Origin: Pseudarthrobacter sulfonivorans
Lineage (GTDB): Bacteria > Actinomycetota > Actinomycetes > Actinomycetales > Micrococcaceae
Assembly (NCBI RefSeq): GCF_024391045.1
Contig: NZ_JANFCZ010000024.1
Span: 1-64,000 of the forward strand
Length of the DNA: 64,000 bases
Direction: 5' to 3'
Made by a program: the position numbers and the translations under genes
Notes under the pieces: model-generated
Told to the model about the DNA's origin: nothing
The model's input: only the letters and a program-made list of their open reading frames with translations
Database searches by the model: none
Shown: positions 1 to 64,000 of the stretch, piece after piece
Layout of the letters: every line of letters starts with the position of its first letter
Position numbering within the stretch: the stretch's first letter is position 1

Positions 1-526
1 GTTCATGGCCGTGGACCGGCTCCTGGAAACCGAACAAGCCGCGATCCGCAAAACCGACTCGGCCAAACACCGGTTCTGGAAAATCGCCAACCACGACTCC
101 CGGAACATCGTGGACGAACCCGTCGCGTACCGGCTGATCCCCACCAACGGGATCCAGCTCGCCGCCGGCGACGAGTCCTACGTCTCCAAACGCGCCCAGT
201 TCGCCCGGAATAACCTCTGGGTCACCGCCTACGACCGGACCGAACGCTTCGCCGCCGGCGAATTCCCCAACCAAGCCACCGGCGCCGACGACGGCCTGCA
301 CATCTGGACCCAAAAAGACCGGAACATCGTCGATCAAGACCTCGTCGTCTGGTACACCTTCGGCATGCACCACGTCGTCCGCCTCGAAGACTGGCCCGTC
401 ATGCCCCGCCAAAACATCGGCTTCATGCTCGAACCCCACGGCTTCTTCGACCAAAACCCCACCCTCAACCTCCCCAGCAACATAGAGGCCACCACCAACG
501 GACAATGCTGCAGCACGGACAAGTAA
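1..526 (+). CDS. Copper-containing primary amine oxidase, C-terminal part (5' end outside window)
   Basis: This is the last ~174 residues of a TPQ/copper amine oxidase, which oxidatively deaminates primary amines such as tyramine or phenylethylamine to aldehyde, ammonia and H2O2. The segment LVVWYTFGMHHVVRLEDWPV matches the family's C-terminal block that carries the third copper-ligand histidine, followed by the conserved proline-rich GFMLEPHGFFDQNPTL stretch. The reading frame is open at base 2, so the gene begins upstream of the window; the TPQ tyrosine and the HxH copper pair are not visible here. A strong hairpin follows the stop. Family identity is secure; the substrate is not determined. 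Confidence 0.87.
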   Translation, partial: FMAVDRLLETEQAAIRKTDSAKHRFWKIANHDSRNIVDEPVAYRLIPTNGIQLAAGDESYVSKRAQFARNNLWVTAYDRTERFAAGEFPNQATGADDGLHIWTQKDRNIVDQDLVVWYTFGMHHVVRLEDWPVMPRQNIGFMLEPHGFFDQNPTLNLPSNIEATTNGQCCSTDK

Positions 527-576
527 GGCTCTAAAGCTGACCCGTTAGAGCTGGACAGGGAACACCCCTAACCAGG

Positions 577-617
577 ACGGTCCCCGGCGCTGTGCGAACA
601 GCACCGGGGACCGTCTT
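577..617 (+). terminator. Rho-independent-type terminator after the amine oxidase gene
   Basis: A 17-bp stem (577-593 with 598-614, one G-T type mismatch) closes on a gcga tetraloop and is followed by ctt. It lies 50 bp after the amine oxidase stop and before the next gene. Confidence 0.75.
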
Positions 618-646
618 GCACCCACCCAAAACCCAGTAGTGAGAGC

Positions 647-1303
647 GTGATCCGCGTGTTCAATATCCCCGCCATTACCTGGGCCCTCACGGCCATCCTG
701 CTGCTCTGCGGGAGCTACCACTTCCTGCAAGCCATACGATCCCGCCGGCGCGCGGACAGGATCAACCAGGGCCTTCATGGCCTCATGAACGTCCTGATGG
801 CAGCCATGTTGTGGAACCTCGCGCCGTCGACGATGCTGGCGCAGATCGCGGTGCTCGCCGGCGCGGCGCTGTGGTTCGTCATTCAGGCGATCGCCCGGCC
901 GGAGTTGAAAGCATTCTGCGCAGGCAGCCAAGGCAGGATTAAGTGCATTTACCACAGCCTCAGCATGGCCGGCGCGGCGGTCATGATCGCGATGATGGGC
1001 CTGGCCACCACCGGCCACAGTCCGTCGCACAGCTTGGCCATGCCGAACTCCCACCACGCAATGGCCGCCGCAAACCCCGGCCCGGCGGCAGCCACCCTTG
1101 ACCATGCCCCGGGGCTGGCGTTCCTGCTGACGGTGCTCTTCGGCGCCGCGGCTGCAGTCTTCATGGTGCTTTTAGTGCGTCGCCGCACCACAAAAACCGC
1201 CATCCGCCACGCAACCGCTTCGCGGCTTGCCATCCGTGCCGAGCACGGTCTGGAGGCCCTCGGCGCCGCAGTCATGGCCCTGATGTTCGCCACCATGTCA
1301 TGA
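647..1303 (+). CDS. DUF5134 family integral membrane protein
   Basis: This 218-residue protein has about five or six hydrophobic helices: an N-terminal segment around residues 8-27, a pair near 45-85, one near 104-125 and a C-terminal pair near 160-215. The Met- and His-rich middle (TGHSPSHSLAMPNSHHAM) and the RINQGLHGLMNVLMAAMLWN block are typical of actinobacterial DUF5134 proteins, whose function is unknown. Translation starts at GTG 647. The His/Met-rich loop could bind copper, which would fit the neighbouring copper enzyme, but that is inference. It stands alone between two hairpins. Confidence 0.7.
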   Translation: MIRVFNIPAITWALTAILLLCGSYHFLQAIRSRRRADRINQGLHGLMNVLMAAMLWNLAPSTMLAQIAVLAGAALWFVIQAIARPELKAFCAGSQGRIKCIYHSLSMAGAAVMIAMMGLATTGHSPSHSLAMPNSHHAMAAANPGPAAATLDHAPGLAFLLTVLFGAAAAVFMVLLVRRRTTKTAIRHATASRLAIRAEHGLEALGAAVMALMFATMS

Positions 1304-1463
1304 CGGCTGCGATTGAGCGGCTGCCGCCATTGCCGGGCGCCGTGGGCACCCCGCCGCCCGGCGCGCCACCCTCCCTTACAGAACAGACTTGCGACTCAAC
1401 CCTGGAGGGCGGGGAGTGCTTCTTCTGCACCGGCCCGGAGACAGACTGAGCGCAGCAAACCCG

Positions 1464-1496
1464 GGGCCTTCCGTTGTGTCACGCGGAAGGCCCCGT
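1464..1496. terminator. Intergenic hairpin between convergent genes
   Basis: An 11-bp perfect stem (1464-1474 with 1486-1496) lies between the convergent DUF5134 and TetR genes. A second short hairpin (cgggca 1525-1530 with tgcccg 1541-1546) sits at the TetR stop. The motif tgccacttaag occurs twice between them. There is no T-run, so efficiency is uncertain. Confidence 0.5.
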
Positions 1497-1547
1497 GCCA
1501 CTTAAGAGGCTTGTGCCACTTAAGCGGGCAGGACAAAAGGTGCCCGT

Positions 1548-2135
1548 TTAGACGCCGGCCTTGATGAGGAGCGCGTCAATCATCATAAAGAACTGGGAGC
1601 GGTGATCCGCAGCTTTCGGGTCGGTCATGTATTGGATGGCCGCGCCGTCGTAGATCATCAGGAAGAGCCGAACCATCGTGGGGAAGTCAATGAGGCTCTG
1701 ATCACCGTTGCTTTGGGCGGCGGTGGCGAATATGGTTCCCAACTCCACTTCATAGGCCGGGTATATTTTGGCGGCCAGCGGACTGACCGCGGCATTCCGC
1801 GTTGCCCAGAGAATGAGTTCGATCTCCGAAAGTATGCTTGCGGGTTCTTCTTCGAGTGCACGCCAATAACCTTCGCCCACCTGTTCAACGGCTTTACGAA
1901 GTCCCAGGTGCACCGGCACACCACTGGAAAAGCGGCTCAGGTTCCTGAACCACGCCTCTGCGGCCGCATCCATGAGTTCCTCTTTATTGCTAAAGCAATA
2001 ATGGGCGGTGGCCAGCGGCGCATTTGCCTCCTTGGCAATAGCCCTAATGGTTACCGACTGAACACCCTCACGGCGCATAAGTTCGACAGTCGCCGCAATC
2101 AGCTGTTCTTTTCGTTCTTCCGCAGATACCCGCAT
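1548..2135 (-). CDS. TetR family transcriptional regulator
   Basis: This 195-residue protein has a TetR helix-turn-helix at about residues 8-55 (MRREGVQSVTIRAIAKEANA, then a YCFSNKEELMDAA recognition-helix block) and an all-helical ligand domain after it. It is divergent from two cupin genes, with 229 bp between the starts holding a good promoter and a dyad, so it probably represses the cupin pair and perhaps itself. The inducer cannot be read from the sequence; nearby amine oxidase and choline carrier genes make an amine or quaternary ammonium compound plausible. Confidence 0.85.
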   Translation of the reverse strand: MRVSAEERKEQLIAATVELMRREGVQSVTIRAIAKEANAPLATAHYCFSNKEELMDAAAEAWFRNLSRFSSGVPVHLGLRKAVEQVGEGYWRALEEEPASILSEIELILWATRNAAVSPLAAKIYPAYEVELGTIFATAAQSNGDQSLIDFPTMVRLFLMIYDGAAIQYMTDPKAADHRSQFFMMIDALLIKAGV

Positions 2136-2233
2136 GGCCCACTCTCCAGTCTCCCGTTTTGGCCCGCCAGGGACACTTCCTTAAAGACTATTGCCTGGCC
2201 GCAAGAAAGGGTCAATATTTGCGTCTGGAACGA

Positions 2234-2261
2234 TTGACTTGAACGCACGTCCATGTAAAGT
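2234..2261 (+). promoter_or_regulatory. Predicted sigma70-type promoter for the cupin pair
   Basis: TTGACT at 2234-2239 and TAAAGT at 2256-2261 are spaced by 16 bp, about 100 bp upstream of the first cupin start and in the right orientation. Confidence 0.5.
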
Positions 2262-2280
2262 AAAGACATCACAGTGACCT

Positions 2281-2297
2281 GCATCACGCATGATGCG
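2281..2297. promoter_or_regulatory. Candidate TetR operator (dyad)
   Basis: gcatca-cgca-tgatgc (2281-2296) overlaps the perfect 11-mer palindrome cgcatgatgcg (2287-2297). It lies about 20 bp downstream of the predicted -10 box, between the divergent TetR gene and the cupin genes. A role for the TetR protein is inferred from position. Confidence 0.4.
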
Positions 2298-2364
2298 AAG
2301 TCGCTCGTATTCATCACAGCATGCCGCCATGCAGACTCCCCCACTGAAGAAATGGTCATAGACA

Positions 2365-2775
2365 ATGGTCACTACCACCCCTCAGCCCCCGACGTTGACG
2401 ACGGGGGAACCGATAGATTTCTGGCCGGCGCAATCCCTGGCGCCCATGAAGGACCACTGGCAGGGCCTGCGCTGCAGGTTCATTAACTCCGCCCCGGAAG
2501 GCCCGTGGGATGACTTCATCCTCTCGGAATGGGAGTTGGATGCCTGCGCATGGGAAGATTTCCACCCCCACACCGAGACGAATTTCGTCCTGGAAGGCGA
2601 ACTTCATATCGAGAGTGAAGGCGAAACTGTCGTCCTCAGACCCGGCGATTCGGCACGGGTAAATCCAGGACGCAAGGGCAGATACTGGGCGCCCGTCTAC
2701 GCACGGATGGTCACCATTTACGGCCCCAACCCCGCCGGCCTGGAATCACATTCCTTCCGATACTTCGAAGTCTGA
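2365..2775 (+). CDS. Cupin-domain protein
   Basis: This 136-residue protein is a single cupin: the first motif is around FHPHTETNFVLEGELHIE and the second around LRPGDSARVNPGRKG. The first has the typical metal-ligand histidines and glutamate (H-x-H-x(n)-E), so a bound metal is likely. The ATG at 2365 follows a weak A/G-rich ribosome site. It forms a pair with a second cupin gene 113 bp downstream, both likely under the divergent TetR gene. Such cupins act as small-molecule binders or simple isomerases/decarboxylases; the substrate cannot be named. Confidence 0.75.
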   Translation: MVTTTPQPPTLTTGEPIDFWPAQSLAPMKDHWQGLRCRFINSAPEGPWDDFILSEWELDACAWEDFHPHTETNFVLEGELHIESEGETVVLRPGDSARVNPGRKGRYWAPVYARMVTIYGPNPAGLESHSFRYFEV

Positions 2776-2888
2776 ACCCAAGCCAACGCTCCAGGGCCGA
2801 ATGAGAAAGCTATTTCCTGGCAAGCGGGTAAATACAACCAAAACAAAATCGGGAAAGCGCTCGATAGCAGCCACGAAAGGCAAAACAA

Positions 2889-3251
2889 ATGGCACAACAT
2901 ACAGCTTCAATCTCCGCAACCCTCATTCGCGATGCAAAGAATGTTACGGAGCTGGACGATTGGGGCCCCTGCCCCGAAGCCACCGGACACCAGATGGACA
3001 CCCGTGGAGCCTACCTTTGGCAGGACGGGAAGGGAGCCGAGTCCGGCATTTGGGAGTGCACAGCCGGACCGTCCCGCTGGGTTCTGGAGACCAACGAATT
3101 CGTCCATGTCATTTCGGGTTCCATGACCATAACGGCCGACGACGGCGAAGCGCAGTTCGTGGGGCCCGGCGACACGGTCTTCCTCCCGCGGGGCTGGAGC
3201 GGCAACTGGGAGCTTCACGAGACACTCCGCAAGCTCTACGTGATCTTCTGA
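2889..3251 (+). CDS. Cupin-domain protein (DUF861 / cupin_3 type)
   Basis: This 120-residue protein has the cupin_3 signature: SGIWECTAGPSRWVLETNEF, then VISGSMTITADDGEAQFVGPGD and the end block GWSGNWELHETLRKLYVIF. That ending is typical of DUF861 proteins related to the (S)-ureidoglycine aminohydrolase fold, often found in amino-acid or amine catabolic operons. It follows the first cupin on the same strand and is closed by a strong terminator, so the two probably form one transcript. The exact reaction is unknown. Confidence 0.78.
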   Translation: MAQHTASISATLIRDAKNVTELDDWGPCPEATGHQMDTRGAYLWQDGKGAESGIWECTAGPSRWVLETNEFVHVISGSMTITADDGEAQFVGPGDTVFLPRGWSGNWELHETLRKLYVIF

Positions 3252-3325
3252 CCACCGCACAGGGGCCCCGCTGGAACAACCGGTCCGCACAGGCGGCAGC
3301 CAGGGCTCCCTCCAGTGCAGCTTTC

Positions 3326-3375
3326 ACCAAACAGTGCCCAGAGGCCGAATCGGCCGCTGGGCACTGTTTGGTTTA
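3326..3375. terminator. Strong terminator after the cupin pair
   Basis: A 16-bp perfect stem (3326-3341 with 3357-3372) encloses an inner ggccg/cggcc stem and is followed by ttta. The outer arm ends in aaac/gttt, so it can act in both directions. Confidence 0.8.
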
Positions 3376-3569
3376 ATGGTCCGTAGCTGTCGGACCTATG
3401 ACGGAGGCCTCAGCGACCCCGGATCCACGAAGGCAATCGTGCCGAGAAGGGTGATGTTATAGCTGAGCTTCAGGATCCACGCATCGCTGTTGCCTTCCAA
3501 GCCTGCCCGCACGGCCACAGTCGCGGCAGGAAGTCACGGCTGGAAGTCACCAACGGGGTGAACCAGACA
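3376..3569. other. Intergenic spacer without a confident gene
   Basis: Together with the flanking hairpins this spans the 440-bp gap between the cupins and the choline carrier. I see no confident gene. On the minus strand a 40-codon frame from GTG at 3518 to a stop at 3396 has a protein-like composition (see findings) but no ribosome site and no recognised family. Confidence 0.4.
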
Positions 3570-3628
3570 TGGATATGGAAAGGACATGGTGGCAACTTAG
3601 TCGCCCACCATGTCCGTTTCCGTATCCA
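3570..3628. terminator. Long hairpin terminator downstream of the BCCT carrier
   Basis: Arms 3570-3592 and 3605-3628 pair over about 22 bp with one mismatch and one bulged base. It lies 67 bp past the stop of the minus-strand carrier gene and between convergent transcripts. Confidence 0.75.
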
Positions 3629-3694
3629 CTGTCACTCCTTGCCGCGGCGGCCAACCTGCCGCCGTCTCCCAAAGAGCCGGTCCGTAGACTCCCC

Positions 3695-5833
3695 CTAAGT
3701 GAGGCTGCCCGTGGCCGGCGGTGCCGGCGGGGTGAGGAGGGTGGGGTGGTCGTACTGGCTCGAGTAGGCGAGGAAGCCCAGGTGGTCCTCGTACCGGTGC
3801 AGCACGTCCTCCATGACCTGCTGCTGTGTCACGCCCATCAGGTCATAGCCCTCGGAACCGGTCTGCGCGAAGACCTCCACCCGGTAGTAGACATCGGTTT
3901 CCCGGTTCTGATGCCGGCCAAACTTCGGCACTGGGGCCTGGACGGCCTGGACCTGATAGTGGAAGTCGCGGTGGTCGGGGATCGTGACCACCAGAACAAG
4001 ACTGGAGACACCCGTGTGTTCGTTCGGGAGGGTGTGCAGGGTTGCCTCGTGGCCCTGCTTCGTGAATTCCTTGAGGGCTTCGGCCAGCGCCGGTTGCGCT
4101 GTGGCTTCGATAAACGCCGCCGCCTCGTTCTTGGACGGGTAAGAGCGTACGCGGGCCAGCCGCTGGCCCCAGGTGCGGTCCTCCGTGTGACCGCCGTGCA
4201 CCGCGAGCGACTGCCGCCGCAGCACGCGGCCCGCACGTTCGGCCCGTTCCATCCGCAGCGCTTTGGTGAACGAGGCCATCACCAGCCAGGCGATGATCGT
4301 CACCGGCAGACCGAAGATCAGGGTGGCGTACTCCATGGTGGTCACTCCGCCGGCCACCAGCATCGCGATGGTCAGCAGGGCAGTAACCAAGGCCCAAAAG
4401 ATCCGTAGCCACTTGGCGCCGTCCTGGGTGGAATTGGTGATATTCGAGGAGAAGTTGGACATCATCATGGCGCCGGAGTTGGCGCTGGTGAGGTAGAACA
4501 GCATGCCGGACAGCGTGCCCAGGCCGATGAGGAGGGGCGCTCCCGGGAACATCCCCAGCAGCGCGTACCAGCCCTCTTGCGGGTTGGTGATGGCCAGCTC
4601 CGCGAATGCCGTATTCCCGGCCAAAACCTCATGCAGGGCGCTGTTGCCGAAGATACTCACTACAAGGAAGTCGCATAGCACCGGGAAGGTGATGGCGGCG
4701 ATGACGAATTCCCGCAGCGTACGTCCACGCGAGATGCGGGCAAGGAAGAGGCCCACGAACGGGCCCCAGGCCAGCCAGAACGCCCAGAAGAACAAGGTCC
4801 AGCCGCCCATCCACTCCGAGCCGCCGTCCTGGTACGCGAAGGTCTGCAGGGTACGTTCGGGCAGGGTGAAGATGAATCGACCGATGTTTTCCACCAGGGA
4901 GTTGAGCAGGAACGAGGTCTGTCCGGTCACCAGCATGTACAGCAGCAGGGCCGCTGCGCTCCAGATGTTCAGCTCCGCGACCCAGCGGATCGCCTTGTCC
5001 ACCCCGGAAGTGCAGGCCGCGATGGTCAGTACGACGGCGACAATCACCAACGCGATCTGCAGCGCCAGCCCCTCTTCGAGACCGAACATGATGGAGAAAC
5101 CGACGTTCAGCAGCACCACGCCGATCCCCATGGCCGTGGCCACCCCAAAAACGGTGCCCACCAGGGTGATGATGTCGATCGCGTCGCCAATGCCGCCCTT
5201 GACGCGTTTGCCGAGCAGCGGATACAAGGCGGCCCGGATGGACAGCGGAGTGCCCCAACGGTAGGCGAAATACCCCATGGCCATGCCCAGGAGCGCATAC
5301 ATCGCCCAGCCGGCGATACCGTAGTGGAACATGGTCCATACCACGGCCTCGTGGGCCGCCTCGGCCGTCTGGCCTGCGCCCTCCGGCGGATTCATGTACT
5401 GCGTAATGGGTTCGGTCACGGAGTAGAAGAGCATGTCGATGCCCACACCGGCCGCGAACAGGTACGCCACCCAGGTGAATAGCTTGTACTGCGGCCGGGA
5501 GTGGTCCGGGCCCATCCGGACCGAGCCCACCTTGGACAGCGCCACCCACAACACAAACCCGATGACGACGGTGACAGTCAGCACGTAGAACCAGCCCAGG
5601 TTCTCCGCGATCCATGACACCACCGTCTTCATGGTGGACTGGGCGCCGGCAGGCATCAGCATCGCCCAGATAGAGAAAGCAATAATAATGACTGACCCGA
5701 TGATGAAGACCCGCCAGTTGACCTTCGGCGCGCGCTCCTTGGTGAGTTCGGCGGGCGCCGTGTCAGGTTCTTTTTCGATGATCGTACTCAAGTCCAGCTC
5801 CAATTCTTGGTCTCTGCTGCGTGAACGCAGCAC
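3695..5833 (-). CDS. betT: BCCT family choline transporter, BetT type
   Basis: This 712-residue carrier has the 12-helix BCCT core at roughly residues 40-540, followed by a ~170-residue cytoplasmic C-terminal domain as in BetT of E. coli (677 aa). The TM3 segment reads AAGVGIDMLFYSVTEPITQY. An Asp (about residue 133) replaces the glycine seen in sodium-coupled BetP, as in proton-coupled choline carriers. The substrate-binding helix WTLFFWAFWLAWGPFVG holds the conserved tryptophans. It likely imports choline or betaine for osmoprotection or catabolism. The start is either GTG 5833 or TTG 5791, which has GGAG six bases upstream. The next gene beyond the 600-bp leader is also on the minus strand. 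Confidence 0.87.
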   Translation of the reverse strand: MLRSRSRDQELELDLSTIIEKEPDTAPAELTKERAPKVNWRVFIIGSVIIIAFSIWAMLMPAGAQSTMKTVVSWIAENLGWFYVLTVTVVIGFVLWVALSKVGSVRMGPDHSRPQYKLFTWVAYLFAAGVGIDMLFYSVTEPITQYMNPPEGAGQTAEAAHEAVVWTMFHYGIAGWAMYALLGMAMGYFAYRWGTPLSIRAALYPLLGKRVKGGIGDAIDIITLVGTVFGVATAMGIGVVLLNVGFSIMFGLEEGLALQIALVIVAVVLTIAACTSGVDKAIRWVAELNIWSAAALLLYMLVTGQTSFLLNSLVENIGRFIFTLPERTLQTFAYQDGGSEWMGGWTLFFWAFWLAWGPFVGLFLARISRGRTLREFVIAAITFPVLCDFLVVSIFGNSALHEVLAGNTAFAELAITNPQEGWYALLGMFPGAPLLIGLGTLSGMLFYLTSANSGAMMMSNFSSNITNSTQDGAKWLRIFWALVTALLTIAMLVAGGVTTMEYATLIFGLPVTIIAWLVMASFTKALRMERAERAGRVLRRQSLAVHGGHTEDRTWGQRLARVRSYPSKNEAAAFIEATAQPALAEALKEFTKQGHEATLHTLPNEHTGVSSLVLVVTIPDHRDFHYQVQAVQAPVPKFGRHQNRETDVYYRVEVFAQTGSEGYDLMGVTQQQVMEDVLHRYEDHLGFLAYSSQYDHPTLLTPPAPPATGSLT

Positions 5834-6370
5834 ATCGTGATGGTGTTCTCGGCCTTTTGCTGGTAGATCAGGTGGAAATCCGATGCAGAGGGTGCCGCTC
5901 GAACTCCTGACAGGGAGCAGCGGCCCGCAGAGGTGCCCTCAGGGCACAGGTCAGGGACATTTCTCCTGCTTTTTTGAGGGTCTCCAACAGTGAAGTCCGG
6001 CCGGAGCTCTGTATCTGATGCCGCTGCGAGCAGTTCATCGCGAACGGTTCACGGACGTCGAGCCCGGCAGCCAAAGGCTTCTGGAATGCGGCAGGCCTTT
6101 CGGCCAGCCAGGATTGCGGGCCTGTCTGAGGAATATGTCCTGAGCGCAGGCAGGCCCCGGACGCAAGGGTGAATATCAAGCTTCTGAGTCGTGAGCTTTT
6201 CCGTCAGAACCTTCTGGAAATCGCCACGGTCATTTCATCCGGCCGGGACCGGTACCGCCTTCGACCCGCAGGACGGAGTTGGTGTGTTGAGAGGGAATGC
6301 GGGCCTCGGGGGAAGGGTGATTATGTACCCGCGCCCTTCCCTGGAGGACCACACGGTTGCTGCCGGAGCC
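5834..6370 (-). other. Long leader / intergenic region upstream of the choline carrier
   Basis: No gene is recognised in this ~540-bp stretch. Read on the minus strand toward the carrier it holds two hairpins: a perfect 7-bp stem with a 1-nt loop (5933-5947), and gccgct/agcggc (5894-5899 with 5919-5924) enclosing ctcc/ggag. This may be an untranslated leader, but it does not match a riboswitch consensus that I know. Confidence 0.35.
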
Positions 6371-6434
6371 GGGGAGGCTGTGGACCACCGAACGGTCCAC
6401 AGCCTCCCCGCAGGCGCGGTGCGCCTGCGGGGAG
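6371..6434 (-). terminator. Two overlapping, mutually exclusive hairpins after the EutQ-like cupin
   Basis: Stem 1 pairs 6371-6386 with 6394-6409 (16 bp perfect); stem 2 pairs 6404-6417 with 6421-6434 (14 bp perfect). Bases 6404-6409 belong to both, so only one can form fully. They begin 7 bp after the stop of the minus-strand cupin gene. Confidence 0.7.
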
Positions 6435-6440
6435 TCCGCC

Positions 6441-6821
6441 TTACGGGTTGAAGGTGCGGTCGCCGGCGAAGAACCCCAGGCCGTATTCCGGGGTTTCGAA
6501 CTTGACCGTGGTGCCCTTGGGGAAGAACAGCACGTCGCGTTCCTTGGCGTGCGTGACCTCACCGGTGGTCTGGTCCGTGAGGATGAACTCGCCCTTGATG
6601 ACAACCTTCATTTCGTCGTAGGTGTAGGTGTACACCAGCGGCTCGGAGGCCTTCAGCTCGAAGAAGCCGGCGCACATGACCGAACCTTCGGGGTTGTGGA
6701 GGGAGTCGCCGATCGCGGCGATCGTTCCGGGCTCGTCCATCGACGGCAGGCCGATGAAGCCGTTCTCCACTTTGTGGATGGCGCCGGCCTTGCTCAGGGT
6801 TCCTACGAGAGTGGTTTCCAT
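6441..6821 (-). CDS. EutQ-like cupin protein
   Basis: This 126-residue cupin resembles the ethanolamine-utilisation EutQ-like cupins: residues 40-125 hold VMCAGFFELKASEPLVYTYT, the DEMKVVIKGEFILTDQTTG strand pair and the VLFFPKGTTVKFETPEYGLG motif. EutQ-type cupins lack the full histidine metal triad and their role is poorly defined. The ATG at 6821 has AGGAG nine bases upstream. A TetR gene lies directly upstream on the same strand, with a 26-bp dyad between the two genes, so this cupin is the likely regulated target. The choline carrier downstream on the same strand fits an amino-alcohol theme. Confidence 0.75.
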   Translation of the reverse strand: METTLVGTLSKAGAIHKVENGFIGLPSMDEPGTIAAIGDSLHNPEGSVMCAGFFELKASEPLVYTYTYDEMKVVIKGEFILTDQTTGEVTHAKERDVLFFPKGTTVKFETPEYGLGFFAGDRTFNP

Positions 6822-7035
6822 GATGACTCCTATAAATAGTGGGAAAGAAAGGTCAGAGCTGGTCTTCGTTGTCAGAACTGGTCGATCTTTGATGCAGGTA
6901 GGACGCGACTGCGTTCAGGTTGGAACCCCATGGGGCTCCCGAGGGATCGCCTGCTTGCCTGAAGCCTTACCCGGCAGCACTCCACCTTGAGTCCCGCCGG
7001 TGTGACGTCAATCACGCTTGTTCGTCTCCAAAACT

Positions 7036-7061
7036 TTGACATGAACAGCTGTTCAAGTCAA
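7036..7061 (-). promoter_or_regulatory. TetR-type operator overlapping a minus-strand promoter
   Basis: A 26-bp palindrome with a single mismatched pair: outer arms ttgac/gtcaa and the perfect 14-mer core tgaacagctgttca (7042-7055). On the minus strand the arm supplies a TTGACT -35 (7056-7061), and 17 bp further CAAAGT (7033-7038) can serve as -10, so a bound repressor would cover the promoter of the EutQ-like cupin. Confidence 0.65.
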
Positions 7062-7077
7062 TGGTTCAAGAGGAAGA

Positions 7078-7674
7078 TTAATTGGCGTGGGGACGGTGGT
7101 CTGCGATCAGCCCGGCGGCCATCCGCCGGGCCCGGCGGGCGGCCAGCTTGTCACCTTCGGCAGCGGCGATGATGGAGCCCTTCATAAGGATGTGCCACGA
7201 GAGGGCGAATGCCTCGGAGTCTTCCAGCTCAGCCTCATCGGCCAGGATACGAACCTGCTGGCGGATGCGGGCCAGGTATTCGATGCTCGCCTTACCCAAA
7301 GGATGCGCAGCCCCCATTTCCAGCAGCACTTTCACGAAGGAGCAGGCTTCGAAATCATCATCCTGGAACCACTCGTCGTAGACATCGAAGATGGCAAGCA
7401 GCTGGTCCTCAGGGTTCTGTGCCCTTCTCCTGGCCTCCGGGACCACCGATCCCATCATCCACAGCTCGTCGCGCCGCTTCAGGAAAGCCAGCACCAGATC
7501 GTCCTTCGACGGGAAATGCCGATAGAAGGTTGCCTTGGCTACCCCGGAGGCGCGGATCAGCTCATCGACCCCCACATCGCGGATCCCCCGGCGCGAAAAC
7601 AATCCGTAGGCGGCAACCACAATACGGGTGTGGACATCATCAGGAGCTTCAAGGTCGTCTGCGAGTGTCCTCAT
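7078..7674 (-). CDS. TetR family transcriptional regulator
   Basis: This 198-residue regulator has an N-terminal TetR DNA-binding domain at about residues 15-62 (GLFSRRGIRDVGVDELIRAS followed by GVAKATFYRHFPSKDDLVLA, the classic recognition helix) and a helical ligand domain. It lies upstream of the EutQ-like cupin on the same strand. The 26-bp dyad sits 17 bp beyond its stop and 215 bp before the cupin start, so the cupin rather than itself is the obvious target. The ligand is unknown. Confidence 0.87.
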   Translation of the reverse strand: MRTLADDLEAPDDVHTRIVVAAYGLFSRRGIRDVGVDELIRASGVAKATFYRHFPSKDDLVLAFLKRRDELWMMGSVVPEARRRAQNPEDQLLAIFDVYDEWFQDDDFEACSFVKVLLEMGAAHPLGKASIEYLARIRQQVRILADEAELEDSEAFALSWHILMKGSIIAAAEGDKLAARRARRMAAGLIADHRPHAN

Positions 7675-7720
7675 GCCAGCGAATTCTACCTTCGCCGCCC
7701 GGGGATTCGGCCTTGCCGAG

Positions 7721-9355
7721 TCAGCGCTTTGCGGCCCGCTGGTCCCGCACCCAGCCCCATGCCCGTCCGGCCCAGTCCAAGGGCTTGCCCTCGACCAGCA
7801 GTTTCCGCGTGTGAATGTCCAGCACCAGCAGGTAGAACGTAAAGAGCAGTGCGGTCACGAACGCCAGCGAGGACGCATTAATGGGCAGTTCCACGAAGGA
7901 CCACACAGAGAGCTGGTCCTGCGCGCCGAAGACCACAAAGAACGTCACCACCACATACAGGCAGCGGATCTGCCAGTCGTTCCGGATGCCCGTCACAGCC
8001 AGGAACGGCAGGAACCAGAGGATGTACCAGGGCTGGATGATGGGCGAAAGCATCACCACTGCCGTGAAGGCGAGTGCCAGCCGCCGCACGGCCCTGGAGT
8101 AGTCACCGCGGAACATCAGCAGCAGCACCAGGCCGATGGCGGCCCACTTCATGCCGGTCCGCAGCAGGTCCGCAAAGGTACCGCCAGGCAACCCCAGCAC
8201 GTTGCCGAGGAACTCAACCTGCTGCCCCAGGAAACCAGATGGAGAATAACCCGTGTACCCCGGCGTCGGGTCCATGATCGCCCAAACCCAGCCCAGGCCA
8301 AGGTTGTACGGGATGCCGCTGACGGCCAGCACACCAAAGCTGATTCCCGCCGTCGCGCCCCAGATGAGGAACTTCCGGGTCCACGAGGCACCGGGGCCGG
8401 CCCACATCACCCCGATGAACGGCAGCAGCAGGACTGTGATCGGCTTGATCCCGATGGACGCCGTCACCAGTAATATGCCCGTGAGGTAATGCTTTGTCGC
8501 AGCGAAGTAGACGCCCGCGACGGCGAGGCCCACCATGAGTGCGTCGTTGTGGGCGCTGGCCACAAAACTGATCAGGAACAGCGGGTTGGCTACCGCGATC
8601 CAGAGTGCCCGGGCGCCGTTGATGCCGTGAAGTTCCGCGAGTTTGGGCACGTAGATGACACAGAGGACCACCCCGGCGCCGGCGAGCAGCCGGAACAGGA
8701 ACACAGAAATGTCAGGCTGGGCCCCCGTCAGGCCCACCACCCCCCGGGCGAGCCACAGGAAGTAGGGCCCGTAGGGAGTCCTGTTCTCCGCCCAGGCCGG
8801 GTCCGCCCCAAGGGAGAACCAGTTGCTGAGCGTGGAGATGCCTACCTCGTATGGGTTCTGGCCCTCCATGACCAGCCGCCCCTGGCCGGTGTAGGCGTAA
8901 ACGTCACGGGAAAAAATCGGGACGGCGAGCAGAAGCGGGGACGACCAGGCGGAAATGGCGATCACCACGGACCGCAGCGAATGCTCCCCCCAGTCCCCCA
9001 GCCGCTGGCCCAGCCGCAGCCAGGACCGCATCAGCAGCATGGCCCCGACGGTCAGCAGGACCGTGGAAAAGGTGACGCCCCAACCCTCGGTCCGCAGCGC
9101 GATGACCACGGGCTGGCGGATCATGGGCGACCCGTTGGCAATCCAGCCGGTGCCGAGGGATCCCAGGAACATCATCAGGGCACCAAAGAACCCCTGCCAG
9201 ATGGCGATGTAGGCCCGGCGCTTGGCCGGCTGCCCGGATACCGGTGCACTGGCTGCGGGCGCGGCGGACTTCGGCAGCTCTGTCCCGGCCACTGTCTTGT
9301 TCGACGGGTCCGGGAAAGTCTCCGAAGTGCTCAGGTGCGAACCGCCTGCCGTCAT
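7721..9355 (-). CDS. mptB: Polyprenol-phosphomannose-dependent alpha-1,6-mannosyltransferase, MptB type
   Basis: This 544-residue GT-C membrane glycosyltransferase has 12 or more predicted helices after a ~45-residue hydrophilic, Ala/Pro-rich N-terminus. The extracellular loop FSRDVYAYTGQGRLVMEGQN holds the Asp (SRDVY) characteristic of the MptA/MptB family, and NRTPYGPYFLWLARG follows. The family adds alpha-1,6 mannose units to the core of lipomannan-type glycolipids from polyprenol-phosphate mannose at the outer membrane face. Start ATG 9355 is divergent from the SulP gene. Housekeeping envelope gene; no operon partner. Confidence 0.85.
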   Translation of the reverse strand: MTAGGSHLSTSETFPDPSNKTVAGTELPKSAAPAASAPVSGQPAKRRAYIAIWQGFFGALMMFLGSLGTGWIANGSPMIRQPVVIALRTEGWGVTFSTVLLTVGAMLLMRSWLRLGQRLGDWGEHSLRSVVIAISAWSSPLLLAVPIFSRDVYAYTGQGRLVMEGQNPYEVGISTLSNWFSLGADPAWAENRTPYGPYFLWLARGVVGLTGAQPDISVFLFRLLAGAGVVLCVIYVPKLAELHGINGARALWIAVANPLFLISFVASAHNDALMVGLAVAGVYFAATKHYLTGILLVTASIGIKPITVLLLPFIGVMWAGPGASWTRKFLIWGATAGISFGVLAVSGIPYNLGLGWVWAIMDPTPGYTGYSPSGFLGQQVEFLGNVLGLPGGTFADLLRTGMKWAAIGLVLLLMFRGDYSRAVRRLALAFTAVVMLSPIIQPWYILWFLPFLAVTGIRNDWQIRCLYVVVTFFVVFGAQDQLSVWSFVELPINASSLAFVTALLFTFYLLVLDIHTRKLLVEGKPLDWAGRAWGWVRDQRAAKR

Positions 9356-9569
9356 GTCCTGTGTGGTCCCCTACTTACGTTACGGCGCTGGCCGGACCAG
9401 CTATTGACCGGTCTACAACCACGCCATTTTAGCAGTTGGGATGCGGCGTCCCCCAGACTGGTAGGAGCGGACGCGAACCCAATCTCCCGTCGAAACGGCG
9501 CGCGCCCCGTACATTCCCCGAAGGCCGAAGCCGCCAAAGCGCGCTTCACCAGCACGATTGGACCCCGCC

Positions 9570-11096
9570 ATGGCCGTACGAAGCGTCCCGGACACCCGGA
9601 CCAACACGCCCCTGCAGCTCCAATCGGTCCGCGCCACATTACGTTCGCCGCGACGGCTTAAGACCGAGGCCCTCGCCGGACTGGTGGTGGCGTTGGCCCT
9701 GATCCCGGAGGCGATCGCTTTCTCGGTGATCGCCGGCGTCGACCCTCGGATCGGCCTGTTTGCGTCATTCATCATGGCCGTCACCATCTCGTTTGTCGGC
9801 GGGCGGCCGGCCATGATTTCGGCGGCCACCGGCGCCGTGGCCCTGGTGATTGCCCCGCTGATGCGCAGCCACGGCCTGGACCACCTGATCGCGGCCGTGA
9901 TCCTGGCGGGCGTGTTCCAGATCCTGCTGGCCGTCCTGGGGGTCACCCGGCTGATGCGTTTCATTCCACGTTCGGTGATGGTGGGTTTCGTGAACGCGCT
10001 GGCCATCCTGGTGTTCATGGCCCAGCTCCCCGAGCTCATCGGCGTCCCGTGGATGGTCTACCCGCTCGTGGCGGTGGGCCTGGTCATTGTGGTGGGACTG
10101 CCGAAAATCACGACGGCGGTGCCCTCACCCTTGGTGGCCATCGTGGTGCTCACCCTCTTCACGGCCCTCGCCGGGGTGGACGTCCCCGCAGTCCAGGACA
10201 AGGGCGCACTGCCCGAGAGCCTGCCGTCCCTGTTCATCCCCAACGTTCCGCTGACATGGGAGACGTTCCAGGTCATTGCCCCGTTCTCGCTCTCCATGGC
10301 GCTCGTGGGCCTGCTGGAATCGCTGATGACCGCCAAGCTGGTGGACGACATCACGGACACCCGGTCCAACAAGACCCGTGAGTCCTGGGGCCAGGGCGTG
10401 GCGAACATCGTCACCGGCTTCTTCGGCGGCATGGGCGGCTGCGCCGTGATCGGCCAGACCATGATCAACGTCAAGGGCTCCGGTGCGCGGAGCCGGGTGT
10501 CCACCTTCCTGGCCGGCGTCTTCCTGCTGGTCCTGGTGGTGACACTTGGCGGGGTGGTGGGCATGATCCCCATGGCCGCGCTGGTGGCCGTGATGATCTT
10601 CGTTTCGGCCATCACCTTTGACTGGCATTCCATCGCGCCGCGGACGCTGCGCCGGATGCCCAAGTCGGAGACCGCCGTCATGCTGATCACCGTCGCGGTG
10701 GTTTCCGTGACGCACAACCTCGCCATCGGGGTGGGCGCCGGGGTCCTGGCGGCCATGGCGCTGTTCGCCCGGCGGGTGGCGCACTTCGCCACGGTGGAGC
10801 GGACCGTCGTCGAACTTAACGGCGAAAACGTGGCTACGTACACAGTGGACGGCGAGCTGTTCTTCGCCTCCTCCAACGACCTCTACACCCAGTTTGAGTA
10901 CGCCCTGGACGCCGGGCCGGACATCGCCCGCGTGATCGTGGACCTGCACGCCTCGCACCTTTGGGACGCGTCAACCATTGCGGTGCTGGACTCGGTCACG
11001 GAGAAGTACCGCCGCCACGGCCGCGAGGTGGAGCTGATCGGCCTGAACGAGGCGAGCGTCCGGATGCGGGAGCGGCTGGCGGGGAAGCTGAACTGA
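9570..11096 (+). CDS. SulP family inorganic anion transporter with STAS domain
   Basis: About 508 residues from ATG 9570 (an in-frame TTG at 9558 is the alternative start). The transmembrane core (roughly residues 30-385) has the SulP signature region VVALALIPEAIAFSVIAGVDPRIGL and the GGMGGCAVIGQTMINVKGSGARSR block. The final ~110 residues form a STAS domain (TYTVDGELFFASSNDLYTQF and VIVDLHASHLWDASTIAVLD). Family members carry sulfate, bicarbonate or dicarboxylates; the substrate is not decided by sequence. It converges on lhgO with a 10-bp gap and is divergent from mptB. Confidence 0.88.
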   Translation: MAVRSVPDTRTNTPLQLQSVRATLRSPRRLKTEALAGLVVALALIPEAIAFSVIAGVDPRIGLFASFIMAVTISFVGGRPAMISAATGAVALVIAPLMRSHGLDHLIAAVILAGVFQILLAVLGVTRLMRFIPRSVMVGFVNALAILVFMAQLPELIGVPWMVYPLVAVGLVIVVGLPKITTAVPSPLVAIVVLTLFTALAGVDVPAVQDKGALPESLPSLFIPNVPLTWETFQVIAPFSLSMALVGLLESLMTAKLVDDITDTRSNKTRESWGQGVANIVTGFFGGMGGCAVIGQTMINVKGSGARSRVSTFLAGVFLLVLVVTLGGVVGMIPMAALVAVMIFVSAITFDWHSIAPRTLRRMPKSETAVMLITVAVVSVTHNLAIGVGAGVLAAMALFARRVAHFATVERTVVELNGENVATYTVDGELFFASSNDLYTQFEYALDAGPDIARVIVDLHASHLWDASTIAVLDSVTEKYRRHGREVELIGLNEASVRMRERLAGKLN

Positions 11097-11106
11097 AACC
11101 CCGGGC

Positions 11107-12309
11107 TCAGGCACGCACCTGCAGGTAGTTCTCCACGAGGTGGTCGGCGATCGCTATGCAGGATGTGGCCGCCGGCGAAGGCGCGTTCCGCAGCAGCGTC
11201 ACCGCCCCCACCTGCTCCACGGCAAAGTCGTCCAGCAGCGAGCCGTCCCGGCCCCACGCCTGCGCCCGCACGCCGGAGGCCGTCTTGGCAGTCAGGTCGG
11301 ACATCTCGAGCTCGGGGATGAAGCGCCGTGCCTTGCGGAAGTAGATGGCCTTGACCAGCGAGGCACTGATCTCGTCCAGGCCCATCCGCCAGTGTTTCTT
11401 CGCCAACGCGCCGGCTCCGGGCCACCGCAAGGATTCCCAGGTGTCCTTCGCCGAGACCGACAGCCAGCCATAGCCTTCACGCGCCAATGCGGGTACGGCG
11501 TTCGGCCCCACGTGGACGTCGTCGTACACGCCGCGGGTGAAGTGCACGCCAAGGAAGGGAAAACGCGGGTCCGGGACGGGATAGATCATCCCGTTCACCA
11601 GGCTGTTCCGCTGCGGGTCCAGCGACCAGTACTCGCCCCGGAAGGGGAGGATCTTTGGTGACGGATCGGCACCCAGCAGGCGCGCCACGGCGTCGGACTG
11701 CAAACCCGCGCAGGCGATGAGCCGGTCGAAGACATGCCCGGACGCAGGCGTCCGGACGCGCACTTTGCCGCCGTCCGCCGCAATCCCGGTCACCTCCTGC
11801 CCCAGCAGGATGGTGCCGCCGGCCGTCCTCACGTCCTGCGCCATCGCTTCGGTGATGGCCGCGAAATCGACGACGGCGGTGTGCGGCGAGTGGACCGCCG
11901 CCACGCCTGCCGTGTGTGGTTCAATTTCGCGCAGTCGGTCAGCATTGTCGAGGCGGTTGAGGTCCGGAACCCCGTTGGCCCTGGCCCGCTTCTCGATTTC
12001 CGCCAACGCGGGCAGTTCCGATTCGTCCACGGCCACCACCAGCTTGCCAACTTCCCGGTAGGGCAGGTTCTTCTCCAGGCAGTATTCCCTGAGTGCTGCC
12101 CGTCCGGACACGCACAGCCGGGCTTTAAGGGATCCGGCCGCGTAGTACAGGCCGGCGTGCACAACGCCTGAGTTGTGGCCGGTCTGGTGCGCGGCGAGCC
12201 GGTGCTCCTTCTCGAAGACCGTGACGTCCCCCAGCCCGCGCTGCAGAAGGGACCGTGCCACGGCGATGCCTACAATGCCGCCACCGATGATTCCAATGCG
12301 TTCGCCCAC
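11107..12309 (-). CDS. lhgO: L-2-hydroxyglutarate oxidase
   Basis: This 400-residue FAD enzyme of the DAO family oxidises L-2-hydroxyglutarate to 2-oxoglutarate. The Rossmann motif GIIGGGIVGIAVARSLLQRG is at the N-terminus, followed by the hallmark HQTGHNSGVVHAGLYYAAGS block near residue 42 and KARLCVSG. The C-terminal GVRAQAWGRDGSLLDDFAVE segment is also typical of LhgO. Start is GTG 12309. It converges with the SulP gene. Length agrees with characterised LhgO (about 400-420 aa). Confidence 0.9.
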   Translation of the reverse strand: MGERIGIIGGGIVGIAVARSLLQRGLGDVTVFEKEHRLAAHQTGHNSGVVHAGLYYAAGSLKARLCVSGRAALREYCLEKNLPYREVGKLVVAVDESELPALAEIEKRARANGVPDLNRLDNADRLREIEPHTAGVAAVHSPHTAVVDFAAITEAMAQDVRTAGGTILLGQEVTGIAADGGKVRVRTPASGHVFDRLIACAGLQSDAVARLLGADPSPKILPFRGEYWSLDPQRNSLVNGMIYPVPDPRFPFLGVHFTRGVYDDVHVGPNAVPALAREGYGWLSVSAKDTWESLRWPGAGALAKKHWRMGLDEISASLVKAIYFRKARRFIPELEMSDLTAKTASGVRAQAWGRDGSLLDDFAVEQVGAVTLLRNAPSPAATSCIAIADHLVENYLQVRA

Positions 12310-12364
12310 GTCAACGTGTCCTTATCCTCGCGGTCCTGACCCGAGTATAAGAGCCTGGGGAGCT

Positions 12365-13516
12365 TCAGCCGCGGCGGTCGCTGTGGACTGTTCGGTTCCG
12401 TCCCAGGGACTTGGCCGTATAGAGGGCCTCATCCGCTGCGGCGATGAGGTCTTCCACATCGGCGGTTCCGGCGTCATACAGTGCCACGCCGTAGCTGACT
12501 GTGGGCATCTCGAGTCCGTCGGCGGTGGGAACCTGGGCGAGGCGCCGGCTGATTTCCTCCGCGATGTGCTCGGCGCGGAGGGCTGAGCCTCCCGGGATCA
12601 GGAGGACGAATTCTTCCCCGCCATACCTGCCCACGAGGTCCGTGGACCTCACCGTGTCCTGGCATGCCCCGGCGAACGCCTGCAGGGCGAGGTCACCGGC
12701 AGCGTGCCCGTGGGTGTCGTTGACGGCCTTGAAGTGGTCCAGGTCCGCAAGGATCAGGGCACCGGTCCCCTGCGTCACGGCGCGGTCCTTCAACAGTCCC
12801 GCCGCAAGGTCCACGAAGGCCTTGCGGTTGAGGAGGCCGGTCAGGTCATCGCGGGTGGCCACCATTCGCAGGGCGCGGGTCTGCTGCTCGGTACTTAGCC
12901 CCGCCATGCTAAAGGACACCACCACCAGCAGGACCATGGTGATCATGGTGGTCACCGCGGATCCGAAGTACGTCACAAAAATGGGCCCGTGCTGCCCTTC
13001 CAGGAGGAAGAACACCAGCCTGGCGAGATAGAACGCGGAAATTGCTGCCGCTGCGGCGGCCATGGGCACGCGGACCCTCGAATATCCCGGCTCCAGCCGC
13101 CAGAGCTCCTGTGATGCCAGTCCCAGAGTCAGGCACATCCCTGCGAGGAAGACGGCGCCGCCGGCCCAGACGTTGGTGGCAGGATGATCGACGGCCGTGG
13201 CCACCAGTGTGGCCACCGGAACGGCCGTGAACACCCACCGCTTCGGCGGCAGCTCCCGAAGCGAGCGTGCGCCTGCCCAGACGGCAACGCCGCCTTGGAC
13301 CAGCAGGACGTTGCCCAGGGGACCGGCCCACCACTGATGAGTGGTGCCGTTAAGCAGGAAGGCGGCGGAGCCGCCGAGGAAAAACAGCAGGGCGAGGCAC
13401 CACCAGCCGCTGTATGGCGAACGCGTGATGCGGTAGGACGAAAAGTAGAACAGCAGTCCCAGCACCAGGGCCATCACACCGAAGGCGATCCTGAGTGTTG
13501 CTGTGTCAAGGACCAT
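12365..13516 (-). CDS. Membrane-anchored diguanylate cyclase (GGDEF protein)
   Basis: From ATG 13516 (preceded by GGGGGAG eight bases upstream) the protein has 383 residues; a longer frame reaches 13621 but lacks a ribosome site. Six or seven hydrophobic helices fill residues 1-205, then a GGDEF domain follows. The active-site motif is GGEEF at about 299-303, with an intact RxxD inhibitory site (R290, D293) five residues before it and TRDDLTGLLNRKAF at the domain start. It should make cyclic di-GMP from two GTP and be product-inhibited. The N-terminal membrane sensor is unassigned. Confidence 0.88.
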   Translation of the reverse strand: MVLDTATLRIAFGVMALVLGLLFYFSSYRITRSPYSGWWCLALLFFLGGSAAFLLNGTTHQWWAGPLGNVLLVQGGVAVWAGARSLRELPPKRWVFTAVPVATLVATAVDHPATNVWAGGAVFLAGMCLTLGLASQELWRLEPGYSRVRVPMAAAAAAISAFYLARLVFFLLEGQHGPIFVTYFGSAVTTMITMVLLVVVSFSMAGLSTEQQTRALRMVATRDDLTGLLNRKAFVDLAAGLLKDRAVTQGTGALILADLDHFKAVNDTHGHAAGDLALQAFAGACQDTVRSTDLVGRYGGEEFVLLIPGGSALRAEHIAEEISRRLAQVPTADGLEMPTVSYGVALYDAGTADVEDLIAAADEALYTAKSLGRNRTVHSDRRG

Positions 13517-13633
13517 TTCCGAAGCTCCCCCAAACGTCGCTGTGATGCAACCCCCAGTATCGCACCGCCGTCGGACAATCTGCCCTGCCAGCTCCGAACG
13601 CCGCCCGGTGACCGGCCCCACAGCCGCGCCCTG

Positions 13634-13662
13634 TTTACAAAAATAGTTTCCGCGAATATAGT
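13634..13662 (+). promoter_or_regulatory. Predicted sigma70-type promoter of the FMN reductase gene
   Basis: TTTACA (13634-13639), 17-bp spacer, TATAGT (13657-13662), 59 bp before the ATG. The A/T-rich stretch contrasts with its surroundings. Confidence 0.6.
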
Positions 13663-13720
13663 TGTATCTTGAAGCGTTGCGGAGAACCTTCCGCTCAGAG
13701 ATCCATCAGAGGAGAAGTTC

Positions 13721-14296
13721 ATGACTAAGATCGCCATCGTCACCGGAAGCACCCGTCCCGGCCGCAACAACACCGGCGTGGCCGAGTGGGTCCTCGCCCA
13801 GGCACAGCAGCGGACCGACGCAGAGTTCGAGCTCGTCGACATTGCCGACTACAGCCTGCCCCTGCTGGATGAGGCCTACCCCGCCGCATACCAGAACTAC
13901 CAGAACGCCCACACCATCGCCTGGGCCGCCAAGATCGCCGAGTTCGACGGTTACGTCTTCATCACCCCCGAGTACAACCACTCCGTGGCCCCGGCCCTGT
14001 CCAACGCCCTGTCCTACCTGAACGCCGAATTCGCGAACAAGGCAGCCGGCATCGTCTCCTACGGCTCCGCCTTCGGCGTCCGCGCCGTTGAGCACCTGCG
14101 CGGCATCCTGTCCGAACTGCAGATCGCCCACGTGCAGAAGACCGGCATGTTCTCCCTGTTCACCGACTTCGAGAACTTCTCCGTCTTCAAGCCCACCGAA
14201 CTGCAGGCCCAGACCCTGGCCCCGGTCCTGGACCAGCTCGTGCCGTGGACCAAGGCCCTCGAAGCTGTCCGCGCCGAAGCTTCCGTCGCCGCGTAA
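13721..14296 (+). CDS. NADPH-dependent FMN reductase family protein
   Basis: This 191-residue flavodoxin-fold enzyme has the FMN phosphate loop GSTRPGRNNTGVAEWV at residues 9-24 and the flavin-binding FITPEYNHSVAPALSNAL block near 80-97. Proteins of this family reduce quinones, azo dyes, chromate or free FMN with NAD(P)H. The ATG at 13721 has AGGAG upstream and a good promoter precedes it. A strong terminator follows, so it is monocistronic. The MarR gene downstream on the same strand may regulate a redox response that includes it, but the terminator separates them. Confidence 0.88.
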   Translation: MTKIAIVTGSTRPGRNNTGVAEWVLAQAQQRTDAEFELVDIADYSLPLLDEAYPAAYQNYQNAHTIAWAAKIAEFDGYVFITPEYNHSVAPALSNALSYLNAEFANKAAGIVSYGSAFGVRAVEHLRGILSELQIAHVQKTGMFSLFTDFENFSVFKPTELQAQTLAPVLDQLVPWTKALEAVRAEASVAA

Positions 14297-14314
14297 CTTA
14301 CGCATACCCGAGCG

Positions 14315-14364
14315 CCGGTGCTTCGGCGGGCCAACCGCCCGCCGAAGCACCGGTTTTCGTTCTT
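14315..14364 (+). terminator. Rho-independent terminator after the FMN reductase gene
   Basis: A perfect 16-bp stem (14315-14330 with 14338-14353) is followed by ttttcgttctt. Confidence 0.88.
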
Positions 14365-14427
14365 AAACCGGGCGCGCACCAGGCTGCACCACCGCCCGTC
14401 CGGATGCCGGCCACATCATGAGAAAGA

Positions 14428-14437
14428 CACTTAAGTG
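14428..14437. promoter_or_regulatory. Candidate MarR operator
   Basis: The perfect palindrome cacttaagtg lies 31 bp before the MarR start and just upstream of a TATTAT -10-like box (14443-14448). MarR proteins often autoregulate through such dyads; this is inferred from position. Confidence 0.4.
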
Positions 14438-14467
14438 CGGCGTATTATGGCCGTGGAAAGGGATTCC

Positions 14468-14938
14468 ATGCCAGCCAAGCAGAAAAACACCCCGACCACC
14501 GGGGACCTGGATGTGATTTCGCAGTGGGGGCTGGTCATCGAAGGCTTCCAGAACACCAACAAGAAGGTCCACGCGGAAGTCTCCTCGGCGTTCTCGCTGG
14601 AACCGGCCGAAGCCGAGACGCTCCTTCGGCTGGTCCGCACTCCCGGCGCCCGGATGCCCATGGCGAAACTGGCCAGGGAAGTGGCGTTCAGCAACGGCGG
14701 GTTCACAAAAATCGCCGACAGGCTGGCAAAACGGTCCCTGGTCCAACGCAGCCCCTGCGCCGAGGACCGCCGCGTTGTCTACCTTGAACTCAGCAAGCAG
14801 GGCACGGAAACCGCCAACCAACTGGCCTGCTTCATCGCCGGACTGGTCCATGCCAACTTTGTGGACGTCCTTGGCAAGGAACGGGCACAGCTCGTGGCCG
14901 AAGCCATGGCCGAACTCCGGGACGCCTGCGGCAGCTGA
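14468..14938 (+). CDS. MarR family transcriptional regulator
   Basis: From ATG 14468, preceded by GAAAGGGA, the protein has 156 residues; in-frame starts at 14435 and 14447 have no ribosome site. The winged helix-turn-helix is at about residues 45-110 (MPMAKLAREVAFSNGGFTKI, then the wing CAEDRRVVYLELSKQG), with dimerisation helices at both ends. The DRR of the wing is the usual MarR signature. Ligand unknown. It stands between the FMN reductase terminator and a convergent two-component system. Confidence 0.87.
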   Translation: MPAKQKNTPTTGDLDVISQWGLVIEGFQNTNKKVHAEVSSAFSLEPAEAETLLRLVRTPGARMPMAKLAREVAFSNGGFTKIADRLAKRSLVQRSPCAEDRRVVYLELSKQGTETANQLACFIAGLVHANFVDVLGKERAQLVAEAMAELRDACGS

Positions 14939-15003
14939 TCCTTGCCTGTTAGCTGTGCGGGCGAGCCATGCCCGCCCGGCTCCCCACGGTTCCCCTGGAT
15001 TCC

Positions 15004-15657
15004 CTACTGCCCCGGCGCCCGGATGATCCGGCGTTGCGCCGCCACCGCGATGGCGGAGGTCCGGTTGTCGACGCCGAGCTTGCCGAAGATGTGCACCAAA
15101 TGGGTCTTGACTGTGGCCTCGGAGATAAAGAGCTGCCGCGCGATGGCCCTGTTGCTCAAGCCTGTTGCCAGCAGTTCCAGCAACTGCACCTCGCGCGCCG
15201 TCAGGGCGGTTTCCGGGCTGCTGATCCGCGACATCAGCAAGGCGGCCACCTTCGGTGCCAGCGCCGTCTGACCGGCCGCGGCGGACAGCACCGCCTGGCG
15301 GATCTGATCCGGCGGCGCATCCTTGAGCATGTACCCGCTGGCGCCCGCCTCTACCGCTGCGAGGATGTCCGCCTCCGTGTCATAAGTGGTCAGGATCAGG
15401 ACCGGAGGTGCGGACTCCAGCTGACGGATCGCTGCCGTGGCGGTAACCCCGTCCATCCCCGCGCCCATCTGCAGGTCCATCAGCACCACATCCACGCGCT
15501 CCCCCAGCGTCCGGAGCCGCGCCAGTTCACGCAGCGCAGCATCCCCGTCCGCCGCCTCGGCGGCCACAGTGAAGTCCTCAAATTCGGTGAGCATGGCGCG
15601 CAGCCCGGCACGGACCACCGGATGATCGTCCACGAGCAGCAGGTGCAGGGTCCCCAT
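15004..15657 (-). CDS. NarL/LuxR-type response regulator
   Basis: This 217-residue two-domain regulator has a receiver at residues 1-120 with acidic pocket D10-D11 and phospho-acceptor D61 (VVLMDLQMG), T/Y switch region ILTTYD and KD (MLKDAP). A LuxR HTH occupies about 150-210 (LTAREVQLLELLATGLSNRA, then FISEATVKTHLVHIFGKLGV). Its start overlaps the stop of the histidine kinase by one base, so the pair is translationally coupled. It likely controls the divergent ABC exporter genes that begin 170 bp upstream of the kinase. Confidence 0.9.
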   Translation of the reverse strand: MGTLHLLLVDDHPVVRAGLRAMLTEFEDFTVAAEAADGDAALRELARLRTLGERVDVVLMDLQMGAGMDGVTATAAIRQLESAPPVLILTTYDTEADILAAVEAGASGYMLKDAPPDQIRQAVLSAAAGQTALAPKVAALLMSRISSPETALTAREVQLLELLATGLSNRAIARQLFISEATVKTHLVHIFGKLGVDNRTSAIAVAAQRRIIRAPGQ

Positions 15658-17030
15658 CAGCGCGGCTCCCGCGCCGGACCCGGCACTCCGTCGGGAAACA
15701 CTTCGCCGGCAAGCACCCCGCCAGGCGTCAACCCGCCCGCAGGAACCTCGCCGCGGAGCGGCAGCCGGATTGCGACCACAGTCCCCTCCCCCGACGCAGA
15801 TTCAACCTCCAGTGAACCGTTCAGCTCCGTCACCCTGGCACCCAGCGAGCGCAGCCCGAATCCGCTGCCGTCGGGGCGGCCAGCCGCCCCGCGACCGTGA
15901 GCTGCGGGCTCAAAGCCCGTGCCGTCGTCGTACACATCCAGGGTGACTTCATCCCCGAGGAATGCGAGGGTCACGACGGCGGTGCGCGCCTTCGCATGCT
16001 GCCTCACGTTGGCGAGGCTGGCCTGGGCAGCCCGGAGCAGGGTGACACTGTACTGCGACGGTAGTTCGGCAGTGTCCCCCACCAGCTCGAACCGGCAACG
16101 GAGCCCCTCCCCGCGGGCGGCCGCCAGCGTTTCTGTTTCGCTGCAGAGCCGCCGGAGCGTTTCAGACAGTGATGACTCCTGCAGCCGGGGCGCCGTGAGG
16201 CCGCGGACAAAGCTGCGGGCCTCGGCGAGGTTCTCCGACGCCGTCTGCTCGACCAGCGCGAACCGCTCGGCGGTGGTGGCAAGATCTCCGGCCGCCAGGG
16301 ACTTCTCCGCCGCGCGGGCCACGAGGACGATGCTGGAGAGGCCCTGCGCGAGGGTGTCGTGGATTTCGCGGGCCAGGCGTTCGCGCTCGGCGGCGACACC
16401 GGCCTCGCGCTGCGTCCTCGCCAGCTCGGCCCGCGTGCTCCTGAGCTCATCCGCGGCGAGCCGTTGCGCCTCGCCCTCGAGGTACAGCGCCCGGTAGGCG
16501 AGTCCGGTGACCACGGCGAACCCGGCACCGAGCACCGGGCCCAGCACCATCGGCAGCGTGGGTGAGGGCAGCCCGCTGGCCGCCCACTGTGAGGCCACTA
16601 CGGCAATTGTCATCAACGGAATGGTGAAGAGCGCGACACGGCGGGGCAGCACATGCAGATGCAGGAAGAACAGCGGAAAGGCGACCCAGGAGAACTCCGC
16701 GCTGCCGGCGAGGAGCGCGCCCCACAGCGCTGTGACCAGCCCCAGCCACAGCAGGGCGTAAGGGTGCGGATTGAATGATGAACGGCCGGCGGCGTAACGC
16801 TTCTCCGCCGCCGTACCGGCGAGGTAGGTTGCGGCCAGGGCGACGGCGAGCGCGGACCAAAGGTAGCGCCGCGCTCCAAGGGGAGTTCCGGCGTCGGCCG
16901 GTCCGTCCACCAGGTGCAGCCGCAGGATGGCGACGAGCAGCAGCACGGCAAATCCCACATGCAGCGTCACGCGCAGGAAGCGCAGGACGGCGGCCCCCGA
17001 CGGGGTGGTCTGTGGGTCCGCGGCAGGCAT
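15657..17030 (-). CDS. Sensor histidine kinase (HisKA_3 type)
   Basis: This 457-residue membrane kinase has six or so hydrophobic helices at residues 15-182, then a dimerisation/phosphotransfer domain with the motif ERERLAREIHDTLAQGLSSI (phospho-His 224), and an HATPase_c domain with DDGTGFEP and GSGFGLRSLGARV. It has no obvious extracellular sensor loop, so it probably senses a membrane or envelope signal, as do kinases controlling peptide or antibiotic exporters. It pairs with the response regulator behind it and is divergent from a MacB-like permease/ATPase pair. Confidence 0.9.
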   Translation of the reverse strand: MPAADPQTTPSGAAVLRFLRVTLHVGFAVLLLVAILRLHLVDGPADAGTPLGARRYLWSALAVALAATYLAGTAAEKRYAAGRSSFNPHPYALLWLGLVTALWGALLAGSAEFSWVAFPLFFLHLHVLPRRVALFTIPLMTIAVVASQWAASGLPSPTLPMVLGPVLGAGFAVVTGLAYRALYLEGEAQRLAADELRSTRAELARTQREAGVAAERERLAREIHDTLAQGLSSIVLVARAAEKSLAAGDLATTAERFALVEQTASENLAEARSFVRGLTAPRLQESSLSETLRRLCSETETLAAARGEGLRCRFELVGDTAELPSQYSVTLLRAAQASLANVRQHAKARTAVVTLAFLGDEVTLDVYDDGTGFEPAAHGRGAAGRPDGSGFGLRSLGARVTELNGSLEVESASGEGTVVAIRLPLRGEVPAGGLTPGGVLAGEVFPDGVPGPAREPR

Positions 17031-17198
17031 TCCCTCAGCTTAGGCGCCAGAGTCCACCGGCGGATCAATCAAAAGGTTGACCGGCGGCTCCACCCTTCGT
17101 CCCCCCGGGATCAACCACCTGCCCGATGTGGGCTGCACCGGTGCGCGGGAGAGTGGGTTGAGAAGGAAATCCCTCCCTGAAATTGAAGGAAGTTCAAC

Positions 17199-18371
17199 GT
17201 GTTTCTCGCTATTCGTGACATCCGGTTCGCCAAAGGCCGGTTCGCCCTGATGGGCAGCGTGGTGGCCCTGGTGACGCTGCTGCTGGTGCTGCTGTCCGGG
17301 CTGACTGCCGGCCTGGGCGATCAGTCCACCTCCGCGATCGGGAGGCTGGGCGCCGGGTCCGGTGCCGGTGGCGGCACGCCCGACGGCGGTGCGTCCCGGC
17401 CGGTGGACAGCATCGTGTTCGGCGCCCCGGGCAGTAATGCGCCGACGGCGTCCTTCACCGAGAGCGAGGTGACCGCCGCGCAGGTGGACAGCTGGCAGCA
17501 TGCCCCCGGCGTGGCCCGGGCAGAGGCTCTGGGGATCAGCCAGTCCCGGCTTCAGGCCGGCGACGGCGGAACCGCCAATGTGGCGGTGTTCGGCGTCGCG
17601 GCGGACGGGCAGTTGGCGCCCGCCGCGACGCGGGCCGGGACGCTCGTGATCGGCTCCACCGTTGCGGCGGACCTCTCCCTCGCCGTGGGAGACACCGCCA
17701 GGGTGGGTGGCACCGACCTGACCGTCACCGCCGTCGTGGATGACCAGTGGTATTCGCACACCGGAGTGGTGTGGACGGCGCTGCCAACCTGGGCCGAGGT
17801 GGCGCATATTTCACCGGCCGGCGGCAGCGCGGCGGTCAGCCGCACAGCAGCGGGAAATCCGCCGGTGGCCACCGTCGTCGCGGTGACCTATAAGGACGGG
17901 GCTGTGGTGGACGAGGCAGAGGCCAACGCGATGGCGGGCACCGTGAGCGCCAGCCGGACGGGTTCGTTCCAGGCGCTCGGTTCGTTCAGGAGCGAGAACG
18001 GATCGCTGATGCTGATGCAGGCATTCCTGTACGGGATTTCGGCGCTGGTGATCGTGGCGTTCCTGACCGTGTGGACTGTCCAGCGCACCCGGGACATCGC
18101 CGTCCTCAAGGCCATGGGCGCGTCCGGCGGCTACGTGCTGCGCGACGCCATCACCCAGGCCGCCATTGTGCTGGTGGCCGGTGCGGGGCTGGGCGGGGCG
18201 GTCGGTGTCCTGGGCGGTTTCGCGGCAGCGCAGGCCGCACCGTTCCTCGTCACGCCCGCCACCACGCTGCTGCCGGTGCTGGGGATTGTTGCCCTTGGCC
18301 TGGCCGGCGCCGCGTTGGCGGTCCGGCGGGTCACCACGGTGGACCCGCTGATCGCCCTCGGCGGCAACTGA
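17199..18371 (+). CDS. FtsX-like ABC transporter permease (MacB type)
   Basis: From GTG 17199 (GAAGGA nearby upstream) the protein has 390 residues: one N-terminal helix (VVALVTLLLVLLSGLTAGLG, about residues 18-37), a ~230-residue extracytoplasmic MacB_PCD-like domain, then three C-terminal helices with the FtsX-type loop VQRTRDIAVLKAMGASGGYV. This is the topology of MacB/FtsX mechanotransmission exporters. The ATPase gene follows 32 bp downstream, and the divergent two-component system probably regulates both. Substrate unknown; lipids, peptides or antibiotics are typical. Confidence 0.88.
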   Translation: MFLAIRDIRFAKGRFALMGSVVALVTLLLVLLSGLTAGLGDQSTSAIGRLGAGSGAGGGTPDGGASRPVDSIVFGAPGSNAPTASFTESEVTAAQVDSWQHAPGVARAEALGISQSRLQAGDGGTANVAVFGVAADGQLAPAATRAGTLVIGSTVAADLSLAVGDTARVGGTDLTVTAVVDDQWYSHTGVVWTALPTWAEVAHISPAGGSAAVSRTAAGNPPVATVVAVTYKDGAVVDEAEANAMAGTVSASRTGSFQALGSFRSENGSLMLMQAFLYGISALVIVAFLTVWTVQRTRDIAVLKAMGASGGYVLRDAITQAAIVLVAGAGLGGAVGVLGGFAAAQAAPFLVTPATTLLPVLGIVALGLAGAALAVRRVTTVDPLIALGGN

Positions 18372-18403
18372 TAACTCCTCATCCTCCCGAAAGGTCCCTC
18401 GTT

Positions 18404-19213
18404 ATGTCTCTCTCCTCCGCCCCTGTTACCTCCCGTCCCGGTTCGGTTACCGGCGCCGCACTCCCCCTGGTCCTGGGCAACGTCACCCTCGAGTATCCCG
18501 ACGGGGGCGGAACCATCAAGGCCCTTGACAATGTCAGCCTGGGCGCCGCGGCCGGGCAGATGGTCTCGCTGGTGGGACCGTCCGGATCGGGCAAGTCCAG
18601 CCTCCTCGCGGTGGCCGCCACCCTGGTCCGCCCTACCTGCGGGCAGGTGGTGATCGACGGAATCACCACGGCGGATCTCAAGGATGCGGAACTGACCGCG
18701 CTGCGCCGGGACAAAGTGGGAATCATCTTCCAGCAGCCCAACCTCCTGGCGTCACTCACCGCCGTCGAGCAGTTGATGATTGGCCACCACCTGCGCGGCA
18801 GGCCGCTGAGGGCTGCCCGTTCGCGGGCGCTTGAGCTGCTGGGCCTCGTCGGACTGGACGCGTCCGCGCAGAAGCGGCCACACCAGCTCTCGGGCGGCCA
18901 GCGGCAGCGGGTGAACATCGCGCGGGCGCTCATGGGCAGCCCCAAGGTGCTGCTGGTGGATGAGCCGACGGCGGCCCTGGACCATGAGCGCAGCGCATCG
19001 ATCGTCGGGCTGCTCCGCCGGGTCACGGATGAGTTCAGGGTGGCCACCGTGATGGTCACCCACGATACTGAGTTCGTGCCCCTGACGGACGCAGTGGCCG
19101 TAATGCGCGACGGCGGCCTGACGGCGCCGTCGACGGGGCATAATACTTCGATATCGGAAGGTCAGGTAGGGCCCTTTGTCCCTACTCGGGAGGGGCCGGC
19201 CGGCGTGAACTGA
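18404..19213 (+). CDS. ABC transporter ATP-binding protein (MacB/LolD type)
   Basis: From ATG 18404 (GAAAGG upstream) the protein has 269 residues. Walker A is GPSGSGKSS (58-66), Q-loop IIFQQPNLL, signature LSGGQRQRVNIARAL, Walker B VLLVDEPTAALD and switch His in VTHDTEF. It powers the FtsX-like permease encoded just upstream. The last ~35 residues after VMRDGGL are hydrophilic and not conserved. The same frame is open far upstream inside the permease gene, but that is coincidental. Confidence 0.9.
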   Translation: MSLSSAPVTSRPGSVTGAALPLVLGNVTLEYPDGGGTIKALDNVSLGAAAGQMVSLVGPSGSGKSSLLAVAATLVRPTCGQVVIDGITTADLKDAELTALRRDKVGIIFQQPNLLASLTAVEQLMIGHHLRGRPLRAARSRALELLGLVGLDASAQKRPHQLSGGQRQRVNIARALMGSPKVLLVDEPTAALDHERSASIVGLLRRVTDEFRVATVMVTHDTEFVPLTDAVAVMRDGGLTAPSTGHNTSISEGQVGPFVPTREGPAGVN

Positions 19214-19442
19214 ATTAGTGCTCCGGGCAACAACCTCCGGAGTGACCTGAGGTCCTGCAGACCCGGACCTCCACCCGCCAGCAATCCTGGCGCGATGCCA
19301 TCAAAAAATTTGATTCACGCATTTCTGCCCGGCGACTCCCCCGTCGCGCCGAATGCTCCCGGGGCACTTGTTTTACCAGGTGCCCGGCCGCCGGAGAATT
19401 CACAGGGGACGGGGATGCGGGCATTCCCAAAGGATCACGCTC

Positions 19443-19829
19443 ATGAGCAATAAGGCAATACGCATTATCGGATCGGCGGCCGCCACCGCTGCTCTGGGAC
19501 TGGGTGCCAGCGCCCTTCCCGCCAGCGCCGCCGTCGGTGCCTCCACCAGCGAGTCCACCAGCGCCTGGAACCAGGCTTCGTACCAAAACCGGCACCACAT
19601 GAAGGACTACAACAAACACGACTCCAACCATGGCTGGTTTGACAACGAGGACCGGTTCCACGATTGGGCCGACGGGGATGGCTGGCGCGATGACGCCGGC
19701 AATTGGCGCGCCGACAACGACCACAACGGCTACTGGACAGGCCATGACGGCTGCCGCCACGACAAGGACGGATGGTGGGACCACAGCGGACACCGGCACG
19801 ATAAAGGGGAACACCACCGCACCTGGTGA
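19443..19829 (+). CDS. Small secreted His/Trp/Asp-rich protein
   Basis: From ATG 19443, with AAAGGAT upstream, the protein has 128 residues. A Sec signal peptide is visible: SNKAIRI, then a hydrophobic Ala-rich core and cleavage near ASA around residue 33. The mature part is very hydrophilic, with about 13 His, 9 Trp and many Asp/Gly/Asn in short degenerate units such as FDNEDRFHDWADGDGWRDDAGN. It has one Cys. No family is recognised. The composition suggests metal binding or a cell-envelope role. It is preceded by 229 bp without a gene. Confidence 0.65.
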   Translation: MSNKAIRIIGSAAATAALGLGASALPASAAVGASTSESTSAWNQASYQNRHHMKDYNKHDSNHGWFDNEDRFHDWADGDGWRDDAGNWRADNDHNGYWTGHDGCRHDKDGWWDHSGHRHDKGEHHRTW

Positions 19830-19908
19830 TCCAAACCCTGAACAGGTACGCCACGTGGCGCACCGTCAGCCCTACTCCGGGGCCGGTACCCCGGAGTAGG
19901 GTTCCGTC

Positions 19909-20613
19909 ATGGACATCATCCTGGTACCCGGCTTCTGGTTGGACGCGTCCTCATGGGAGGAGGTGACGCCTGTCCTCGAGGCGGCGGGGCAAACAACCCA
20001 CCCCCTGACGCTGCCCGGCCTGGAATCGGTGGACGCATCCCGCGCCGGCATCACGCTCAAGGACCACATCGCCGCCGTCGTGAATGTTGTGGACGGCCTC
20101 GACGGCAAGGTGGTCCTGGTGGGGCACTCCGGGGGCGGCGCCGTGATCCACGGGGTGGCTGACGCGCGGCCGGACCGCGTGGCCAGGAACATCTACGTGG
20201 ACAGCGGGCCGCTGGGCGAGGGCGGTGTCATCAACAACGAGCTGCCTGCCCACGGTGAGGACGTCCCGCTGCCGCCGTGGGACGGGTTCGAGGACGCCGA
20301 CCTGGTGGACCTCACGGAGGGCCTGCGCCGGAACTTCCGGGCGCGGGCCGTTCCCGAACCCAAGGGTGTGGCCTACGGGAAGCAGCGCCTGCACGATGTC
20401 CGCCGGTACGACGTCCCCGCGACGGTGATCACCTGCCAGTTCCCGTCCGCACTCCTCACCGAATGGATCGACGCCGGCCACCCCTTTACCGCGGAACTGG
20501 CCAGGATCCGCGACGTCGAGTACGTGGACCTTCCCACCGGTCACTGGCCCCAGTTCACCAAGCCCGCGGAGCTGGGACAGGCGATCCTGGCGGCGGTGGA
20601 GCGGACGGGGTAA
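19909..20613 (+). CDS. Alpha/beta hydrolase (esterase-like)
   Basis: This 234-residue alpha/beta hydrolase has the oxyanion segment LVPGFWLDASSW at the N-terminus, nucleophile elbow GHSGGG (Ser 74) and the C-terminal catalytic histidine in LPTGHWPQF. Its size and motifs are like plant SABP2/HNL-type esterases and bacterial relatives of unknown substrate. It is monocistronic, closed by a strong hairpin shared with convergent ppsA. Confidence 0.85.
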   Translation: MDIILVPGFWLDASSWEEVTPVLEAAGQTTHPLTLPGLESVDASRAGITLKDHIAAVVNVVDGLDGKVVLVGHSGGGAVIHGVADARPDRVARNIYVDSGPLGEGGVINNELPAHGEDVPLPPWDGFEDADLVDLTEGLRRNFRARAVPEPKGVAYGKQRLHDVRRYDVPATVITCQFPSALLTEWIDAGHPFTAELARIRDVEYVDLPTGHWPQFTKPAELGQAILAAVERTG

Positions 20614-20653
20614 GCGGGCTGGCCCGAATCCGCGGCGCCCCCGGCGCACGCAA

Positions 20654-20690
20654 AAGGGCATGGCCGGCGGTGTCCGCCGGCCATGCCCTT
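20654..20690. terminator. Bidirectional terminator between the hydrolase gene and ppsA
   Basis: A perfect 17-bp stem (20654-20670 with 20674-20690) with a 3-nt loop. The outer ends are aaaa on the left and ctt on the right, so it serves both converging genes. Confidence 0.85.
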
Positions 20691-20702
20691 AGCAGTCTCG
20701 TG

Positions 20703-23108
20703 TCAGTACGCTCCCGCACCAACCCCGGCGCGCTCCGCCCCGCCGGCGAGGCGGAGCCAGGTGTCCACCACGGTGTCCGGGTTCAGGGAGACGGAATCGA
20801 TGCCTTCCCCGACCAGCCACTCGGCAAAGTCCGCGTGGTCGCTGGGGCCCTGGCCGCAGATGCCCACGTACTTGCCGCGCTCCTTGCAGGCCTTGATGGC
20901 CATGCTGAGGAGCTTCTTGACGGCAGGATCGCGCTCGTCGAAGCCGGCCGAGATAATGGCCGAATCCCGGTCCAGGCCCAGGGACAGCTGGGTCATGTCG
21001 TTGGAGCCGATGGAGAACCCGTCGAAGTATTCCAGGAAGTCGTCGGCGAGGAGGGCGTTGGAGGGGATCTCGCACATCATGATGACTTCGAGGCCGTTCT
21101 CGCCGCGCTTCAGGCCATTCTCGGCCAGCAGGTCGATGACGCCCCGGGCCTCGTCCAGCGTGCGGACGAACGGGATCATCAGCTTGACGTTCGTCAGGCC
21201 CATCTCATTGCGGACGAAGGACAGGGCCTCGCACTCGAGGTCGAAGCAGTCCCGGAAGGACGGGTCCAGGTACCTGGAGGCGCCGCGGAAGCCGAGCATC
21301 GGGTTTTCCTCGTGCGGCTCGTAGGCCGGCCCACCGATGAGGTTGGCGTATTCGTTCGACTTGAAGTCGGACATGCGCACAATCACCGGATGCGGGGCGA
21401 ACGCGGCGGCGATGGTGGCCACGCCTTCGGCCAGGCGCTTGATGTAGTACTCGCGCGGGCTGCTGTACGCGGCGATGCGTTCGCGGATTTCCGCGGCCAC
21501 ATCCGCCGGCTGGTCCTCCAGGTTCAGCAGGGCCTTGGGGTGGATGCCGATCTGACGGTTGATGATGAATTCGAGCCGGGCCAGCCCCACACCGTGGTTG
21601 GGCAGCTGCGCGAAAGTGAACGCCTGCTCCGGGGTACCCACGTTCATCATGACCTTGACCGGGGCCTCGGGCAGCTGGGCGACCTCGGTTTCCTCGACCG
21701 TGAAGTCCAGGAGACCTTCGTAGATCAGGCCGGTCTCGCCGTCGGCGCACGTGACGGTCACGTCGAGGCCGTCGGTGAGCGCGTGGGTAGCGTCGCCGGT
21801 GCCGACGACGGCGGGAATCCCCAGTTCGCGGGCGATAATGGCCGCGTGGCACGTGCGGCCGCCGCGGTTGGTGACGATGGCGGAGGCGCGCTTCATGATC
21901 GGTTCCCAGTCAGGATCGGTCATGTCAGCGACCAGGACGTCGCCCGTCTTGAACGCCGCCATCTGGTCGATTGAGGTCAGGATCCGGACGCTGCCGGCAC
22001 CGATGCGCTGGCCGATCGCGCGGCCTTCGGCGAGTACGCGGCTGGTCCCGTTGAGGCGGAAGCGGCTCAGGTTTCCCGCGGCGCGGCGGGACTGCACGGT
22101 TTCCGGGCGGGCCTGCAGGATGTACAGGCCGCCGTCGATCCCGTCCTTGCCCCACTCGATGTCCATGGGACGGCCGTAGTGGTTTTCGATGGCAACGGCA
22201 TGCCGGGCGAGCTGCTCGACGTCGTCGTCCGTGAGGCTGAAGCGGTTCCGCAGCGAGGCCTCGACCGGCACGAAGTCGATGGTGCGGCCGATCTCCCGGC
22301 TGTTCGTGTAGGTCATCTGGAGGGCCTTCTCGCCCAGTCCGCGCTTGAGGATCGCGGGACGGCCGGCCTGCAGCGCGGGCTTGTACACGTAGAACTCGTC
22401 GGGGTTCACGGCGCCCTGCACCACGGCCTCACCGAGGCCGTAGGAGGACGTGACGAACACGGCGTCCTGGAACCCGGATTCGGTGTCCATGGTGAACATG
22501 ACGCCGGAAGCTCCGACGTCGGAGCGCACCATCCGCTGGACGCCGGCGGAGAGTGCCACGTCGGCGTGCTCGAACTTGTGGTGCACGCGGTAGGCGATGG
22601 CGCGGTCGTTGTAGAGGGACGCGAAGACGTCCTTGATGGCGAGGAGGATGTTCTCGATGCCGCGGACGTTCAGGAAGGTTTCCTGCTGTCCGGCGAAGGA
22701 AGCGTCCGGCAGGTCTTCCGCGGTGGCGCTGGAGCGGACGGCCCAGGAGAGGTCCTCGGAGCCGCCGTGCTTGTCCACCAGCTGCTGGTAGGAGTCGCGG
22801 ATCTGCTTTTCGAAGTCCGGCAGGAAGGGGGTCTCGCGCATGAGCGTCCGGATTTCCTGGCCGGCCGCAGCGAGGGCCGTCACGTCATCGGTGTCCAGGC
22901 CGAGCATCCGGTCCGCGATCTTCTGGTCCAGTCCGGAGTCTGCGAGGAAGCTTCGGTAGGCGTCAGCGGTGGTAGCGAATCCGTCCGGGACCTGGACGCC
23001 GGCGGAGGTGAGGTTCTGCACCATCTCGCCGAGGGAGGCGTTTTTTCCGCCTACCCGGTCCAGGTCTTTGAGGCCGAGTTCTGAGAACCACAGGATGTCT
23101 GTAGTCAT
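20703..23108 (-). CDS. ppsA: Phosphoenolpyruvate synthase
   Basis: This 801-residue enzyme makes PEP from pyruvate with ATP giving AMP and phosphate, for gluconeogenesis. Start ATG 23108 is preceded by AAGGAGC; an upstream in-frame codon at 23159 is not needed. All three domains are present: N-terminal ATP-grasp ([10 protein letters not shown] and [20 protein letters not shown]), the swivelling phosphohistidine domain ([19 protein letters not shown], His 421 as in E. coli PpsA) and the C-terminal PEP/pyruvate TIM barrel ([19 protein letters not shown] and GICGQGPSD). ppsR follows upstream on the same strand. Confidence 0.95.
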
Positions 23109-23260
23109 GGGTGCTGCTCCTTTGCAGATGATGGCATGCGGTGGTGCCGCCCCGGTCACGGCTATGGCCGGTCAGTGGGCGCGAATCCTGTCTACAGTGA
23201 CAGGTCCGGGGCCTTCTTTCCAACATGATGTCCGCCACACTCGGTTTGTGAAAATTTTCC

Positions 23261-24079
23261 CTAATGCTTGAGGTTCATCCGCTGCAGGATGGTGGCGGCC
23301 ATTTCCTCCACGGACACCGAGGCCGAGTTCAGGTACGGAATCCGGTGCGAGAGGTACAACTGCTCGGCACTGCGCAGCTCGAATCCACACTGGCGCAGCG
23401 ACGCGTAGGACGAGCCGCGGCGCCGTTCGGTCCGGATCTGGCTGAGCCGCAGCGGGTTGGAGGAAAGGCCGAAACACTTCTCAACAAAAGGCCGGAGCGG
23501 CTTGGGCAGCCCCTCCCGCTGGAAGTCCTCGTCCACCAGCGGGAAGTTCGCGGCAAAGATGCCATGCTGCAGTGCCAGGTACATGGTGGTGGGCGTTTTG
23601 CCGCAACGGGACGGAGCCACCAGGATGACCTGCGCCTTTTCCAGCGCGCGCAGGCTTTGGCCGTCGTCGTGTTCCATGGCGTATTCGACGGCGGCCATCC
23701 GCGACTGATAACGCTCGGCATTGCCCAGTCCGTGGGCACGGCCGGGTACGGCACTGGCCGGGGAGCCGAGCGCCTGCTCCAGCTGCCCCACATGCGTTCC
23801 GATGAGATCGACCACGATCCCCTGGCAGGTAGCGAGGGTCTGGCGGATGTCGCCGCTGACGGCGGTGGAAAAGACGATGGGCCGCGGGCCGGTGGCGGCC
23901 AGCCTGTCGATGGTGCCGACCACAGACTTGGCCTGATCCACCGTGGTAATGAAAGGAACGGTGATGCGGTCAAAGTTGTTGGCGGGAAACTGCGTCAACA
24001 GGGTGTTACCGAGCGTTTCGGCGGTGATGCCGGTGCTGTCCGAAAGGAAGTAGACAGGGCGGAGAACGTCGTTGGTCAT
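23261..24079 (-). CDS. ppsR: PEP synthase regulatory protein (kinase/pyrophosphorylase)
   Basis: About 272 residues from ATG 24079 (GTG 24097 is an alternative). It belongs to the DUF299 family of bifunctional proteins that inactivate PEP synthase by ADP-dependent phosphorylation and reactivate it by phosphate-dependent removal. The N-terminal YFLSDSTGITAETLGNTLL and the P-loop-like APSRCGKTPTTMYLALQHG are diagnostic. It lies just upstream of ppsA, its expected target, 152 bp apart and on the same strand. Confidence 0.92.
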   Translation of the reverse strand: MTNDVLRPVYFLSDSTGITAETLGNTLLTQFPANNFDRITVPFITTVDQAKSVVGTIDRLAATGPRPIVFSTAVSGDIRQTLATCQGIVVDLIGTHVGQLEQALGSPASAVPGRAHGLGNAERYQSRMAAVEYAMEHDDGQSLRALEKAQVILVAPSRCGKTPTTMYLALQHGIFAANFPLVDEDFQREGLPKPLRPFVEKCFGLSSNPLRLSQIRTERRRGSSYASLRQCGFELRSAEQLYLSHRIPYLNSASVSVEEMAATILQRMNLKH

Positions 24080-24097
24080 GAACGAATTCTGCCCCAC

Positions 24098-24127
24098 GGG
24101 CGCCCCGATTCAGGTATCGGGGCGCCC
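24098..24127 (-). terminator. Terminator at the end of the cre-type operon
   Basis: A perfect 12-bp stem (24098-24109 with 24116-24127) lies 5 bp after the stop of the aldehyde dehydrogenase gene and just before ppsR. Confidence 0.65.
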
Positions 24128-24131
24128 CGCG

Positions 24132-25649
24132 TTACGGCTTCCGGTGGATCGACTTGTAGCTCAGGTACGCGTTCAGGCCTTCGATCCCGTATTCGGTCCC
24201 GAGCCCTGAATCGTGCCGTCCGCCGAACGGTGCGGCGTGGTTGGAGGCGAAGAAGTTCAGGCCAACGGACCCCGTGTCCATGCGGTCCGCGACGGCGAGC
24301 GCAGCGTTCTCATCAGCGCCGAACACCAGGCCGCCCAGGCCGAACTCGGTGTTGTTCGCGAGGGCCACGGCCTCCTCAACGCTTCCGCCGGCGTCGTTGT
24401 ACTTCAGGATGGTGATCACCGGCCCGAAAATCTCCTCGCGGGAGATCCGCATGTCCGGGGTGACATCGGCAAAGACAGTGGGCTCCACAAAGAACCCGTC
24501 CTCCAGGCCGCCGGACAGCGACGCGGCCCGGCCCCCGGTCGTGGCCCGGGCACCCTCGGCCAGCCCCGACTCCACATACTCCAGCACGGTCCGGTACTGC
24601 GACTCCGTGGCACACGGGCCGAACACCGTATCCGGCTCCAGCGGATCGCCTTGCTTGCCGGCGGCGATGGTGGCGGTGACCATGTCCACCACCTCGTCGT
24701 ACCGGCTGGCGGGGGCGAGGATGCGGGTGGAGATGTAGCAGGTCTGCCCGGTGTTGCGCATGGAAGATTTGATGAGAACCGCGGACATGGCGTCCAGGTC
24801 GGCGTCGGGCAGGACGATGGCGCTGGACTTTCCGCCCAGCTCCAGCGTCACGGGACGCAGCAGCTCACCGCACGCCGCGGCGATTTTCCGGCCCACCGGC
24901 GTCGACCCCGTGAACGCCACCTTGTCCACGCCGGGGTGCTTCACCAGCACATCCCCCAGCCGGCCGGAACCCGTCACGAGGTTCACCACGCCGGCCGGGA
25001 CCCCTGCCGCGGCCACGGCGTCGATGATCACCCGGATGGAGAGCGGCGTGGGCGAGGCCGGCTTGATCACCACGGTGCAGCCGGCCAGCAGCGCCGGCGC
25101 CAGCTTGATGATCACCAGGTTGATGGGGAAGTTCCACGGTGCGATCAGCGCGCACACCCCCAGCGGATCACGCCGGACCACGGACTCGCCGCCGCCCCGC
25201 GGGAACGGGCGGACGTCCTCCCGTTCCAAGTACTCGGCCAGGGTGGCGAAGTAGCGGAAGATGCCGGCCGCGTTGGCTGCCGCACCCGCGGATTCGGCCA
25301 CGGGTGAGCCGTTTTCGCGTGAGTTGGTGAGGGACAGCTCCTCGGCCCGCTTCTCCACCTCGTCGGCAATACGGAGCAGGTAAGCGGCGCGCTCGGACGG
25401 CGTCAGCCGGGGCCACTCCCCCTGAAACGCGCGCCGGGCGGAGCCGACGGCGGCGTCCACGTCCTCCGGGGTGCCGTCCGGTACCGAGCCCCAGACTTCG
25501 CCCGTGGCGGGGTCAGTCACCGGGTTCCGGCCGGTGGCACGCGATGGCTGCCAGGCGCCGTCGACGAAGATGGTGTCCACATGCGTGTGCGGCAGGGCGA
25601 GGCCACTACGCGTGGAAAGCGCGGGGGCGTCATGCGTTGCGGAGGTCAT
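24132..25649 (-). CDS. Aldehyde dehydrogenase of the cre-type operon
   Basis: This 505-residue NAD(P)+-dependent aldehyde dehydrogenase has the expected motifs: APWNFPINLVIIKLAPAL, FTGSTPVGRKIA for the cofactor, ELGGKSSAIVLPDAD with the general base Glu, and catalytic Cys in NTGQTCYIS. Its start overlaps the HD gene stop by 4 bp (ATGA). By analogy with the C. glutamicum cre cluster it should oxidise 4-hydroxybenzaldehyde (or its phosphate) to the acid. Position is that of creC, but published letter assignments for the two dehydrogenases are not recalled with certainty, so no symbol is given. Confidence 0.88.
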   Translation of the reverse strand: MTSATHDAPALSTRSGLALPHTHVDTIFVDGAWQPSRATGRNPVTDPATGEVWGSVPDGTPEDVDAAVGSARRAFQGEWPRLTPSERAAYLLRIADEVEKRAEELSLTNSRENGSPVAESAGAAANAAGIFRYFATLAEYLEREDVRPFPRGGGESVVRRDPLGVCALIAPWNFPINLVIIKLAPALLAGCTVVIKPASPTPLSIRVIIDAVAAAGVPAGVVNLVTGSGRLGDVLVKHPGVDKVAFTGSTPVGRKIAAACGELLRPVTLELGGKSSAIVLPDADLDAMSAVLIKSSMRNTGQTCYISTRILAPASRYDEVVDMVTATIAAGKQGDPLEPDTVFGPCATESQYRTVLEYVESGLAEGARATTGGRAASLSGGLEDGFFVEPTVFADVTPDMRISREEIFGPVITILKYNDAGGSVEEAVALANNTEFGLGGLVFGADENAALAVADRMDTGSVGLNFFASNHAAPFGGRHDSGLGTEYGIEGLNAYLSYKSIHRKP

Positions 25650-26434
25650 CGGATCACCGCCGTCTTCAGCAGGGCGTTGGAGCGGTCAAGGTCCGCGGTG
25701 GCCATCTCCACGGCGGCCTCGGTAATGAGCTCGGGCACGATTTCGACCGCGAGCCGGTCCGTATAGGTGGCGGGATCCATCTTGAACCATGACGATGCCA
25801 GCGCAATGCCGGCCTGGTCGAACCGCCACAGCCTGTCGGCGTCGCGCATGAGGGCATCCTCCAGCGAGCGGGCCACCGGCCGGGTGTCGTGGCCCTCGAT
25901 GATCTCGCAGATTCGCTCCACGAAGTCGGCCGAATAGCCGAGCCCGGGCAGCACCCTGCGCGCCACGTTGCAGCCCTGGAGTTCATGCTCATAGCGGATG
26001 TTCGCCTTGCGCCAGTCCCCCGTGAATCCCTCCGAGATGATGCGGGATTCGTCCACGTGGGCCCAGCCGGTGTCGTGCAGCAGGGTGGCTACCCGCACCA
26101 GGTCCGCGTCGGCGTCCGGATAGGCCCGGCACAGCCGTTCGGCGTAGGCCAGCGAAATGGGCAGGTGGATGTCGTTCCCCCGGGTCCGGGTTTCGTGGAC
26201 CACGGCCTGCCACAAGGAGTCGAGATCCTCGAGCGCGGCGGGCGTGGTGGCGATCGGTGCGGTGTCCACCGGGCCGATCGCCGGGACCGGGCGGAGGCTG
26301 TACTCGGCGGCGAACGCCTCGGCCAGCGCGTCGGCGGCATCAGGACCGGCGGCAGCTTCGGTACCGGCGGCAGGACCTGTGCCGGCGGCGGTGCCGACGT
26401 CTGCCGGGGCAACCGGAGTCTGGTGGGTGCTCAT
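25646..26434 (-). CDS. creD: HD-domain phosphohydrolase, CreD-like
   Basis: This 262-residue protein has a low-complexity Ala/Gly/Pro N-terminus (residues 1-45) and then an HD domain: H90, the HD pair H120-D121 in ATLLHDTGWAHVDE, EGHDTRP (H182-D183) and RDADRLWRF (D198/D200). HD proteins are metal-dependent phosphohydrolases. In the cre pathway a phosphohydrolase (CreD) removes the phosphate from the oxidised aryl phosphate to give free 4-hydroxybenzoate-type products, and this gene is at that position between ferredoxin reductase and aldehyde dehydrogenase. A diverged paralogue is encoded at 47706-48416. Confidence 0.75.
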   Translation of the reverse strand: MSTHQTPVAPADVGTAAGTGPAAGTEAAAGPDAADALAEAFAAEYSLRPVPAIGPVDTAPIATTPAALEDLDSLWQAVVHETRTRGNDIHLPISLAYAERLCRAYPDADADLVRVATLLHDTGWAHVDESRIISEGFTGDWRKANIRYEHELQGCNVARRVLPGLGYSADFVERICEIIEGHDTRPVARSLEDALMRDADRLWRFDQAGIALASSWFKMDPATYTDRLAVEIVPELITEAAVEMATADLDRSNALLKTAVIR

Positions 26435-26473
26435 TATGCTCCTTCGGGTGGGCCAGCCTGCTGCCTGGTGCAG

Positions 26474-27781
26474 CTAGCTGTCCGTGGTGATGGTCTTGAG
26501 TTGCGTGGCGGTGTCCGCCGCGGCGTCGGCGGGGATGTTCTGCCCCTTGGCCAGGGCGTTCCTGACGGCCATGAAGTCCAGCGGTGCGTTGACGCAGTCG
26601 GCGGCGATGATCCGGCCCTGCCGGTAGTAGAGGACGCTGAACTTGCCGCGTTCCTCGTCGCGCCTGATCACGGTCTGGTCGAATCCGTTGCAGAGGCCTG
26701 CGATCTGCAGTTTGAGGTCGGCCTGGTTGGACCAGAACCACGGGATGCCGGCGTATTCCTCGCGCCGGCCGGTCAGCGAGTAGGCGGCCACCTTGGCATG
26801 TTCGATGGCGTTGTTGACGCTTTCGAGCCGGATCCGTTCCCCCGGTTCGGAGCCAGGGACGGGGTTGGGCATGTTGGCCACATCGCCCACCGCCACCGTG
26901 GTCCCGTCCGAGGCCAGCGCAAACCGGTCCACCACCACGCCGTTGTCCACAGCCAGTCCGAGCTGCTCCGCCAGCTGCGTGTTGGGGATGACGCCGATGC
27001 CCACCAGGACAATCTGTGCCGGCAGCACCGTCCCGTCCTGAAGCTCGACGGCGGCAACATGGGTTCCGCCGTCGGCATCCCCTGCGGTGAAGCGCGCCGC
27101 ACTCGTATTCAGCCGGATGTCCAGACCGCGGGAGCGGTGCGCCTGCAGGAAATACTCGGCGGTCTCCTCCCCCACAGCCCTACCCACCAGCCGCGGACCG
27201 AACTCCAGCACCGTGACGTTTTTGCCCATTTTCTGCAGGCTCGATGCGGCTTCCAGGCCGATGAACCCGCCGCCGATCACCACCACGTCGGTGGCATCGC
27301 CCACGCGGGCCTTGAGCGCCAGGGCGTCGTCGGCGTTGCGCAGGTACAGCACACCGTCCAGATCGCCGCCGTCGATCTCCAGCTTCCGGGCTCGGGCACC
27401 CACAGTCAGGGCCAACCGCTTGAACGGGAACTCCCGGCCCGAGGACGCGTGGGCCACCCCGGAGCCGTCAGCCTCTTTGTCGATCCGGACGATGTATTCG
27501 CCCTTGACCAGTTCCACGTTGTGCTCGGCCCAGTACTCGTTGGAGCGGAAGATCAGGGATTCGCTCTCCACCGTGCCCTGCAGGAACTCCTTGGACAGCG
27601 CGGGCCGCTGGTACGGGCGGTGGTCCTCGTCCCCCAGCAGGGTGATGTGCTCGTCAAAGCCCAGCGCCCGCAGCGACACCGCCAGCTGCACCCCTGACTG
27701 GCTGGCGCCAATGATCAGCAGACCGGTGCGGGTGGGCGCCGTGGGGGCGCCGGTGGCTTCTTCCACTACTTGCGTACCCAT
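26474..27781 (-). CDS. creE: FAD-dependent ferredoxin reductase, CreE-like
   Basis: This 435-residue NAD(P)H:ferredoxin reductase of the putidaredoxin-reductase type has an N-terminal FAD site (LLIIGASQSGVQLAVSLRAL), a central NAD site (VVVIGGGFIGLEAASSLQKM), VAVGDVANMPN binding the flavin, and a C-terminal reductase domain with WFWSNQADLKLQIAG. The first FAD motif reads GASQSG rather than GAGxAG, a mild variation. The gene begins 2 bp after the ferredoxin stop, and together they should deliver electrons to the CreJ-like P450. Confidence 0.88.
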   Translation of the reverse strand: MGTQVVEEATGAPTAPTRTGLLIIGASQSGVQLAVSLRALGFDEHITLLGDEDHRPYQRPALSKEFLQGTVESESLIFRSNEYWAEHNVELVKGEYIVRIDKEADGSGVAHASSGREFPFKRLALTVGARARKLEIDGGDLDGVLYLRNADDALALKARVGDATDVVVIGGGFIGLEAASSLQKMGKNVTVLEFGPRLVGRAVGEETAEYFLQAHRSRGLDIRLNTSAARFTAGDADGGTHVAAVELQDGTVLPAQIVLVGIGVIPNTQLAEQLGLAVDNGVVVDRFALASDGTTVAVGDVANMPNPVPGSEPGERIRLESVNNAIEHAKVAAYSLTGRREEYAGIPWFWSNQADLKLQIAGLCNGFDQTVIRRDEERGKFSVLYYRQGRIIAADCVNAPLDFMAVRNALAKGQNIPADAAADTATQLKTITTDS

Positions 27782-27783
27782 CG

Positions 27784-28104
27784 CTACACCTGCGTTTCCG
27801 GGGTGGTGACGAACAGTTCCAGCTCATCGGTCAGGCGCAGCTGGCACGAGAGCCGTGAGTTATCTTCGCGGTCCACGGCGGTGCCGTACAGCATCTCGTC
27901 CTCCATGTCCTCCATCGGCGGGAGCTGCGAGGCGCAGTCTTCCCGGACAAAAACATGGCAGGTGGCGCAGGACAGCGAGCCGCCGCACTCAGCCACGATG
28001 CCGGGAACGCCGTTGCGCACCGCGGTTTCCATGACCGAGTCGCCCACGTTGCCCTGGACGTCGCGGACGGCGCCTTCGGCGTCGGTGAAGTGAACCGTTG
28101 GCAT
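27784..28104 (-). CDS. creF: [2Fe-2S] ferredoxin, adrenodoxin type, CreF-like
   Basis: From ATG 28104, preceded by a near-perfect AAGGAGG, the protein has 106 residues. The cluster ligands are C40, C46, C49 and C87 (CGGSLSCATC ... LSCQL), the spacing of P450-partner ferredoxins such as putidaredoxin and terpredoxin. It sits between the SDR and ferredoxin reductase genes of the operon. A longer open frame continues upstream through the SDR region, but the ribosome site fixes the start. Confidence 0.92.
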   Translation of the reverse strand: MPTVHFTDAEGAVRDVQGNVGDSVMETAVRNGVPGIVAECGGSLSCATCHVFVREDCASQLPPMEDMEDEMLYGTAVDREDNSRLSCQLRLTDELELFVTTPETQV

Positions 28105-28166
28105 TGGTCCTCCTTTGGATAGAACTTTGGATGAAAAGTTGCTTGGCGGGTGGCTAAGCAGGCTTG

Positions 28167-28955
28167 TCAGATGAACTGCCGGCCGCCGTCCACCACCATG
28201 GTCTGGCCGGTGTAGTAGGAACTGTCCGGGCCGGCGAGGAACAGGGCAGCGCCCACGATGTCCTCGGGCTGGCTGGCCCGCTTGATAGCGCCGCGGTCCA
28301 CGCCGTAGTTCTCGGCGTTTTCCATGAGCCCGTAGCTGGCCTCGGTGAGGGTGAAGCCGGGGGCGATCGCGTTGACCGTGATCCCCCGCCGGCCCAGTTC
28401 CTTGGCCATGACCCGGGTCATGGCCACCACGCCGCCCTTGGAGGCGACGTAGTGCATCCACTGCTCCGAGCCGCTGAAAATCGTGGCACTGGAGAGGTTG
28501 ATAACGCGCCCGCCCTCGGCGAGGTACGGACTGGCGGCCCGGGTGACCAGCCAGGGCCCCTTGAGGTTCACGTTCATGACCAGGTCCCATTCGGCCGGGT
28601 CAATGTCCTCGAAGGGGGTCCGGGTCACCGTCGCATACACGGCGGCGTTGTTGATGACGACGTCGATGCGTCCGTCGCCGAACTCGGCGCACCTTTTCGC
28701 GAGGTCCTCGGTGGAGTCCACGCTGGTGACGTCCGCTGCGAAAGCCGCGGCCTCGGCTCCGGCCTCCCGCACGAGCTTGGCGGTCTGCTCCGCACCCTCA
28801 AGGTTGATGTCCGCCACCGCCACCCGGTATCCCCGGCCGGCAAAGCCGAGCGCGAACGCCCTACCCAGCCCGCCGGCGGCACCGGTGATCAGGACGGTCC
28901 GCCCTTCCATGCCATCCTCAGTATATTCCCGATCAGGCATATTAAGGTCAGACAT
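28167..28955 (-). CDS. Short-chain dehydrogenase/reductase of the cre-type operon
   Basis: This 262-residue classical SDR has the cofactor motif TGAAGGLGRAFALGF near residue 25, NNAAVY, catalytic Ser in INLSSATIFSGS, YxxxK as YVASK, and PGFTLTEA. It overlaps the upstream gene by 8 bp. In the C. glutamicum cre pathway an alcohol dehydrogenase oxidises the hydroxybenzyl alcohol intermediate to the aldehyde; this is the natural candidate. It occupies the creG position. SDRs of this type could also act on other secondary or benzylic alcohols. Confidence 0.85.
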   Translation of the reverse strand: MSDLNMPDREYTEDGMEGRTVLITGAAGGLGRAFALGFAGRGYRVAVADINLEGAEQTAKLVREAGAEAAAFAADVTSVDSTEDLAKRCAEFGDGRIDVVINNAAVYATVTRTPFEDIDPAEWDLVMNVNLKGPWLVTRAASPYLAEGGRVINLSSATIFSGSEQWMHYVASKGGVVAMTRVMAKELGRRGITVNAIAPGFTLTEASYGLMENAENYGVDRGAIKRASQPEDIVGAALFLAGPDSSYYTGQTMVVDGGRQFI

Positions 28956-30816
28956 GGCTGTGGCTGTGGGCGCCGGGACCGGCGACCACGAGGTCGTCGT
29001 CGGCGTCGAGGATCTGGACGGTGCCCTTGGTCCCGTCCACCCGCAGCCTTTGGCCGGTTTTGATGGTGGTGGACCCGGAACCCGTTCCCGTCACGGCGGG
29101 TAGCCCGTACTCGCGGCACACGATCGCGGCGTGGCTCATCATGCCGCCGATGTCCGTGACCGTGGCCTTGATCTTCCCGAAGATGGGGCCCCAGGACGGT
29201 GCGGTGACGGTGGCCACCAGGATCTCGCCCTGCTGGACCTCGGAGAGCTGGTCCGCGTCGGTGACCACGCGGGCCAGGCCTTCCACCACGCCGGGAGATG
29301 CGGCCATGCCGCGCAGTCCGCCGCCTTCCACTTCCTCGCCGGCACCGAGCCACTGCTGGACCTGCTCGGTGGTGATCCCCCAGAGCATCCGGGTGAAGGG
29401 TTCGGTGATGATTTCCGGCGGCGTGTTCAGCGCCGGGGCCGGACGGGCGGTCTTGAGCGCGTCCACGATGCCGCGGCGGCGTTCGATCTCCTCCGGCCAG
29501 TAGTCCGGGCCGATCGGCTTGGCGCCGACGCCCCAACCGGTGACCAGGTCAAAGAGCGCGTCGCGGACCTCGTTGCGGCCCAGGTAGAGCAGGTCATCCG
29601 GTTCGGTCCAGAAGCCTTCGGCGTGCATCATGCGGGAGAGTTCGCGGATCTTGCGCCAGAAGACGCCCATGGTCCAGTGCTCGATGTAGAAGTTGTGGTT
29701 CTCCACGTACGGGTACGCGGTGGCGGCGAGGCCGCGCTTGGCGTCGAAGAGCGCCTGGTTTTCGCCTTCGAGCAGATCACGGTATTCCTCGATGATCCGG
29801 TCGCGTTCGGCGATCAGGGCCTCGACGGGGCGCATGATTTCCTGGCCCTCGTCCACGCGGCGGATGTAGTCCGCGATGTAGCCCAGCGGGATTTCCTGGT
29901 TCACGTTCCAGTACTTGTCGTGCCCGTAGAAGCCGTTGCCCACGGTGAAGTTGAACCACGGGTCCTTGGCACCCTCGTACTGGGCAAGCCACCGGTCCCC
30001 GCCCGGAGCTGCCGCGATCGCACCCAAGGTGGCCTCGACGTCGTCCGTATTCCCGAAATGAGGCTGCAGGCCCAGCTCCACAGCCAGCTTCGCGAGCTGC
30101 TTGAGCTCGTCATCGGGGCGGAACAGCTCCATGTCCACGCCCTGCACCATCGTGGCAATCGACTGGTCCGGGATGTTCGGGAAGACCTGCTTGCAGAAGT
30201 TGAAGAAGTCCAGGTACGCGATGTAACCCAGGTTCAGGAACTCGAAGTGGTACTGCCAGTTCTGGTATGCGAGGGCGATCAGCCGGTCGTAGCTGTCCAG
30301 GAGCTTCTCCGAACCGTCCTTGCCCTTGCCGGAGGTAATGTCCTCCATCGGGACAATGTCCGGGAGCTTCGGGAAGGAAATGGTTTCCATCTCCGCGATG
30401 GTGCCCTTAACCTTGACGTGCCAGTCCTTGAGCAACTGCTCCCAGTTCTGGAAATAGTAGCCAACGCGCTCCTCAAACAGCGGAACGCGGGCGGCGATCT
30501 GGTCCTCCGGCACCGGAATCGGCGACATATAGAGGTAGCCCAAATGGATCCGGAACTCGATCCCGTTGGCGTTGGGGATCATCAGGTGCCGGGCGTTGTA
30601 CTGGCCCAGACACTTGACCGCGAATTCACCACCGATCGTCTCGAACGGCTTGAACACAGTAGGCCAGTGCTGGCTGTCGCAGAACCAGAACTTGGCGTCC
30701 TCCTGTTCCTTGAGCTTGTCCTGGAACACCAGGTAATAGGGATAGATCTTTTCCCAGCCCTCGGCACCGGCGGGGACCGCGAGCTCGGACGGTTTAGGGA
30801 AGGACTTCAGGGACAT
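28948..30816 (-). CDS. creH: PEP-synthase-like phosphohistidine subunit, CreH-like (aryl phosphate synthase)
   Basis: This 622-residue (about 70 kDa) protein ends with the swivelling phosphohistidine domain of PEP synthases: GGMMSHAAIVCREYGLPAV with the active His at about 562. The first ~480 residues are rich in aromatic residues (FLNLGYIAYLDFFNFCKQVF, VENHNFYIEHWTMGVFWRKI) and resemble the large subunit of phenylphosphate synthase rather than the PEP barrel. The partner ATP-grasp domain is encoded just upstream. The two together are expected to phosphorylate the phenolic OH of 4-cresol or similar phenols (ATP to AMP + Pi), the first step of the cre pathway. Confidence 0.85.
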   Translation of the reverse strand: MSLKSFPKPSELAVPAGAEGWEKIYPYYLVFQDKLKEQEDAKFWFCDSQHWPTVFKPFETIGGEFAVKCLGQYNARHLMIPNANGIEFRIHLGYLYMSPIPVPEDQIAARVPLFEERVGYYFQNWEQLLKDWHVKVKGTIAEMETISFPKLPDIVPMEDITSGKGKDGSEKLLDSYDRLIALAYQNWQYHFEFLNLGYIAYLDFFNFCKQVFPNIPDQSIATMVQGVDMELFRPDDELKQLAKLAVELGLQPHFGNTDDVEATLGAIAAAPGGDRWLAQYEGAKDPWFNFTVGNGFYGHDKYWNVNQEIPLGYIADYIRRVDEGQEIMRPVEALIAERDRIIEEYRDLLEGENQALFDAKRGLAATAYPYVENHNFYIEHWTMGVFWRKIRELSRMMHAEGFWTEPDDLLYLGRNEVRDALFDLVTGWGVGAKPIGPDYWPEEIERRRGIVDALKTARPAPALNTPPEIITEPFTRMLWGITTEQVQQWLGAGEEVEGGGLRGMAASPGVVEGLARVVTDADQLSEVQQGEILVATVTAPSWGPIFGKIKATVTDIGGMMSHAAIVCREYGLPAVTGTGSGSTTIKTGQRLRVDGTKGTVQILDADDDLVVAGPGAHSHSHV

Positions 30817-30882
30817 GGCGGTCCTTTCAGAAGGGCTCAGCGGTGAGCCTTGATGGGGTGAAGCCTTGCTGGTTTGTTGCTG

Positions 30883-31962
30883 TTAGGCGGACGGTTTGAG
30901 GGTGCCGGCGCTGAAGCCGCTGAAGAAGCCACCGGAGACAACCGGCTGCGGCGCGGTCTGGGGAGCCGGCTTGGACGAATGCACGGTCTCGGGCCGCGAC
31001 TGCAGCAGGAGCAGGTTCTCGCCGTCCGGGAGGTCGGCGTCGAGGGCCCATTCGATGTCCTGCGGGCATTTGTAGTGCTTTTCGGCGCGCTTGGCCATCT
31101 GCGCGACGGCGGTGAGTTCCGCATCGGTGAGGCTGCGGCGGCCGCGGCGTTCGGCGTCGACCTCGCGTTCCACGAGGCGCTTGGCACCCGTGTCCGGAAC
31201 GAGTTCCGCGTGCTTGTCACCGAGGTGTTCGTTCACGACGGCGAGCGTCACCTTATCGAGCACGATGTTGTCCGGGGTGACCTGGCCGGACACCACCATT
31301 TCGCCCACGCCGTAGGAGGAATCGATGGTGATCTTGGAGCGGTCACCGTTGGTGGGATCCATGGTGATGGCGACGCCGGAAACCTTCGAATTGACCATCT
31401 TCTGGACCACGACGGCCATGGAGAGCCCCTCGTTGGGGATGTTGTTCTTCAGCCGGTAAATGATGGCCCGGGACGTGAAGAGCGAGGCCCAGCACTGGCG
31501 GATGTGCTCGGTGACGGCTTTGACGCCCTCAAGCCAGAGGTAGGTGTCCTGCTGGCCGGCGAAGGAAGCATCGGGCAGGTCCTCGGCGGTGGCGCTGGAG
31601 CGGACGGCCACGGGCACCGAGGCGTCGAAGCGGCTCATCAGCGACTCGTAGGCATTGATGGTGAGCTCACGCATTTTTTCCGGTACGGGCCTGGAGCAGA
31701 TGTCCTCGCGGATGGTGGCGGACACCTTGTCCACCTGGGCCATGTCCTCGGAATCGAGACCGGCAAGGAGCCTGTGGGTCTCCTCGGTGATGCCTGCCTC
31801 GTCCATAAACGCGTCGAACTGTGCCGTGGTGACCACAAAGCCGGGCGGGACGGGCATGCCGGCGGACGTCATGGTGACCAGGGACGCGCCCTTCCCGCCG
31901 AGGTTTTCGAGCTTTGGCTCAATGCCGCCGTCGAAGAACTGGATGTATTCGTTGCTTTGCAT
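30883..31962 (-). CDS. creI: PEP-synthase-like ATP-grasp subunit, CreI-like (aryl phosphate synthase)
   Basis: From ATG 31962, 5 bp after the P450 stop and with GGAAGG upstream, the protein has 359 residues (about 40 kDa). It is only the ATP-binding part of PEP synthase: [54 protein letters not shown] and DIEWALD ... LLLLQSRPET. It ends where PEP synthase continues into the His domain. This split matches phenylphosphate synthase (40-kDa plus 70-kDa subunits) and CreHI. It should charge the His of the larger subunit with phosphate from ATP. Confidence 0.86.
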   Translation of the reverse strand: MQSNEYIQFFDGGIEPKLENLGGKGASLVTMTSAGMPVPPGFVVTTAQFDAFMDEAGITEETHRLLAGLDSEDMAQVDKVSATIREDICSRPVPEKMRELTINAYESLMSRFDASVPVAVRSSATAEDLPDASFAGQQDTYLWLEGVKAVTEHIRQCWASLFTSRAIIYRLKNNIPNEGLSMAVVVQKMVNSKVSGVAITMDPTNGDRSKITIDSSYGVGEMVVSGQVTPDNIVLDKVTLAVVNEHLGDKHAELVPDTGAKRLVEREVDAERRGRRSLTDAELTAVAQMAKRAEKHYKCPQDIEWALDADLPDGENLLLLQSRPETVHSSKPAPQTAPQPVVSGGFFSGFSAGTLKPSA

Positions 31963-31967
31963 GGTGG

Positions 31968-33245
31968 TTATGCCTTCCAACTGACAGGAACGGTCTCGGG
32001 AACGCGGAAGGAGATGTTTTCCCGGAACGGAATGGCCTCCGGGTCTTCCAACTGCAGCTCCGGGGCGAGCCGGGCCACTTCCTCGAGCGCGATTTTGGCC
32101 TGGAGCTTGGCGAGCATGTTGCCCAGGCAGTAGTGGATGCCAAACCCGAACGAGAGGTGCTCGCGGGCGTTCGGGCGGGAGATATCGAAGTCCTCCCCGG
32201 CTACGAACTTGCTTTCGTCCCGGTTAGCCGAGCCCATCAGGAGCAGCATCTGGGAGCCTTCCTCGATGCGGACGCCGCCCACTTCGGTGTCCTTCAGGGC
32301 CTTCCGGCGCCAGCCGACGATCGAGCCGGCGTAGCGGAGGACCTCGTCGATGGCTGCCGGAATTTTCTTCGGTTCGGCCACCAGCTGCTGCCACTGTTCG
32401 GGGCGTGCCAGCAATTCGCGCAGTGCGTTGGAGATCAGGGTGGTGGTGGTTTCGTGGCCGGCAAAGAGCAGGCTGTAGAGGACCGACGCGATCTCGTGGT
32501 CCGAGATTTCGGCGCCTTCCTGCTGCGCCTTGACGAGGTCGCCGGTGAGGTTGTCGCCGCCCTGTTCGTGGGCCACCCTGACGAGTCGCAGGCATTCCTG
32601 CCAGTACTCCACCAGGTTGTGGGCGTGCGGGATCTGTTCCTCGTCGGTCAGGTCGCCCCAGGTCATGGCAGCGCGGGAATCGGACCAGCGCTTGAAGGTG
32701 TCCACCTGGGAGACGTCTGCACCGATGAGGGTCAGGATGGTGATGGTGGGGACGTCGTAGGCGAGGTCCTTGACGAGGTCGCCGCGGCGTTCCTCACGGG
32801 AGAGCATCTTTTCGAGCAGTTTGACGACGTTTTCGCGGATGAACGGTTCCAGCGCCTTGTAGCGGCGCGGGGTGAAGGCCTTCTGGACCACGGCGCGGAT
32901 GCGGGTGTGCTCCGGCGGGCGCCTTGCGGAAAGGCCTGAGTAGGCAGTGAAGCCGCCGTCCTCCATGATCTTCTTCGCGGCGGCCCCGCGTTCACGAACG
33001 GGCGCCTGGGCATTTTCGCTGGAAAAGGTTTCCCAGTCCTCGAAGACGGCCTTGATGTCGTCGTAGCGGGAGACGACGTAGAGTCCCACGCGCTCATCAA
33101 ACATCACTGGCTGTTCGGCCCGGAGTTCGGCGTAGGCGGTGAAGGGGTCCTTCATCTGGAACGGCTCATAGCCGTGGTGCCCGGCGGGCGCTTCGGCGCC
33201 GTACCCGAAGGGACAGCGGCCGGCCGTTTCTGTCGACGATGACAT
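31968..33245 (-). CDS. creJ: Cytochrome P450, CreJ-like (aryl-phosphate methyl oxidase)
   Basis: From ATG 33245, preceded by AGGAG, the protein has 425 residues. P450 landmarks are the I-helix AGHETTTTLISNAL, the ExxR motif in IDEVLRYAGS and the heme loop LSFGFGIHYCLGNML with axial Cys. It heads an operon with its own ferredoxin and reductase, so it is a class I system. The adjacent aryl-phosphate synthase genes indicate that its substrate is a phosphorylated alkylphenol, as for CreJ, which oxidises the methyl group to alcohol, aldehyde and acid. A candidate IclR box lies 98 bp upstream of the start. Confidence 0.87.
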   Translation of the reverse strand: MSSSTETAGRCPFGYGAEAPAGHHGYEPFQMKDPFTAYAELRAEQPVMFDERVGLYVVSRYDDIKAVFEDWETFSSENAQAPVRERGAAAKKIMEDGGFTAYSGLSARRPPEHTRIRAVVQKAFTPRRYKALEPFIRENVVKLLEKMLSREERRGDLVKDLAYDVPTITILTLIGADVSQVDTFKRWSDSRAAMTWGDLTDEEQIPHAHNLVEYWQECLRLVRVAHEQGGDNLTGDLVKAQQEGAEISDHEIASVLYSLLFAGHETTTTLISNALRELLARPEQWQQLVAEPKKIPAAIDEVLRYAGSIVGWRRKALKDTEVGGVRIEEGSQMLLLMGSANRDESKFVAGEDFDISRPNAREHLSFGFGIHYCLGNMLAKLQAKIALEEVARLAPELQLEDPEAIPFRENISFRVPETVPVSWKA

Positions 33246-33342
33246 CTTGACTCCTGGTGACTTGGTTCCGCCCGGCACCGTCAGGGTGCCGGGGGTTCTT
33301 AGTGACCAGTGTGGTCCACATCACCGGCGCGGGATACCCTCA

Positions 33343-33361
33343 CCTTCCACTGGGCGGAAAT
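33343..33361. promoter_or_regulatory. Diverged IclR-type box upstream of the cre-type operon
   Basis: The imperfect inverted repeat TTCC-ACTGGGC-GGAA (33345-33359) matches the 19-bp repeat found at 45262-45280 (reverse complement) at 15 of 19 positions. It sits between the divergent P450 and MFS genes. Confidence 0.5.
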
Positions 33362-33515
33362 GAACTGGTTGCTGACCAGGTGCTGCTCCGGTGCGGCGTA
33401 CGGTATGTTGGCGGCAGATGAAACGCCCAGTCAGGGGCTATTTTGATCTGACGGGGTGGAATCCAATGGGCGCAACGGACGCTCTAAAACCTCCCAAAGG
33501 ATGGAAGAAAGCACG

Positions 33516-34721
33516 ATGACCGCTGCAACCAGAAACGCGTCGGAGCGCTCGGTCAGATTGGGCTTCGCCTTCATCGGTCTTCTGCTCATCGCAATCAACC
33601 TCCGGGTGTCCTTTGTCAGCGTGGGTCCGGTGCTCGAAAACATCAGCAGTGACCTTCAATTGTCCGGCGCCGCTGCAGGGTTCCTCACAGGCCTTCCGCT
33701 CATTGCATTCGCAGTCTTCTCACCCGTGGCGCCCGCCTTCGCTTCCCGCCTTGGCCTGGACCGGGCGCTGTGGCTGTCGCTGCTGTTCCTCGCCGCGGGC
33801 ATCGTGCTTCGCTCCCTGCCGGTGCCCGGCTTCATCTGGGCGGGCACCGCCCTGATCGGCCTGGCCATCGCCTTCCTCAATGTCCTGGTTCCCTCCCTCG
33901 TCAAGCGGGACTTCCCGATGAGGGTCAGCCAGGTCACCGGAAGCTACACCGCCACACAGGCCGCCTTCGCCGCGATCGGGGCGGCCGTCGTCGTCCCCGT
34001 GGCCCAGACTTCCCCGGCAGGATGGCGGCTCGCCCTCGGGATATGGGTGGGACTGGCTCTTATCGCCATGGCGGTGCTTCTTCCGTGGCTGCGCCGGCGC
34101 ACGTCAGGCACTGCGCACGCCGCCAGGCTGGACGTCTCCTACCGGTCGCCCTGGACCTCGGCCCTGGGCTGGCAGGTAACGCTGTTCATGGGACTGCAAT
34201 CGATCGCCTTCTACGTCCTCATGGCCTGGCTGCCCACCATCGAGCAAAGCCGAGGGGTCCCCGCCGCCACTGCAGGCATCCACCTGTCCGTTTTCCTGCT
34301 CATCAGCGTGTTCGCCAGCCTCGCCGCAGGCGGAATCCTCCACCGGGGTTCGGACCAGCGGCTTGTGTCCTTCGCCAGCGGCGCCCTGACGTTCGTAACA
34401 TTCCTCGGGCTGGCACTCGCGCCCGACCTCGTCCTGCTGTGGGTCCTTCTTGGGGCCATAGGCTGCGGAGGCCTCATCGTCATCGCCCTGTCGCTGTTCA
34501 GCCTCCGAACCGTGAATTACCCGCAGGCAGCATCGTTGTCCGGCATGGCCCAATCTGTTGGCTACGCCCTCGCCGCGGCGGGTCCCGTGATGTTCGGCGG
34601 TCTGCGGGACGTCAGCGGAGATTGGACACTTCCGCTTCTCGTCACGGCAGGCCTTATGGCGGTTCTTGCCGTGACAGGCGTTCTTGCCGGGCGTGCCCGC
34701 GTGATCAGCGGCCACGTTTGA
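33516..34721 (+). CDS. MFS transporter, CynX/NimT-like
   Basis: About 401 residues from ATG 33516 (GGAAGAAAG upstream; in-frame codons at 33501 and 33456 lack good ribosome sites). Twelve hydrophobic helices, with NLRVSFVSVGPVLENI and PAFASRLGLDRALW between TM1 and TM2-3, a pattern of the cyanate permease-like MFS group. It is divergent from the P450 operon across 270 bp that contain the IclR-like box, so it may move a pathway substrate or export a toxic phenolic, but the substrate is unknown. Confidence 0.82.
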   Translation: MTAATRNASERSVRLGFAFIGLLLIAINLRVSFVSVGPVLENISSDLQLSGAAAGFLTGLPLIAFAVFSPVAPAFASRLGLDRALWLSLLFLAAGIVLRSLPVPGFIWAGTALIGLAIAFLNVLVPSLVKRDFPMRVSQVTGSYTATQAAFAAIGAAVVVPVAQTSPAGWRLALGIWVGLALIAMAVLLPWLRRRTSGTAHAARLDVSYRSPWTSALGWQVTLFMGLQSIAFYVLMAWLPTIEQSRGVPAATAGIHLSVFLLISVFASLAAGGILHRGSDQRLVSFASGALTFVTFLGLALAPDLVLLWVLLGAIGCGGLIVIALSLFSLRTVNYPQAASLSGMAQSVGYALAAAGPVMFGGLRDVSGDWTLPLLVTAGLMAVLAVTGVLAGRARVISGHV

Positions 34722-34864
34722 CGCATTTAAATTTATGTAGCCTACTTAGTGTTTCGCCGTATCCAGCGACCGGATTCTGAAATATGGTGATAAGCACACC
34801 ACGCGATACCGAGTGGGTCTTAGGCCCGGGCCAGCCCCGGCTAAGCGAAACCAAGGAGAGTCCC

Positions 34865-35011
34865 ATGTTGCTTTGGATAGCCATCATCATCGCAGTTCTC
34901 TGGCTTTTGGGCCTGCTCGCCAATATCGGCGGCGGCCTCATTCACATCCTTCTGGTGATAGCGGTGGTTGTCTTGATCTTCCATTTCATTCAAGGCAGGT
35001 CCCGCGCCTGA
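34865..35011 (+). CDS. lmo0937-family small membrane protein
   Basis: This 48-residue protein starts at ATG 34865 behind AAGGAGAG. It reads as two short hydrophobic helices (LLWIAIIIAVLWLLGLLANI and IHILLVIAVVVLIFHF) joined at Gly-Gly-Gly and ends in the basic tail QGRSRA. This is the typical pattern of the lmo0937 / DUF5670 family, which is common in Arthrobacter, often stress-induced and of unknown function. An A/T-rich stretch (34727-34745) 120 bp upstream may hold its promoter. Confidence 0.8.
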   Translation: MLLWIAIIIAVLWLLGLLANIGGGLIHILLVIAVVVLIFHFIQGRSRA

Positions 35012-35116
35012 CTGGGGCACTGTATTCCGGTTGCGGGCACCGCACCCACGCGCAGCCCGCAACCGGGCCCCAGCGGAACCTCCCGCCCCGCCCGGGATTC
35101 CCCGTAGCGTAGTCCC

Positions 35117-36007
35117 ATGGATAACCGAGCAGAGGTACGGCAGTTCCTGTCTTCCCGCCGCGCCCGCATCACCCCGGAGCAGGCAGGACTGGAACCCTAC
35201 GGCGGCCGGCGCCGGGTCCCGGGGCTACGCCGGGAAGAGGTGGCGCGGCTCGCGGGCGTCAGCGTCGAGTACTACACGCGCCTGGAGCGCGGAAACCTAG
35301 CGGGCGTCTCGGATGGAGTCCTCGATGCCATCGCGCATGCTCTGGAACTGGACCGGGCCGAGCACGATCACCTCTACGATCTGGCACGCGCGGCCGTGTC
35401 CTCAGGCCGCAAACGCAGCCCCGCCAAGGCCGCCGGACCAGGCGTGCGTCCCGTGCTGCAACACCTGCTGGACGCCATCACCGGCGCGCCGGCCTTCATC
35501 GGCAACAACCGGCTGGACATCGTGGCCGCCAACACCCTGGGCTACGCCCTCTACGCCGACATGTACCGCGGTCCGGCGCGGCCGGCGAACCACTCCCGCT
35601 TCATCTTCCTCGACCCGCGATCACACAACTTTTATACGGACTGGAACAGCGCGGCCAGCGCCAACGTGGCCATCCTCCGCCGCGAAGCCGGGCGTAATCC
35701 GCACGACAAAGGCATCGCCGAACTCGTCGGCGAACTCTCGATGCGCAGCGACGACTTCCGCACCCGCTGGGCGGCACACAACGTCCGGCGCCACTACTCG
35801 GGCACCAAGCTGTTCCGGCACCCGGTGGTGGGGCTGCTCGAACTGGACTACCAGGTCCTGGAACTCGACGAGGACCCCGGCCACACCCTGACGGTTTACC
35901 CCGCCGTCCCGGGCAGCCCCTCGGAGGAGGCCCTCAAGCTGCTGGCCTCCTGGGCCGCAACGGAAAACCTCGTGCAGACGGCACAGGCCCCTGCCGGGCG
36001 ACCGTAG
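35117..36007 (+). CDS. XRE-type regulator with MmyB-like ligand domain
   Basis: This 296-residue protein has an N-terminal helix-turn-helix at about residues 12-70 ([40 protein letters not shown]) and a C-terminal MmyB-like (PAS-fold) domain containing [20 protein letters not shown] and [16 protein letters not shown]. Members regulate neighbouring oxidoreductases, and here the next gene is a zinc alcohol dehydrogenase on the same strand 175 bp downstream, a common genomic pairing. Fatty acids or similar ligands have been proposed for the family. Confidence 0.88.
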
Positions 36008-36182
36008 CGGCGCCAGAGAGCACCATCCCCAGGGGGTCCCTGCCAGTACCCGTCACGGCAGGGTCTCCCTCAGAACTGCCGGATGCGTTTTGATGGAACA
36101 GTGCCCCCGGTGCCACCCACCCACGGCCAAGAAGTTCAGCAGCATCCATCCCAACGCTGTCTGCCTATCAATAGGAGAAATA

Positions 36183-37223
36183 TTGCTTATCGCGAATGCC
36201 TACGCCGCTCCGTCCTCTGACGGAGATCTCGTCCCCACCACCATCGAACGCCGCGATGTCGGCCCGCACGATGTGCTGATCGAGATCAGGTTCGCCGGCA
36301 TCTGCCACTCGGATATCCATACCGTCCGCGGCGACTGGGGACCCCAGCAGTACCCGCTAACACCGGGGCACGAAATCGCCGGCATCGTCACCGAGGTTGG
36401 CAGTGCCGTCACCAAGCACTCCGTCGGCGACCGTGTCGGCGTCGGCTGCATGGTCAACTCCTGCGGCGAATGCGTCAACTGCAAGAAGGGAGAGGAGCAG
36501 TACTGCCTCGCGGGAAACACCGGCACCTACGGCGCCGTGGACCGCGACGGCACCATCACCCAGGGCGGCTACTCCACCCACGTGGTCGTCACGGAAGACT
36601 TCGTGGTCACCATCCCCGAAGGCATCGAGCTCGACGTCGCCGCTCCTCTCTTGTGCGCGGGCGTCACCACGTACTCCCCCTTGCGGCACTGGGGCGCTGG
36701 CCCCGGGAAGAAGGTCGCCGTCGTCGGCCTCGGCGGACTCGGCCACATGGCCGTCAAGCTCGCCCACGCCATGGGTGCGGAAGTCACCGTGCTCTCGCAG
36801 TCGCTCAAGAAGCAGGAGGACGGGCTCAAGCTGGGCGCGGACCACTACTACGCCACCAGCGACGAGACCACTTTCGCGGACCTCGCCGGCAGCTTCGACC
36901 TGATCATCAACACCGTCAGCGCCTCGATCGACATCAGCTCCTATCTGGGCCTGTTGAAGCTCGACGGCGCCCTGGTCAACGTCGGGGCACCGGCCGAACC
37001 GCTGCCCGTGAACGCCTTCGCGCTGATCGGCGGCCGCCGCTCCTTCGCCGGTTCAATGATCGGCGGCATCCGCGAAACCCAGGAGATGCTGGACTTCTGC
37101 GCCGAGCACCACCTGGGCGCCGAGATCGAGGTCATCCCGGCAAGCAAGATCAACGAGGCATACGAACGCGTTCTGGCCTCTGACGTCCGCTACCGCTTCG
37201 TGATCGACACCGCGACGCTCTAA
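36183..37223 (+). CDS. Zinc-dependent NAD(P) alcohol dehydrogenase (cinnamyl-alcohol-dehydrogenase-like)
   Basis: Start TTG 36183, seven bases after AGGAG, gives 346 residues, the usual family length; an upstream in-frame ATG at 36090 would add a 31-residue unrelated extension. Catalytic zinc ligands are in [15 protein letters not shown] and GHE, structural zinc cysteines in [15 protein letters not shown], and the cofactor site in [20 protein letters not shown]. The family reduces aromatic or aliphatic aldehydes with NADPH. It is likely regulated by the XRE gene before it and may handle aromatic aldehydes of the flanking pathways; that is inference. Confidence 0.88.
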
Positions 37224-37237
37224 AGCATCACAACGAA

Positions 37238-37277
37238 GAGAGCCTGCACCCATCCGCGGGGTGCAGGCTCTCTTTTT
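37238..37277 (+). terminator. Rho-independent terminator after the alcohol dehydrogenase gene
   Basis: A perfect 14-bp stem (37238-37251 with 37259-37272) followed by TTTTT. It also lies at the 3' end of the converging P450 gene. Confidence 0.9.
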
Positions 37278-37290
37278 GGATCCATGGAAA

Positions 37291-38490
37291 CTAAGCTGCT
37301 GTGATCCGCACCGGCAGGGACTCGAACCCGCGGAGCACGTTGTGCAGGATGGGCACCGGGGCGCCGTCAGGTTCGATGGTGGCCACCCGCTCAAGCAGCT
37401 GCTGCAGCACAATTTCCATTTCGAGCCGGGCGATCGGCTGCCCCACACACTGGTGCAGGCCCATCCCGAACGCGACGTGGCCCGACGCATTGCGGTTGAG
37501 ATCGAAGTCATCAGCGTTCTCACCCCACTTGCGTGGGTCACAGTTCGCGGCACCGAGGAATACCAGGACCTTGGCGCCTGCAGGCAGGTGCACTCCACCC
37601 AGGACGGTGTCCACGGCGACCGTCCGGTGGAACTTCTGGAACGGCGACTCCAGGCGCAGCGCCTCATCCACGGCAAACTTCGCCATCTTCGGGTTTTCCC
37701 GCAGCTGGGCCCAGGCTTCCGGGTAGCGCGCCAGCACGGAGAGCGTGTTGCCGATGCCGAAGATGGTGGTGTCAACGCCGGCGGACAGCAGGGCGCGGAC
37801 CAGGAGCGTGGCCTGCTGCTCGGTGATCAGCCCGTCCTCCACGCGCTTCCAGATCTGGGCGCCGAACCCGATGTCGTCCAGGTTTTCGCGCTGGCAGTTC
37901 CGCATCACCGCGGCGGCGTGCTCATCGCCCTGCGCGAAGGCCTGCTTGAAGATGTAGTTCTCCGGACCGAACGCGTTGAACACCATGTTGCCGTACGGCA
38001 GCAGATGTTCACGTCCGACGTCGGGGATCCCCACCGCGTCGGGGAAGACACGGAGGGGGTACTTTTCGGCGAGGTCCGTGATGGCGTCGAACCGTTCGCG
38101 GCGGGCCAGCTGCTCCGTCAGCTCCACGGCGGGCGGCGTGAACGGCTCGCGGAGGGCACGCACCGTGCCGGGGTTGATGACGCCGGTCAGGGCGCGGCGC
38201 ATGACGGTGTGGATGGGCGGGTCCGATTCCAGGATGCTCGGCGGACGCCAGCCCGAGTCCTTGCGGATGTCCCGCGGACCCAGCCCGCCGGAGGAGATGT
38301 AGGTTTCGAAGTCGGTCAGGACCTCGTAGACCTCCTGGTACCCGGCCACGGCGTAACTGCCGGTGCTCTCCAGGTAGGAGACGGCGCCGGCGTCGCGGAG
38401 CCGCCCCAGGAACGGGTAGGGGTCCAGGAGGTTCGCGGTGTCGAACGGATCCTCGCCCAGTACGTTGGCTTCATGGGTGGTAACGGTCAT
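37291..38490 (-). CDS. Cytochrome P450, CYP199A-like (4-methoxybenzoate O-demethylase)
   Basis: 399 residues from ATG 38490 (CCAGGAG upstream). Landmarks: I-helix LLSAGVDTTIFGI, ExxR in VDEALRLESP, heme loop HVAFGMGLHQCVGQPIARLE. Blocks WRPPSILESDPPIHT, YPLRVFPDAVGIPDVGRE and YGNMVFNAFGPENY closely match what I recall of CYP199A2/A4 of Rhodopseudomonas, which O-demethylate 4-methoxybenzoate to 4-hydroxybenzoate and formaldehyde. It follows the reductase gene by 46 bp in the same operon. Substrate assignment rests on remembered family sequence. Confidence 0.83.
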   Translation of the reverse strand: MTVTTHEANVLGEDPFDTANLLDPYPFLGRLRDAGAVSYLESTGSYAVAGYQEVYEVLTDFETYISSGGLGPRDIRKDSGWRPPSILESDPPIHTVMRRALTGVINPGTVRALREPFTPPAVELTEQLARRERFDAITDLAEKYPLRVFPDAVGIPDVGREHLLPYGNMVFNAFGPENYIFKQAFAQGDEHAAAVMRNCQRENLDDIGFGAQIWKRVEDGLITEQQATLLVRALLSAGVDTTIFGIGNTLSVLARYPEAWAQLRENPKMAKFAVDEALRLESPFQKFHRTVAVDTVLGGVHLPAGAKVLVFLGAANCDPRKWGENADDFDLNRNASGHVAFGMGLHQCVGQPIARLEMEIVLQQLLERVATIEPDGAPVPILHNVLRGFESLPVRITAA

Positions 38491-38536
38491 GGGAAACACT
38501 CCTGGGGACGAAAACGTGGCGGGACGCATGAAATTG

Positions 38537-39502
38537 CTAAAGATCCAGGACGAGGCGAGGGCAGCCGGCGGCGGCCCGCGAGACGCAGACCAGCATGATT
38601 TCGCCGGCGTCCCGGTCCTCCTGGGTGAGGACCGCGTCCCGGTGCTCCGGCTCGCCCGAAATGATCTGGGTTTCGCAGGTGCCGCACAGGCCGCCGCGGC
38701 AGGAGGACAGGACGCGCACGCCCACCTCCTCCACCGCTTCGAGGATGGTCTTGTCATTCGGCACGGTGACGGTGGTCCCGGTCCGGGCCAGCTCCACCTC
38801 AAACGGGGCGTTGGCAGCGGCGGCGCCCAGTGTGGAGGCGACGAAACGCTCGGTGTGCAGGGCGCCCGGAGGCCAGCCCATGCAACGCTCCTCCACCGCG
38901 CCGAGCAGGCCGCCGGGCCCGCACGCGTACACCAGCATGTGCGCCCGGGGCATGCCGAGGATCTGGTCGAGGTCGAGCCTGCCCGCCTCGTCCTCGGCGA
39001 TGATCCGGATCCGGTCGGTGCCGTACCGGTCCTCAAGCTGCTGCGCGAAGGCCATGGTGTTCCGGCTCCGGCCGCCGTAGATCAGGGTCCAATCCTTGCC
39101 GGCAGCCTGTGCGGCCTCCAGCATCGGAACGAGCGGCGTAATGCCGATGCCGCCGGCGATAAAGAGGTAGCGCCGCGACTCGCGCAGCGGAAAGTTGTTG
39201 CGGGGTTCGGAGATGGTCAGCGGCGTACCGGGCAGCAGCGCGTGGACAGCCTTTGATCCGCCGCGGGAATCCGGCACATGCAGCACACCGATGCGCAGGT
39301 GGTCCAGTTCGTCCGGCGAGGAACACAGGGAGTACTGGCGCACCAGGCCATCGCCCACATGGACATCGATGTGCGCGCCGGGCTGCCAAGGCCGGAACGG
39401 CTGGCCGTCGGCCCGCCGCAGCACCAGGGAGGCCACCTGGTCCGCCACGACGTCCACCTGGTCGACGACGGCGTCGATGGTGGCTCCTGCAGATGCACTC
39501 AT
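38537..39502 (-). CDS. PDR/VanB-type reductase (flavin + NAD + C-terminal [2Fe-2S])
   Basis: From ATG 39502 (AGGAAG upstream) the protein has 321 residues. Order of domains: flavin-binding barrel (RQYSLCSSPDELDHLRIGVL), NAD domain (YLFIAGGIGITPLVPMLEAA) and a C-terminal plant-type [2Fe-2S] domain (SSCRGGLCGTCETQ ... LVCVSRA). This is the phthalate dioxygenase reductase / VanB layout. It is the first gene of the operon with the CYP199A-like P450 and should be its one-piece electron donor. A 19-bp IclR-type repeat lies 115 bp upstream. Confidence 0.88.
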   Translation of the reverse strand: MSASAGATIDAVVDQVDVVADQVASLVLRRADGQPFRPWQPGAHIDVHVGDGLVRQYSLCSSPDELDHLRIGVLHVPDSRGGSKAVHALLPGTPLTISEPRNNFPLRESRRYLFIAGGIGITPLVPMLEAAQAAGKDWTLIYGGRSRNTMAFAQQLEDRYGTDRIRIIAEDEAGRLDLDQILGMPRAHMLVYACGPGGLLGAVEERCMGWPPGALHTERFVASTLGAAAANAPFEVELARTGTTVTVPNDKTILEAVEEVGVRVLSSCRGGLCGTCETQIISGEPEHRDAVLTQEDRDAGEIMLVCVSRAAAGCPRLVLDL

Positions 39503-39616
39503 GGGGTCTTCACTTCCTGTGGAACGGCGTGCCTGCCAGGCAGGCTTCGGCCGGAGAACCGGCCGCTTTAAGGGCTTACTTGAGGTTAGGTGTTCCACGC
39601 CACAGGAACGGGACAG

Positions 39617-39635
39617 CTTTCCATCCAACGGAAAG
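39617..39635. promoter_or_regulatory. IclR-type operator (19-bp inverted repeat), site A
   Basis: CTTTCC-ATCCAAC-GGAAAG has perfect 6-bp arms. It is identical (as reverse complement) to the repeat at 41524-41542. It lies between the IclR gene and the reductase/P450 operon it probably controls. Confidence 0.72.
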
Positions 39636-39666
39636 ACTCGCGCCCAGGCAGCTGCACAGACCGGAA

Positions 39667-40503
39667 CTACTGCGGCAGATGCTCCACACCCAGCCGCCGG
39701 GCGATTCCCCGCGCGGCGATGTTGAGTACGGGAACCACGGTGCCCACCGGTGCCGGACGGCCGCGGGTGACGATGCCCAGTGCGGCCACCACCTGCTTGT
39801 TCGGCAGGAATACCGGAACGGCCAGGCCGTAGTTGTCCGGCCCCGCCTCCTCTTCGGTGGTGGCGTAGCCGCCGGCCCGGACCCTATCGATCTCGGCGGC
39901 CAGCAGCCCGGGGTTGGTGATGGTCCGGGGCGTATGCGGCTCGAGCCGCTGGACGGCGGAGGAAAACAGGTCCTTGGCCCCGTATGCGAGCATGATCTTG
40001 CCCGCAGCGCTGGCGTGCAGCGGCAGGCGTGCGCCCACGCGCCGGAACGGCTGGCCCGCACCGGTCCCGGACATCCGCTCCACCAGCAGCACCTCTTCGC
40101 CGTCCAGGATGAACAGATTCACCACGTTGTGGGTGACAAAGAGGACGTCCTGCATAAAAGGAGCGGCCACCTCGGCGATGTTCTGCTGCGCCGGGGCCAG
40201 CAGGCCCAGCCGCCAGATCCGCTGGCCCACGCGGTATTCGGCATTCACCTTTTCCAGGCCGCCCCACGCCACCAGTTCACCGGCGAGGCGGTGTGCGGTG
40301 GCCACCGGCAGCCCCGCCCGCCGGGCCATGGAGCTGAGGCTTTGGACGGAGTGTTCGGCGTCAAAGGTGCCCAACAGGGCCAGGGCGCGTGAGGTGACAC
40401 TGGCCGCCTGGCGGTCGGCAGCACCGTCGCCGCCGGCCGGACGCCTGGGCGCGGCCGTACCCGTCGGCCGGGCGGTCCGGCCCGCCGGGGCAGCGTTTGC
40501 CAT
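39667..40503 (-). CDS. IclR family transcriptional regulator
   Basis: This 278-residue regulator has a disordered Ala/Pro/Gly-rich N-terminus (1-33), a winged HTH at about 35-95 (SVTSRALALLGTFDAEHSVQ, ARRAGLPVATAHRLAGEL) and an IclR effector domain at 105-275 (RLPLHASAAGKIMLAY, RAGGYATTEEEAGPDNYGLA). It lies directly upstream of the PDR/P450 operon with the 19-bp inverted repeat in between, and is the best candidate to bind the four related repeats in this region. Effectors in this family are often aromatic acids such as 4-hydroxybenzoate or protocatechuate. Confidence 0.9.
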   Translation of the reverse strand: MANAAPAGRTARPTGTAAPRRPAGGDGAADRQAASVTSRALALLGTFDAEHSVQSLSSMARRAGLPVATAHRLAGELVAWGGLEKVNAEYRVGQRIWRLGLLAPAQQNIAEVAAPFMQDVLFVTHNVVNLFILDGEEVLLVERMSGTGAGQPFRRVGARLPLHASAAGKIMLAYGAKDLFSSAVQRLEPHTPRTITNPGLLAAEIDRVRAGGYATTEEEAGPDNYGLAVPVFLPNKQVVAALGIVTRGRPAPVGTVVPVLNIAARGIARRLGVEHLPQ

Positions 40504-40576
40504 GAGTCACCCTTCTGCGCGCTGGAGAGTGCGGTGCCGCACGTGCCGCGGTGCCGCTTCCTGCCATCTTAAGGCC

Positions 40577-40619
40577 CGACGCCGGTGCCTCCACCGCGAA
40601 AGGTGAGGCACCGGCGTCG
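40577..40619 (-). terminator. Terminator after the SDR gene
   Basis: A 15-bp perfect stem (40577-40591 with 40605-40619), 34 bp past the SDR stop and before the IclR gene start on the same strand. Confidence 0.7.
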
Positions 40620-40652
40620 TACGTTATTGCATCCGCCGTTGGACGGCGCCGT

Positions 40653-41453
40653 TCAGCCGGCCACTGCGGCGAGCCCGGAGCCGCGGTAAGCGCCCAGGCC
40701 GCCGTCGACGCGGATATCCGAACCGTTCACCCAGCCTGATTCGGGGCGGAGGAGGAAATCGATGACGGGGGCGATGTCATCCGGATCACCGAAGCGGCCC
40801 AGCAGGGCGCCGGCGCCCTCCACCTTGTCGCGGCCGTGGTCCTTCTTGAAGTCCTCGAGGATGGGGGTGGCCACGGGTCCCGGGCTGACGCTGTTGACGC
40901 GGATCCGCTGCGGCAGCAGCTCGGCGGCCAGGTGCTCGGTGAGGACCCGGACGCACTGTTTGGAGAAGAGGTAGGACTCTCCGGTGACCTCATCATCGGC
41001 CGCCACGGAGTCCAGGGCGGCAGCCTGGTCGTCGGCGAGCGCGAAAGCCGAGCACTTGGCTTTGACCTCCCGCCAGTTCACGGCAACGCTGGAGGCGAGG
41101 TTCACCACGGCGGCCCCCTCGCCAAGCAGGGGTGCAAGCGCACGGACCAGCCCGCGGACGCCGAAGACGTTGACGGCCAGCACGGTCCGCCACGGTGCCG
41201 TGCCAGGGACGCCGGCAATGTTCGCCAGGCCCGCGATGCCGTGCGGTGCTGCGGCCGCGACTGCCGCCGCGGCGGCGTCGATGCCGGTTTGGCTTGAAAG
41301 ATCGGCTTGGACAAAGGTGCCGCTAAACTCCGTGGGCGCGTTGCGGTCGATGCCGATCAGCGGCACGCCACGGCCGGCGAGGATCCCGGCCGTCCGGGCC
41401 CCGATGCCGGACGAGACCCCGGTAAGAACGATGGGCAGTTGCTCGTGGGACAT
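40653..41453 (-). CDS. SDR oxidoreductase, coniferyl-alcohol dehydrogenase / 3-alpha-HSD-like
   Basis: From ATG 41453 (GAGGAG upstream) the protein has 266 residues. Motifs: TGVSSGIGARTAGILAGRG, NIAGVPG, the Ser in VVNLASSVAVNW, the catalytic Y and K in ESYLFSKQCVRVLTEHLA, and SPGPVATPILEDF. The spacing with a long insert before YxxxK is that of the 3-alpha-hydroxysteroid dehydrogenase / coniferyl alcohol dehydrogenase branch, so a benzylic or cinnamyl alcohol substrate is plausible. It is divergent from an aldehyde dehydrogenase gene, sharing a 160-bp promoter region with IclR box B. Confidence 0.82.
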   Translation of the reverse strand: MSHEQLPIVLTGVSSGIGARTAGILAGRGVPLIGIDRNAPTEFSGTFVQADLSSQTGIDAAAAAVAAAAPHGIAGLANIAGVPGTAPWRTVLAVNVFGVRGLVRALAPLLGEGAAVVNLASSVAVNWREVKAKCSAFALADDQAAALDSVAADDEVTGESYLFSKQCVRVLTEHLAAELLPQRIRVNSVSPGPVATPILEDFKKDHGRDKVEGAGALLGRFGDPDDIAPVIDFLLRPESGWVNGSDIRVDGGLGAYRGSGLAAVAG

Positions 41454-41523
41454 GCAGACTCCTCGATAGTGCGTGACGTGCTTCACTCCATAGTGGCAAG
41501 CCGGCCCGGACGGCCGCCGCAGA

Positions 41524-41542
41524 CTTTCCGTTGGATGGAAAG
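41524..41542. promoter_or_regulatory. IclR-type operator (19-bp inverted repeat), site B
   Basis: CTTTCC-GTTGGAT-GGAAAG is the exact reverse complement of site A. It is almost equidistant (about 71 bp) from the SDR and ALDH start codons, so it can control both divergent genes. Confidence 0.75.
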
Positions 41543-41613
41543 ATCGCCCCCTCGGTGTGACCGGTGCCATGACACTGGGATAAGAATCCCCCTCCCGGCC
41601 GAAAGGACAAACC

Positions 41614-42993
41614 ATGGCGGCAGCCCAGTACGAGGTCTTCGACCCGGCCACCCTTGAGCTCGTCGGACACGCTCCGGACAATACCGCGCAGGACATCGAG
41701 GCCGCCGTGGCAGCGGCCCGTGCAGCCTCGGCCGGCTGGGCCATGGACCGGGAGGCACGCCGCAGCGCCCTGCGTGCAGGCGCGGCACTGATCCGCCGCG
41801 ACCTGGACTCGCTGGCCACCCTGCTCTCCCGGGAACAGGGCAAGCCCAAGGCCGACGCCGCGGGTGAGTTCTCCGTGGCCGCGGGCCTGTTCGATTACTA
41901 CGCGGACCTTGAGTGGGGCGAAGCCCAGCAGCTCACGCCGCGTGCCGACCGCAGCCTGGAGGTCCAGTACCGGCCCGTGGGCCTTGTTGGCACCATCACG
42001 CCGTGGAACTTCCCCATCTCCCTGCTGTGCGTAAAACTCGCCCCTGCCCTGGTGGCCGGCTGCACTGTGATCGCCAAGCCCTCGCCGTCCACCCCCTTGT
42101 CCACGATTGCCCTGGTGAATCTCCTCAACGAGGCCCTGCCGGCCGGCGTGCTGCAGGCCCGGACCAGTGCGCGGCGCACCGTCAACGTTGCCCTCAGCAC
42201 CTCTCCGGGCATCCGCAAGATTTCCTTCACCGGCTCCACGGAGGTGGGCATCTCGATCGCGCAGCAGGCCGCCTCAACGGTCAAGCGCGTCACCATGGAG
42301 CTCGGCGGAAACGATCCTGCCATCGTCCTGGACGACGCGGACATCGCTGTCACCGCCCGGGGCATCGTGGGCAGCGCCTTCCGCAACGCGGGCCAGGTGT
42401 GCATGGCCGTCAAGCGCGTGTATGTCCCGCGCAGCCGCAGCGCCGAACTGGCTGAGGCCATCGCCGCCGAGGCGGCACGCCACGTGCTGGGCCACGGCAT
42501 TGCGGACGGCACCACCATGGGCCCGATGCACAACGAGTCCCAGCTCAAGCTGGTCCACGGCCTGGTTGAATCCGCCGTGGGCGCGGGCGCCCGCGTCATC
42601 ACCGGCGGCACCGCGGGCTGCGACCTGCCCGGCTACTTCCTCTCCCCCACCGTGGTGATCGATGCGGAACCGGGCATGGACCTGGTGGAACAGGAACAGT
42701 TCGGGGCGGCGCTGCCCATCGTGGCCTACGACAACCTGGATGACACCATCGCCGGACTGAACGCCGGCGAATTCGGTCTGGGGGCATCCGTGTGGAGCCC
42801 CGACCTGGAGCGTGCCTACGCCACCGCCTCACGCCTTGAGGCCGGAACAGTCTGGGTCAACCAGCACACCCTGGTGGAACCGGACGCCCCGTTCGGCGGC
42901 TGGAAGGCCTCCGGCGTGGGCCGCGAGCGCGGCCGCTGGGGGCTGGAGGAATACCTGGAAACCCGTGTCATCAACGCCCGTCCCCACTCCTGA
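41614..42993 (+). CDS. Aldehyde dehydrogenase
   Basis: This 459-residue NAD(P)+ aldehyde dehydrogenase has ITPWNFPISLLCVKLAPALV, FTGSTEVGISIAQQAA, the Glu in MELGGNDPAIVLDDAD, catalytic Cys in NAGQVCMAVKRVYV and the C-terminal FGGWKASGVGRERG. The stretch ARTSARRTVNV (before STSPGIRKISFTG) lacks the usual glycines found at this position. It probably acts after the divergent SDR to turn an aromatic aldehyde into the acid. The MBL hydrolase gene follows 30 bp downstream, and both MFS genes may be in the same transcript. Confidence 0.88.
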   Translation: MAAAQYEVFDPATLELVGHAPDNTAQDIEAAVAAARAASAGWAMDREARRSALRAGAALIRRDLDSLATLLSREQGKPKADAAGEFSVAAGLFDYYADLEWGEAQQLTPRADRSLEVQYRPVGLVGTITPWNFPISLLCVKLAPALVAGCTVIAKPSPSTPLSTIALVNLLNEALPAGVLQARTSARRTVNVALSTSPGIRKISFTGSTEVGISIAQQAASTVKRVTMELGGNDPAIVLDDADIAVTARGIVGSAFRNAGQVCMAVKRVYVPRSRSAELAEAIAAEAARHVLGHGIADGTTMGPMHNESQLKLVHGLVESAVGAGARVITGGTAGCDLPGYFLSPTVVIDAEPGMDLVEQEQFGAALPIVAYDNLDDTIAGLNAGEFGLGASVWSPDLERAYATASRLEAGTVWVNQHTLVEPDAPFGGWKASGVGRERGRWGLEEYLETRVINARPHS

Positions 42994-43023
42994 CCCCCGC
43001 ACACCCTGCAGAAGGATTTCCCT

Positions 43024-43950
43024 GTGAGCGTCGAACTGATCACTCTTGGCACCGCCGCCGGCCCGGCCATCCGCGGACCCGAAAACGGCATCTCCAGCGC
43101 ACTGGTGGTGGGCGACGCCTTCTACATGGTGGACTTCGGCCTCGGTTGCTCCCGCGCCGCCCATGAGGCCGGCCTTCGGGGCAACGACTTCGTGGCCGGC
43201 TTCGTCACCCACCTGCACTCGGACCATGTGGTGGAGCTTCCCGGCTTCCTGCTGTGGAACTGGGGGAACCCGGTGGAGGGCTTCACTGGCCCTGTTTCCA
43301 TTGTCGGCCCGGGCAAGGACGCCACCCGCGCGGGCGGCACCGGACTGTCCGGCACCGGCGAACTGGTCTCCCACTCGCTGCAGGCCTTCTCCTACGACAT
43401 TGACATTCGGGTGCATGACGAGGCCCGCCCGGACCTTGCGTCCCTGGTGCGCACTGTGGACCTGGCCACGCCCGCCCATAAGTCACCCGCGGCGGCCCGC
43501 CCCTTTGATGTCTATGAGGATGACAGGGTCAAGGTCACCGGCATCCTGGTGGAGCACCCGCCCGTGCGGCCTGCCCTGGCCTTCCGCTTCGAGACCGACG
43601 CCGGCTCTGTCGTGTTTTCCGGCGACACGGCGGAATGTGATGCCATGGTGGTGCTCGCCGAGGGCGCGGACGTTTTGGTGCATGAGGCGGTCAACCTGGG
43701 CTTCTACGCGGACAAGGGATTTGCGCCGGAATTCGTGAACCACCAGCGGATCGCCCACACTCCGCCGGAGGGTGCCGGCCGCGTTGCATCCGCCGCAGGG
43801 GTGGGCCGGCTTGTCCTTTCGCACCTTGCCGGCCGGGCCGAGCCGCAGTGGTGGCGCAGCCAGGCAGCCTCAACCTTTGACGGCCCCGTGGACGTCGCCG
43901 TCAGCGGCCAGCGGTTTGGCATCGGCAGCCCGGTCCTGGCTCCCGCCTGA
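43024..43950 (+). CDS. MBL-fold metallo-hydrolase
   Basis: From GTG 43024, preceded by AAGGA, the protein has 308 residues. The zinc motif THLHSDH (His 63, His 65, Asp 67, His 68) and later histidines/aspartates (FSGDTAECD, VHEAVN, LSHLAG) show an active metallo-beta-lactamase-fold hydrolase of the RNase Z / arylsulfatase-like branch. Within this aromatic cluster an ester, lactone or thioester substrate is plausible, but the sequence does not decide. It lies 30 bp after the aldehyde dehydrogenase gene. Confidence 0.82.
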   Translation: MSVELITLGTAAGPAIRGPENGISSALVVGDAFYMVDFGLGCSRAAHEAGLRGNDFVAGFVTHLHSDHVVELPGFLLWNWGNPVEGFTGPVSIVGPGKDATRAGGTGLSGTGELVSHSLQAFSYDIDIRVHDEARPDLASLVRTVDLATPAHKSPAAARPFDVYEDDRVKVTGILVEHPPVRPALAFRFETDAGSVVFSGDTAECDAMVVLAEGADVLVHEAVNLGFYADKGFAPEFVNHQRIAHTPPEGAGRVASAAGVGRLVLSHLAGRAEPQWWRSQAASTFDGPVDVAVSGQRFGIGSPVLAPA

Positions 43951-44005
43951 GGGGACCCTGGCTCCAGGAAGCCCGCCCTGTCACCCCGCCGCGAGGACCG
44001 AACAA

Positions 44006-45331
44006 TTGGCACTGCCGTCGCCCACCACACCACTCGCTGACACCACGGCGACGGCGGACGGGGCCTGGCCCGCTGTCCTCATTGCCGGCATCGCGGCGGC
44101 GATGCACATCTGGAAACTTCCTGCCGCACTGGCCGGCATCCAGGCGGACCTTGGCACCTCCCTGGTTCAGGCCGGGCTGCTGCTGGGCATCATCCAGGTG
44201 GCCAGCGTGTTGGGTGGCCTGGCCACGGCCGTGTGTGGTGAAATGGCCGGCCTGCGCCGTCTCCTGATCTCCGGGCTGGTCCTGCTCAGCGCCGCCTCCG
44301 CCCTGGGTGCTGCCGCCCCGGGCACCGAATGGCTGATGGCAGCCCGCACACTGGAGGGCGTCGGCTTTCTGCTGGCTGTTGTGGTGGCCCCAGCCCTCAT
44401 CCGCAAAGTGACCTCACCGCGGCGCCTGCATGTTGCGCTGGCAAGCTGGGCCACCTTCCAGGGAACGGCCACGCTGATCGGCCTGTCCGCGGGTGCCCTC
44501 TTCCTGCAGGCCGCGGGCTGGCGTGAATGGTGGCTGGTCATGGCCGTCCTCACGCTCCTCCCGGTGCCGCTGCTGCTGCGCCGGGTGCCGAAGGACAGGG
44601 CCTTTGCCGATGCCGGGCTGCGCTCCGCGCTCCGCAGGGTGGGCCGCACCGTTGCCACCCGGCGGCCATGGATCATTGGGGCGGTCTTCGCCTGCTACAC
44701 GGCGCAGTGGATGGCGGTACTCGGCTTCCTGCCGTCCATCTACCGGTCAGCGGGGCTCGATGGTCCATGGCCGGGCATCCTCAGTGCCATCGCGGGAGGC
44801 GTGAACGCCATCGGGGCCCTCAGCGCCGGCCCCCTGATCCAGCGCGGGCTGTCCGAGCGGAAGATCATTTCGTGGACCTTCCTGTCGATGTCCGCCGCTT
44901 CCGTGGCCACGTTCGCCATCGGCTGGGAAGGCATCCCGAACGGCATCCTCGTCCAGGCTGTCCTCGTTGCCCTGTTTTCCGCCGTCGGGGGCCTTATCCC
45001 GGCCGCGGTGACCAGCTACTCGGTGCGCATCGCACCCGCGGACGGTTCCGTCACCGCCGTACTGGGGCTGACGCAGCAGATCTTTAACGTGGGAAACTTT
45101 GTGGGGCCCATGATGTTTGCCCTGCTTGCCAGCACCACCGGCGGCTGGGGCACCACGTGGTGGCTGACGTGTGGATTGAGCGCCGCAGGGATGGTCCTGC
45201 TGGTGTTCCTGGGACGGTCCGACGGCGGCTGTGCGCGGGGAACGCGACGTTCCCAAAGTGGCTTTCCGCCCAACGGAAAGATCAAATGTAAGGCCGGTCA
45301 CACCATCCTAGAGTCGAGGAAACGCCGGTGA
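44006..45331 (+). CDS. MFS transporter
   Basis: TTG 44006, with CGAGGA upstream, gives 441 residues and begins just before TM1 (WPAVLIAGIAAAMHIWKLPA); the frame is open further upstream but there overlaps the MBL gene. Twelve helices are visible with LAGIQADLGTSLVQAGLLLG and TRTLEG-like ARTLEGVGFL loops, the CynX/NimT-like MFS pattern. The last ~30 residues (after VFLGRSDGG) are basic and read through the IclR-type box that precedes the next gene, so the natural C-terminus appears extended into regulatory DNA. Confidence 0.8.
   Translation: MALPSPTTPLADTTATADGAWPAVLIAGIAAAMHIWKLPAALAGIQADLGTSLVQAGLLLGIIQVASVLGGLATAVCGEMAGLRRLLISGLVLLSAASALGAAAPGTEWLMAARTLEGVGFLLAVVVAPALIRKVTSPRRLHVALASWATFQGTATLIGLSAGALFLQAAGWREWWLVMAVLTLLPVPLLLRRVPKDRAFADAGLRSALRRVGRTVATRRPWIIGAVFACYTAQWMAVLGFLPSIYRSAGLDGPWPGILSAIAGGVNAIGALSAGPLIQRGLSERKIISWTFLSMSAASVATFAIGWEGIPNGILVQAVLVALFSAVGGLIPAAVTSYSVRIAPADGSVTAVLGLTQQIFNVGNFVGPMMFALLASTTGGWGTTWWLTCGLSAAGMVLLVFLGRSDGGCARGTRRSQSGFPPNGKIKCKAGHTILESRKRR
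45262..45280. promoter_or_regulatory. IclR-type operator (19-bp inverted repeat), site C
   Basis: CTTTCC-GCCCAAC-GGAAAG differs from site A by two bases in the spacer only and keeps perfect 6-bp arms. It is 89 bp upstream of the next MFS start and lies within the 3' end of the preceding MFS gene. Confidence 0.68.
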
Positions 45332-45368
45332 AACCGGCCAAGACTCCCCTTCAACGATTGGGCAAACC

Positions 45369-46787
45369 GTGTCTGAAAATCCCCGCATGACGCCGGGCTC
45401 CGCGACCTCCCGCGACCCCCGGACCTGGTCCCGGGCCAAGCGCAACCGCTACGGCTGGTTCATGACGTTCAGCCTGCTTTTCCTGATGATGCTCAGCTGG
45501 GCGGACAAAGCAGTCCTGGGCATCGCGGCCGTCCCGCTGATGAAACAGCTGGGCATCACGCCCGAACAGTTTGGCCTCGTGGGCAGCGCCATGTTCCTGA
45601 CCTTCGGCGTGGCGCAGATCGTTGCTGCCCCCATCGCCAACAAGGTATCCAGCAAGTGGATCCTGCTGGTCCTGTGCCTACTGTGGTCCGTGGCGCAGGT
45701 CCCCATCCTGCTGTTCGCCTCACTTCCCGCGCTCTGGGCCAGCCGCCTGCTGCTCGGCGCCGGCGAGGGCCCGCTGGCGCCGGTCCTGATGCACGGCATC
45801 TACAAGTGGTTCCCCGAGAAGAAGGGCGCCACCCCTGCGGCCCTGGCATCTTCCGGCGTGACGCTGGGCATTGTGGCGTTCGCACCGGTCCTGGCGTGGG
45901 TCATCGGACAGTTCGGCTGGCAGACCGCCTTCGCCGTGCTTGCCATCGTGGGACTGCTGTGGTCCGTCTTCTGGGTCATCGCGGGCAAGGAGGGTCCCTA
46001 CACCAGCCGTAAGGCGGAGCAGGAGCTCGACGGAATCGCCCCGGAGGAGACTCCCGTGATGGCCGAAACCAAGATCCGCTACTGGCGCACCATCCTGTCC
46101 CCAAGCTGGATCTTCGCGGTGCTGGCCTCCTTCTTCGGCTACTGGACCTTTACCCTCGCCATGTCCTGGGGACCTGCCTACTTCCAAAACGTCCTGGGCT
46201 TCAGCGGCCAGCAGTCCGGTGCCATGATCGCCCTGCCCGCCGCCTGGGGAACCATCGCCACCATTGGCCTCAGCGCACTCACCCAGCGCCTGCACCTCAA
46301 GGGCGTGCCCACCAGAAAGGCCCGCGGCTGGGTCCTCGGCGGCGCCGGTGCCTTCGCCGGAGCATGCCTGGTGGCCGCGACCATGACCAGCTCACCCGCC
46401 CTGTCCATCGCCCTGATGGTCTTCGGCTTCGGAACCGCACCGGCGCTCTTCGCCATCACCTACCTGGTGGTGGCGGAACTGACCACCATCGCCCAGCGCG
46501 GGGCCAACCTCTCCATCGCCAACGCGGTCCTCACCACCGGCGGCGTGTTCGCACCGGCAGTGTCCGGATTCCTGATTGGCGGTGCCGCCACCCCGGCGGA
46601 GGGCTACCGCGCCGCGTTTGCCCTGGCCGGCGGCCTCCTGCTGACCTTCGGTGTGCTGGCCCTGCTCTTCGTCAACCAGCAGCGTGACCGCCGCCGGCTC
46701 GGCCTTGACGTCGCTGCCGGCGTCTCACTCAAGGCGTCCGCCTCTGGAGCAGAGGCAGCAGCATTGGCTGCAGCCACCAAGGCCTGA
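45369..46787 (+). CDS. MFS transporter, anion:cation symporter (ACS) type
   Basis: This 472-residue carrier has 12 helices and the ACS-type first loop WADKAVLGIAAVPLMKQLGI plus the TM4 block ASRLLLGAGEGPLAPVLMHG. ACS members take up organic anions such as phthalate, hexuronates or aromatic acids with protons. Start GTG 45369 has only a weak ribosome site. The IclR-type box C 89 bp upstream places it in the same candidate regulon as the P450 and SDR/ALDH genes, so an aromatic acid such as 4-methoxybenzoate is a reasonable guess. Confidence 0.84.
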   Translation: MSENPRMTPGSATSRDPRTWSRAKRNRYGWFMTFSLLFLMMLSWADKAVLGIAAVPLMKQLGITPEQFGLVGSAMFLTFGVAQIVAAPIANKVSSKWILLVLCLLWSVAQVPILLFASLPALWASRLLLGAGEGPLAPVLMHGIYKWFPEKKGATPAALASSGVTLGIVAFAPVLAWVIGQFGWQTAFAVLAIVGLLWSVFWVIAGKEGPYTSRKAEQELDGIAPEETPVMAETKIRYWRTILSPSWIFAVLASFFGYWTFTLAMSWGPAYFQNVLGFSGQQSGAMIALPAAWGTIATIGLSALTQRLHLKGVPTRKARGWVLGGAGAFAGACLVAATMTSSPALSIALMVFGFGTAPALFAITYLVVAELTTIAQRGANLSIANAVLTTGGVFAPAVSGFLIGGAATPAEGYRAAFALAGGLLLTFGVLALLFVNQQRDRRRLGLDVAAGVSLKASASGAEAAALAAATKA

Positions 46788-46825
46788 AGCTTCACTCCCG
46801 GAGGGGCACCAGTCCGGAAGGCACC

Positions 46826-46857
46826 AGTGCGGAGGCCGCAGACGCGGCCTCCGCACT
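46826..46857. terminator. Bidirectional terminator between MFS and IclR genes
   Basis: A perfect 14-bp stem (46826-46839 with 46844-46857) in the 75-bp gap between convergent genes. Confidence 0.7.
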
Positions 46858-46862
46858 CGCTG

Positions 46863-47657
46863 TCAGCCCCGCCCCCCGCGGTGCATGCCGATCAGCGTCT
46901 CCAACGGGATCCGCGCGGTGGCCCGCTCAATCTGGACCGCGATGCCCTTAAGGACGGGCAGGTGCCGGGTCATGGTTGATGCGTGCGACGTCGGCAGCAC
47001 CAGCCCGAGGCCGGCGCCGATCCGGCCGGTATGAAACACGGGGACGGCGATGGAACACGAGCCCAGCCGCACCTCCTCCAGGGTGGTGGCGTACCCCTGG
47101 GCCCGGATCTGGGCCAGCTCCTCGGCGAACTTCCGGGGGTCGATGTGGGTGTGCGCGGTGGGCCGTTCGAGGTCCCGGTTCAGGTAAGCGTCGCGGACCC
47201 AGTCATCTTCGAACGCCAGGATGACCTTCCCGACGGCGGTGGCGTGCATCGGGAGGCGCCCTCCCACGCGGGAGGCCCGGGGAACACGTTTGGAGCCGTA
47301 AACCCGGTCAATGTAGAGGACATCATGCCCTGCACGGACGGCGAGGTGCGCGGTCTCGCCCGTGAGCGAAAACAGGTCCTGAACGTACGGCTGGGCAGCG
47401 TCGCGCAGCTGGCGTCCGGTGTTTTGGGCCAGCTCCCACAACCGGATGCCGAGCTGGTAGCGTCCGTTGGGCTCGCGGGAGAGAAAGCCCCAGTCCGTCA
47501 GTTCGTTGACCAGCCGGTGCGCCGTGCTGAGCGGAAGCCCGGATTTCTCGGCGATGTCGGTCAGGCTCAGGGCGCCGCGGGAGCTCTCAAACGCCTCCAG
47601 GATGGCCAGCACCTTGGACGTCACCGAGCGCCCGGGTTCGCGGCTGCCGCCGGCCAT
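46863..47657 (-). CDS. IclR family transcriptional regulator (second)
   Basis: This 264-residue regulator has a winged HTH at about residues 10-70 (SVTSKVLAILEAFESSRGAL, EKSGLPLSTAHRLVNELTDW) and an effector domain with RLPMHATAVGKVILAF and QGYATTLEEVRLGSCSIAVP. AGGAGG precedes ATG 47657. It lies 48 bp downstream of the second HD-domain gene on the same strand, and converges on the MFS gene. It and the first IclR share the TAHRL recognition-helix segment, so both could bind similar boxes. Confidence 0.9.
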   Translation of the reverse strand: MAGGSREPGRSVTSKVLAILEAFESSRGALSLTDIAEKSGLPLSTAHRLVNELTDWGFLSREPNGRYQLGIRLWELAQNTGRQLRDAAQPYVQDLFSLTGETAHLAVRAGHDVLYIDRVYGSKRVPRASRVGGRLPMHATAVGKVILAFEDDWVRDAYLNRDLERPTAHTHIDPRKFAEELAQIRAQGYATTLEEVRLGSCSIAVPVFHTGRIGAGLGLVLPTSHASTMTRHLPVLKGIAVQIERATARIPLETLIGMHRGGRG

Positions 47658-47705
47658 GGGGACCTCCTCGTTTCCGGACGCGCCTGTCAGCGTCCGGCTT
47701 CGAGT

Positions 47706-48416
47706 CTAGATGGGAGCGGGGCCGGCGTCCCCGCCGGCGGTGAGCAGCCGTCGGCGCTGCGGCCATCCGTTGACCGATTCCAGGGCGGACAGCGCGCGGG
47801 CGATGGCCTTTGCCTCGTCTGTGAACAGATGGCCGTGCACGCGTTGGCTGCACAGCCGGAGCGCCTGCCCCCGGTCCAGGCCGAACCAGTCCATAACCGT
47901 GTCGATGCCGTGGGGGCTGAGCCGCCAGGTCTTGTCGGCGTCCTTGACGATTGCGTCCTCGATGGACAGCGCTTCGCGGCGGGAGTCGTGGCCGTCGATG
48001 ATGTCAAGAATCGCGGGGACTTTGGCCGGGTCGTAGCCGCCTTCCGAGAGGATGCCAGCCGCCAGGCGGGCACCCTCCTTCTCATGCAGCAGCACGAGGT
48101 CCGGCCGGCCGCCTCCGGGCGCGATCGCCTGCAGGACCTCCGACGGCGGCACCTGTGACCAGCCGATATCGTGCAGCATGATCGCGGGCAGCACGACGGC
48201 GGCATCCGCTTCCGGGTGCGCGTCGAGCAGCGCGCTGGCCAGGCCGAACGCATAAAGGGTGTGGGCGTCATTGCTGCGCACCTTGAGCAACGGGGCCGCG
48301 GATTCCCACAGGGCAGTGAGACCGGGATCCAAGGCAATCACTCCGTCAGGCTCCGCCTCGATCCCCGCCGAAACGTCCTGTCCAAAGTGATTGGCCGTTG
48401 CCTGCAACTTCGTCAT
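47706..48416 (-). CDS. HD-domain protein, CreD paralogue
   Basis: From ATG 48416 (AAGGTGGAG upstream) the protein has 236 residues. It shares the motif order of the CreD-like protein: MLHDIGWSQV (H82-D83), a basic LLHEKEG, IIDGHDSRR (H143-D144) and KDADKTWRL (D159/D161), so it is probably a metal-dependent phosphohydrolase of the same subfamily. It sits alone upstream of the second IclR gene and 14 kb from the cre-type operon. Its substrate may be another aryl phosphate, but no second synthase is seen in this window. Confidence 0.75.
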   Translation of the reverse strand: MTKLQATANHFGQDVSAGIEAEPDGVIALDPGLTALWESAAPLLKVRSNDAHTLYAFGLASALLDAHPEADAAVVLPAIMLHDIGWSQVPPSEVLQAIAPGGGRPDLVLLHEKEGARLAAGILSEGGYDPAKVPAILDIIDGHDSRREALSIEDAIVKDADKTWRLSPHGIDTVMDWFGLDRGQALRLCSQRVHGHLFTDEAKAIARALSALESVNGWPQRRRLLTAGGDAGPAPI

Positions 48417-48646
48417 GCTCCACCTTGTTCCGCCAAGGGTCGCGGCGGCAACCAAAGCTCCCACTCAGCGGAAGCCTCCTCGTCGCAGTGCATCCTTCGA
48501 AAAAAATCGTTCTGAAAGGCTCCACGTGCGCCGATGCCTGGGATAGCGTAGCCACTATGGCGCCCGGGCATTCTTGGCGCCACAGCAGTCCGCCGCGATG
48601 TGACGGGCGGGTTGTGCCTAATGTTTCGTTCGAGCAAAGGATGATC

Positions 48647-48868
48647 ATGGCCGTTTCAATTGAGCTTGGCAAGAAACTCGACAAGGACTACGAGACCAAG
48701 AGGCTGAAGGATATCCTCGACGCCCCGCCGTCTGCGCTGGCCGGCCTGACAGAGAAGCACGACGAAATTCTCGCGGGAATGGGCATCAAGACCGTCCGCG
48801 ACCTCGGCAGCAACAAGTACTTTGCCTTGGCAGGCGTGCTCGTGGCCCTGTCCAACCACACGGACTAA
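48647..48868 (+). CDS. Small conserved-looking protein with helix-hairpin-helix character
   Basis: This 73-residue protein starts at ATG 48647, six bases after AAGG. It is charged at the N-terminus (SIELGKKLDKDYETKRLKDI) and ends with ILAGMGIKTVRDLGSNKYFA, a pattern like helix-hairpin-helix repeats (hydrophobic-G-hydrophobic then TVxDL). It is followed by a strong terminator, which supports a real gene. No function can be assigned. Confidence 0.6.
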   Translation: MAVSIELGKKLDKDYETKRLKDILDAPPSALAGLTEKHDEILAGMGIKTVRDLGSNKYFALAGVLVALSNHTD

Positions 48869-48886
48869 GCCTCCAGGACACACACC

Positions 48887-48930
48887 AAAAAGTCCGGCCG
48901 GATTATGCGTTCCGGCCGGACTTTCGTGTT
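48887..48930. terminator. Terminator after the 73-aa gene
   Basis: A perfect 13-bp stem (48889-48901 with 48912-48924), A-rich on the left and ctttcgtgtt on the right. It also lies 30 bp past the stop of the converging carboxylase gene. Confidence 0.8.
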
Positions 48931-48953
48931 CGCGGCAGCGCGCGCACAACGGG

Positions 48954-50729
48954 CTACTGGATCAGCGCCAGCACCGCCCCCGCGAGCACAACCCCGCCGG
49001 CTTCCGCCCGCACATCCGTGACGGTTCCGGCGCGGTGCGCGGCCACCTGGGTTTCCATCTTCATCGCTTCAAGCACGACGACGGGATCCCCGGCCGCCAC
49101 CTCGGCGCCCGGCTGCACGAGCCACTTCACCACCGTCCCGGCCATGCCCGCGCGCAACTCGCCCGGATGCGCGGAACCGGCGGCAGCACCGCCGTCGGCC
49201 GCTCCCGCCACGGGCGCCCCGTCCACGGAAACACCCGTCGGAACAGCACCTCCGGACCTCGCCCAACCGTCCAAGAGCGCAGCAGGAAGCCCGACGGCGA
49301 GGCGCCGGCCATCGACGTCAACGGTGATGGTGCGCCGCGCACCGTCCGGAACGGCCGTGCCGAATTCCGGATCAGCGGCGATTGAACCGGCGAAGTCCGT
49401 CTCGATCCAGCGGGTGTGGATGCCCAGCCCGGCCTCGGACGTGAAGTCCGGCGCCTCCACCACGGCACGGTGGAAGGGCAGCACGGTGGCCACGCCGGTG
49501 ATCTCCATTTCGGCAAGGGCACGGCGGGCGCGGCGGAGCGCCTGCTGCCGGTCGGCGCCGGTGACAATCAGCTTGGCCAGCAGCGAATCGAACTGCGGTG
49601 CCACGATGGAGCCGGCACGGACGCCGGAATCCAGCCGGATGCCGGGGCCGGTGGGGCCGCTGAACGTGGCGATGGTGCCGGGCGAGGGCAGGAACCCCCG
49701 GGCCACATCCTCCGCATTGAGCCTGAATTCAAACGAGTGTCCGCGCGGCTCGGGATCGGACTTAAACCGCAAAATCTCGCCGGCGGCGATGCGGAACTGC
49801 TTCTGGACCAGGTCCACCCCAGTGGTCTCCTCCGTGATGGGGTGCTCCACCTGCAGGCGCGTGTTCACCTCCAGGAAAGCGACGGTGCCGTCGGCGGCCA
49901 CCAGGAATTCCACCGTCCCGGCCCCCGCATAGGAGGCCTCACGGCACACTGCCTTGGCGGCGTCGTAAATCTGCCGGGTCTGCTCCTCCGTCAGGAACGG
50001 CGCGGGCGCCTCCTCCACCAGCTTCTGGTGCCGGCGCTGCAGCGAGCAGTCACGGGTTCCCACCACCACCACGTTGCCGTGCTGGTCGGCCAGGACCTGC
50101 GCCTCCACGTGACGGGGCCGGTCCAGGTACCGCTCCACAAAGCATTCGCCGCGGCCGAAAGCCACCACGGCCTCGCGGACTGCGGAATCGAAGGACTCCT
50201 CGATCTGGTCCATCTCGCGGACCACCTTCAGGCCGCGGCCACCGCCGCCGAAGGCAGCCTTGATGGCGATGGGCAGGCCGTGCTCTTCAGCGAAGGCCCG
50301 GGCCTCGGCCGCGGAATCCACCGGGCCGTCGCTGCCCGCCACCAAGGGGGCCCCGGCGCGGACGGCGATCTCGCGGGCGGTGATCTTGTTGCCCAGCTGC
50401 CGGATGGCCTCCGGGCCCGGTCCGATCCAGGTCAGGCCGGCGTCCAGGACTGCCTCGGCGAAGGCGGCATTCTCGGACAGGAAGCCGTAGCCCGGGTGCA
50501 CGGCGTCCGCGCCGGATTCCGCCGCCACACGCAGGAGGTTGGGGATGTTGAGGTAGGTTTCCGACGGCGCGTTGCCGCCCAGGCTGTACGCCTCGGTGGC
50601 CGCGGAGACGTGCATGGCGTCGGCATCCACGTCCGCGTAGACGGCGACGGATTCGAGCCCGGCGTCCTCGCAGGCGCGGGCGATGCGGACGGCGATTTCT
50701 CCGCGGTTGGCGATCAGGACCTTGCGCAT
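48954..50729 (-). CDS. Biotin carboxylase-BCCP fusion protein
   Basis: This 591-residue protein has a biotin carboxylase ([23 protein letters not shown]-grasp with [47 protein letters not shown]) and, after a linker near residues 500-520, a C-terminal biotinyl domain with [11 protein letters not shown] (biotin Lys about 557). No acyl-CoA carboxyltransferase gene is adjacent; instead the next upstream gene encodes a KipI-KipA fusion and its stop overlaps this start. The set therefore resembles the parts of a urea/amide carboxylase more than an acyl-CoA carboxylase. Confidence 0.88.
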
Positions 50730-52447
50730 CAGTTGCTCACTTTGTCTTCGGTAGCGTCGGGTGAATCAGGGGACGTGTTGGCGGGCACCCCGTACCCGGG
50801 AGCCCAGCGGAACCGGATGGAACCGCCGATGGGGATCTGGGCGGCGAGGTCCAGCTGATGGTCCACCACCACGCCAATGACGGGGTAGCCGCCGGTGATG
50901 GGGTGGTCGGCCAGGAACAGGACGGGCTGGCCTTCGGGCGGAATCTGGACCGCGCCGGCCACGGTTCCCTCGCTGGCCAGCTCCCCGTCCCGGCTCCGTT
51001 GCAGCGGTTCGCCGTGCAGGCGCATGCCCACCCGGTTCGAGCGCGGGGTCACCGCCCACTCCTGGCTGCAGAGCGATTCCAGCGCGGCGGCGTCGAACCA
51101 GTCATCGCGCGGGCCGGGTACGATGTCCAGCACCGTCACCCCGGCATCCGGAAACTCGGGCTGCAGCTCAGGGTTGCCCACCACGTTGGAAGATGTGGCT
51201 ATCCCTGCCCCCAGCAGTTGCCCGGCGGCCAGCGGCGGGGGTCCGATCCCGGACATGGTGTCCGTGGACCTGCTGCCGAGCACCACATCGGCCGCAACGC
51301 CACCGCGGATGGCCAGGTAGCTGCGGAAGCCGCGCTCGGGCGCGCCCACGGTCAGGATCTCGCCGTCCAACAGGGCAAACGGGGTGGCCATGGGAACCTC
51401 GCGCACCTGGTCCGGCGGGCCGTCGTCGTCCGCGTCACCCGCGTCCGTAACGTCCGACGGCGTCACAACCGTCAGTGCCGACGGCGCGCCGGTCACCGCC
51501 AGCACCTGGTCCCCCACAGCTTGCACGCGCAGGCCGCCGGCAACGGTCTCGACGACGGCGGCATGGGGTTGGTTGCCGACGATCCGGTTGGCCCGGCGCA
51601 CGGAGGATTGGTCCAGCGCACCGGCCGCGGACACGCCCAGGCCGGCGTGGCCGGGGCGGCCCAGGTCCTGGATCAGGCTCTGCAGGCCCGGTGACAGGAT
51701 CCGGAGCCCGGATTGAATGGAAGCAGCGGTATCAGCTGGCGCAGCCGCACCAGGCCGAGCCGCGGTCTCCGTGACCTCCACGAGCTCGCGCACGGCCCGG
51801 AACTGCACCCGGTCACCGGGCGCGGCCAGGGCAGGCTGTTCCCGGCTAAGGTCCCACATGTGGGCGGCGGTGCGGCCGATCAGCTGCCAGCCGCCCGGGG
51901 ATTTCCGCGGGTACACCGCAGAATAGTTACCGGCCAGGGCCACGGAACCGGCCGGCACTTCGGTCCGCGGCGAACTGCGGCGCGGGACTTCCAGGGCCTC
52001 GTTCTCCCCCACCATGTAGCCGAAGCCCGGCGCAAAGCCGCCGAAGGCCACGGTCCAGACCTGCCCGGTATGGGCGGCCACCACTCCCTCCGCCCCCAGG
52101 CCGGTGAGGCGGCCGACCTCGGCGAGATCCTCGCCGTCGTACACGGTGTCGATGGTGACCAGCTTTCCCTCCGCGTGGGACTGGACGGCGAGGTCCATGT
52201 CCAGCAGCAGGGCTGCCATCCGCCGCGCCGATGCCGGCGAGTCTGCCCTGACCATCACCGTTTCAGCGGCGGCCAGGACGTCCACCTGGCCGGGCAGCGG
52301 CTGCTCCAGCAGGAGGGCCTGCAGGGCCAGGACGTCGTGGAGCCCGGAGAGTTCGGCGAGCACCGCCGTCGTGCCTACCGGCCGAACGGCCAGGACACGG
52401 GCGGAGAGGATGCGGGCGGCTGTGGCGGGATTGCTGACTGTTTCCAT
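50729..52447 (-). CDS. KipI-KipA (PxpB-PxpC) fusion protein, allophanate-hydrolase-subunit family
   Basis: This 572-residue protein fuses AHS1/KipI (residues about 12-225, with [16 protein letters not shown] and [20 protein letters not shown]) to AHS2/KipA (about 245-555, with [27 protein letters not shown] and [10 protein letters not shown]). The separate subunits form ATP-dependent 5-oxoprolinase with PxpA, and the same two domains make up the carboxyltransferase of urea carboxylase. The start is ATG 52447, 20 bp after the MFS gene stop. Confidence 0.88.
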
Positions 52448-52466
52448 GGGGATCAGGCCGCGCCGC

Positions 52467-53819
52467 TCAGGCGAGGCTCTCCCGGGCGTTGCCGTTCTGG
52501 AGCAGGTGGAGGTCCGATTCCGGCTGCGGGTCGCGGCCCAGGCGCATGCCCACGATGGTGATCACAGCGGTGAGGGCGATGTACCCGGCGATCAGGTACC
52601 AGCCGCCGGACGCCGCGCCGTAGAGGGCGGTGAAGATCAGCGGGGCAACGGCGCCGCCGATGACGCCGGCCAGGGTGTAGGCGAGTGAGCTGCCGGCGTA
52701 GCGGAGGCGGGCCGGGAACTGTTCGGTGATGAAGGCCGCCTGCGGGCCGTACATAAAGGCGTGCAGGGCCAGGCCGATCACCGTGCCGATGGTCAGCATC
52801 AGCACGGACTTGCCCTGGATCATCAGGAAGAACAGCGGGATGTACACTGCGGTGGCCGCGGCCGCGATGCCGTACACCCAGCGGCGGTTGAAGCGGTCGG
52901 TCAGGGCGCCGGCGGCCGGGATGAGGAAGAGCTGGAACGCGGAGCCGATGAGGATGGCGGCCAGCACGTTGCCGGTGGTCATGCCGAGTTCCTTGGTGGC
53001 GTAGACGGCCACGAACACGGTGAACAGTGCGTAGAGGACGTCCGGGCAGAGACGGGAGAGGGCCGCGGAAATCAGGGCCTTGGGTTCGGTGGTGAAGACT
53101 TCCTTGATGGGTGCCTTGGGACGCTCGCCGTGGGCCTGGATGGCTTTGAAGACCGGGGTCTCCTCGAGTCGGAGTCGGATCAGGAGGCCGAAGCCCACCA
53201 GGATTGCCGAGGCGAGGAAGGCCACGCGCCAGCCCCAGGAGAGGAACGCTTCGGTGCTGAGCGTGGCGGCCAGTATGGCCAGGACGCCGTTGGCCATCAG
53301 GTTGCCGGCCGGCGGGCCGATCTGGGCAGCGGAGGACCAGAAGCCGCGCTTGTTGGGGTCGCCGAATTCGCTGGAGAGCAGCACCGCACCGCCCCACTCG
53401 CCGCCGACGCCGATCCCCTGCGCCAGGCGCAGCAGCACCAGGATGACGGGGGCCGCGACGCCGATGACGGAGTAATCGGGCAGCGCACCGATCAGGACGG
53501 TGGCGAGGCCGATCAGCACCAGGGTGAAGACGAGGACGTATTTGCGGCCCACTTTGTCGCCCAGGCGGCCGAAGATCACGCCGCCGATGGGACGGGCCAG
53601 GTAGCCCACCGCGAAGGCCGAGAAGGAGAGGAGGAGCCCGACGAACTCATCGTTGGACGGGAAGAAGATTTTCGGGAAAACGAGGGCAGAGGCCACAGAG
53701 TAGATGGCGAAGTCGTAGTACTCGAGCGAGGTGCCGGTGAGGCTGGCGACGTATGCCTTGAGGGCGCCGGCCGGCGGCTTCCTCGCCGCCGTCTTGGCGG
53801 CCTTGTTGGTGCTGGTCAT
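52467..53819 (-). CDS. MFS transporter, metabolite:H+ symporter (MHS) type
   Basis: This 450-residue permease has 12 helices and MHS signatures: TSLEYYDFAIYSVASALVFP at TM1, GRLGDKVGRKYVL in loop 2-3, LRLAQGIGVGGEWGGAVLLS at TM4. The family carries organic acids and osmolytes (citrate, ketoglutarate, proline/betaine, shikimate). It lies inside the pxp-like operon between the LamB/YcsF gene and the KipI-KipA gene, so it likely imports the substrate, for example pyroglutamate or another lactam/amide. Confidence 0.87.
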   Translation of the reverse strand: MTSTNKAAKTAARKPPAGALKAYVASLTGTSLEYYDFAIYSVASALVFPKIFFPSNDEFVGLLLSFSAFAVGYLARPIGGVIFGRLGDKVGRKYVLVFTLVLIGLATVLIGALPDYSVIGVAAPVILVLLRLAQGIGVGGEWGGAVLLSSEFGDPNKRGFWSSAAQIGPPAGNLMANGVLAILAATLSTEAFLSWGWRVAFLASAILVGFGLLIRLRLEETPVFKAIQAHGERPKAPIKEVFTTEPKALISAALSRLCPDVLYALFTVFVAVYATKELGMTTGNVLAAILIGSAFQLFLIPAAGALTDRFNRRWVYGIAAAATAVYIPLFFLMIQGKSVLMLTIGTVIGLALHAFMYGPQAAFITEQFPARLRYAGSSLAYTLAGVIGGAVAPLIFTALYGAASGGWYLIAGYIALTAVITIVGMRLGRDPQPESDLHLLQNGNARESLA

Positions 53820-53918
53820 GGGTTTCCTCCGGGGGTGAGGGTGGTGCTTTGAGGGTGGGGCCGGGTTTTGTGTGGGGCCGGTCTGTGAGGCCGAGGGCCG
53901 GGCCGGACCCGGGGCGGG

Positions 53919-54677
53919 CTAGACGAACGCGCCGATGCTGACGCCGGCGTCGCCGAGAGCGGACTTCACCGCAGTGGCCATGGCTACGGCCCCGGGTGAG
54001 TCACCATGCACGCAGATGCTTTCCGCGCGGATCTTCAGGATGGAACCGTCAATGGCCCGCACGGAGCCCTGGATTGCCATCCTTAATACATGCTCCGCCA
54101 CTTCGGCGGTGTCGTGAAGGACCGCCCCGGGGAGTGAGCGGGAAACGAGCGTTCCGTCCGGGTTGTAGGCCCGGTCGGCGAACGCTTCGGTCACCGCCCG
54201 CAGTCCTGCTTTCTCTGCGAGCCGCAGGACTTCCGAGCCGGGCAGGCCCATGATGGGCAGGCCGGGATCGACCGCTTTCACGGCGTCGACGACGGCCTGC
54301 GCCTGGGCGGTATGGGTGACGATCGCGTTGTAGAGTCCGCCGTGCGGCTTCACGTACTGGACCCGGGCTCCCTCGGCCGATGCCAGAGCCTGCAGCGCTC
54401 CGATCTGGTAGACGACGTCGTCGGCCAGTTCGGCGGGGCTGATGTCCAGGAAGCGGCGGCCGAAGCCGGCGAGGTCGCGGTACCCGACGTGCGCGCCGAT
54501 GGTGACGCCGGCGGCGGCCGCCTCGCGGCAGGTCCGCCGGATGACGCTGGGATCGCCGGCGTGGAAGCCGCAGGCCACGTTGGCGCTGGAGACCGAGGCG
54601 AACATCGCTGCGTCATCGCCCAGGGTCCAGCGTCCGAAGGATTCGCCGACGTCGCTGTTCAGGTCGATGGTTGTCAT
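53919..54677 (-). CDS. pxpA: LamB/YcsF family protein (5-oxoprolinase subunit A)
   Basis: From ATG 54677 the protein has 252 residues. It starts with [20 protein letters not shown], followed by [20 protein letters not shown] and [20 protein letters not shown], all hallmarks of the family, and ends with [20 protein letters not shown]. With KipI and KipA it forms ATP-dependent 5-oxoprolinase, which opens pyroglutamate to glutamate. It is the first gene of a minus-strand operon divergent from an FCD-type GntR gene, with a 15-bp palindrome between. Confidence 0.9.
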
Positions 54678-54728
54678 TTGTGATCCCCGTCTCATTGAGT
54701 GGTTCTACTAGGATGCACTAAATTTAGC

Positions 54729-54743
54729 GATTGTTCAACAATC
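54729..54743. promoter_or_regulatory. Candidate GntR (FCD) operator
   Basis: gattgtt-c-aacaatc is a perfect 15-bp palindrome between the divergent pxpA and GntR genes, 51 bp from the pxpA start and 40 bp from the GntR start. Operators of the FadR/FCD type are often short TTGT/ACAA dyads. Confidence 0.55.
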
Positions 54744-54783
54744 CTTCGATTCAACGATGTGACGATCGTGTAAATTCTCGAGT

Positions 54784-55476
54784 ATGGCCACAACAGAACC
54801 CACCGTCCGCAGCGCACCCGGCCGCCTTCGCGTGGCCGTTCCGTCCGTGGCGGAACGGGTGGCTTCTGAACTCCGCCTGCAGCTGGCCGAGGGTGCCCTG
54901 CTTCCCGGCGCGCGGCTCACCGAATCCACCATTGCGGAGGACCTGGGCGTTTCCCGGAACACCGTGCGCGAGGCCTTTGCCGAACTTGCCAGCGAACGGC
55001 TGGTGGTCCGCCATCCCAACCGGGGCGTCTTTGTGGCGAGCCTGGGGGCGGGCGACATCCACGACGTATATACAGTGCGCCGCGCCATCGAAGTCAGCTC
55101 GTTGCGGGCTGGCGGCACGCCTGAGGGCGTCGCCGCAGTCCGGGCCGCGGTGGAGGAAGGCAGGCGTGCCGCCGCGGCCGGTGACGAGGAGGCGCTGGGT
55201 ACCGCCAATCAGCATTTCCACGGCGCCATCGTTGCCCTGGCCGGAAGCCGGCGGCTGAACAGCATGATGGCCCAGGTGCTGGCCGAGATGCGGCTCTTCT
55301 TCCACAAAGCCACCGTGGATGCGCACTTCTACCAGCATTATCTGAGGGACAACGAAGAGATCTGCGAGGCACTGGAAGCCGGCGAACTGGACCGGGCCGC
55401 AGACCTGATGCTGGCCTATCTGGACCGTTCCGAAGACAAGATGGCTGACGTGCACGGGGAGGGCGGTTTGGAGTGA
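54784..55476 (+). CDS. GntR family regulator, FCD (FadR) subfamily
   Basis: This 230-residue regulator has the GntR winged helix at about residues 18-85 (SVAERVASELRLQLAEGALL, AEDLGVSRNTVREAFAELAS, HPNRGVFVA) and an all-helical FCD ligand domain at 95-222 with metal-binding-type histidines (NQHFHGAIVALAGS). It is divergent from pxpA and probably represses the pxp-like operon in the absence of an organic-acid ligand. Confidence 0.9.
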   Translation: MATTEPTVRSAPGRLRVAVPSVAERVASELRLQLAEGALLPGARLTESTIAEDLGVSRNTVREAFAELASERLVVRHPNRGVFVASLGAGDIHDVYTVRRAIEVSSLRAGGTPEGVAAVRAAVEEGRRAAAAGDEEALGTANQHFHGAIVALAGSRRLNSMMAQVLAEMRLFFHKATVDAHFYQHYLRDNEEICEALEAGELDRAADLMLAYLDRSEDKMADVHGEGGLE

Positions 55477-55493
55477 GCCGATAGGCTGGGCGG

Positions 55494-55829
55494 ATGAAAC
55501 GCCGCCTTGCCGCCCTGTCCGCCGTCCCCCTGATTCTCTTCATTGCCGGCTGTGGATCAGTCCAGGACGTCGCCCGGAACGCCGCGAATGACGCAGCTTC
55601 CAAGGTAGCCACCGCCGCCACCGACGAGGTCCGCAAGCAGGTCTGCACCGTGGTGGAGGATGGGCTGGTCAGCGCTTCGGACAAAGCCCTGCTGGGCGGC
55701 CTGGTCTCCGCAGCGGACGCCGCCGGGGTGCCGGCGGAAATTACGACGCCGCTGGGCGAGATCGCGGAAGCCGGCGACCAGGTGCCGGCTGGCTCAGTCG
55801 ACGCGCTGACGGAGGCGTGCGCGGCTTAG
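55494..55829 (+). CDS. Small lipoprotein of unknown function
   Basis: This 111-residue protein has a short lipoprotein signal: basic MKRR, hydrophobic AALSAVPLILF and lipobox IAGC (Cys 20). The mature part is Ala/Val-rich and helical with two further cysteines (CTVVEDG and TEACAA), which could form a disulfide. It begins 17 bp after the GntR stop on the same strand. No family is recognised. Confidence 0.65.
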   Translation: MKRRLAALSAVPLILFIAGCGSVQDVARNAANDAASKVATAATDEVRKQVCTVVEDGLVSASDKALLGGLVSAADAAGVPAEITTPLGEIAEAGDQVPAGSVDALTEACAA

Positions 55830-55965
55830 GTTTTGGCCGCGGGATGCAGCCCGGGATGGCTCCGCTCCAGGCGAGCATTTGCGCCATGCGGACGTTCAGT
55901 AACGCGAGTCCGAAGCGGGCCTGGTCTTATACCCACGTCTTTGTTGTGATATGCCGGGAGGTGCT

Positions 55966-55995
55966 GAAGGCGGGCTGAGAGCTCAGCCCGCCTTC
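55966..55995 (-). terminator. Terminator after the MatC-like carrier gene
   Basis: A 14-bp stem (55966-55979 with 55982-55995), with a few central bases opening as the loop, 16 bp beyond the carrier stop on the minus strand. Confidence 0.65.
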
Positions 55996-56010
55996 TGTTG
56001 GTATTCGGGA

Positions 56011-57282
56011 TTAGATCACTACGAACAGGAGCCAGGCGAGCAGGGGTGCCGCCACGATCATGGACATGCCCCAGATCATCATGCCGCGGAAGGTCTTTTC
56101 GCGTTTTTCTTCCTCGGTGTTGGCGATGACGAGTGCGCCACCGGTGGAGAAGGGACTGGAGTCCACAGCCGATGCTGCGATGCAGAGCGCGATCACGAAG
56201 CCCAGGACACCGACGGAGCCAGTGACAAGCAATGGGGCTGCGAGGGGGACCAGGACGACGAACATGGCGTTGGTGGAGGCGAAGGCTGATACGACGCCGG
56301 CCACTACGAGCATCATGAGTGCGGCGAGCAATGGCGTGCCGATGCCGGCGACGGAGTTGGCGAGTTCTTTGATGACGCCTGCGGTTTCAAGCATGCTGAT
56401 GTAGGTGACGATTCCGCCGATCAGCAGGATGACGTTCCAGCCGATGTGGCCGAGGGCTTCCTTGGTGTGTTGCGGGTACAGGGCGGAGAGAATCACGGCT
56501 GCGGCGAGGGCGAGGAATCCGACGTCGAGTTTGAAGCCCAGGGCGCCGACCAGGACGCTGACCATGAGCACCACGGTGGCAATTTTCTGGCCCGTCCAGG
56601 TGGCGGTTTTGGTGATGGTTGCGGTGCCGCCGCCGAGGTATGAGGTGGTGGCGTCCGCGGTGTCTTGCTCGCGTCCGCGGCGCATCAGTTCGGGTCCCCC
56701 CAACAGAATGAACGCGACCGCGTTGATGACAACGTTGGCGATGAAGGTCCAGAGGAAGAGCTGACCGGCGTCCACGGAGACGCCCACTTTTGCCAGGACG
56801 CCGTTGACGATGTTGTAGTACACGGCGATGGGGGAAAATCCGCCGGCGTTGGTGCCGTTGATGATGCAAAGGCCGACCAGCAGCGGGTTGATCCTGTAGC
56901 GCTGGGCGAAGGCGAGGCCCACGGGGATAAGAATGGCGTTGGTGGCTGCAGACAGCGCCCCGGATCCGGTGATGATGGCGGCGAGGATGAAGAAGACCCA
57001 CGGGACGAGGGCAACCCGCCCCCGCACTGCCCCGACAGCGCCTCCGACGATTTGGTCGATGGTGCCGTTGGCCCGTGCCATGCCAAAGAGATAGGTCACG
57101 CCCAGCAGGGTGATCAGGAGGCTGCCCGGAAAGCCGGCGGCGATGTCGGAGGCCGTCTGGCCGAAATAGAGTACGCCGAGCAGGAAGGCAACAACCAGGG
57201 CGACGGCGCCCATATTGATGTTGCGCCACATAGAGAGGCCGAAGATGAGGACAAGGCCGGAAACGGCCACGAGTTCTTGCAT
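56011..57282 (-). CDS. MatC-N type / SLC13-like carboxylate transporter
   Basis: This 423-residue protein has about 11-12 helices. Its N-terminal half (GLSMWRNINMGAVALVVAFL, DIAAGFPGSLLITLLGVTYL, FGMARANGTIDQIV) matches the MatC N-terminal family of malonate/dicarboxylate carriers; conserved NAILIPVGLAF and CIINGTNAGGFSPIAVYYN follow. It should import a small carboxylate. The upstream GntR gene ends 3 bp before its start on the same strand, so the two form one transcript. The neighbouring catabolic genes suggest a sugar acid as substrate. Confidence 0.83.
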   Translation of the reverse strand: MQELVAVSGLVLIFGLSMWRNINMGAVALVVAFLLGVLYFGQTASDIAAGFPGSLLITLLGVTYLFGMARANGTIDQIVGGAVGAVRGRVALVPWVFFILAAIITGSGALSAATNAILIPVGLAFAQRYRINPLLVGLCIINGTNAGGFSPIAVYYNIVNGVLAKVGVSVDAGQLFLWTFIANVVINAVAFILLGGPELMRRGREQDTADATTSYLGGGTATITKTATWTGQKIATVVLMVSVLVGALGFKLDVGFLALAAAVILSALYPQHTKEALGHIGWNVILLIGGIVTYISMLETAGVIKELANSVAGIGTPLLAALMMLVVAGVVSAFASTNAMFVVLVPLAAPLLVTGSVGVLGFVIALCIAASAVDSSPFSTGGALVIANTEEEKREKTFRGMMIWGMSMIVAAPLLAWLLFVVI

Positions 57283-57285
57283 GGC

Positions 57286-58032
57286 TTAGTTGATCTCCAC
57301 TTGGTATCGGAATGATGACGCCAGCCCATAGGACTCGCGGTACTCGGCGACGTCGCCGGTGTGGGTTCGTGCGGTGCGGTTGATTTTGACGAGGGGGTCC
57401 CCGACTTTGCAGTTCAAAAGTGCGGCCTGCCCGTCTGCTGCCTGGGTGACCGAAAGTTCCTCGGTTGCCGAGCCGATGATGACGCCGATCCGGTTTTCGT
57501 ATTCCGGATACAGCAGGCTGCCGAGCTCATTGAGATTAACGTCAGCGATCGGCTGAAACTGCGGCAGCGGGAGCCAGATGTCTTCGACCAGGAAGGGAGT
57601 GTCCTTCCACAAACGAAGACGGTGAAGGTGCAGGACGGGGGAATGTTCCTGGACCTTCAGGGCGGCGGCGACGTGGGCGGGTGCGTCCTGCGTGGTCCGT
57701 TCGAGAATGCGGCTGCCGGGGGCCTGTCCGGCTCCGCCCTGCATCCGGAAGAAACGGAACAGGGAGTGCTGGAATGTAGCCCGACGAACATACGTGCCCC
57801 GTCCCTGGTGGCGTTCCAGGATCCCGTCAGCGGCGAGCTCCGCAAGGACGCGCCGCAGCGTGCCCACGGAAATGCCGTACTCCTCAGCCAGCGCCGGCTC
57901 AGGAGGAAGTGGGGTGGCACTCCCCCATTCATTGGCGCGTACCCGCCGGATCAGATCATCCTTTACCCGGGCGTGAAGCGGCAGGCGCTGGTCGGTATGA
58001 GCCAAAGCCGGCGAGCTGGAAGGTTGTGTCAT
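57286..58032 (-). CDS. GntR family regulator, HutC/UTRA subfamily
   Basis: This 248-residue regulator has a GntR winged helix at about residues 17-85 (PLHARVKDDLIRRVRANEWG, EYGISVGTLRRVLAELAADG, RHQGRGTYV) and a UTRA effector domain at 105-245 (LKVQEHSPVLHLHRLRLWKD). It is cotranscribed with the MatC-like carrier and divergent from an amidohydrolase gene; a 26-bp inverted repeat with a HutC-type TCTAGT centre lies in the 75 bp between. Confidence 0.9.
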   Translation of the reverse strand: MTQPSSSPALAHTDQRLPLHARVKDDLIRRVRANEWGSATPLPPEPALAEEYGISVGTLRRVLAELAADGILERHQGRGTYVRRATFQHSLFRFFRMQGGAGQAPGSRILERTTQDAPAHVAAALKVQEHSPVLHLHRLRLWKDTPFLVEDIWLPLPQFQPIADVNLNELGSLLYPEYENRIGVIIGSATEELSVTQAADGQAALLNCKVGDPLVKINRTARTHTGDVAEYRESYGLASSFRYQVEIN

Positions 58033-58054
58033 GCCTCACAGCCTAGAACAGATT

Positions 58055-58080
58055 CCTTTATAGGTCTAGTCCTATAAAGG
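58055..58080. promoter_or_regulatory. HutC-type operator between GntR and amidohydrolase genes
   Basis: Arms cctttatagg (58055-58064) and cctataaagg (58071-58080) are exact inverted repeats around tctagt. The core AGGTCTAGTCCT is close to the known HutC/DasR-type consensus TGGTCTAGACCA. It would cover promoters of both divergent genes. Confidence 0.75.
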
Positions 58081-58107
58081 TTTATCACTTTCGAGTATGG
58101 TGGGACC

Positions 58108-58992
58108 ATGAATGGAAATGGGTTCCCGCTGGTTGATACGCACGCGCATGTTTTTCATCCACGGCTTCGGGTAGCCAAGGGCGCACGGTATATCCCGGAC
58201 TACGAGGCGAGGTTGGACCAGTACCTGAACGTCCTTGCCACCAACGGGGTGGGCCGCGGCGTGCTCGTTCAGCCAAGCTTCCTGGGCACTGACAACAGTT
58301 ACCTTCTGGCCGGTCTTGCCGCCGCTCCGGACACCCTTCGCGGAGTGATCGTTGTAGCCACTGACGATCTCCGGCGCGAACTTTCCCACGAGAAGGTGCG
58401 CATTCTGCACGAAAGCGGTGTGCGGGGAATCCGATTAAACCTTATCGGCCGACCCGTTCCCGACCTCTTCTCCGCAGCGTGGACGGCGGCCGGTTCGGTG
58501 TTGGCAGCCCGAGGTTGGCACGTAGAAATTCAAGCCTCAGGGCACCAGTGGCTCGACCTCGCCCCCGCCCTGACTGCATGGCCGACGAGACTGGTCATCG
58601 ATCACCTCGGACTGCCCCAAAGTCGACATCCGGAAGCCACCGAGGCCGTGCTGAACCTGGCCGGGAAGAATAACACCTGGGTGAAGGTCTCCGCCCCGTA
58701 CAGATCTTCCCATGAACAGGCGGCGGTGATGTTCTCCCGGCTGCTGGATCAGGGCTCGCACGACCGCCTCGTGTTCGGCAGCGACTGGCCGTTCACCCGC
58801 CATGAAGAGAACACCTACCAGGAACTCATGGTCTGGGCCAGAACCCTGGCAGGGGAAGAACAGCTCAACCGCATGATGACCATTAATCCCTACACACTCC
58901 TCGAATGGCCGGAACCATCCCACAACACCGCGACCGCGCAGGTGTGCTCAAGCGCTCCAACTGGACACGACGAGTATCGAGACATGGACTGA
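58108..58992 (+). CDS. COG3618 amidohydrolase (lactonase-like TIM-barrel hydrolase)
   Basis: This 294-residue metal-dependent hydrolase has VDTHAHVFHPRL at the N-terminus, GIRLNLIGRP, VEIQASGHQW, VIDHLGLPQ and the terminal FGSDWPFTRHEE with the metal-site Asp. These are the landmarks of the family containing 2-pyrone-4,6-dicarboxylate lactonase and sugar lactonases. Given the RuBisCO-like protein, DUF1537 kinase and sugar-acid-type carrier nearby, a sugar lactone substrate is plausible. The last ~25 residues (after LLEWPEPS) are unconserved. Confidence 0.82.
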   Translation: MNGNGFPLVDTHAHVFHPRLRVAKGARYIPDYEARLDQYLNVLATNGVGRGVLVQPSFLGTDNSYLLAGLAAAPDTLRGVIVVATDDLRRELSHEKVRILHESGVRGIRLNLIGRPVPDLFSAAWTAAGSVLAARGWHVEIQASGHQWLDLAPALTAWPTRLVIDHLGLPQSRHPEATEAVLNLAGKNNTWVKVSAPYRSSHEQAAVMFSRLLDQGSHDRLVFGSDWPFTRHEENTYQELMVWARTLAGEEQLNRMMTINPYTLLEWPEPSHNTATAQVCSSAPTGHDEYRDMD

Positions 58993-59312
58993 GGCGACAA
59001 CCCCCTGGCGCCTGCAACTCAGTGAAGAATCTTCGAGTTTCCCAATTGTGCAGCTTCAGACGGGCCGTGAAATTCTGCCACTGACTGCGGAATTTCCCGC
59101 GTAGGCGGCAGGCGATATCGGGGATACTTCGTTGACGTTGAAGACTATCCCGAGGTGTTGCTCGAAGAGCGCCGGTTCGTCCCCCGGGTTCGCCCTAACT
59201 GTGATACTGCTTTAATTCCCGTTATCCCGCACACCAACCTGCGAGCGGGGCCGGAAATTCGCGTTCAATTTGGGGCACACGCAAACCGGACGAGTCGTCC
59301 GCGGGGCCCGCT
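58993..59312. other. 320-bp intergenic stretch with no confident gene
   Basis: No RNA gene or terminator is recognised. On the plus strand a stop-free frame of about 85 codons runs from about 59058 to a stop near 59316 without a good start codon or ribosome site, and with codon use less GC-biased than the neighbours. Confidence 0.35.
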
Positions 59313-60179
59313 TTAGCGCTCACCTCGTTCGAGGTCGGCTAGTTCTGATTCAAGTTGCTGGGTCAGGTTCCGTAGGCGCCGGATGTGCTCTTGGGAGACG
59401 CGCCCGGGCTGGCTGGTGACTTGTGCATCAACGTCGAAGATGGTGTTGGGGCTGTGCCAGACGTTGAACCATTCGAGACCGTGGCCGAGGGCGTCCCGGG
59501 TTACACCTTGGAGCAGGAGCAGTGGTTCCCGGGTGTTGATGTTCAGTTTCCGTGCCAGGTCAGGATCTGAGGATACGGCCTGTACCTGGCGGGGTCCGCC
59601 GGCAGGGTGATAACCGTGGTCGCGCATCAGGCTGAGGAGTGAGGCATTTTCGAGCAGCTCTACGGTGAAGTGGGGGAAGAAGTCGCGCGGGACCCACGTA
59701 CGCATGAAGGCAACGGGAAGATCGTCCAGGTAGCGAACCCGCTCGATTTTCCAGGTGTTGGTGGTATTGAGGGCCTCGATGCCTGCCTGGGGCGGCTCGG
59801 AAGGCTCCACCGCGAGGACGTGAGTTCGCAGGCGCTGGCCGTGCTCGGCAGCCTGTTCATCCAGGCCGCCGGCGCGCTGGACGTGCCGGCGGAGGACGGG
59901 CGTTGCGGCTACTACGCTGCCGCGGCCGCGCTGGCGTCGGATGAGGCCGAGGTCGGCGAGGCCTGACAGGGCCTGGCGGACGACGCTGCGGGAGACACCG
60001 AATTGCCTTTGCAGTTCCTCTTCGGTGGGCAGGGAGGAGCCTGGGGGCAGTGCAAGGTCCACGATCTGCCGGTGCAGGATGTCCCGAATTTGTGCATGGA
60101 GCGGGCCCCCGGCTTCCCGGTTCAGGCCGCCGCTGCGTCCCGTCGGCTCCGCCTCGGGTCCTGCTGGTATCAAACTCAC
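59313..60179 (-). CDS. GntR family regulator, HutC/UTRA subfamily (second)
   Basis: GTG 60179, six bases after GAGGAG, gives 288 residues; an upstream in-frame TTG at 60203 would add eight residues. The GntR winged helix is at about residues 27-95 (GPLHAQIRDILHRQIVDLAL, FGVSRSVVRQALSGLADLGL, RQRGRGSVV), and the UTRA domain follows to about 250 (TNTWKIERVRYLDDLPVAFM). The C-terminal tail is a charged helix. A 25-bp dyad lies about 100 bp upstream, toward the RuBisCO-like gene. Confidence 0.9.
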   Translation of the reverse strand: MSLIPAGPEAEPTGRSGGLNREAGGPLHAQIRDILHRQIVDLALPPGSSLPTEEELQRQFGVSRSVVRQALSGLADLGLIRRQRGRGSVVAATPVLRRHVQRAGGLDEQAAEHGQRLRTHVLAVEPSEPPQAGIEALNTTNTWKIERVRYLDDLPVAFMRTWVPRDFFPHFTVELLENASLLSLMRDHGYHPAGGPRQVQAVSSDPDLARKLNINTREPLLLLQGVTRDALGHGLEWFNVWHSPNTIFDVDAQVTSQPGRVSQEHIRRLRNLTQQLESELADLERGER

Positions 60180-60279
60180 GCTAACTCCTCTGCCGCTGTG
60201 CAAATCTTAGCCCTCCCGCTGCTCCACCATGCCGAGCAAAGACAGGGTCCGGTCTTGACGTGATCTGCGCCACCCATTA

Positions 60280-60304
60280 TTGTACGTATCAAAGGTACGT
60301 ACAA
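60280..60304. promoter_or_regulatory. Inverted-repeat operator between GntR and RuBisCO-like genes
   Basis: Perfect 9-bp arms ttgtacgta (60280-60288) and tacgtacaa (60296-60304) are separated by 7 bp. The site lies between the divergent GntR and RuBisCO-like genes and is a probable binding site for the GntR protein encoded at 59313-60179. Confidence 0.68.
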
Positions 60305-60448
60305 CTTTGGGTTCGAATCACAGCAGACGCCATCGACCCGAAGTGTGAGTCACCTGCTTGAGCCCGCATCGGCGCGTGAGCGAAGTGAAAGAACCTGCAG
60401 GTGACAGTCGGATACGTGAGTTTCAAAACCCCTCGAATTGGAGAATCC

Positions 60449-61714
60449 ATGCGCGACCCGCGCTCGGTGCGTTGCACCTACTACCTAGAGTCCGAAATTG
60501 ACCCCGCGAAAGCCGCAGCCATTATGGCGGGCGAGCAGTCCAGCGGCACCTTCCTGCCGGTTCCCGGCGAATCGGCCCGCATCCGGGAACGGCACGCCGC
60601 CCGGATATCGGACGTTCAAGAGCTCGGCTTTTGCCGGCCTTCCCTGCCGTCACGGGTCAACCCGGAAAAAGTCCGCGCTGCCTTGGTGACCGTTGATTTC
60701 CCCATGGAGAACGTCGGCACGGACCTGGCCACCCTGCAGACCGCCATTGCCGGCAATCTCTTCGAGCTGGGCGATCTGTATGCCTGCCGGCTCCAAAACA
60801 TTGAGCTGCCAGAGGACTTCGTGGCCGCCCACCCTGGGCCGGCCTTCGGCATCGAGGGGACCCGCAAACTCATCAGCGACGTTCAAGGCGTGATGGTCGG
60901 CACCATCGTCAAACCCAATGTCGGACTCTCGGAAGAGGAATTCCGTTTGGTCGTCCGGGAGCTGGCGATGGCGTCCATTGACCTGATCAAGGACGACGAG
61001 CTCATGACTGATCCGGCGTACCTGCCGCTGGAACGCCGGGTCGCCGTCGCCACCGAGGAAATCCGTGCCGCCGAGGAGGTAACGTGCCACTCCACCATGT
61101 ATGCCTTCAACGTTACCGGTGACCTCGCCGGCCTGCAGAAGCGCCACGACCTGGTTGTTGAAGCCGGCGGCACTTGCGTGATGCTGAACATCCCCGTGAT
61201 GGGGCTCCCGGCACTTGCCTGGCTCCGCACCTTCGCCGAGGTACCGATCCACGGCCACCGGGCAGGCCTCGCCGCCTCCATGCGGTCCAAGGCCCTGGGT
61301 ATGGATTACCGGGTTTGGCAGCAGATGGCCCGCCTTGCCGGGGCCGACCACCTGCACGCCAGCGGACTCGGCAGCAAGTTCTACGAACTGGACGAAGAAG
61401 TCGCCGCGAACATCCGCAGCCTGCTCGAACCCCTCGGGCAGACCATTGCACCGCTGCCGGTGTTGTCCTCAGGGCAGAATGTCACCACCCCCGGCCCCAC
61501 ATTCGAAGCGGTCGGTTCCACGGACCTGATGATGCTCGCCGGCGGCGGGGTCGCAGCCCACCCGGACGGCGCCGGCGCCGGAGTACGGAGCCTGCGCCAG
61601 GCGTGGGACGCAGCCGTGGACGGGGTGCCGCTGCAGACGGCAGCGGACAAACTCGCCTCCACGGGGGACCACGCTCTCCTGAACGCAGTCCAGACTTTCG
61701 GGAAAGGCGCCTGA
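60449..61714 (+). CDS. RuBisCO-like protein (form IV), OiaX-like candidate
   Basis: From ATG 60449 (GGAGA upstream) the protein has 421 residues. It keeps the catalytic-barrel motifs of the RuBisCO superfamily: GTIVKPNVGLS (first KP motif), IDLIKDDELM (carbamylated-Lys KDDE motif), IHGHRAG, SGLGSKF at loop 6 and the phosphate-binding SSGQN and LAGGGVAAHPDG. Many form I active-site residues differ, so it is not a CO2 fixer. Family members next to DUF1537 kinases decarboxylate 3-oxo-isoapionate 4-phosphate in D-apionate catabolism, which fits the gene that follows. The identity of the substrate is inferred. Confidence 0.88.
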   Translation: MRDPRSVRCTYYLESEIDPAKAAAIMAGEQSSGTFLPVPGESARIRERHAARISDVQELGFCRPSLPSRVNPEKVRAALVTVDFPMENVGTDLATLQTAIAGNLFELGDLYACRLQNIELPEDFVAAHPGPAFGIEGTRKLISDVQGVMVGTIVKPNVGLSEEEFRLVVRELAMASIDLIKDDELMTDPAYLPLERRVAVATEEIRAAEEVTCHSTMYAFNVTGDLAGLQKRHDLVVEAGGTCVMLNIPVMGLPALAWLRTFAEVPIHGHRAGLAASMRSKALGMDYRVWQQMARLAGADHLHASGLGSKFYELDEEVAANIRSLLEPLGQTIAPLPVLSSGQNVTTPGPTFEAVGSTDLMMLAGGGVAAHPDGAGAGVRSLRQAWDAAVDGVPLQTAADKLASTGDHALLNAVQTFGKGA

Positions 61715-61715
61715 C

Positions 61716-63013
61716 ATGCCAGCTTTCGGTTTCGTCGCGGACGACCTCACCGGAGCCGCCGACGTCCTGGCCCAATCCCACCGCTACGGCCTGGACGCTG
61801 CACTGGTCATCGGGGACGCGCCGCTGCCCACGGACACCGACGTCGTCGGGTTCGCAGGACCGGCCCGCTCCCTGTCCGGAACAGCGTTCGACAACCTGGT
61901 CATCAGGGACCTCGCCGGCATTGCGGCCCTGAACCTGGACGTGCTCCTGTACAAGGTCTGCTCCACCTTCGACAGCTCCACCACAGTCGGGAGCATCGGC
62001 CGCGGGATCCAGCTGCTCCATCAGCAATTCCCCCTGCACGGCCCCATTCCCGTGGCGCCCGCCCAGCCGGGCTTCGGCCGGTACACCGCCTTCAGCAATC
62101 ACTACGCCAACTACGCCGGCAAAACCTACCGGCTGGACCGCCACCCGGTCATGTCCCGCCACCCCTCCACCCCATGGCCGAGGCGGACCTGCGCCAGGTC
62201 CTGGCCGAACAGCTCGGCGGCACCCAGGTGCCTGCGGCGATCCATCTGCCAGCCTATGAGGACGGCACTTTCAAGGACGCCTGGGCGGAACGGCGCCGGG
62301 ATCTCGGGGCCCAGGCTTTTGTCGTTGACGCCGTGGACGAACACCAGATGGATGCCATCGCAGAAGCCCTAACACGGGAAGAACACGGCCACGGTCCGTC
62401 GATCGTCGTGGGATCGGGCGGCATCATGGCAGCCCTGGCACGGTCAATCTCGGACCAGCCTCCGCGCACACCCGGCCCGCAGCGCCCGTCCGGACCGGTG
62501 CTGGCCGTCAGCGCCTCAGCGTCCAGCACCACGGCCGAGCAAATCAACGACGCCGTCTCGAACGGCTGGGAGGACGTCCCTGTGCCTGCCGAACTGCTCC
62601 AGCGGGACGACACCGCCCTCGTGGCAGCCCTCGACGAACGCGTTTCCGCTGCCCTCCGGGCAGGCAGGAACGTCGTCGTGCACACCACCCGCGGCGCAGC
62701 GGACCCCCGCTATGGCGCCAGCAAACCGGTGGACGCGGGCTACCTCGGCGCACTGATCGGTGGCATTGCCGCCAGGATGGCAAACGCCGCGCTCACCCGA
62801 GACATCGCCGTCTGCGGCGGCGATACCTCCAGCCATGCACTCATTGCCATGGGTGTACGCCAGCTGCGCGTGACCGACCAATTCGTCACAGCCGGCCCAA
62901 TCCTGAACGCCGACGGCGCCTCCGCCGTCGGAGGGTGCAGGCTCCTGCTCAAGGGCGGACAGGTCGGCCCCAACGACATCCTGCGCCGCTTCGCCGGTCA
63001 GCTCCCCAGCTAA
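61716..63013 (+). pseudogene. DUF1537 four-carbon acid-sugar kinase, interrupted by a -1 frameshift
   Basis: The N-terminal half is in one frame from ATG 61716 (FGFVADDLTGAADVLAQSHR ... YTAFSNHYANYAGKTYRLDR, HPVMSRHPSTP) and the rest in another frame to 63013 (MAEADLRQVLAEQLGG ... VVGSGGIMAALARS ... GGDTSSHALIAMGVRQLRV). The family reads MSRHPxTPMxEADLR without a break, so one base is missing in the CCCC run at 62170-62173. Restored, it would have about 432 residues. Such kinases phosphorylate C4/C5 acid sugars (OtnK, DtnK, OiaK). It starts 2 bp after the RuBisCO-like gene. The break may be a real mutation or an assembly error. Confidence 0.82.
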
Positions 63014-63066
63014 CACCCCCAACACAATCCTCCACGCATCATCAGAACCAACGAAAGGCGGCCCCC

Positions 63067-64000
63067 ATGCGGGCAGTAGTCAAGAACGCAGCAGAACGAG
63101 GCGTCACCTACGTCACCGGCGCCGGCGACCCCAAGGCAACAGAAGGCACCGTCGTCATCGAAGTAGGCGCTGCGTCCCTGTGCGGCACCGACCGCGAACT
63201 CTACGAATGGACCCCGTCGGCCCAGGCGTTCAACCTCAACCTCCCGGTCACCCTCGGGCACGAAGGCGCAGGAACCATCGTAGAGGTCGGTCCCGGCGTC
63301 ACCGGACTGCAGGTTGGCGACCAGGTCGCCTTGGAAAGCCACCTCACCTGCGGACAATGCTTCCCGTGCCGCACCGGCGACGCCCACACGTGCGAACGCA
63401 CCGGGATCCTCGGGATGCACATTGACGGCGTCTTCGCCGAGTACGCCGCCGTGCCGCAGGACATCTGCGTCAAGCTGCCCACCGGCCTGTCCCTCGAATC
63501 CGGAGCCCTACTCGAGGCAGCCGGCGTAGCAGTGCACGCCATCCAGCGCGCCAACTACTCCGTCGCAGGCCGGGCGGTGCTCGTCAGCGGCGCGGGCCCG
63601 GTCGGCCTCGTCGTCGTGAACCTGGCACTGCTCATGGGCGCCAGCCATGTCATCGCCGTCGACCCCAACCCCTACCGGCGCGCGCAAGCCGAAAAGCTCG
63701 GCGCGACCGCCCTGCACCCCAACGACGGCATCATCGAACGCTGCCGCGAACTGACCGGGCGCCGCGGCGGCTTCGACGTCGCCTTCGAATGCTCAGGAGC
63801 ACCCGGCACCCTGACAACACTCTTCGAAGCCGTCCGCCGCGAAGGCACCGTCATCACCGTCGGACACCCCAGCCGCCCCGCCGAAGTCGACATCGCAGCA
63901 TACATCAACAAAAAAGGCATCACCCTCCGCGGCATCTTCGGACGCCGGCTCTGGGAAACCTGGGAACAAAGCCTGCTGCTGCTGGACTCCGGGAAGCTGG
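63067..64000 (+). CDS. Zinc-dependent threonine-dehydrogenase-like enzyme (3' end outside window)
   Basis: The gene starts at ATG 63067 with AAAGG upstream and is still open at the window end after 311 codons. Motifs: SLCGTDRELYEW (catalytic Cys), TLGHEGAGTIVEVGPGV, structural zinc CGQCFPCRTGDAHTC, cofactor site VLVSGAGPVGLVVVNLALLM and GIFGRRLWETWEQSLLLL, the last typical of L-threonine 3-dehydrogenase-like MDR enzymes. In this operon it probably oxidises a polyol or sugar acid hydroxyl rather than threonine. It follows the kinase gene by 53 bp. Confidence 0.85.
   Translation, partial: MRAVVKNAAERGVTYVTGAGDPKATEGTVVIEVGAASLCGTDRELYEWTPSAQAFNLNLPVTLGHEGAGTIVEVGPGVTGLQVGDQVALESHLTCGQCFPCRTGDAHTCERTGILGMHIDGVFAEYAAVPQDICVKLPTGLSLESGALLEAAGVAVHAIQRANYSVAGRAVLVSGAGPVGLVVVNLALLMGASHVIAVDPNPYRRAQAEKLGATALHPNDGIIERCRELTGRRGGFDVAFECSGAPGTLTTLFEAVRREGTVITVGHPSRPAEVDIAAYINKKGITLRGIFGRRLWETWEQSLLLLDSGKL

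Follow-up and report, generated by a model that had tools for sequence, protein, structure and literature searches.

The closest described system is the cre operon of Corynebacterium glutamicum, for which a gene table covering cg0637-cg0645 lists creC as a benzaldehyde dehydrogenase, creD as a phosphohydrolase, creE/F/J as a P450 system, creG as a 4-hydroxybenzyl alcohol dehydrogenase and creH/I as kinase subunits (PMC7764795). The cre inducer was called unknown in that 2020 paper (PMC7764795). For the kinase, the motif T/SXXGGXXXH, also present in HpeHI, comes from a second paper (PMC12167813). The pathway itself is already known, and the useful part of the present analysis is the comparison across loci, which yielded a concrete candidate operator and candidate regulator for cre, revealed a second HD hydrolase and brought out kinase genes that are otherwise masked by generic PEP-enzyme names.

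Gene content and order of the operon

We analysed a window of 64,000 nucleotides from Pseudarthrobacter sulfonivorans (contig NZ_JANFCZ010000024.1, positions 1 to 64,000). Eight ORFs, all open in the ORF check of the window, lie on the minus strand at 24132-33245; percentages for all but the P450 are identities to two Corynebacterium loci, L065 and L136:

31968-33245, minus strand, creJ-like cytochrome P450 (PF00067; heme motif FGFGIHYCLG; 76% identity to the PDB 5xjn chain)
30883-31962, minus strand, creI-like ATP-grasp subunit of the predicted aryl kinase (PF01326, PPDK_N; 74%)
28948-30816, minus strand, creH-like subunit with substrate-binding and swivel domain (PF00391, PEP-utilizers mobile domain; NF006150, 1286.6 bits; TDIGGMMSH; 78%)
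28167-28955, minus strand, creG-like short-chain alcohol dehydrogenase, SDR (PF00106, adh_short/PF13561; YxxxK; 76-77%)
27784-28104, minus strand, creF-like [2Fe-2S] ferredoxin (PF00111, Fer2; four-Cys motif; 73-76%)
26474-27781, minus strand, creE-like ferredoxin reductase (PF07992, Pyr_redox_2, and PF14759, Reductase_C; 69-71%)
25646-26434, minus strand, creD-like HD phosphohydrolase (PF01966; 64-65%)
24132-25649, minus strand, creC-like aldehyde dehydrogenase (PF00171, Aldedh; GQTC motif; 71-73%)

The ORFs to which Pfam domains were assigned extend slightly further for three of the genes (P450, 31968-33278; PPDK_N, 30883-31980; Fer2, 27784-28107). Codon-position GC was of coding type for the seven longer ORFs, the 107-aa ferredoxin having no row of its own in that analysis. 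The outer limits of 24132 and 33245 proposed in the initial annotation held, with the creJ ATG at 33245 conserved in the upstream alignment of the loci, and so did the short spacings and overlaps it described: with likely ATG starts, the gaps were 5 nt (J-I), 66 (I-H), -8 (H-G), 62 (G-F), 2 (F-E), 39 (E-D) and -4 (D-C). No sigma-70-type promoter was found near creJ in a scan of 20500-34000; its single promoter-like hit, at 23252-23225, did not exceed what shuffled sequence gives.

The P450 matched the PDB 5xjn chain at 708 bits and 76% identity, whereas the next different P450 scored 242 bits, a difference of 466; this chain is taken to be C. glutamicum CreJ, and it is the one direct comparison with that species, C. 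glutamicum being absent from the loci returned. All eight proteins were 64-78% identical to those of L065 and L136, where the gene order was the same. A locus scan seeded with the P450 alone found 103 relatives, from which 80 named loci were kept, and the full eight-gene order stood on one strand in 73 of these 80 actinobacterial loci, which excludes a chance grouping of the genes. Among the seven partial loci, six were on stretches reaching a contig end, and the last (L144) had an H match stopping after 58 residues. The one-to-one correspondence to creJ-I-H-G-F-E-D-C that had been claimed from the sequence is therefore upheld by these identities, by the order and by the C. glutamicum gene table (PMC7764795). 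Judged by sequence, the operon at 24132-33245 is a member of the known creJIHGFEDC pathway and, taken alone, is ordinary for its group.

Pfam placed the two kinase domains on separate proteins, PPDK_N on CreI and PEP-utilizers on CreH, and His562 of CreH, in TDIGGMMSH, is the predicted catalytic histidine, and this sequence fits T/SXXGGXXXH. As had been anticipated, generic annotation hides this kinase, the names being 'PEP-utilizing enzyme' and 'PEP/pyruvate-binding' on plasmids and 'hypothetical protein' in NCBIfam. In the CreH tree, the window sequence belonged to a 73-member node (support 1.0) that included 68 of 76 cre loci and left the own-genome paralogue (L002, 46%) outside, while the node with all 76 cre loci was weakly supported (0.32) against homologues of 51-55% identity. 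For CreD, the metal-binding residues (H, HD, H, HD and D) were identical in 79 of 79 aligned CreD sequences, and a sequence search at E up to 0.001 returned no solved relatives.

The displaced regulator, its putative operator and HD2

In 69 of the 80 loci, an IclR-family regulator gene of the same orientation as creJ lay no more than 2 kb upstream of it. No regulator gene adjoins creJ in the window, nor in L074, L092, L099, L104, L109, L118 and L144, and given these seven loci adjacency was not taken as defining for a cre operon. The elements found upstream of creJ in the window were:

33345-33359, minus strand, putative CreR operator TTCCGCCCAGTGGAA preceding the creJ ATG (0 mismatches to TTCCRCYSAGTGGAA)
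33360-46862, no strand assigned, intervening DNA from the creJ operator to creR (MFS, XRE, Zn-ADH, CYP199-like P450, reductase, second IclR, SDR, ALDH, MBL-fold protein, MFS)
46863-47657, minus strand, displaced regulator of the IclR family, orthologous to the one adjoining creJ in other loci (creR; PF01614 and PF09339; 96% to L092)
47706-48416 (ORF to 48464), minus strand, HD2, second HD phosphohydrolase, upstream of creR (PF01966; model pLDDT 93.4)
48459-48473, minus strand, putative second CreR operator before HD2-creR (1 mismatch, box scan)

The name creR for this IclR regulator follows the initial annotation; the papers searched for the word gave no instance of it. The regulator fell in a 70-member clade of the IclR tree (support 0.992), of which 68 members start no more than 3 kb upstream of creJ and the remaining two are those of L092 and the window. 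By this placement, the IclR at 46863-47657 is the predicted orthologue of the creJ-adjacent regulator, with a shared putative operator before creJ. The 13.5 kb that separate it from creJ carry a CYP199-type P450 module; homology to relatives stops at 33359 (L101, L074, L097, L146) and resumes at 46862-46876 in L101, L097 and L146, whose stretches include creR. The initial annotation was thus right that creR is not adjacent, the orthologue being 13.5 kb off, but its conclusion that regulation differs is not supported, because that orthologue is in the window and the putative operator before creJ is intact.

Across the 4.07 Mb genome, the palindrome TTCCRCYSAGTGGAA was matched exactly at 33345-33359 and nowhere else. 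It was present before creJ with at most one mismatch in 57 of the 80 loci, with two to three mismatches in 11 and with four or more in 12, whereas control stretches inside genes gave 0/80 and at best four mismatches; one locus in this count (L117) had just ~150 bases of upstream sequence. The pattern had been derived from 23 upstream sequences, of which 21 belong to the 80 loci; held-out support is 36/58. Ten of the 12 loci with four or more mismatches showed an IclR2-type match nearby, and L079 was an artefact without upstream sequence. The seven loci named above, which have long upstream sequence but lack an IclR2-type gene within 2 kb, kept the box at 0-1 mismatch in six cases, L144 being the exception. 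At up to three mismatches, the box occurred 15 times in the window against 9.8 expected, and 8 of 100 shuffles reached 15, a count not clearly above chance.

HD2 was present in 43 of the 80 loci and formed a clade separate from CreD. The box preceded it at 0-2 mismatches in 21 of 41 evaluable loci, a count made without a control and with one artefact row (L135) left out. Matches of the HD2 model to generic HD hydrolases were weak (best E 1e-3, TM 0.56), and because of this no substrate was inferred from the fold. We tentatively suggest, as a reading less likely than not, that HD2 might be an unrecognised ninth cre enzyme, a second aryl-phosphate phosphohydrolase that accompanies the IclR regulator and is controlled through its operator. 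It would serve either to remove a phosphorylated intermediate that is toxic or a dead end, or to switch off the inducing signal; together with CreR and the box, HD2 would then form a conserved actinobacterial regulon, working in trans even apart from the catabolic genes. A literature search of openly accessible papers found none on a CreR box or HD2.

Proposed pathway and rival explanations

The best explanation, which we consider very probable, is a cre-type operon that would convert 4-cresol to 4-hydroxybenzoate via phosphorylated intermediates and be controlled in trans by the displaced IclR. Specifically, CreI would bind ATP and phosphorylate the swivel His562 of CreH, which would hand the phosphate to the phenolic OH of 4-cresol. 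The methyl group of the aryl phosphate would be oxidised by the P450 CreJ, with electrons supplied via the reductase CreE and the ferredoxin CreF; the HD hydrolase CreD would remove the phosphate, and the SDR CreG and aldehyde dehydrogenase CreC would take the alcohol through the aldehyde to the acid. The resulting 4-hydroxybenzoate would enter the protocatechuate route, predicted to be encoded elsewhere in the genome. Most likely, the IclR encoded at 46863-47657 controls cre through the palindrome at 33345-33359, and it probably governs HD2-creR, the unit to which it belongs, as well.

Genome context favours 4-cresol as the probable substrate. 4-hydroxybenzoate 3-monooxygenase (PobA) shares a stretch with cre in 10/10 tested members of an 11-locus family, and the own genome was found to contain a PobA-like gene, at 416 bits, and a beta subunit of protocatechuate dioxygenase scoring above its cut-off, on contig C75; the own PobA-like match and the ten beside cre are all below the TIGR02360 cut-off of 538.7. 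Additionally, two Rhodococcus plasmids, one of them typed as conjugative, carry a complete cre cluster beside a toluene monooxygenase; the one tested, from pRB98, resembles ToMO (628 bits) and T4MO (611 bits) to a similar degree. A tblastn search of loci L065-L154 found no pRB98-type monooxygenase, so the pairing rests on the two plasmids, whose cre copies have the operator box at 2 mismatches. Both PobA near cre and the toluene monooxygenase beside it fit a conversion of 4-cresol to 4-hydroxybenzoate, and the plasmids suggest a route from toluene through cresol to 4-hydroxybenzoate. A cre-type operon whose main natural substrate is another para-alkylphenol, such as 4-ethylphenol or 4-isopropylphenol, would agree with a P450 that is 76% rather than 100% identical to the 5xjn chain and with the initial annotation, which had proposed alkylphenols generally; we regard it as quite unlikely, since this same context fits a methyl group ending as 4-hydroxybenzoate and since, with the alcohol and aldehyde dehydrogenases, every step from benzylic methyl to acid is accounted for. 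A different kinase type, hydroxyphenylethanone HpeHI or phenylphosphate synthase, in a cluster for a carboxylation route is extremely improbable. CreH, HpeH and PpsA are indeed homologous, at ~45% pairwise identity (PMC12167813), but a P450, a ferredoxin and a reductase are present, none of the eight genes encodes a carboxylase, including the biotin-dependent kind of hpe clusters (the window has its nearest biotin carboxylase gene at 48954-50729), CreH is 78% identical to Corynebacterium sequences versus 45-47% to paralogues (family sample) and at most 55% to other homologues (phylum sample), and a separate second kinase cluster lies on contig C25 of the own genome.

Improbable, though less so than either of these, is that the displaced IclR has lost control and that an XRE/MmyB-like protein (35117-36007), the second IclR (39667-40503) or an IhtR-like regulator elsewhere governs the operon. 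The two genes in the window are nearer to creJ, and the second IclR shares the family of the displaced one and has putative boxes (39619, 41526) that resemble the CreR box; moreover, in C. glutamicum creF RNA rose when a different IclR gene, cg3388/ihtR, was deleted (PMC7764795), so CreR may not be the sole cre regulator. Against this, the exact box is retained before creJ and a near copy before HD2-creR, the second IclR is in a different clade with its boxes beside genes of its own module, and the XRE gene was matched in just 5/80 named loci. Two genes downstream of creC, neither counted as a cre gene, raise a further question of operon membership:

23261-24097, minus strand, ppsR, a lineage-limited neighbour (PF03618; NF049928 just under cut-off)
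20703-23159, minus strand, PEP synthase gene after ppsR (TIGR01418, 1173 bits)

That these are functional parts of the operon, with PpsR for example controlling CreH, would be in keeping with the position of ppsR, which starts 34 nt beyond creC in the same orientation, and with the intervening sequence, in which no terminator-like site was found. We judge it very unlikely: ppsR was linked to cre in 2 of the 12 same-genus ppsR regions retrieved and in 2 of the 80 named loci, it is unlinked in two genomes that carry cre elsewhere (G638 and G602), and CreH has GGMMSH where PEP synthase has GGRTCH and so lacks the regulatory Thr. PpsR and PEP synthase were ruled out as cre parts on this linkage and the missing Thr.

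Comparison with known systems

Rifampin phosphotransferase (RPH) resembles the kinase in its ATP-grasp and swivel domains (PDB 5fbs), but it is a single chain rather than two subunits, and the sequence match of the H subunit is limited to residues 499-604. Phenylphosphate synthase PpsAB (Thauera, Aromatoleum) shares the two-component aryl kinase architecture and differs in serving an anaerobic phenol pathway and in the ~45% identity reported among CreH, HpeH and PpsA (PMC12167813). HpeHI of the Rhodococcus rhodochrous GD02 hpe cluster is likewise a two-component dikinase with homologous subunits and T/SXXGGXXXH; that cluster, however, works with a biotin carboxylase and a phosphatase of NagD type, neither of which is among the eight genes of the window. 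Within the intervening module, the P450 at 37291-38499 is nearest to CYP199 structures (up to 388 bits), its partner being a separate reductase that carries a Fer2 domain at its C-terminus. In Corynebacterium, the IclR gene adjoins creJ in 4/4 named cre loci (L065, L069, L070, L136), whereas it lies ~13.5 kb away in the window, where HD2 stands before creR; HD2 was not found in those four stretches. The cre operon of C. glutamicum (creC-creJ, cg0637-cg0645) remains the nearest likeness, agreeing in all eight functions and in their order as given in its gene table (PMC7764795), with the P450 at 76% identity to the 5xjn chain.

The cre operon and its relatives

The 64-kb window is part of contig C17; the genome comprises 75 contigs and 4.07 Mb. 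The initial annotation had matched eight genes one-to-one with creJ-I-H-G-F-E-D-C, the 4-cresol operon of Corynebacterium glutamicum, and this identification as a cre-type operon held on gene order, motifs and sequence identity:

33245 down to 24132, minus strand: cre operon, comprising P450, PPDK_N ATP-grasp subunit, PEP-utilizers subunit, SDR, Fer2 ferredoxin, ferredoxin reductase, HD protein and aldehyde dehydrogenase

Between neighbouring genes, the extremes were an overlap of 8 nt and a gap of 66 nt. Intact motifs were present in the P450 CreJ (heme motif FGFGIHYCLG), the H subunit (TDIGGMMSH), the aldehyde dehydrogenase (GQTC) and the SDR (YVASK), while the ferredoxin had its four Cys and CreD its HD residues. 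The P450 was 76% identical over 405 residues (708 bits) to the chain of 5xjn, which, like 5gwe and 7ccf, we take to be C. glutamicum CreJ; the next different P450 scored 242 bits. Identities to two Corynebacterium loci (L065/L136) were 64-78%, specifically J 74/73, I 74/74, H 78/78, G 77/76, F 76/73, E 69/71, D 64/65 and C 71/73. A 106-sequence CreH tree placed the window in a 73-member node (support 1.0) holding 68 of the 76 included cre loci. Support for the node uniting all 76, relative to homologues of 51-55% identity, was 0.32; a paralogue from the same genome (L002) fell outside. The creC to creJ functions in a published C. glutamicum table agreed with those of the window genes (PMC7764795). 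That the operon is a new example of an already known pathway is well supported; the literature drawn on comprised PMC12167813, PMC9618137, PMC7764795, PMC8796525, PMC5070772 and PMC13101518.

A contig profile search using a two-row P450 alignment returned 103 relatives, from which 80 named loci were kept, C. glutamicum itself being absent from these 80. The complete J-I-H-G-F-E-D-C order on one strand was found in 73; six of the seven partial loci were on stretches ending at a contig end. In the seventh, a Streptomyces locus (L144, 12346-12516), the creH match ended after 58 residues, reflecting either a gene break or an assembly gap. Three variant cre-like clusters (L140, L141 and L143) had P450s about 60% identical to that of the window; in L140 and L141 the HD protein at the CreD position was 43-47% identical, and L143 stopped short of that position. 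Counting the window's own genome each time, CreH matches of at least 68% occurred in 50 of the 295 family-sample genomes (a 51st reached 47% at best), CreJ matches with E up to 1e-130 in 4 of 394 genomes at class level, and CreH-like proteins with E up to 1e-60 in 23 of 396 genomes of the phylum sample, where the top non-self CreH identity was 55%.

A displaced creR and the putative operator

The initial annotation, noting no adjacent creR-like gene, had concluded that regulation differs from that in C. glutamicum. We replace this conclusion, because the window holds both a creR orthologue and an exact copy of a putative CreR operator, the box, before creJ:

33345-33359: putative box before creJ, 0 mismatches, the genome's sole exact copy
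36090-46787: second IclR-linked catabolic module, with CYP199-like P450 (37291-38499), Fer2-containing reductase (38537-39628), IclR (39667-40503), SDR, ALDH, MBL-fold protein and MFS
46863-47657: creR, IclR regulator gene
48459-48473: putative box before HD2-creR (HD2, a second HD phosphohydrolase gene), 1 mismatch, one of four one-mismatch copies in the genome

In 69 of the 80 loci, an IclR gene shared the strand of creJ and lay no more than 2 kb upstream of it. Three were too short for this test, and eight were negative (L074, L092, L099, L104, L109, L118, L144 and L140), with the IclR of L092 4.5 kb off creJ and that adjacent in L140, at about 47%, barely under the cut. Of the two IclR genes in the window, that at 46863-47657 belonged to a 70-member clade (support 0.992) in which 68 genes start less than 3 kb upstream of creJ, the remaining two being that of the window and its sister from L092; the one at 39667-40503 fell in a separate clade with those of L074 and L099.

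The box, the palindrome TTCCRCYSAGTGGAA, was derived from an alignment of 23 upstream regions. Of the 80 loci, 57 had it in the 400 bp preceding creJ with no more than one mismatch, as did 36 of the 58 evaluable loci outside that alignment. In control stretches inside genes the best match never had fewer than four mismatches (0/80). Exact boxes were present in the Corynebacterium loci L065, L069, L070 and L136; against this, 11 loci had two or three mismatches and 12 had at least four, one of them (L079) an artefact, and the two Rhodococcus plasmids each had two. Among seven loci with long upstream sequence and no gene like the creJ-adjacent regulator within 2 kb, six (L074, L092, L099, L104, L109 and L118) kept a box with 0-1 mismatch, and L144 lacked it. 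Across the genome, 29 forward and 28 reverse matches with at most two mismatches compared with 15 in each direction when the pattern was reversed; within the window, 15 matches with at most three mismatches against 9.8 expected were not clearly above chance.

In the displacement comparison (DISPLACEMENT), DNA homology with four relatives (L101, L074, L097 and L146) ended at the box edge (33359) and restarted at the creR end (46862-46876) in L101, L097 and L146, where creR was within the stretch. Only about 40 bp separate the creR end from the box in L146, and L101 has about 1.6 kb at that position that does not match the window's DNA. The intervening 13.5 kb encodes:

MFS, XRE/MmyB-type regulator, Zn-ADH, CYP199-like P450, reductase with C-terminal Fer2, IclR, SDR, ALDH, MBL-fold protein, MFS

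Parts of this DNA recur in relatives: L092 has the 33401-37221 portion, L099 lacks the XRE and ADH genes, L074 lacks the first MFS gene, and the XRE gene was matched in five loci. Palindromes (TTCCGTTGGATGGAA) were seen at 39619 and 41526, inside the second IclR-linked module. We infer, as the simplest reading, that creR acts on the creJ promoter in trans. More than one regulator may act, because deletion of another IclR gene, ihtR (cg3388), raised creF RNA in C. glutamicum (PMC7764795).

End product and plasmid-borne copies

FAD monooxygenases of one family were encoded in the cre stretch of 11 of the 80 loci; all ten tested scored above the NF006091 4-hydroxybenzoate 3-monooxygenase cut-off and below the stricter TIGR02360 cut-off. 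The window's genome has a PobA-like gene (C75:3519-4676; 416 bits, TIGR02360 cut-off 538.7) and a protocatechuate dioxygenase beta subunit above its cut-off (C75:23184-23840), the weaker match adjoining it (C75:22601-23131) presumably being the alpha subunit. This linkage and the C75 genes fit a route from 4-cresol via 4-hydroxybenzoate to protocatechuate. CYP199A4 is a known 4-methoxybenzoate O-demethylase, and O-demethylation of that type would likewise give 4-hydroxybenzoate.

Among 72,556 plasmid records, ten encoded a CreH homologue at E up to 1e-50; the two from Rhodococcus were 75-77% identical. In both, a complete cre cluster and a toluene monooxygenase operon lie side by side (L180, 5062-19803; L181, 967-15311). 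R. ruber Y14 unnamed1, typed conjugative, has the order HD, IclR, P450, two kinase subunits, SDR, ferredoxin, reductase, HD and aldehyde dehydrogenase, followed by the monooxygenase operon, which faces it tail to tail from the other strand. R. oxybenzonivorans pRB98 carries toluene monooxygenase genes, IclR and the eight cre genes on a single strand throughout. Its monooxygenase alpha subunit is about equally close to ToMO (628 bits) and T4MO (611 bits).

HD2 and neighbouring clusters

In the window, the HD2 gene lies upstream of creR. HD2 homologues of at least 45% were found at varying positions in 43 of 80 cre loci, and sat within the operon, between H and G, in L140, L141 and L143; HD2 was not found in four Corynebacterium stretches. 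A midpoint-rooted tree separated 45 HD2 sequences (window counted) from 79 of CreD, with supports of 1.0 and 0.955; metal-binding residues were kept in 79/79 CreD and 44-45/45 HD2. The HD2 AlphaFold model, although confident (pLDDT 93.4), had weak likeness to known HD hydrolases. A box with 0-2 mismatches preceded HD2 in 21 of 41 evaluable loci, a count made without a control. The recurrence of HD2 suggests a role in the cre pathway. Genes for biotin carboxylase, CT_A_B/CT_C_D carboxyltransferase, MFS and LamB/YcsF lie at 48954-54695, a set of 5-oxoprolinase type; the carboxylase genes are also upstream of HD2-creR in L092 and L101.

On the other side, ppsR starts 34 nt past creC and is followed by a PEP synthase gene. 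This linkage was seen in two of the 12 same-genus ppsR regions fetched and in two of the 80 named loci (L092 and L099). PEP synthase has a regulatory Thr that is missing from CreH, and we regard the juxtaposition as lineage-specific.

Finally, contig C25 of the same genome carries a second, two-component aryl-kinase-like cluster (L154, 6333-10671) with a divergent LysR gene, encoding a PYC_OADA-domain protein, a HAD phosphatase, and subunits like H (46%) and I (37%) of the window; its gene content is akin to part of hpe.
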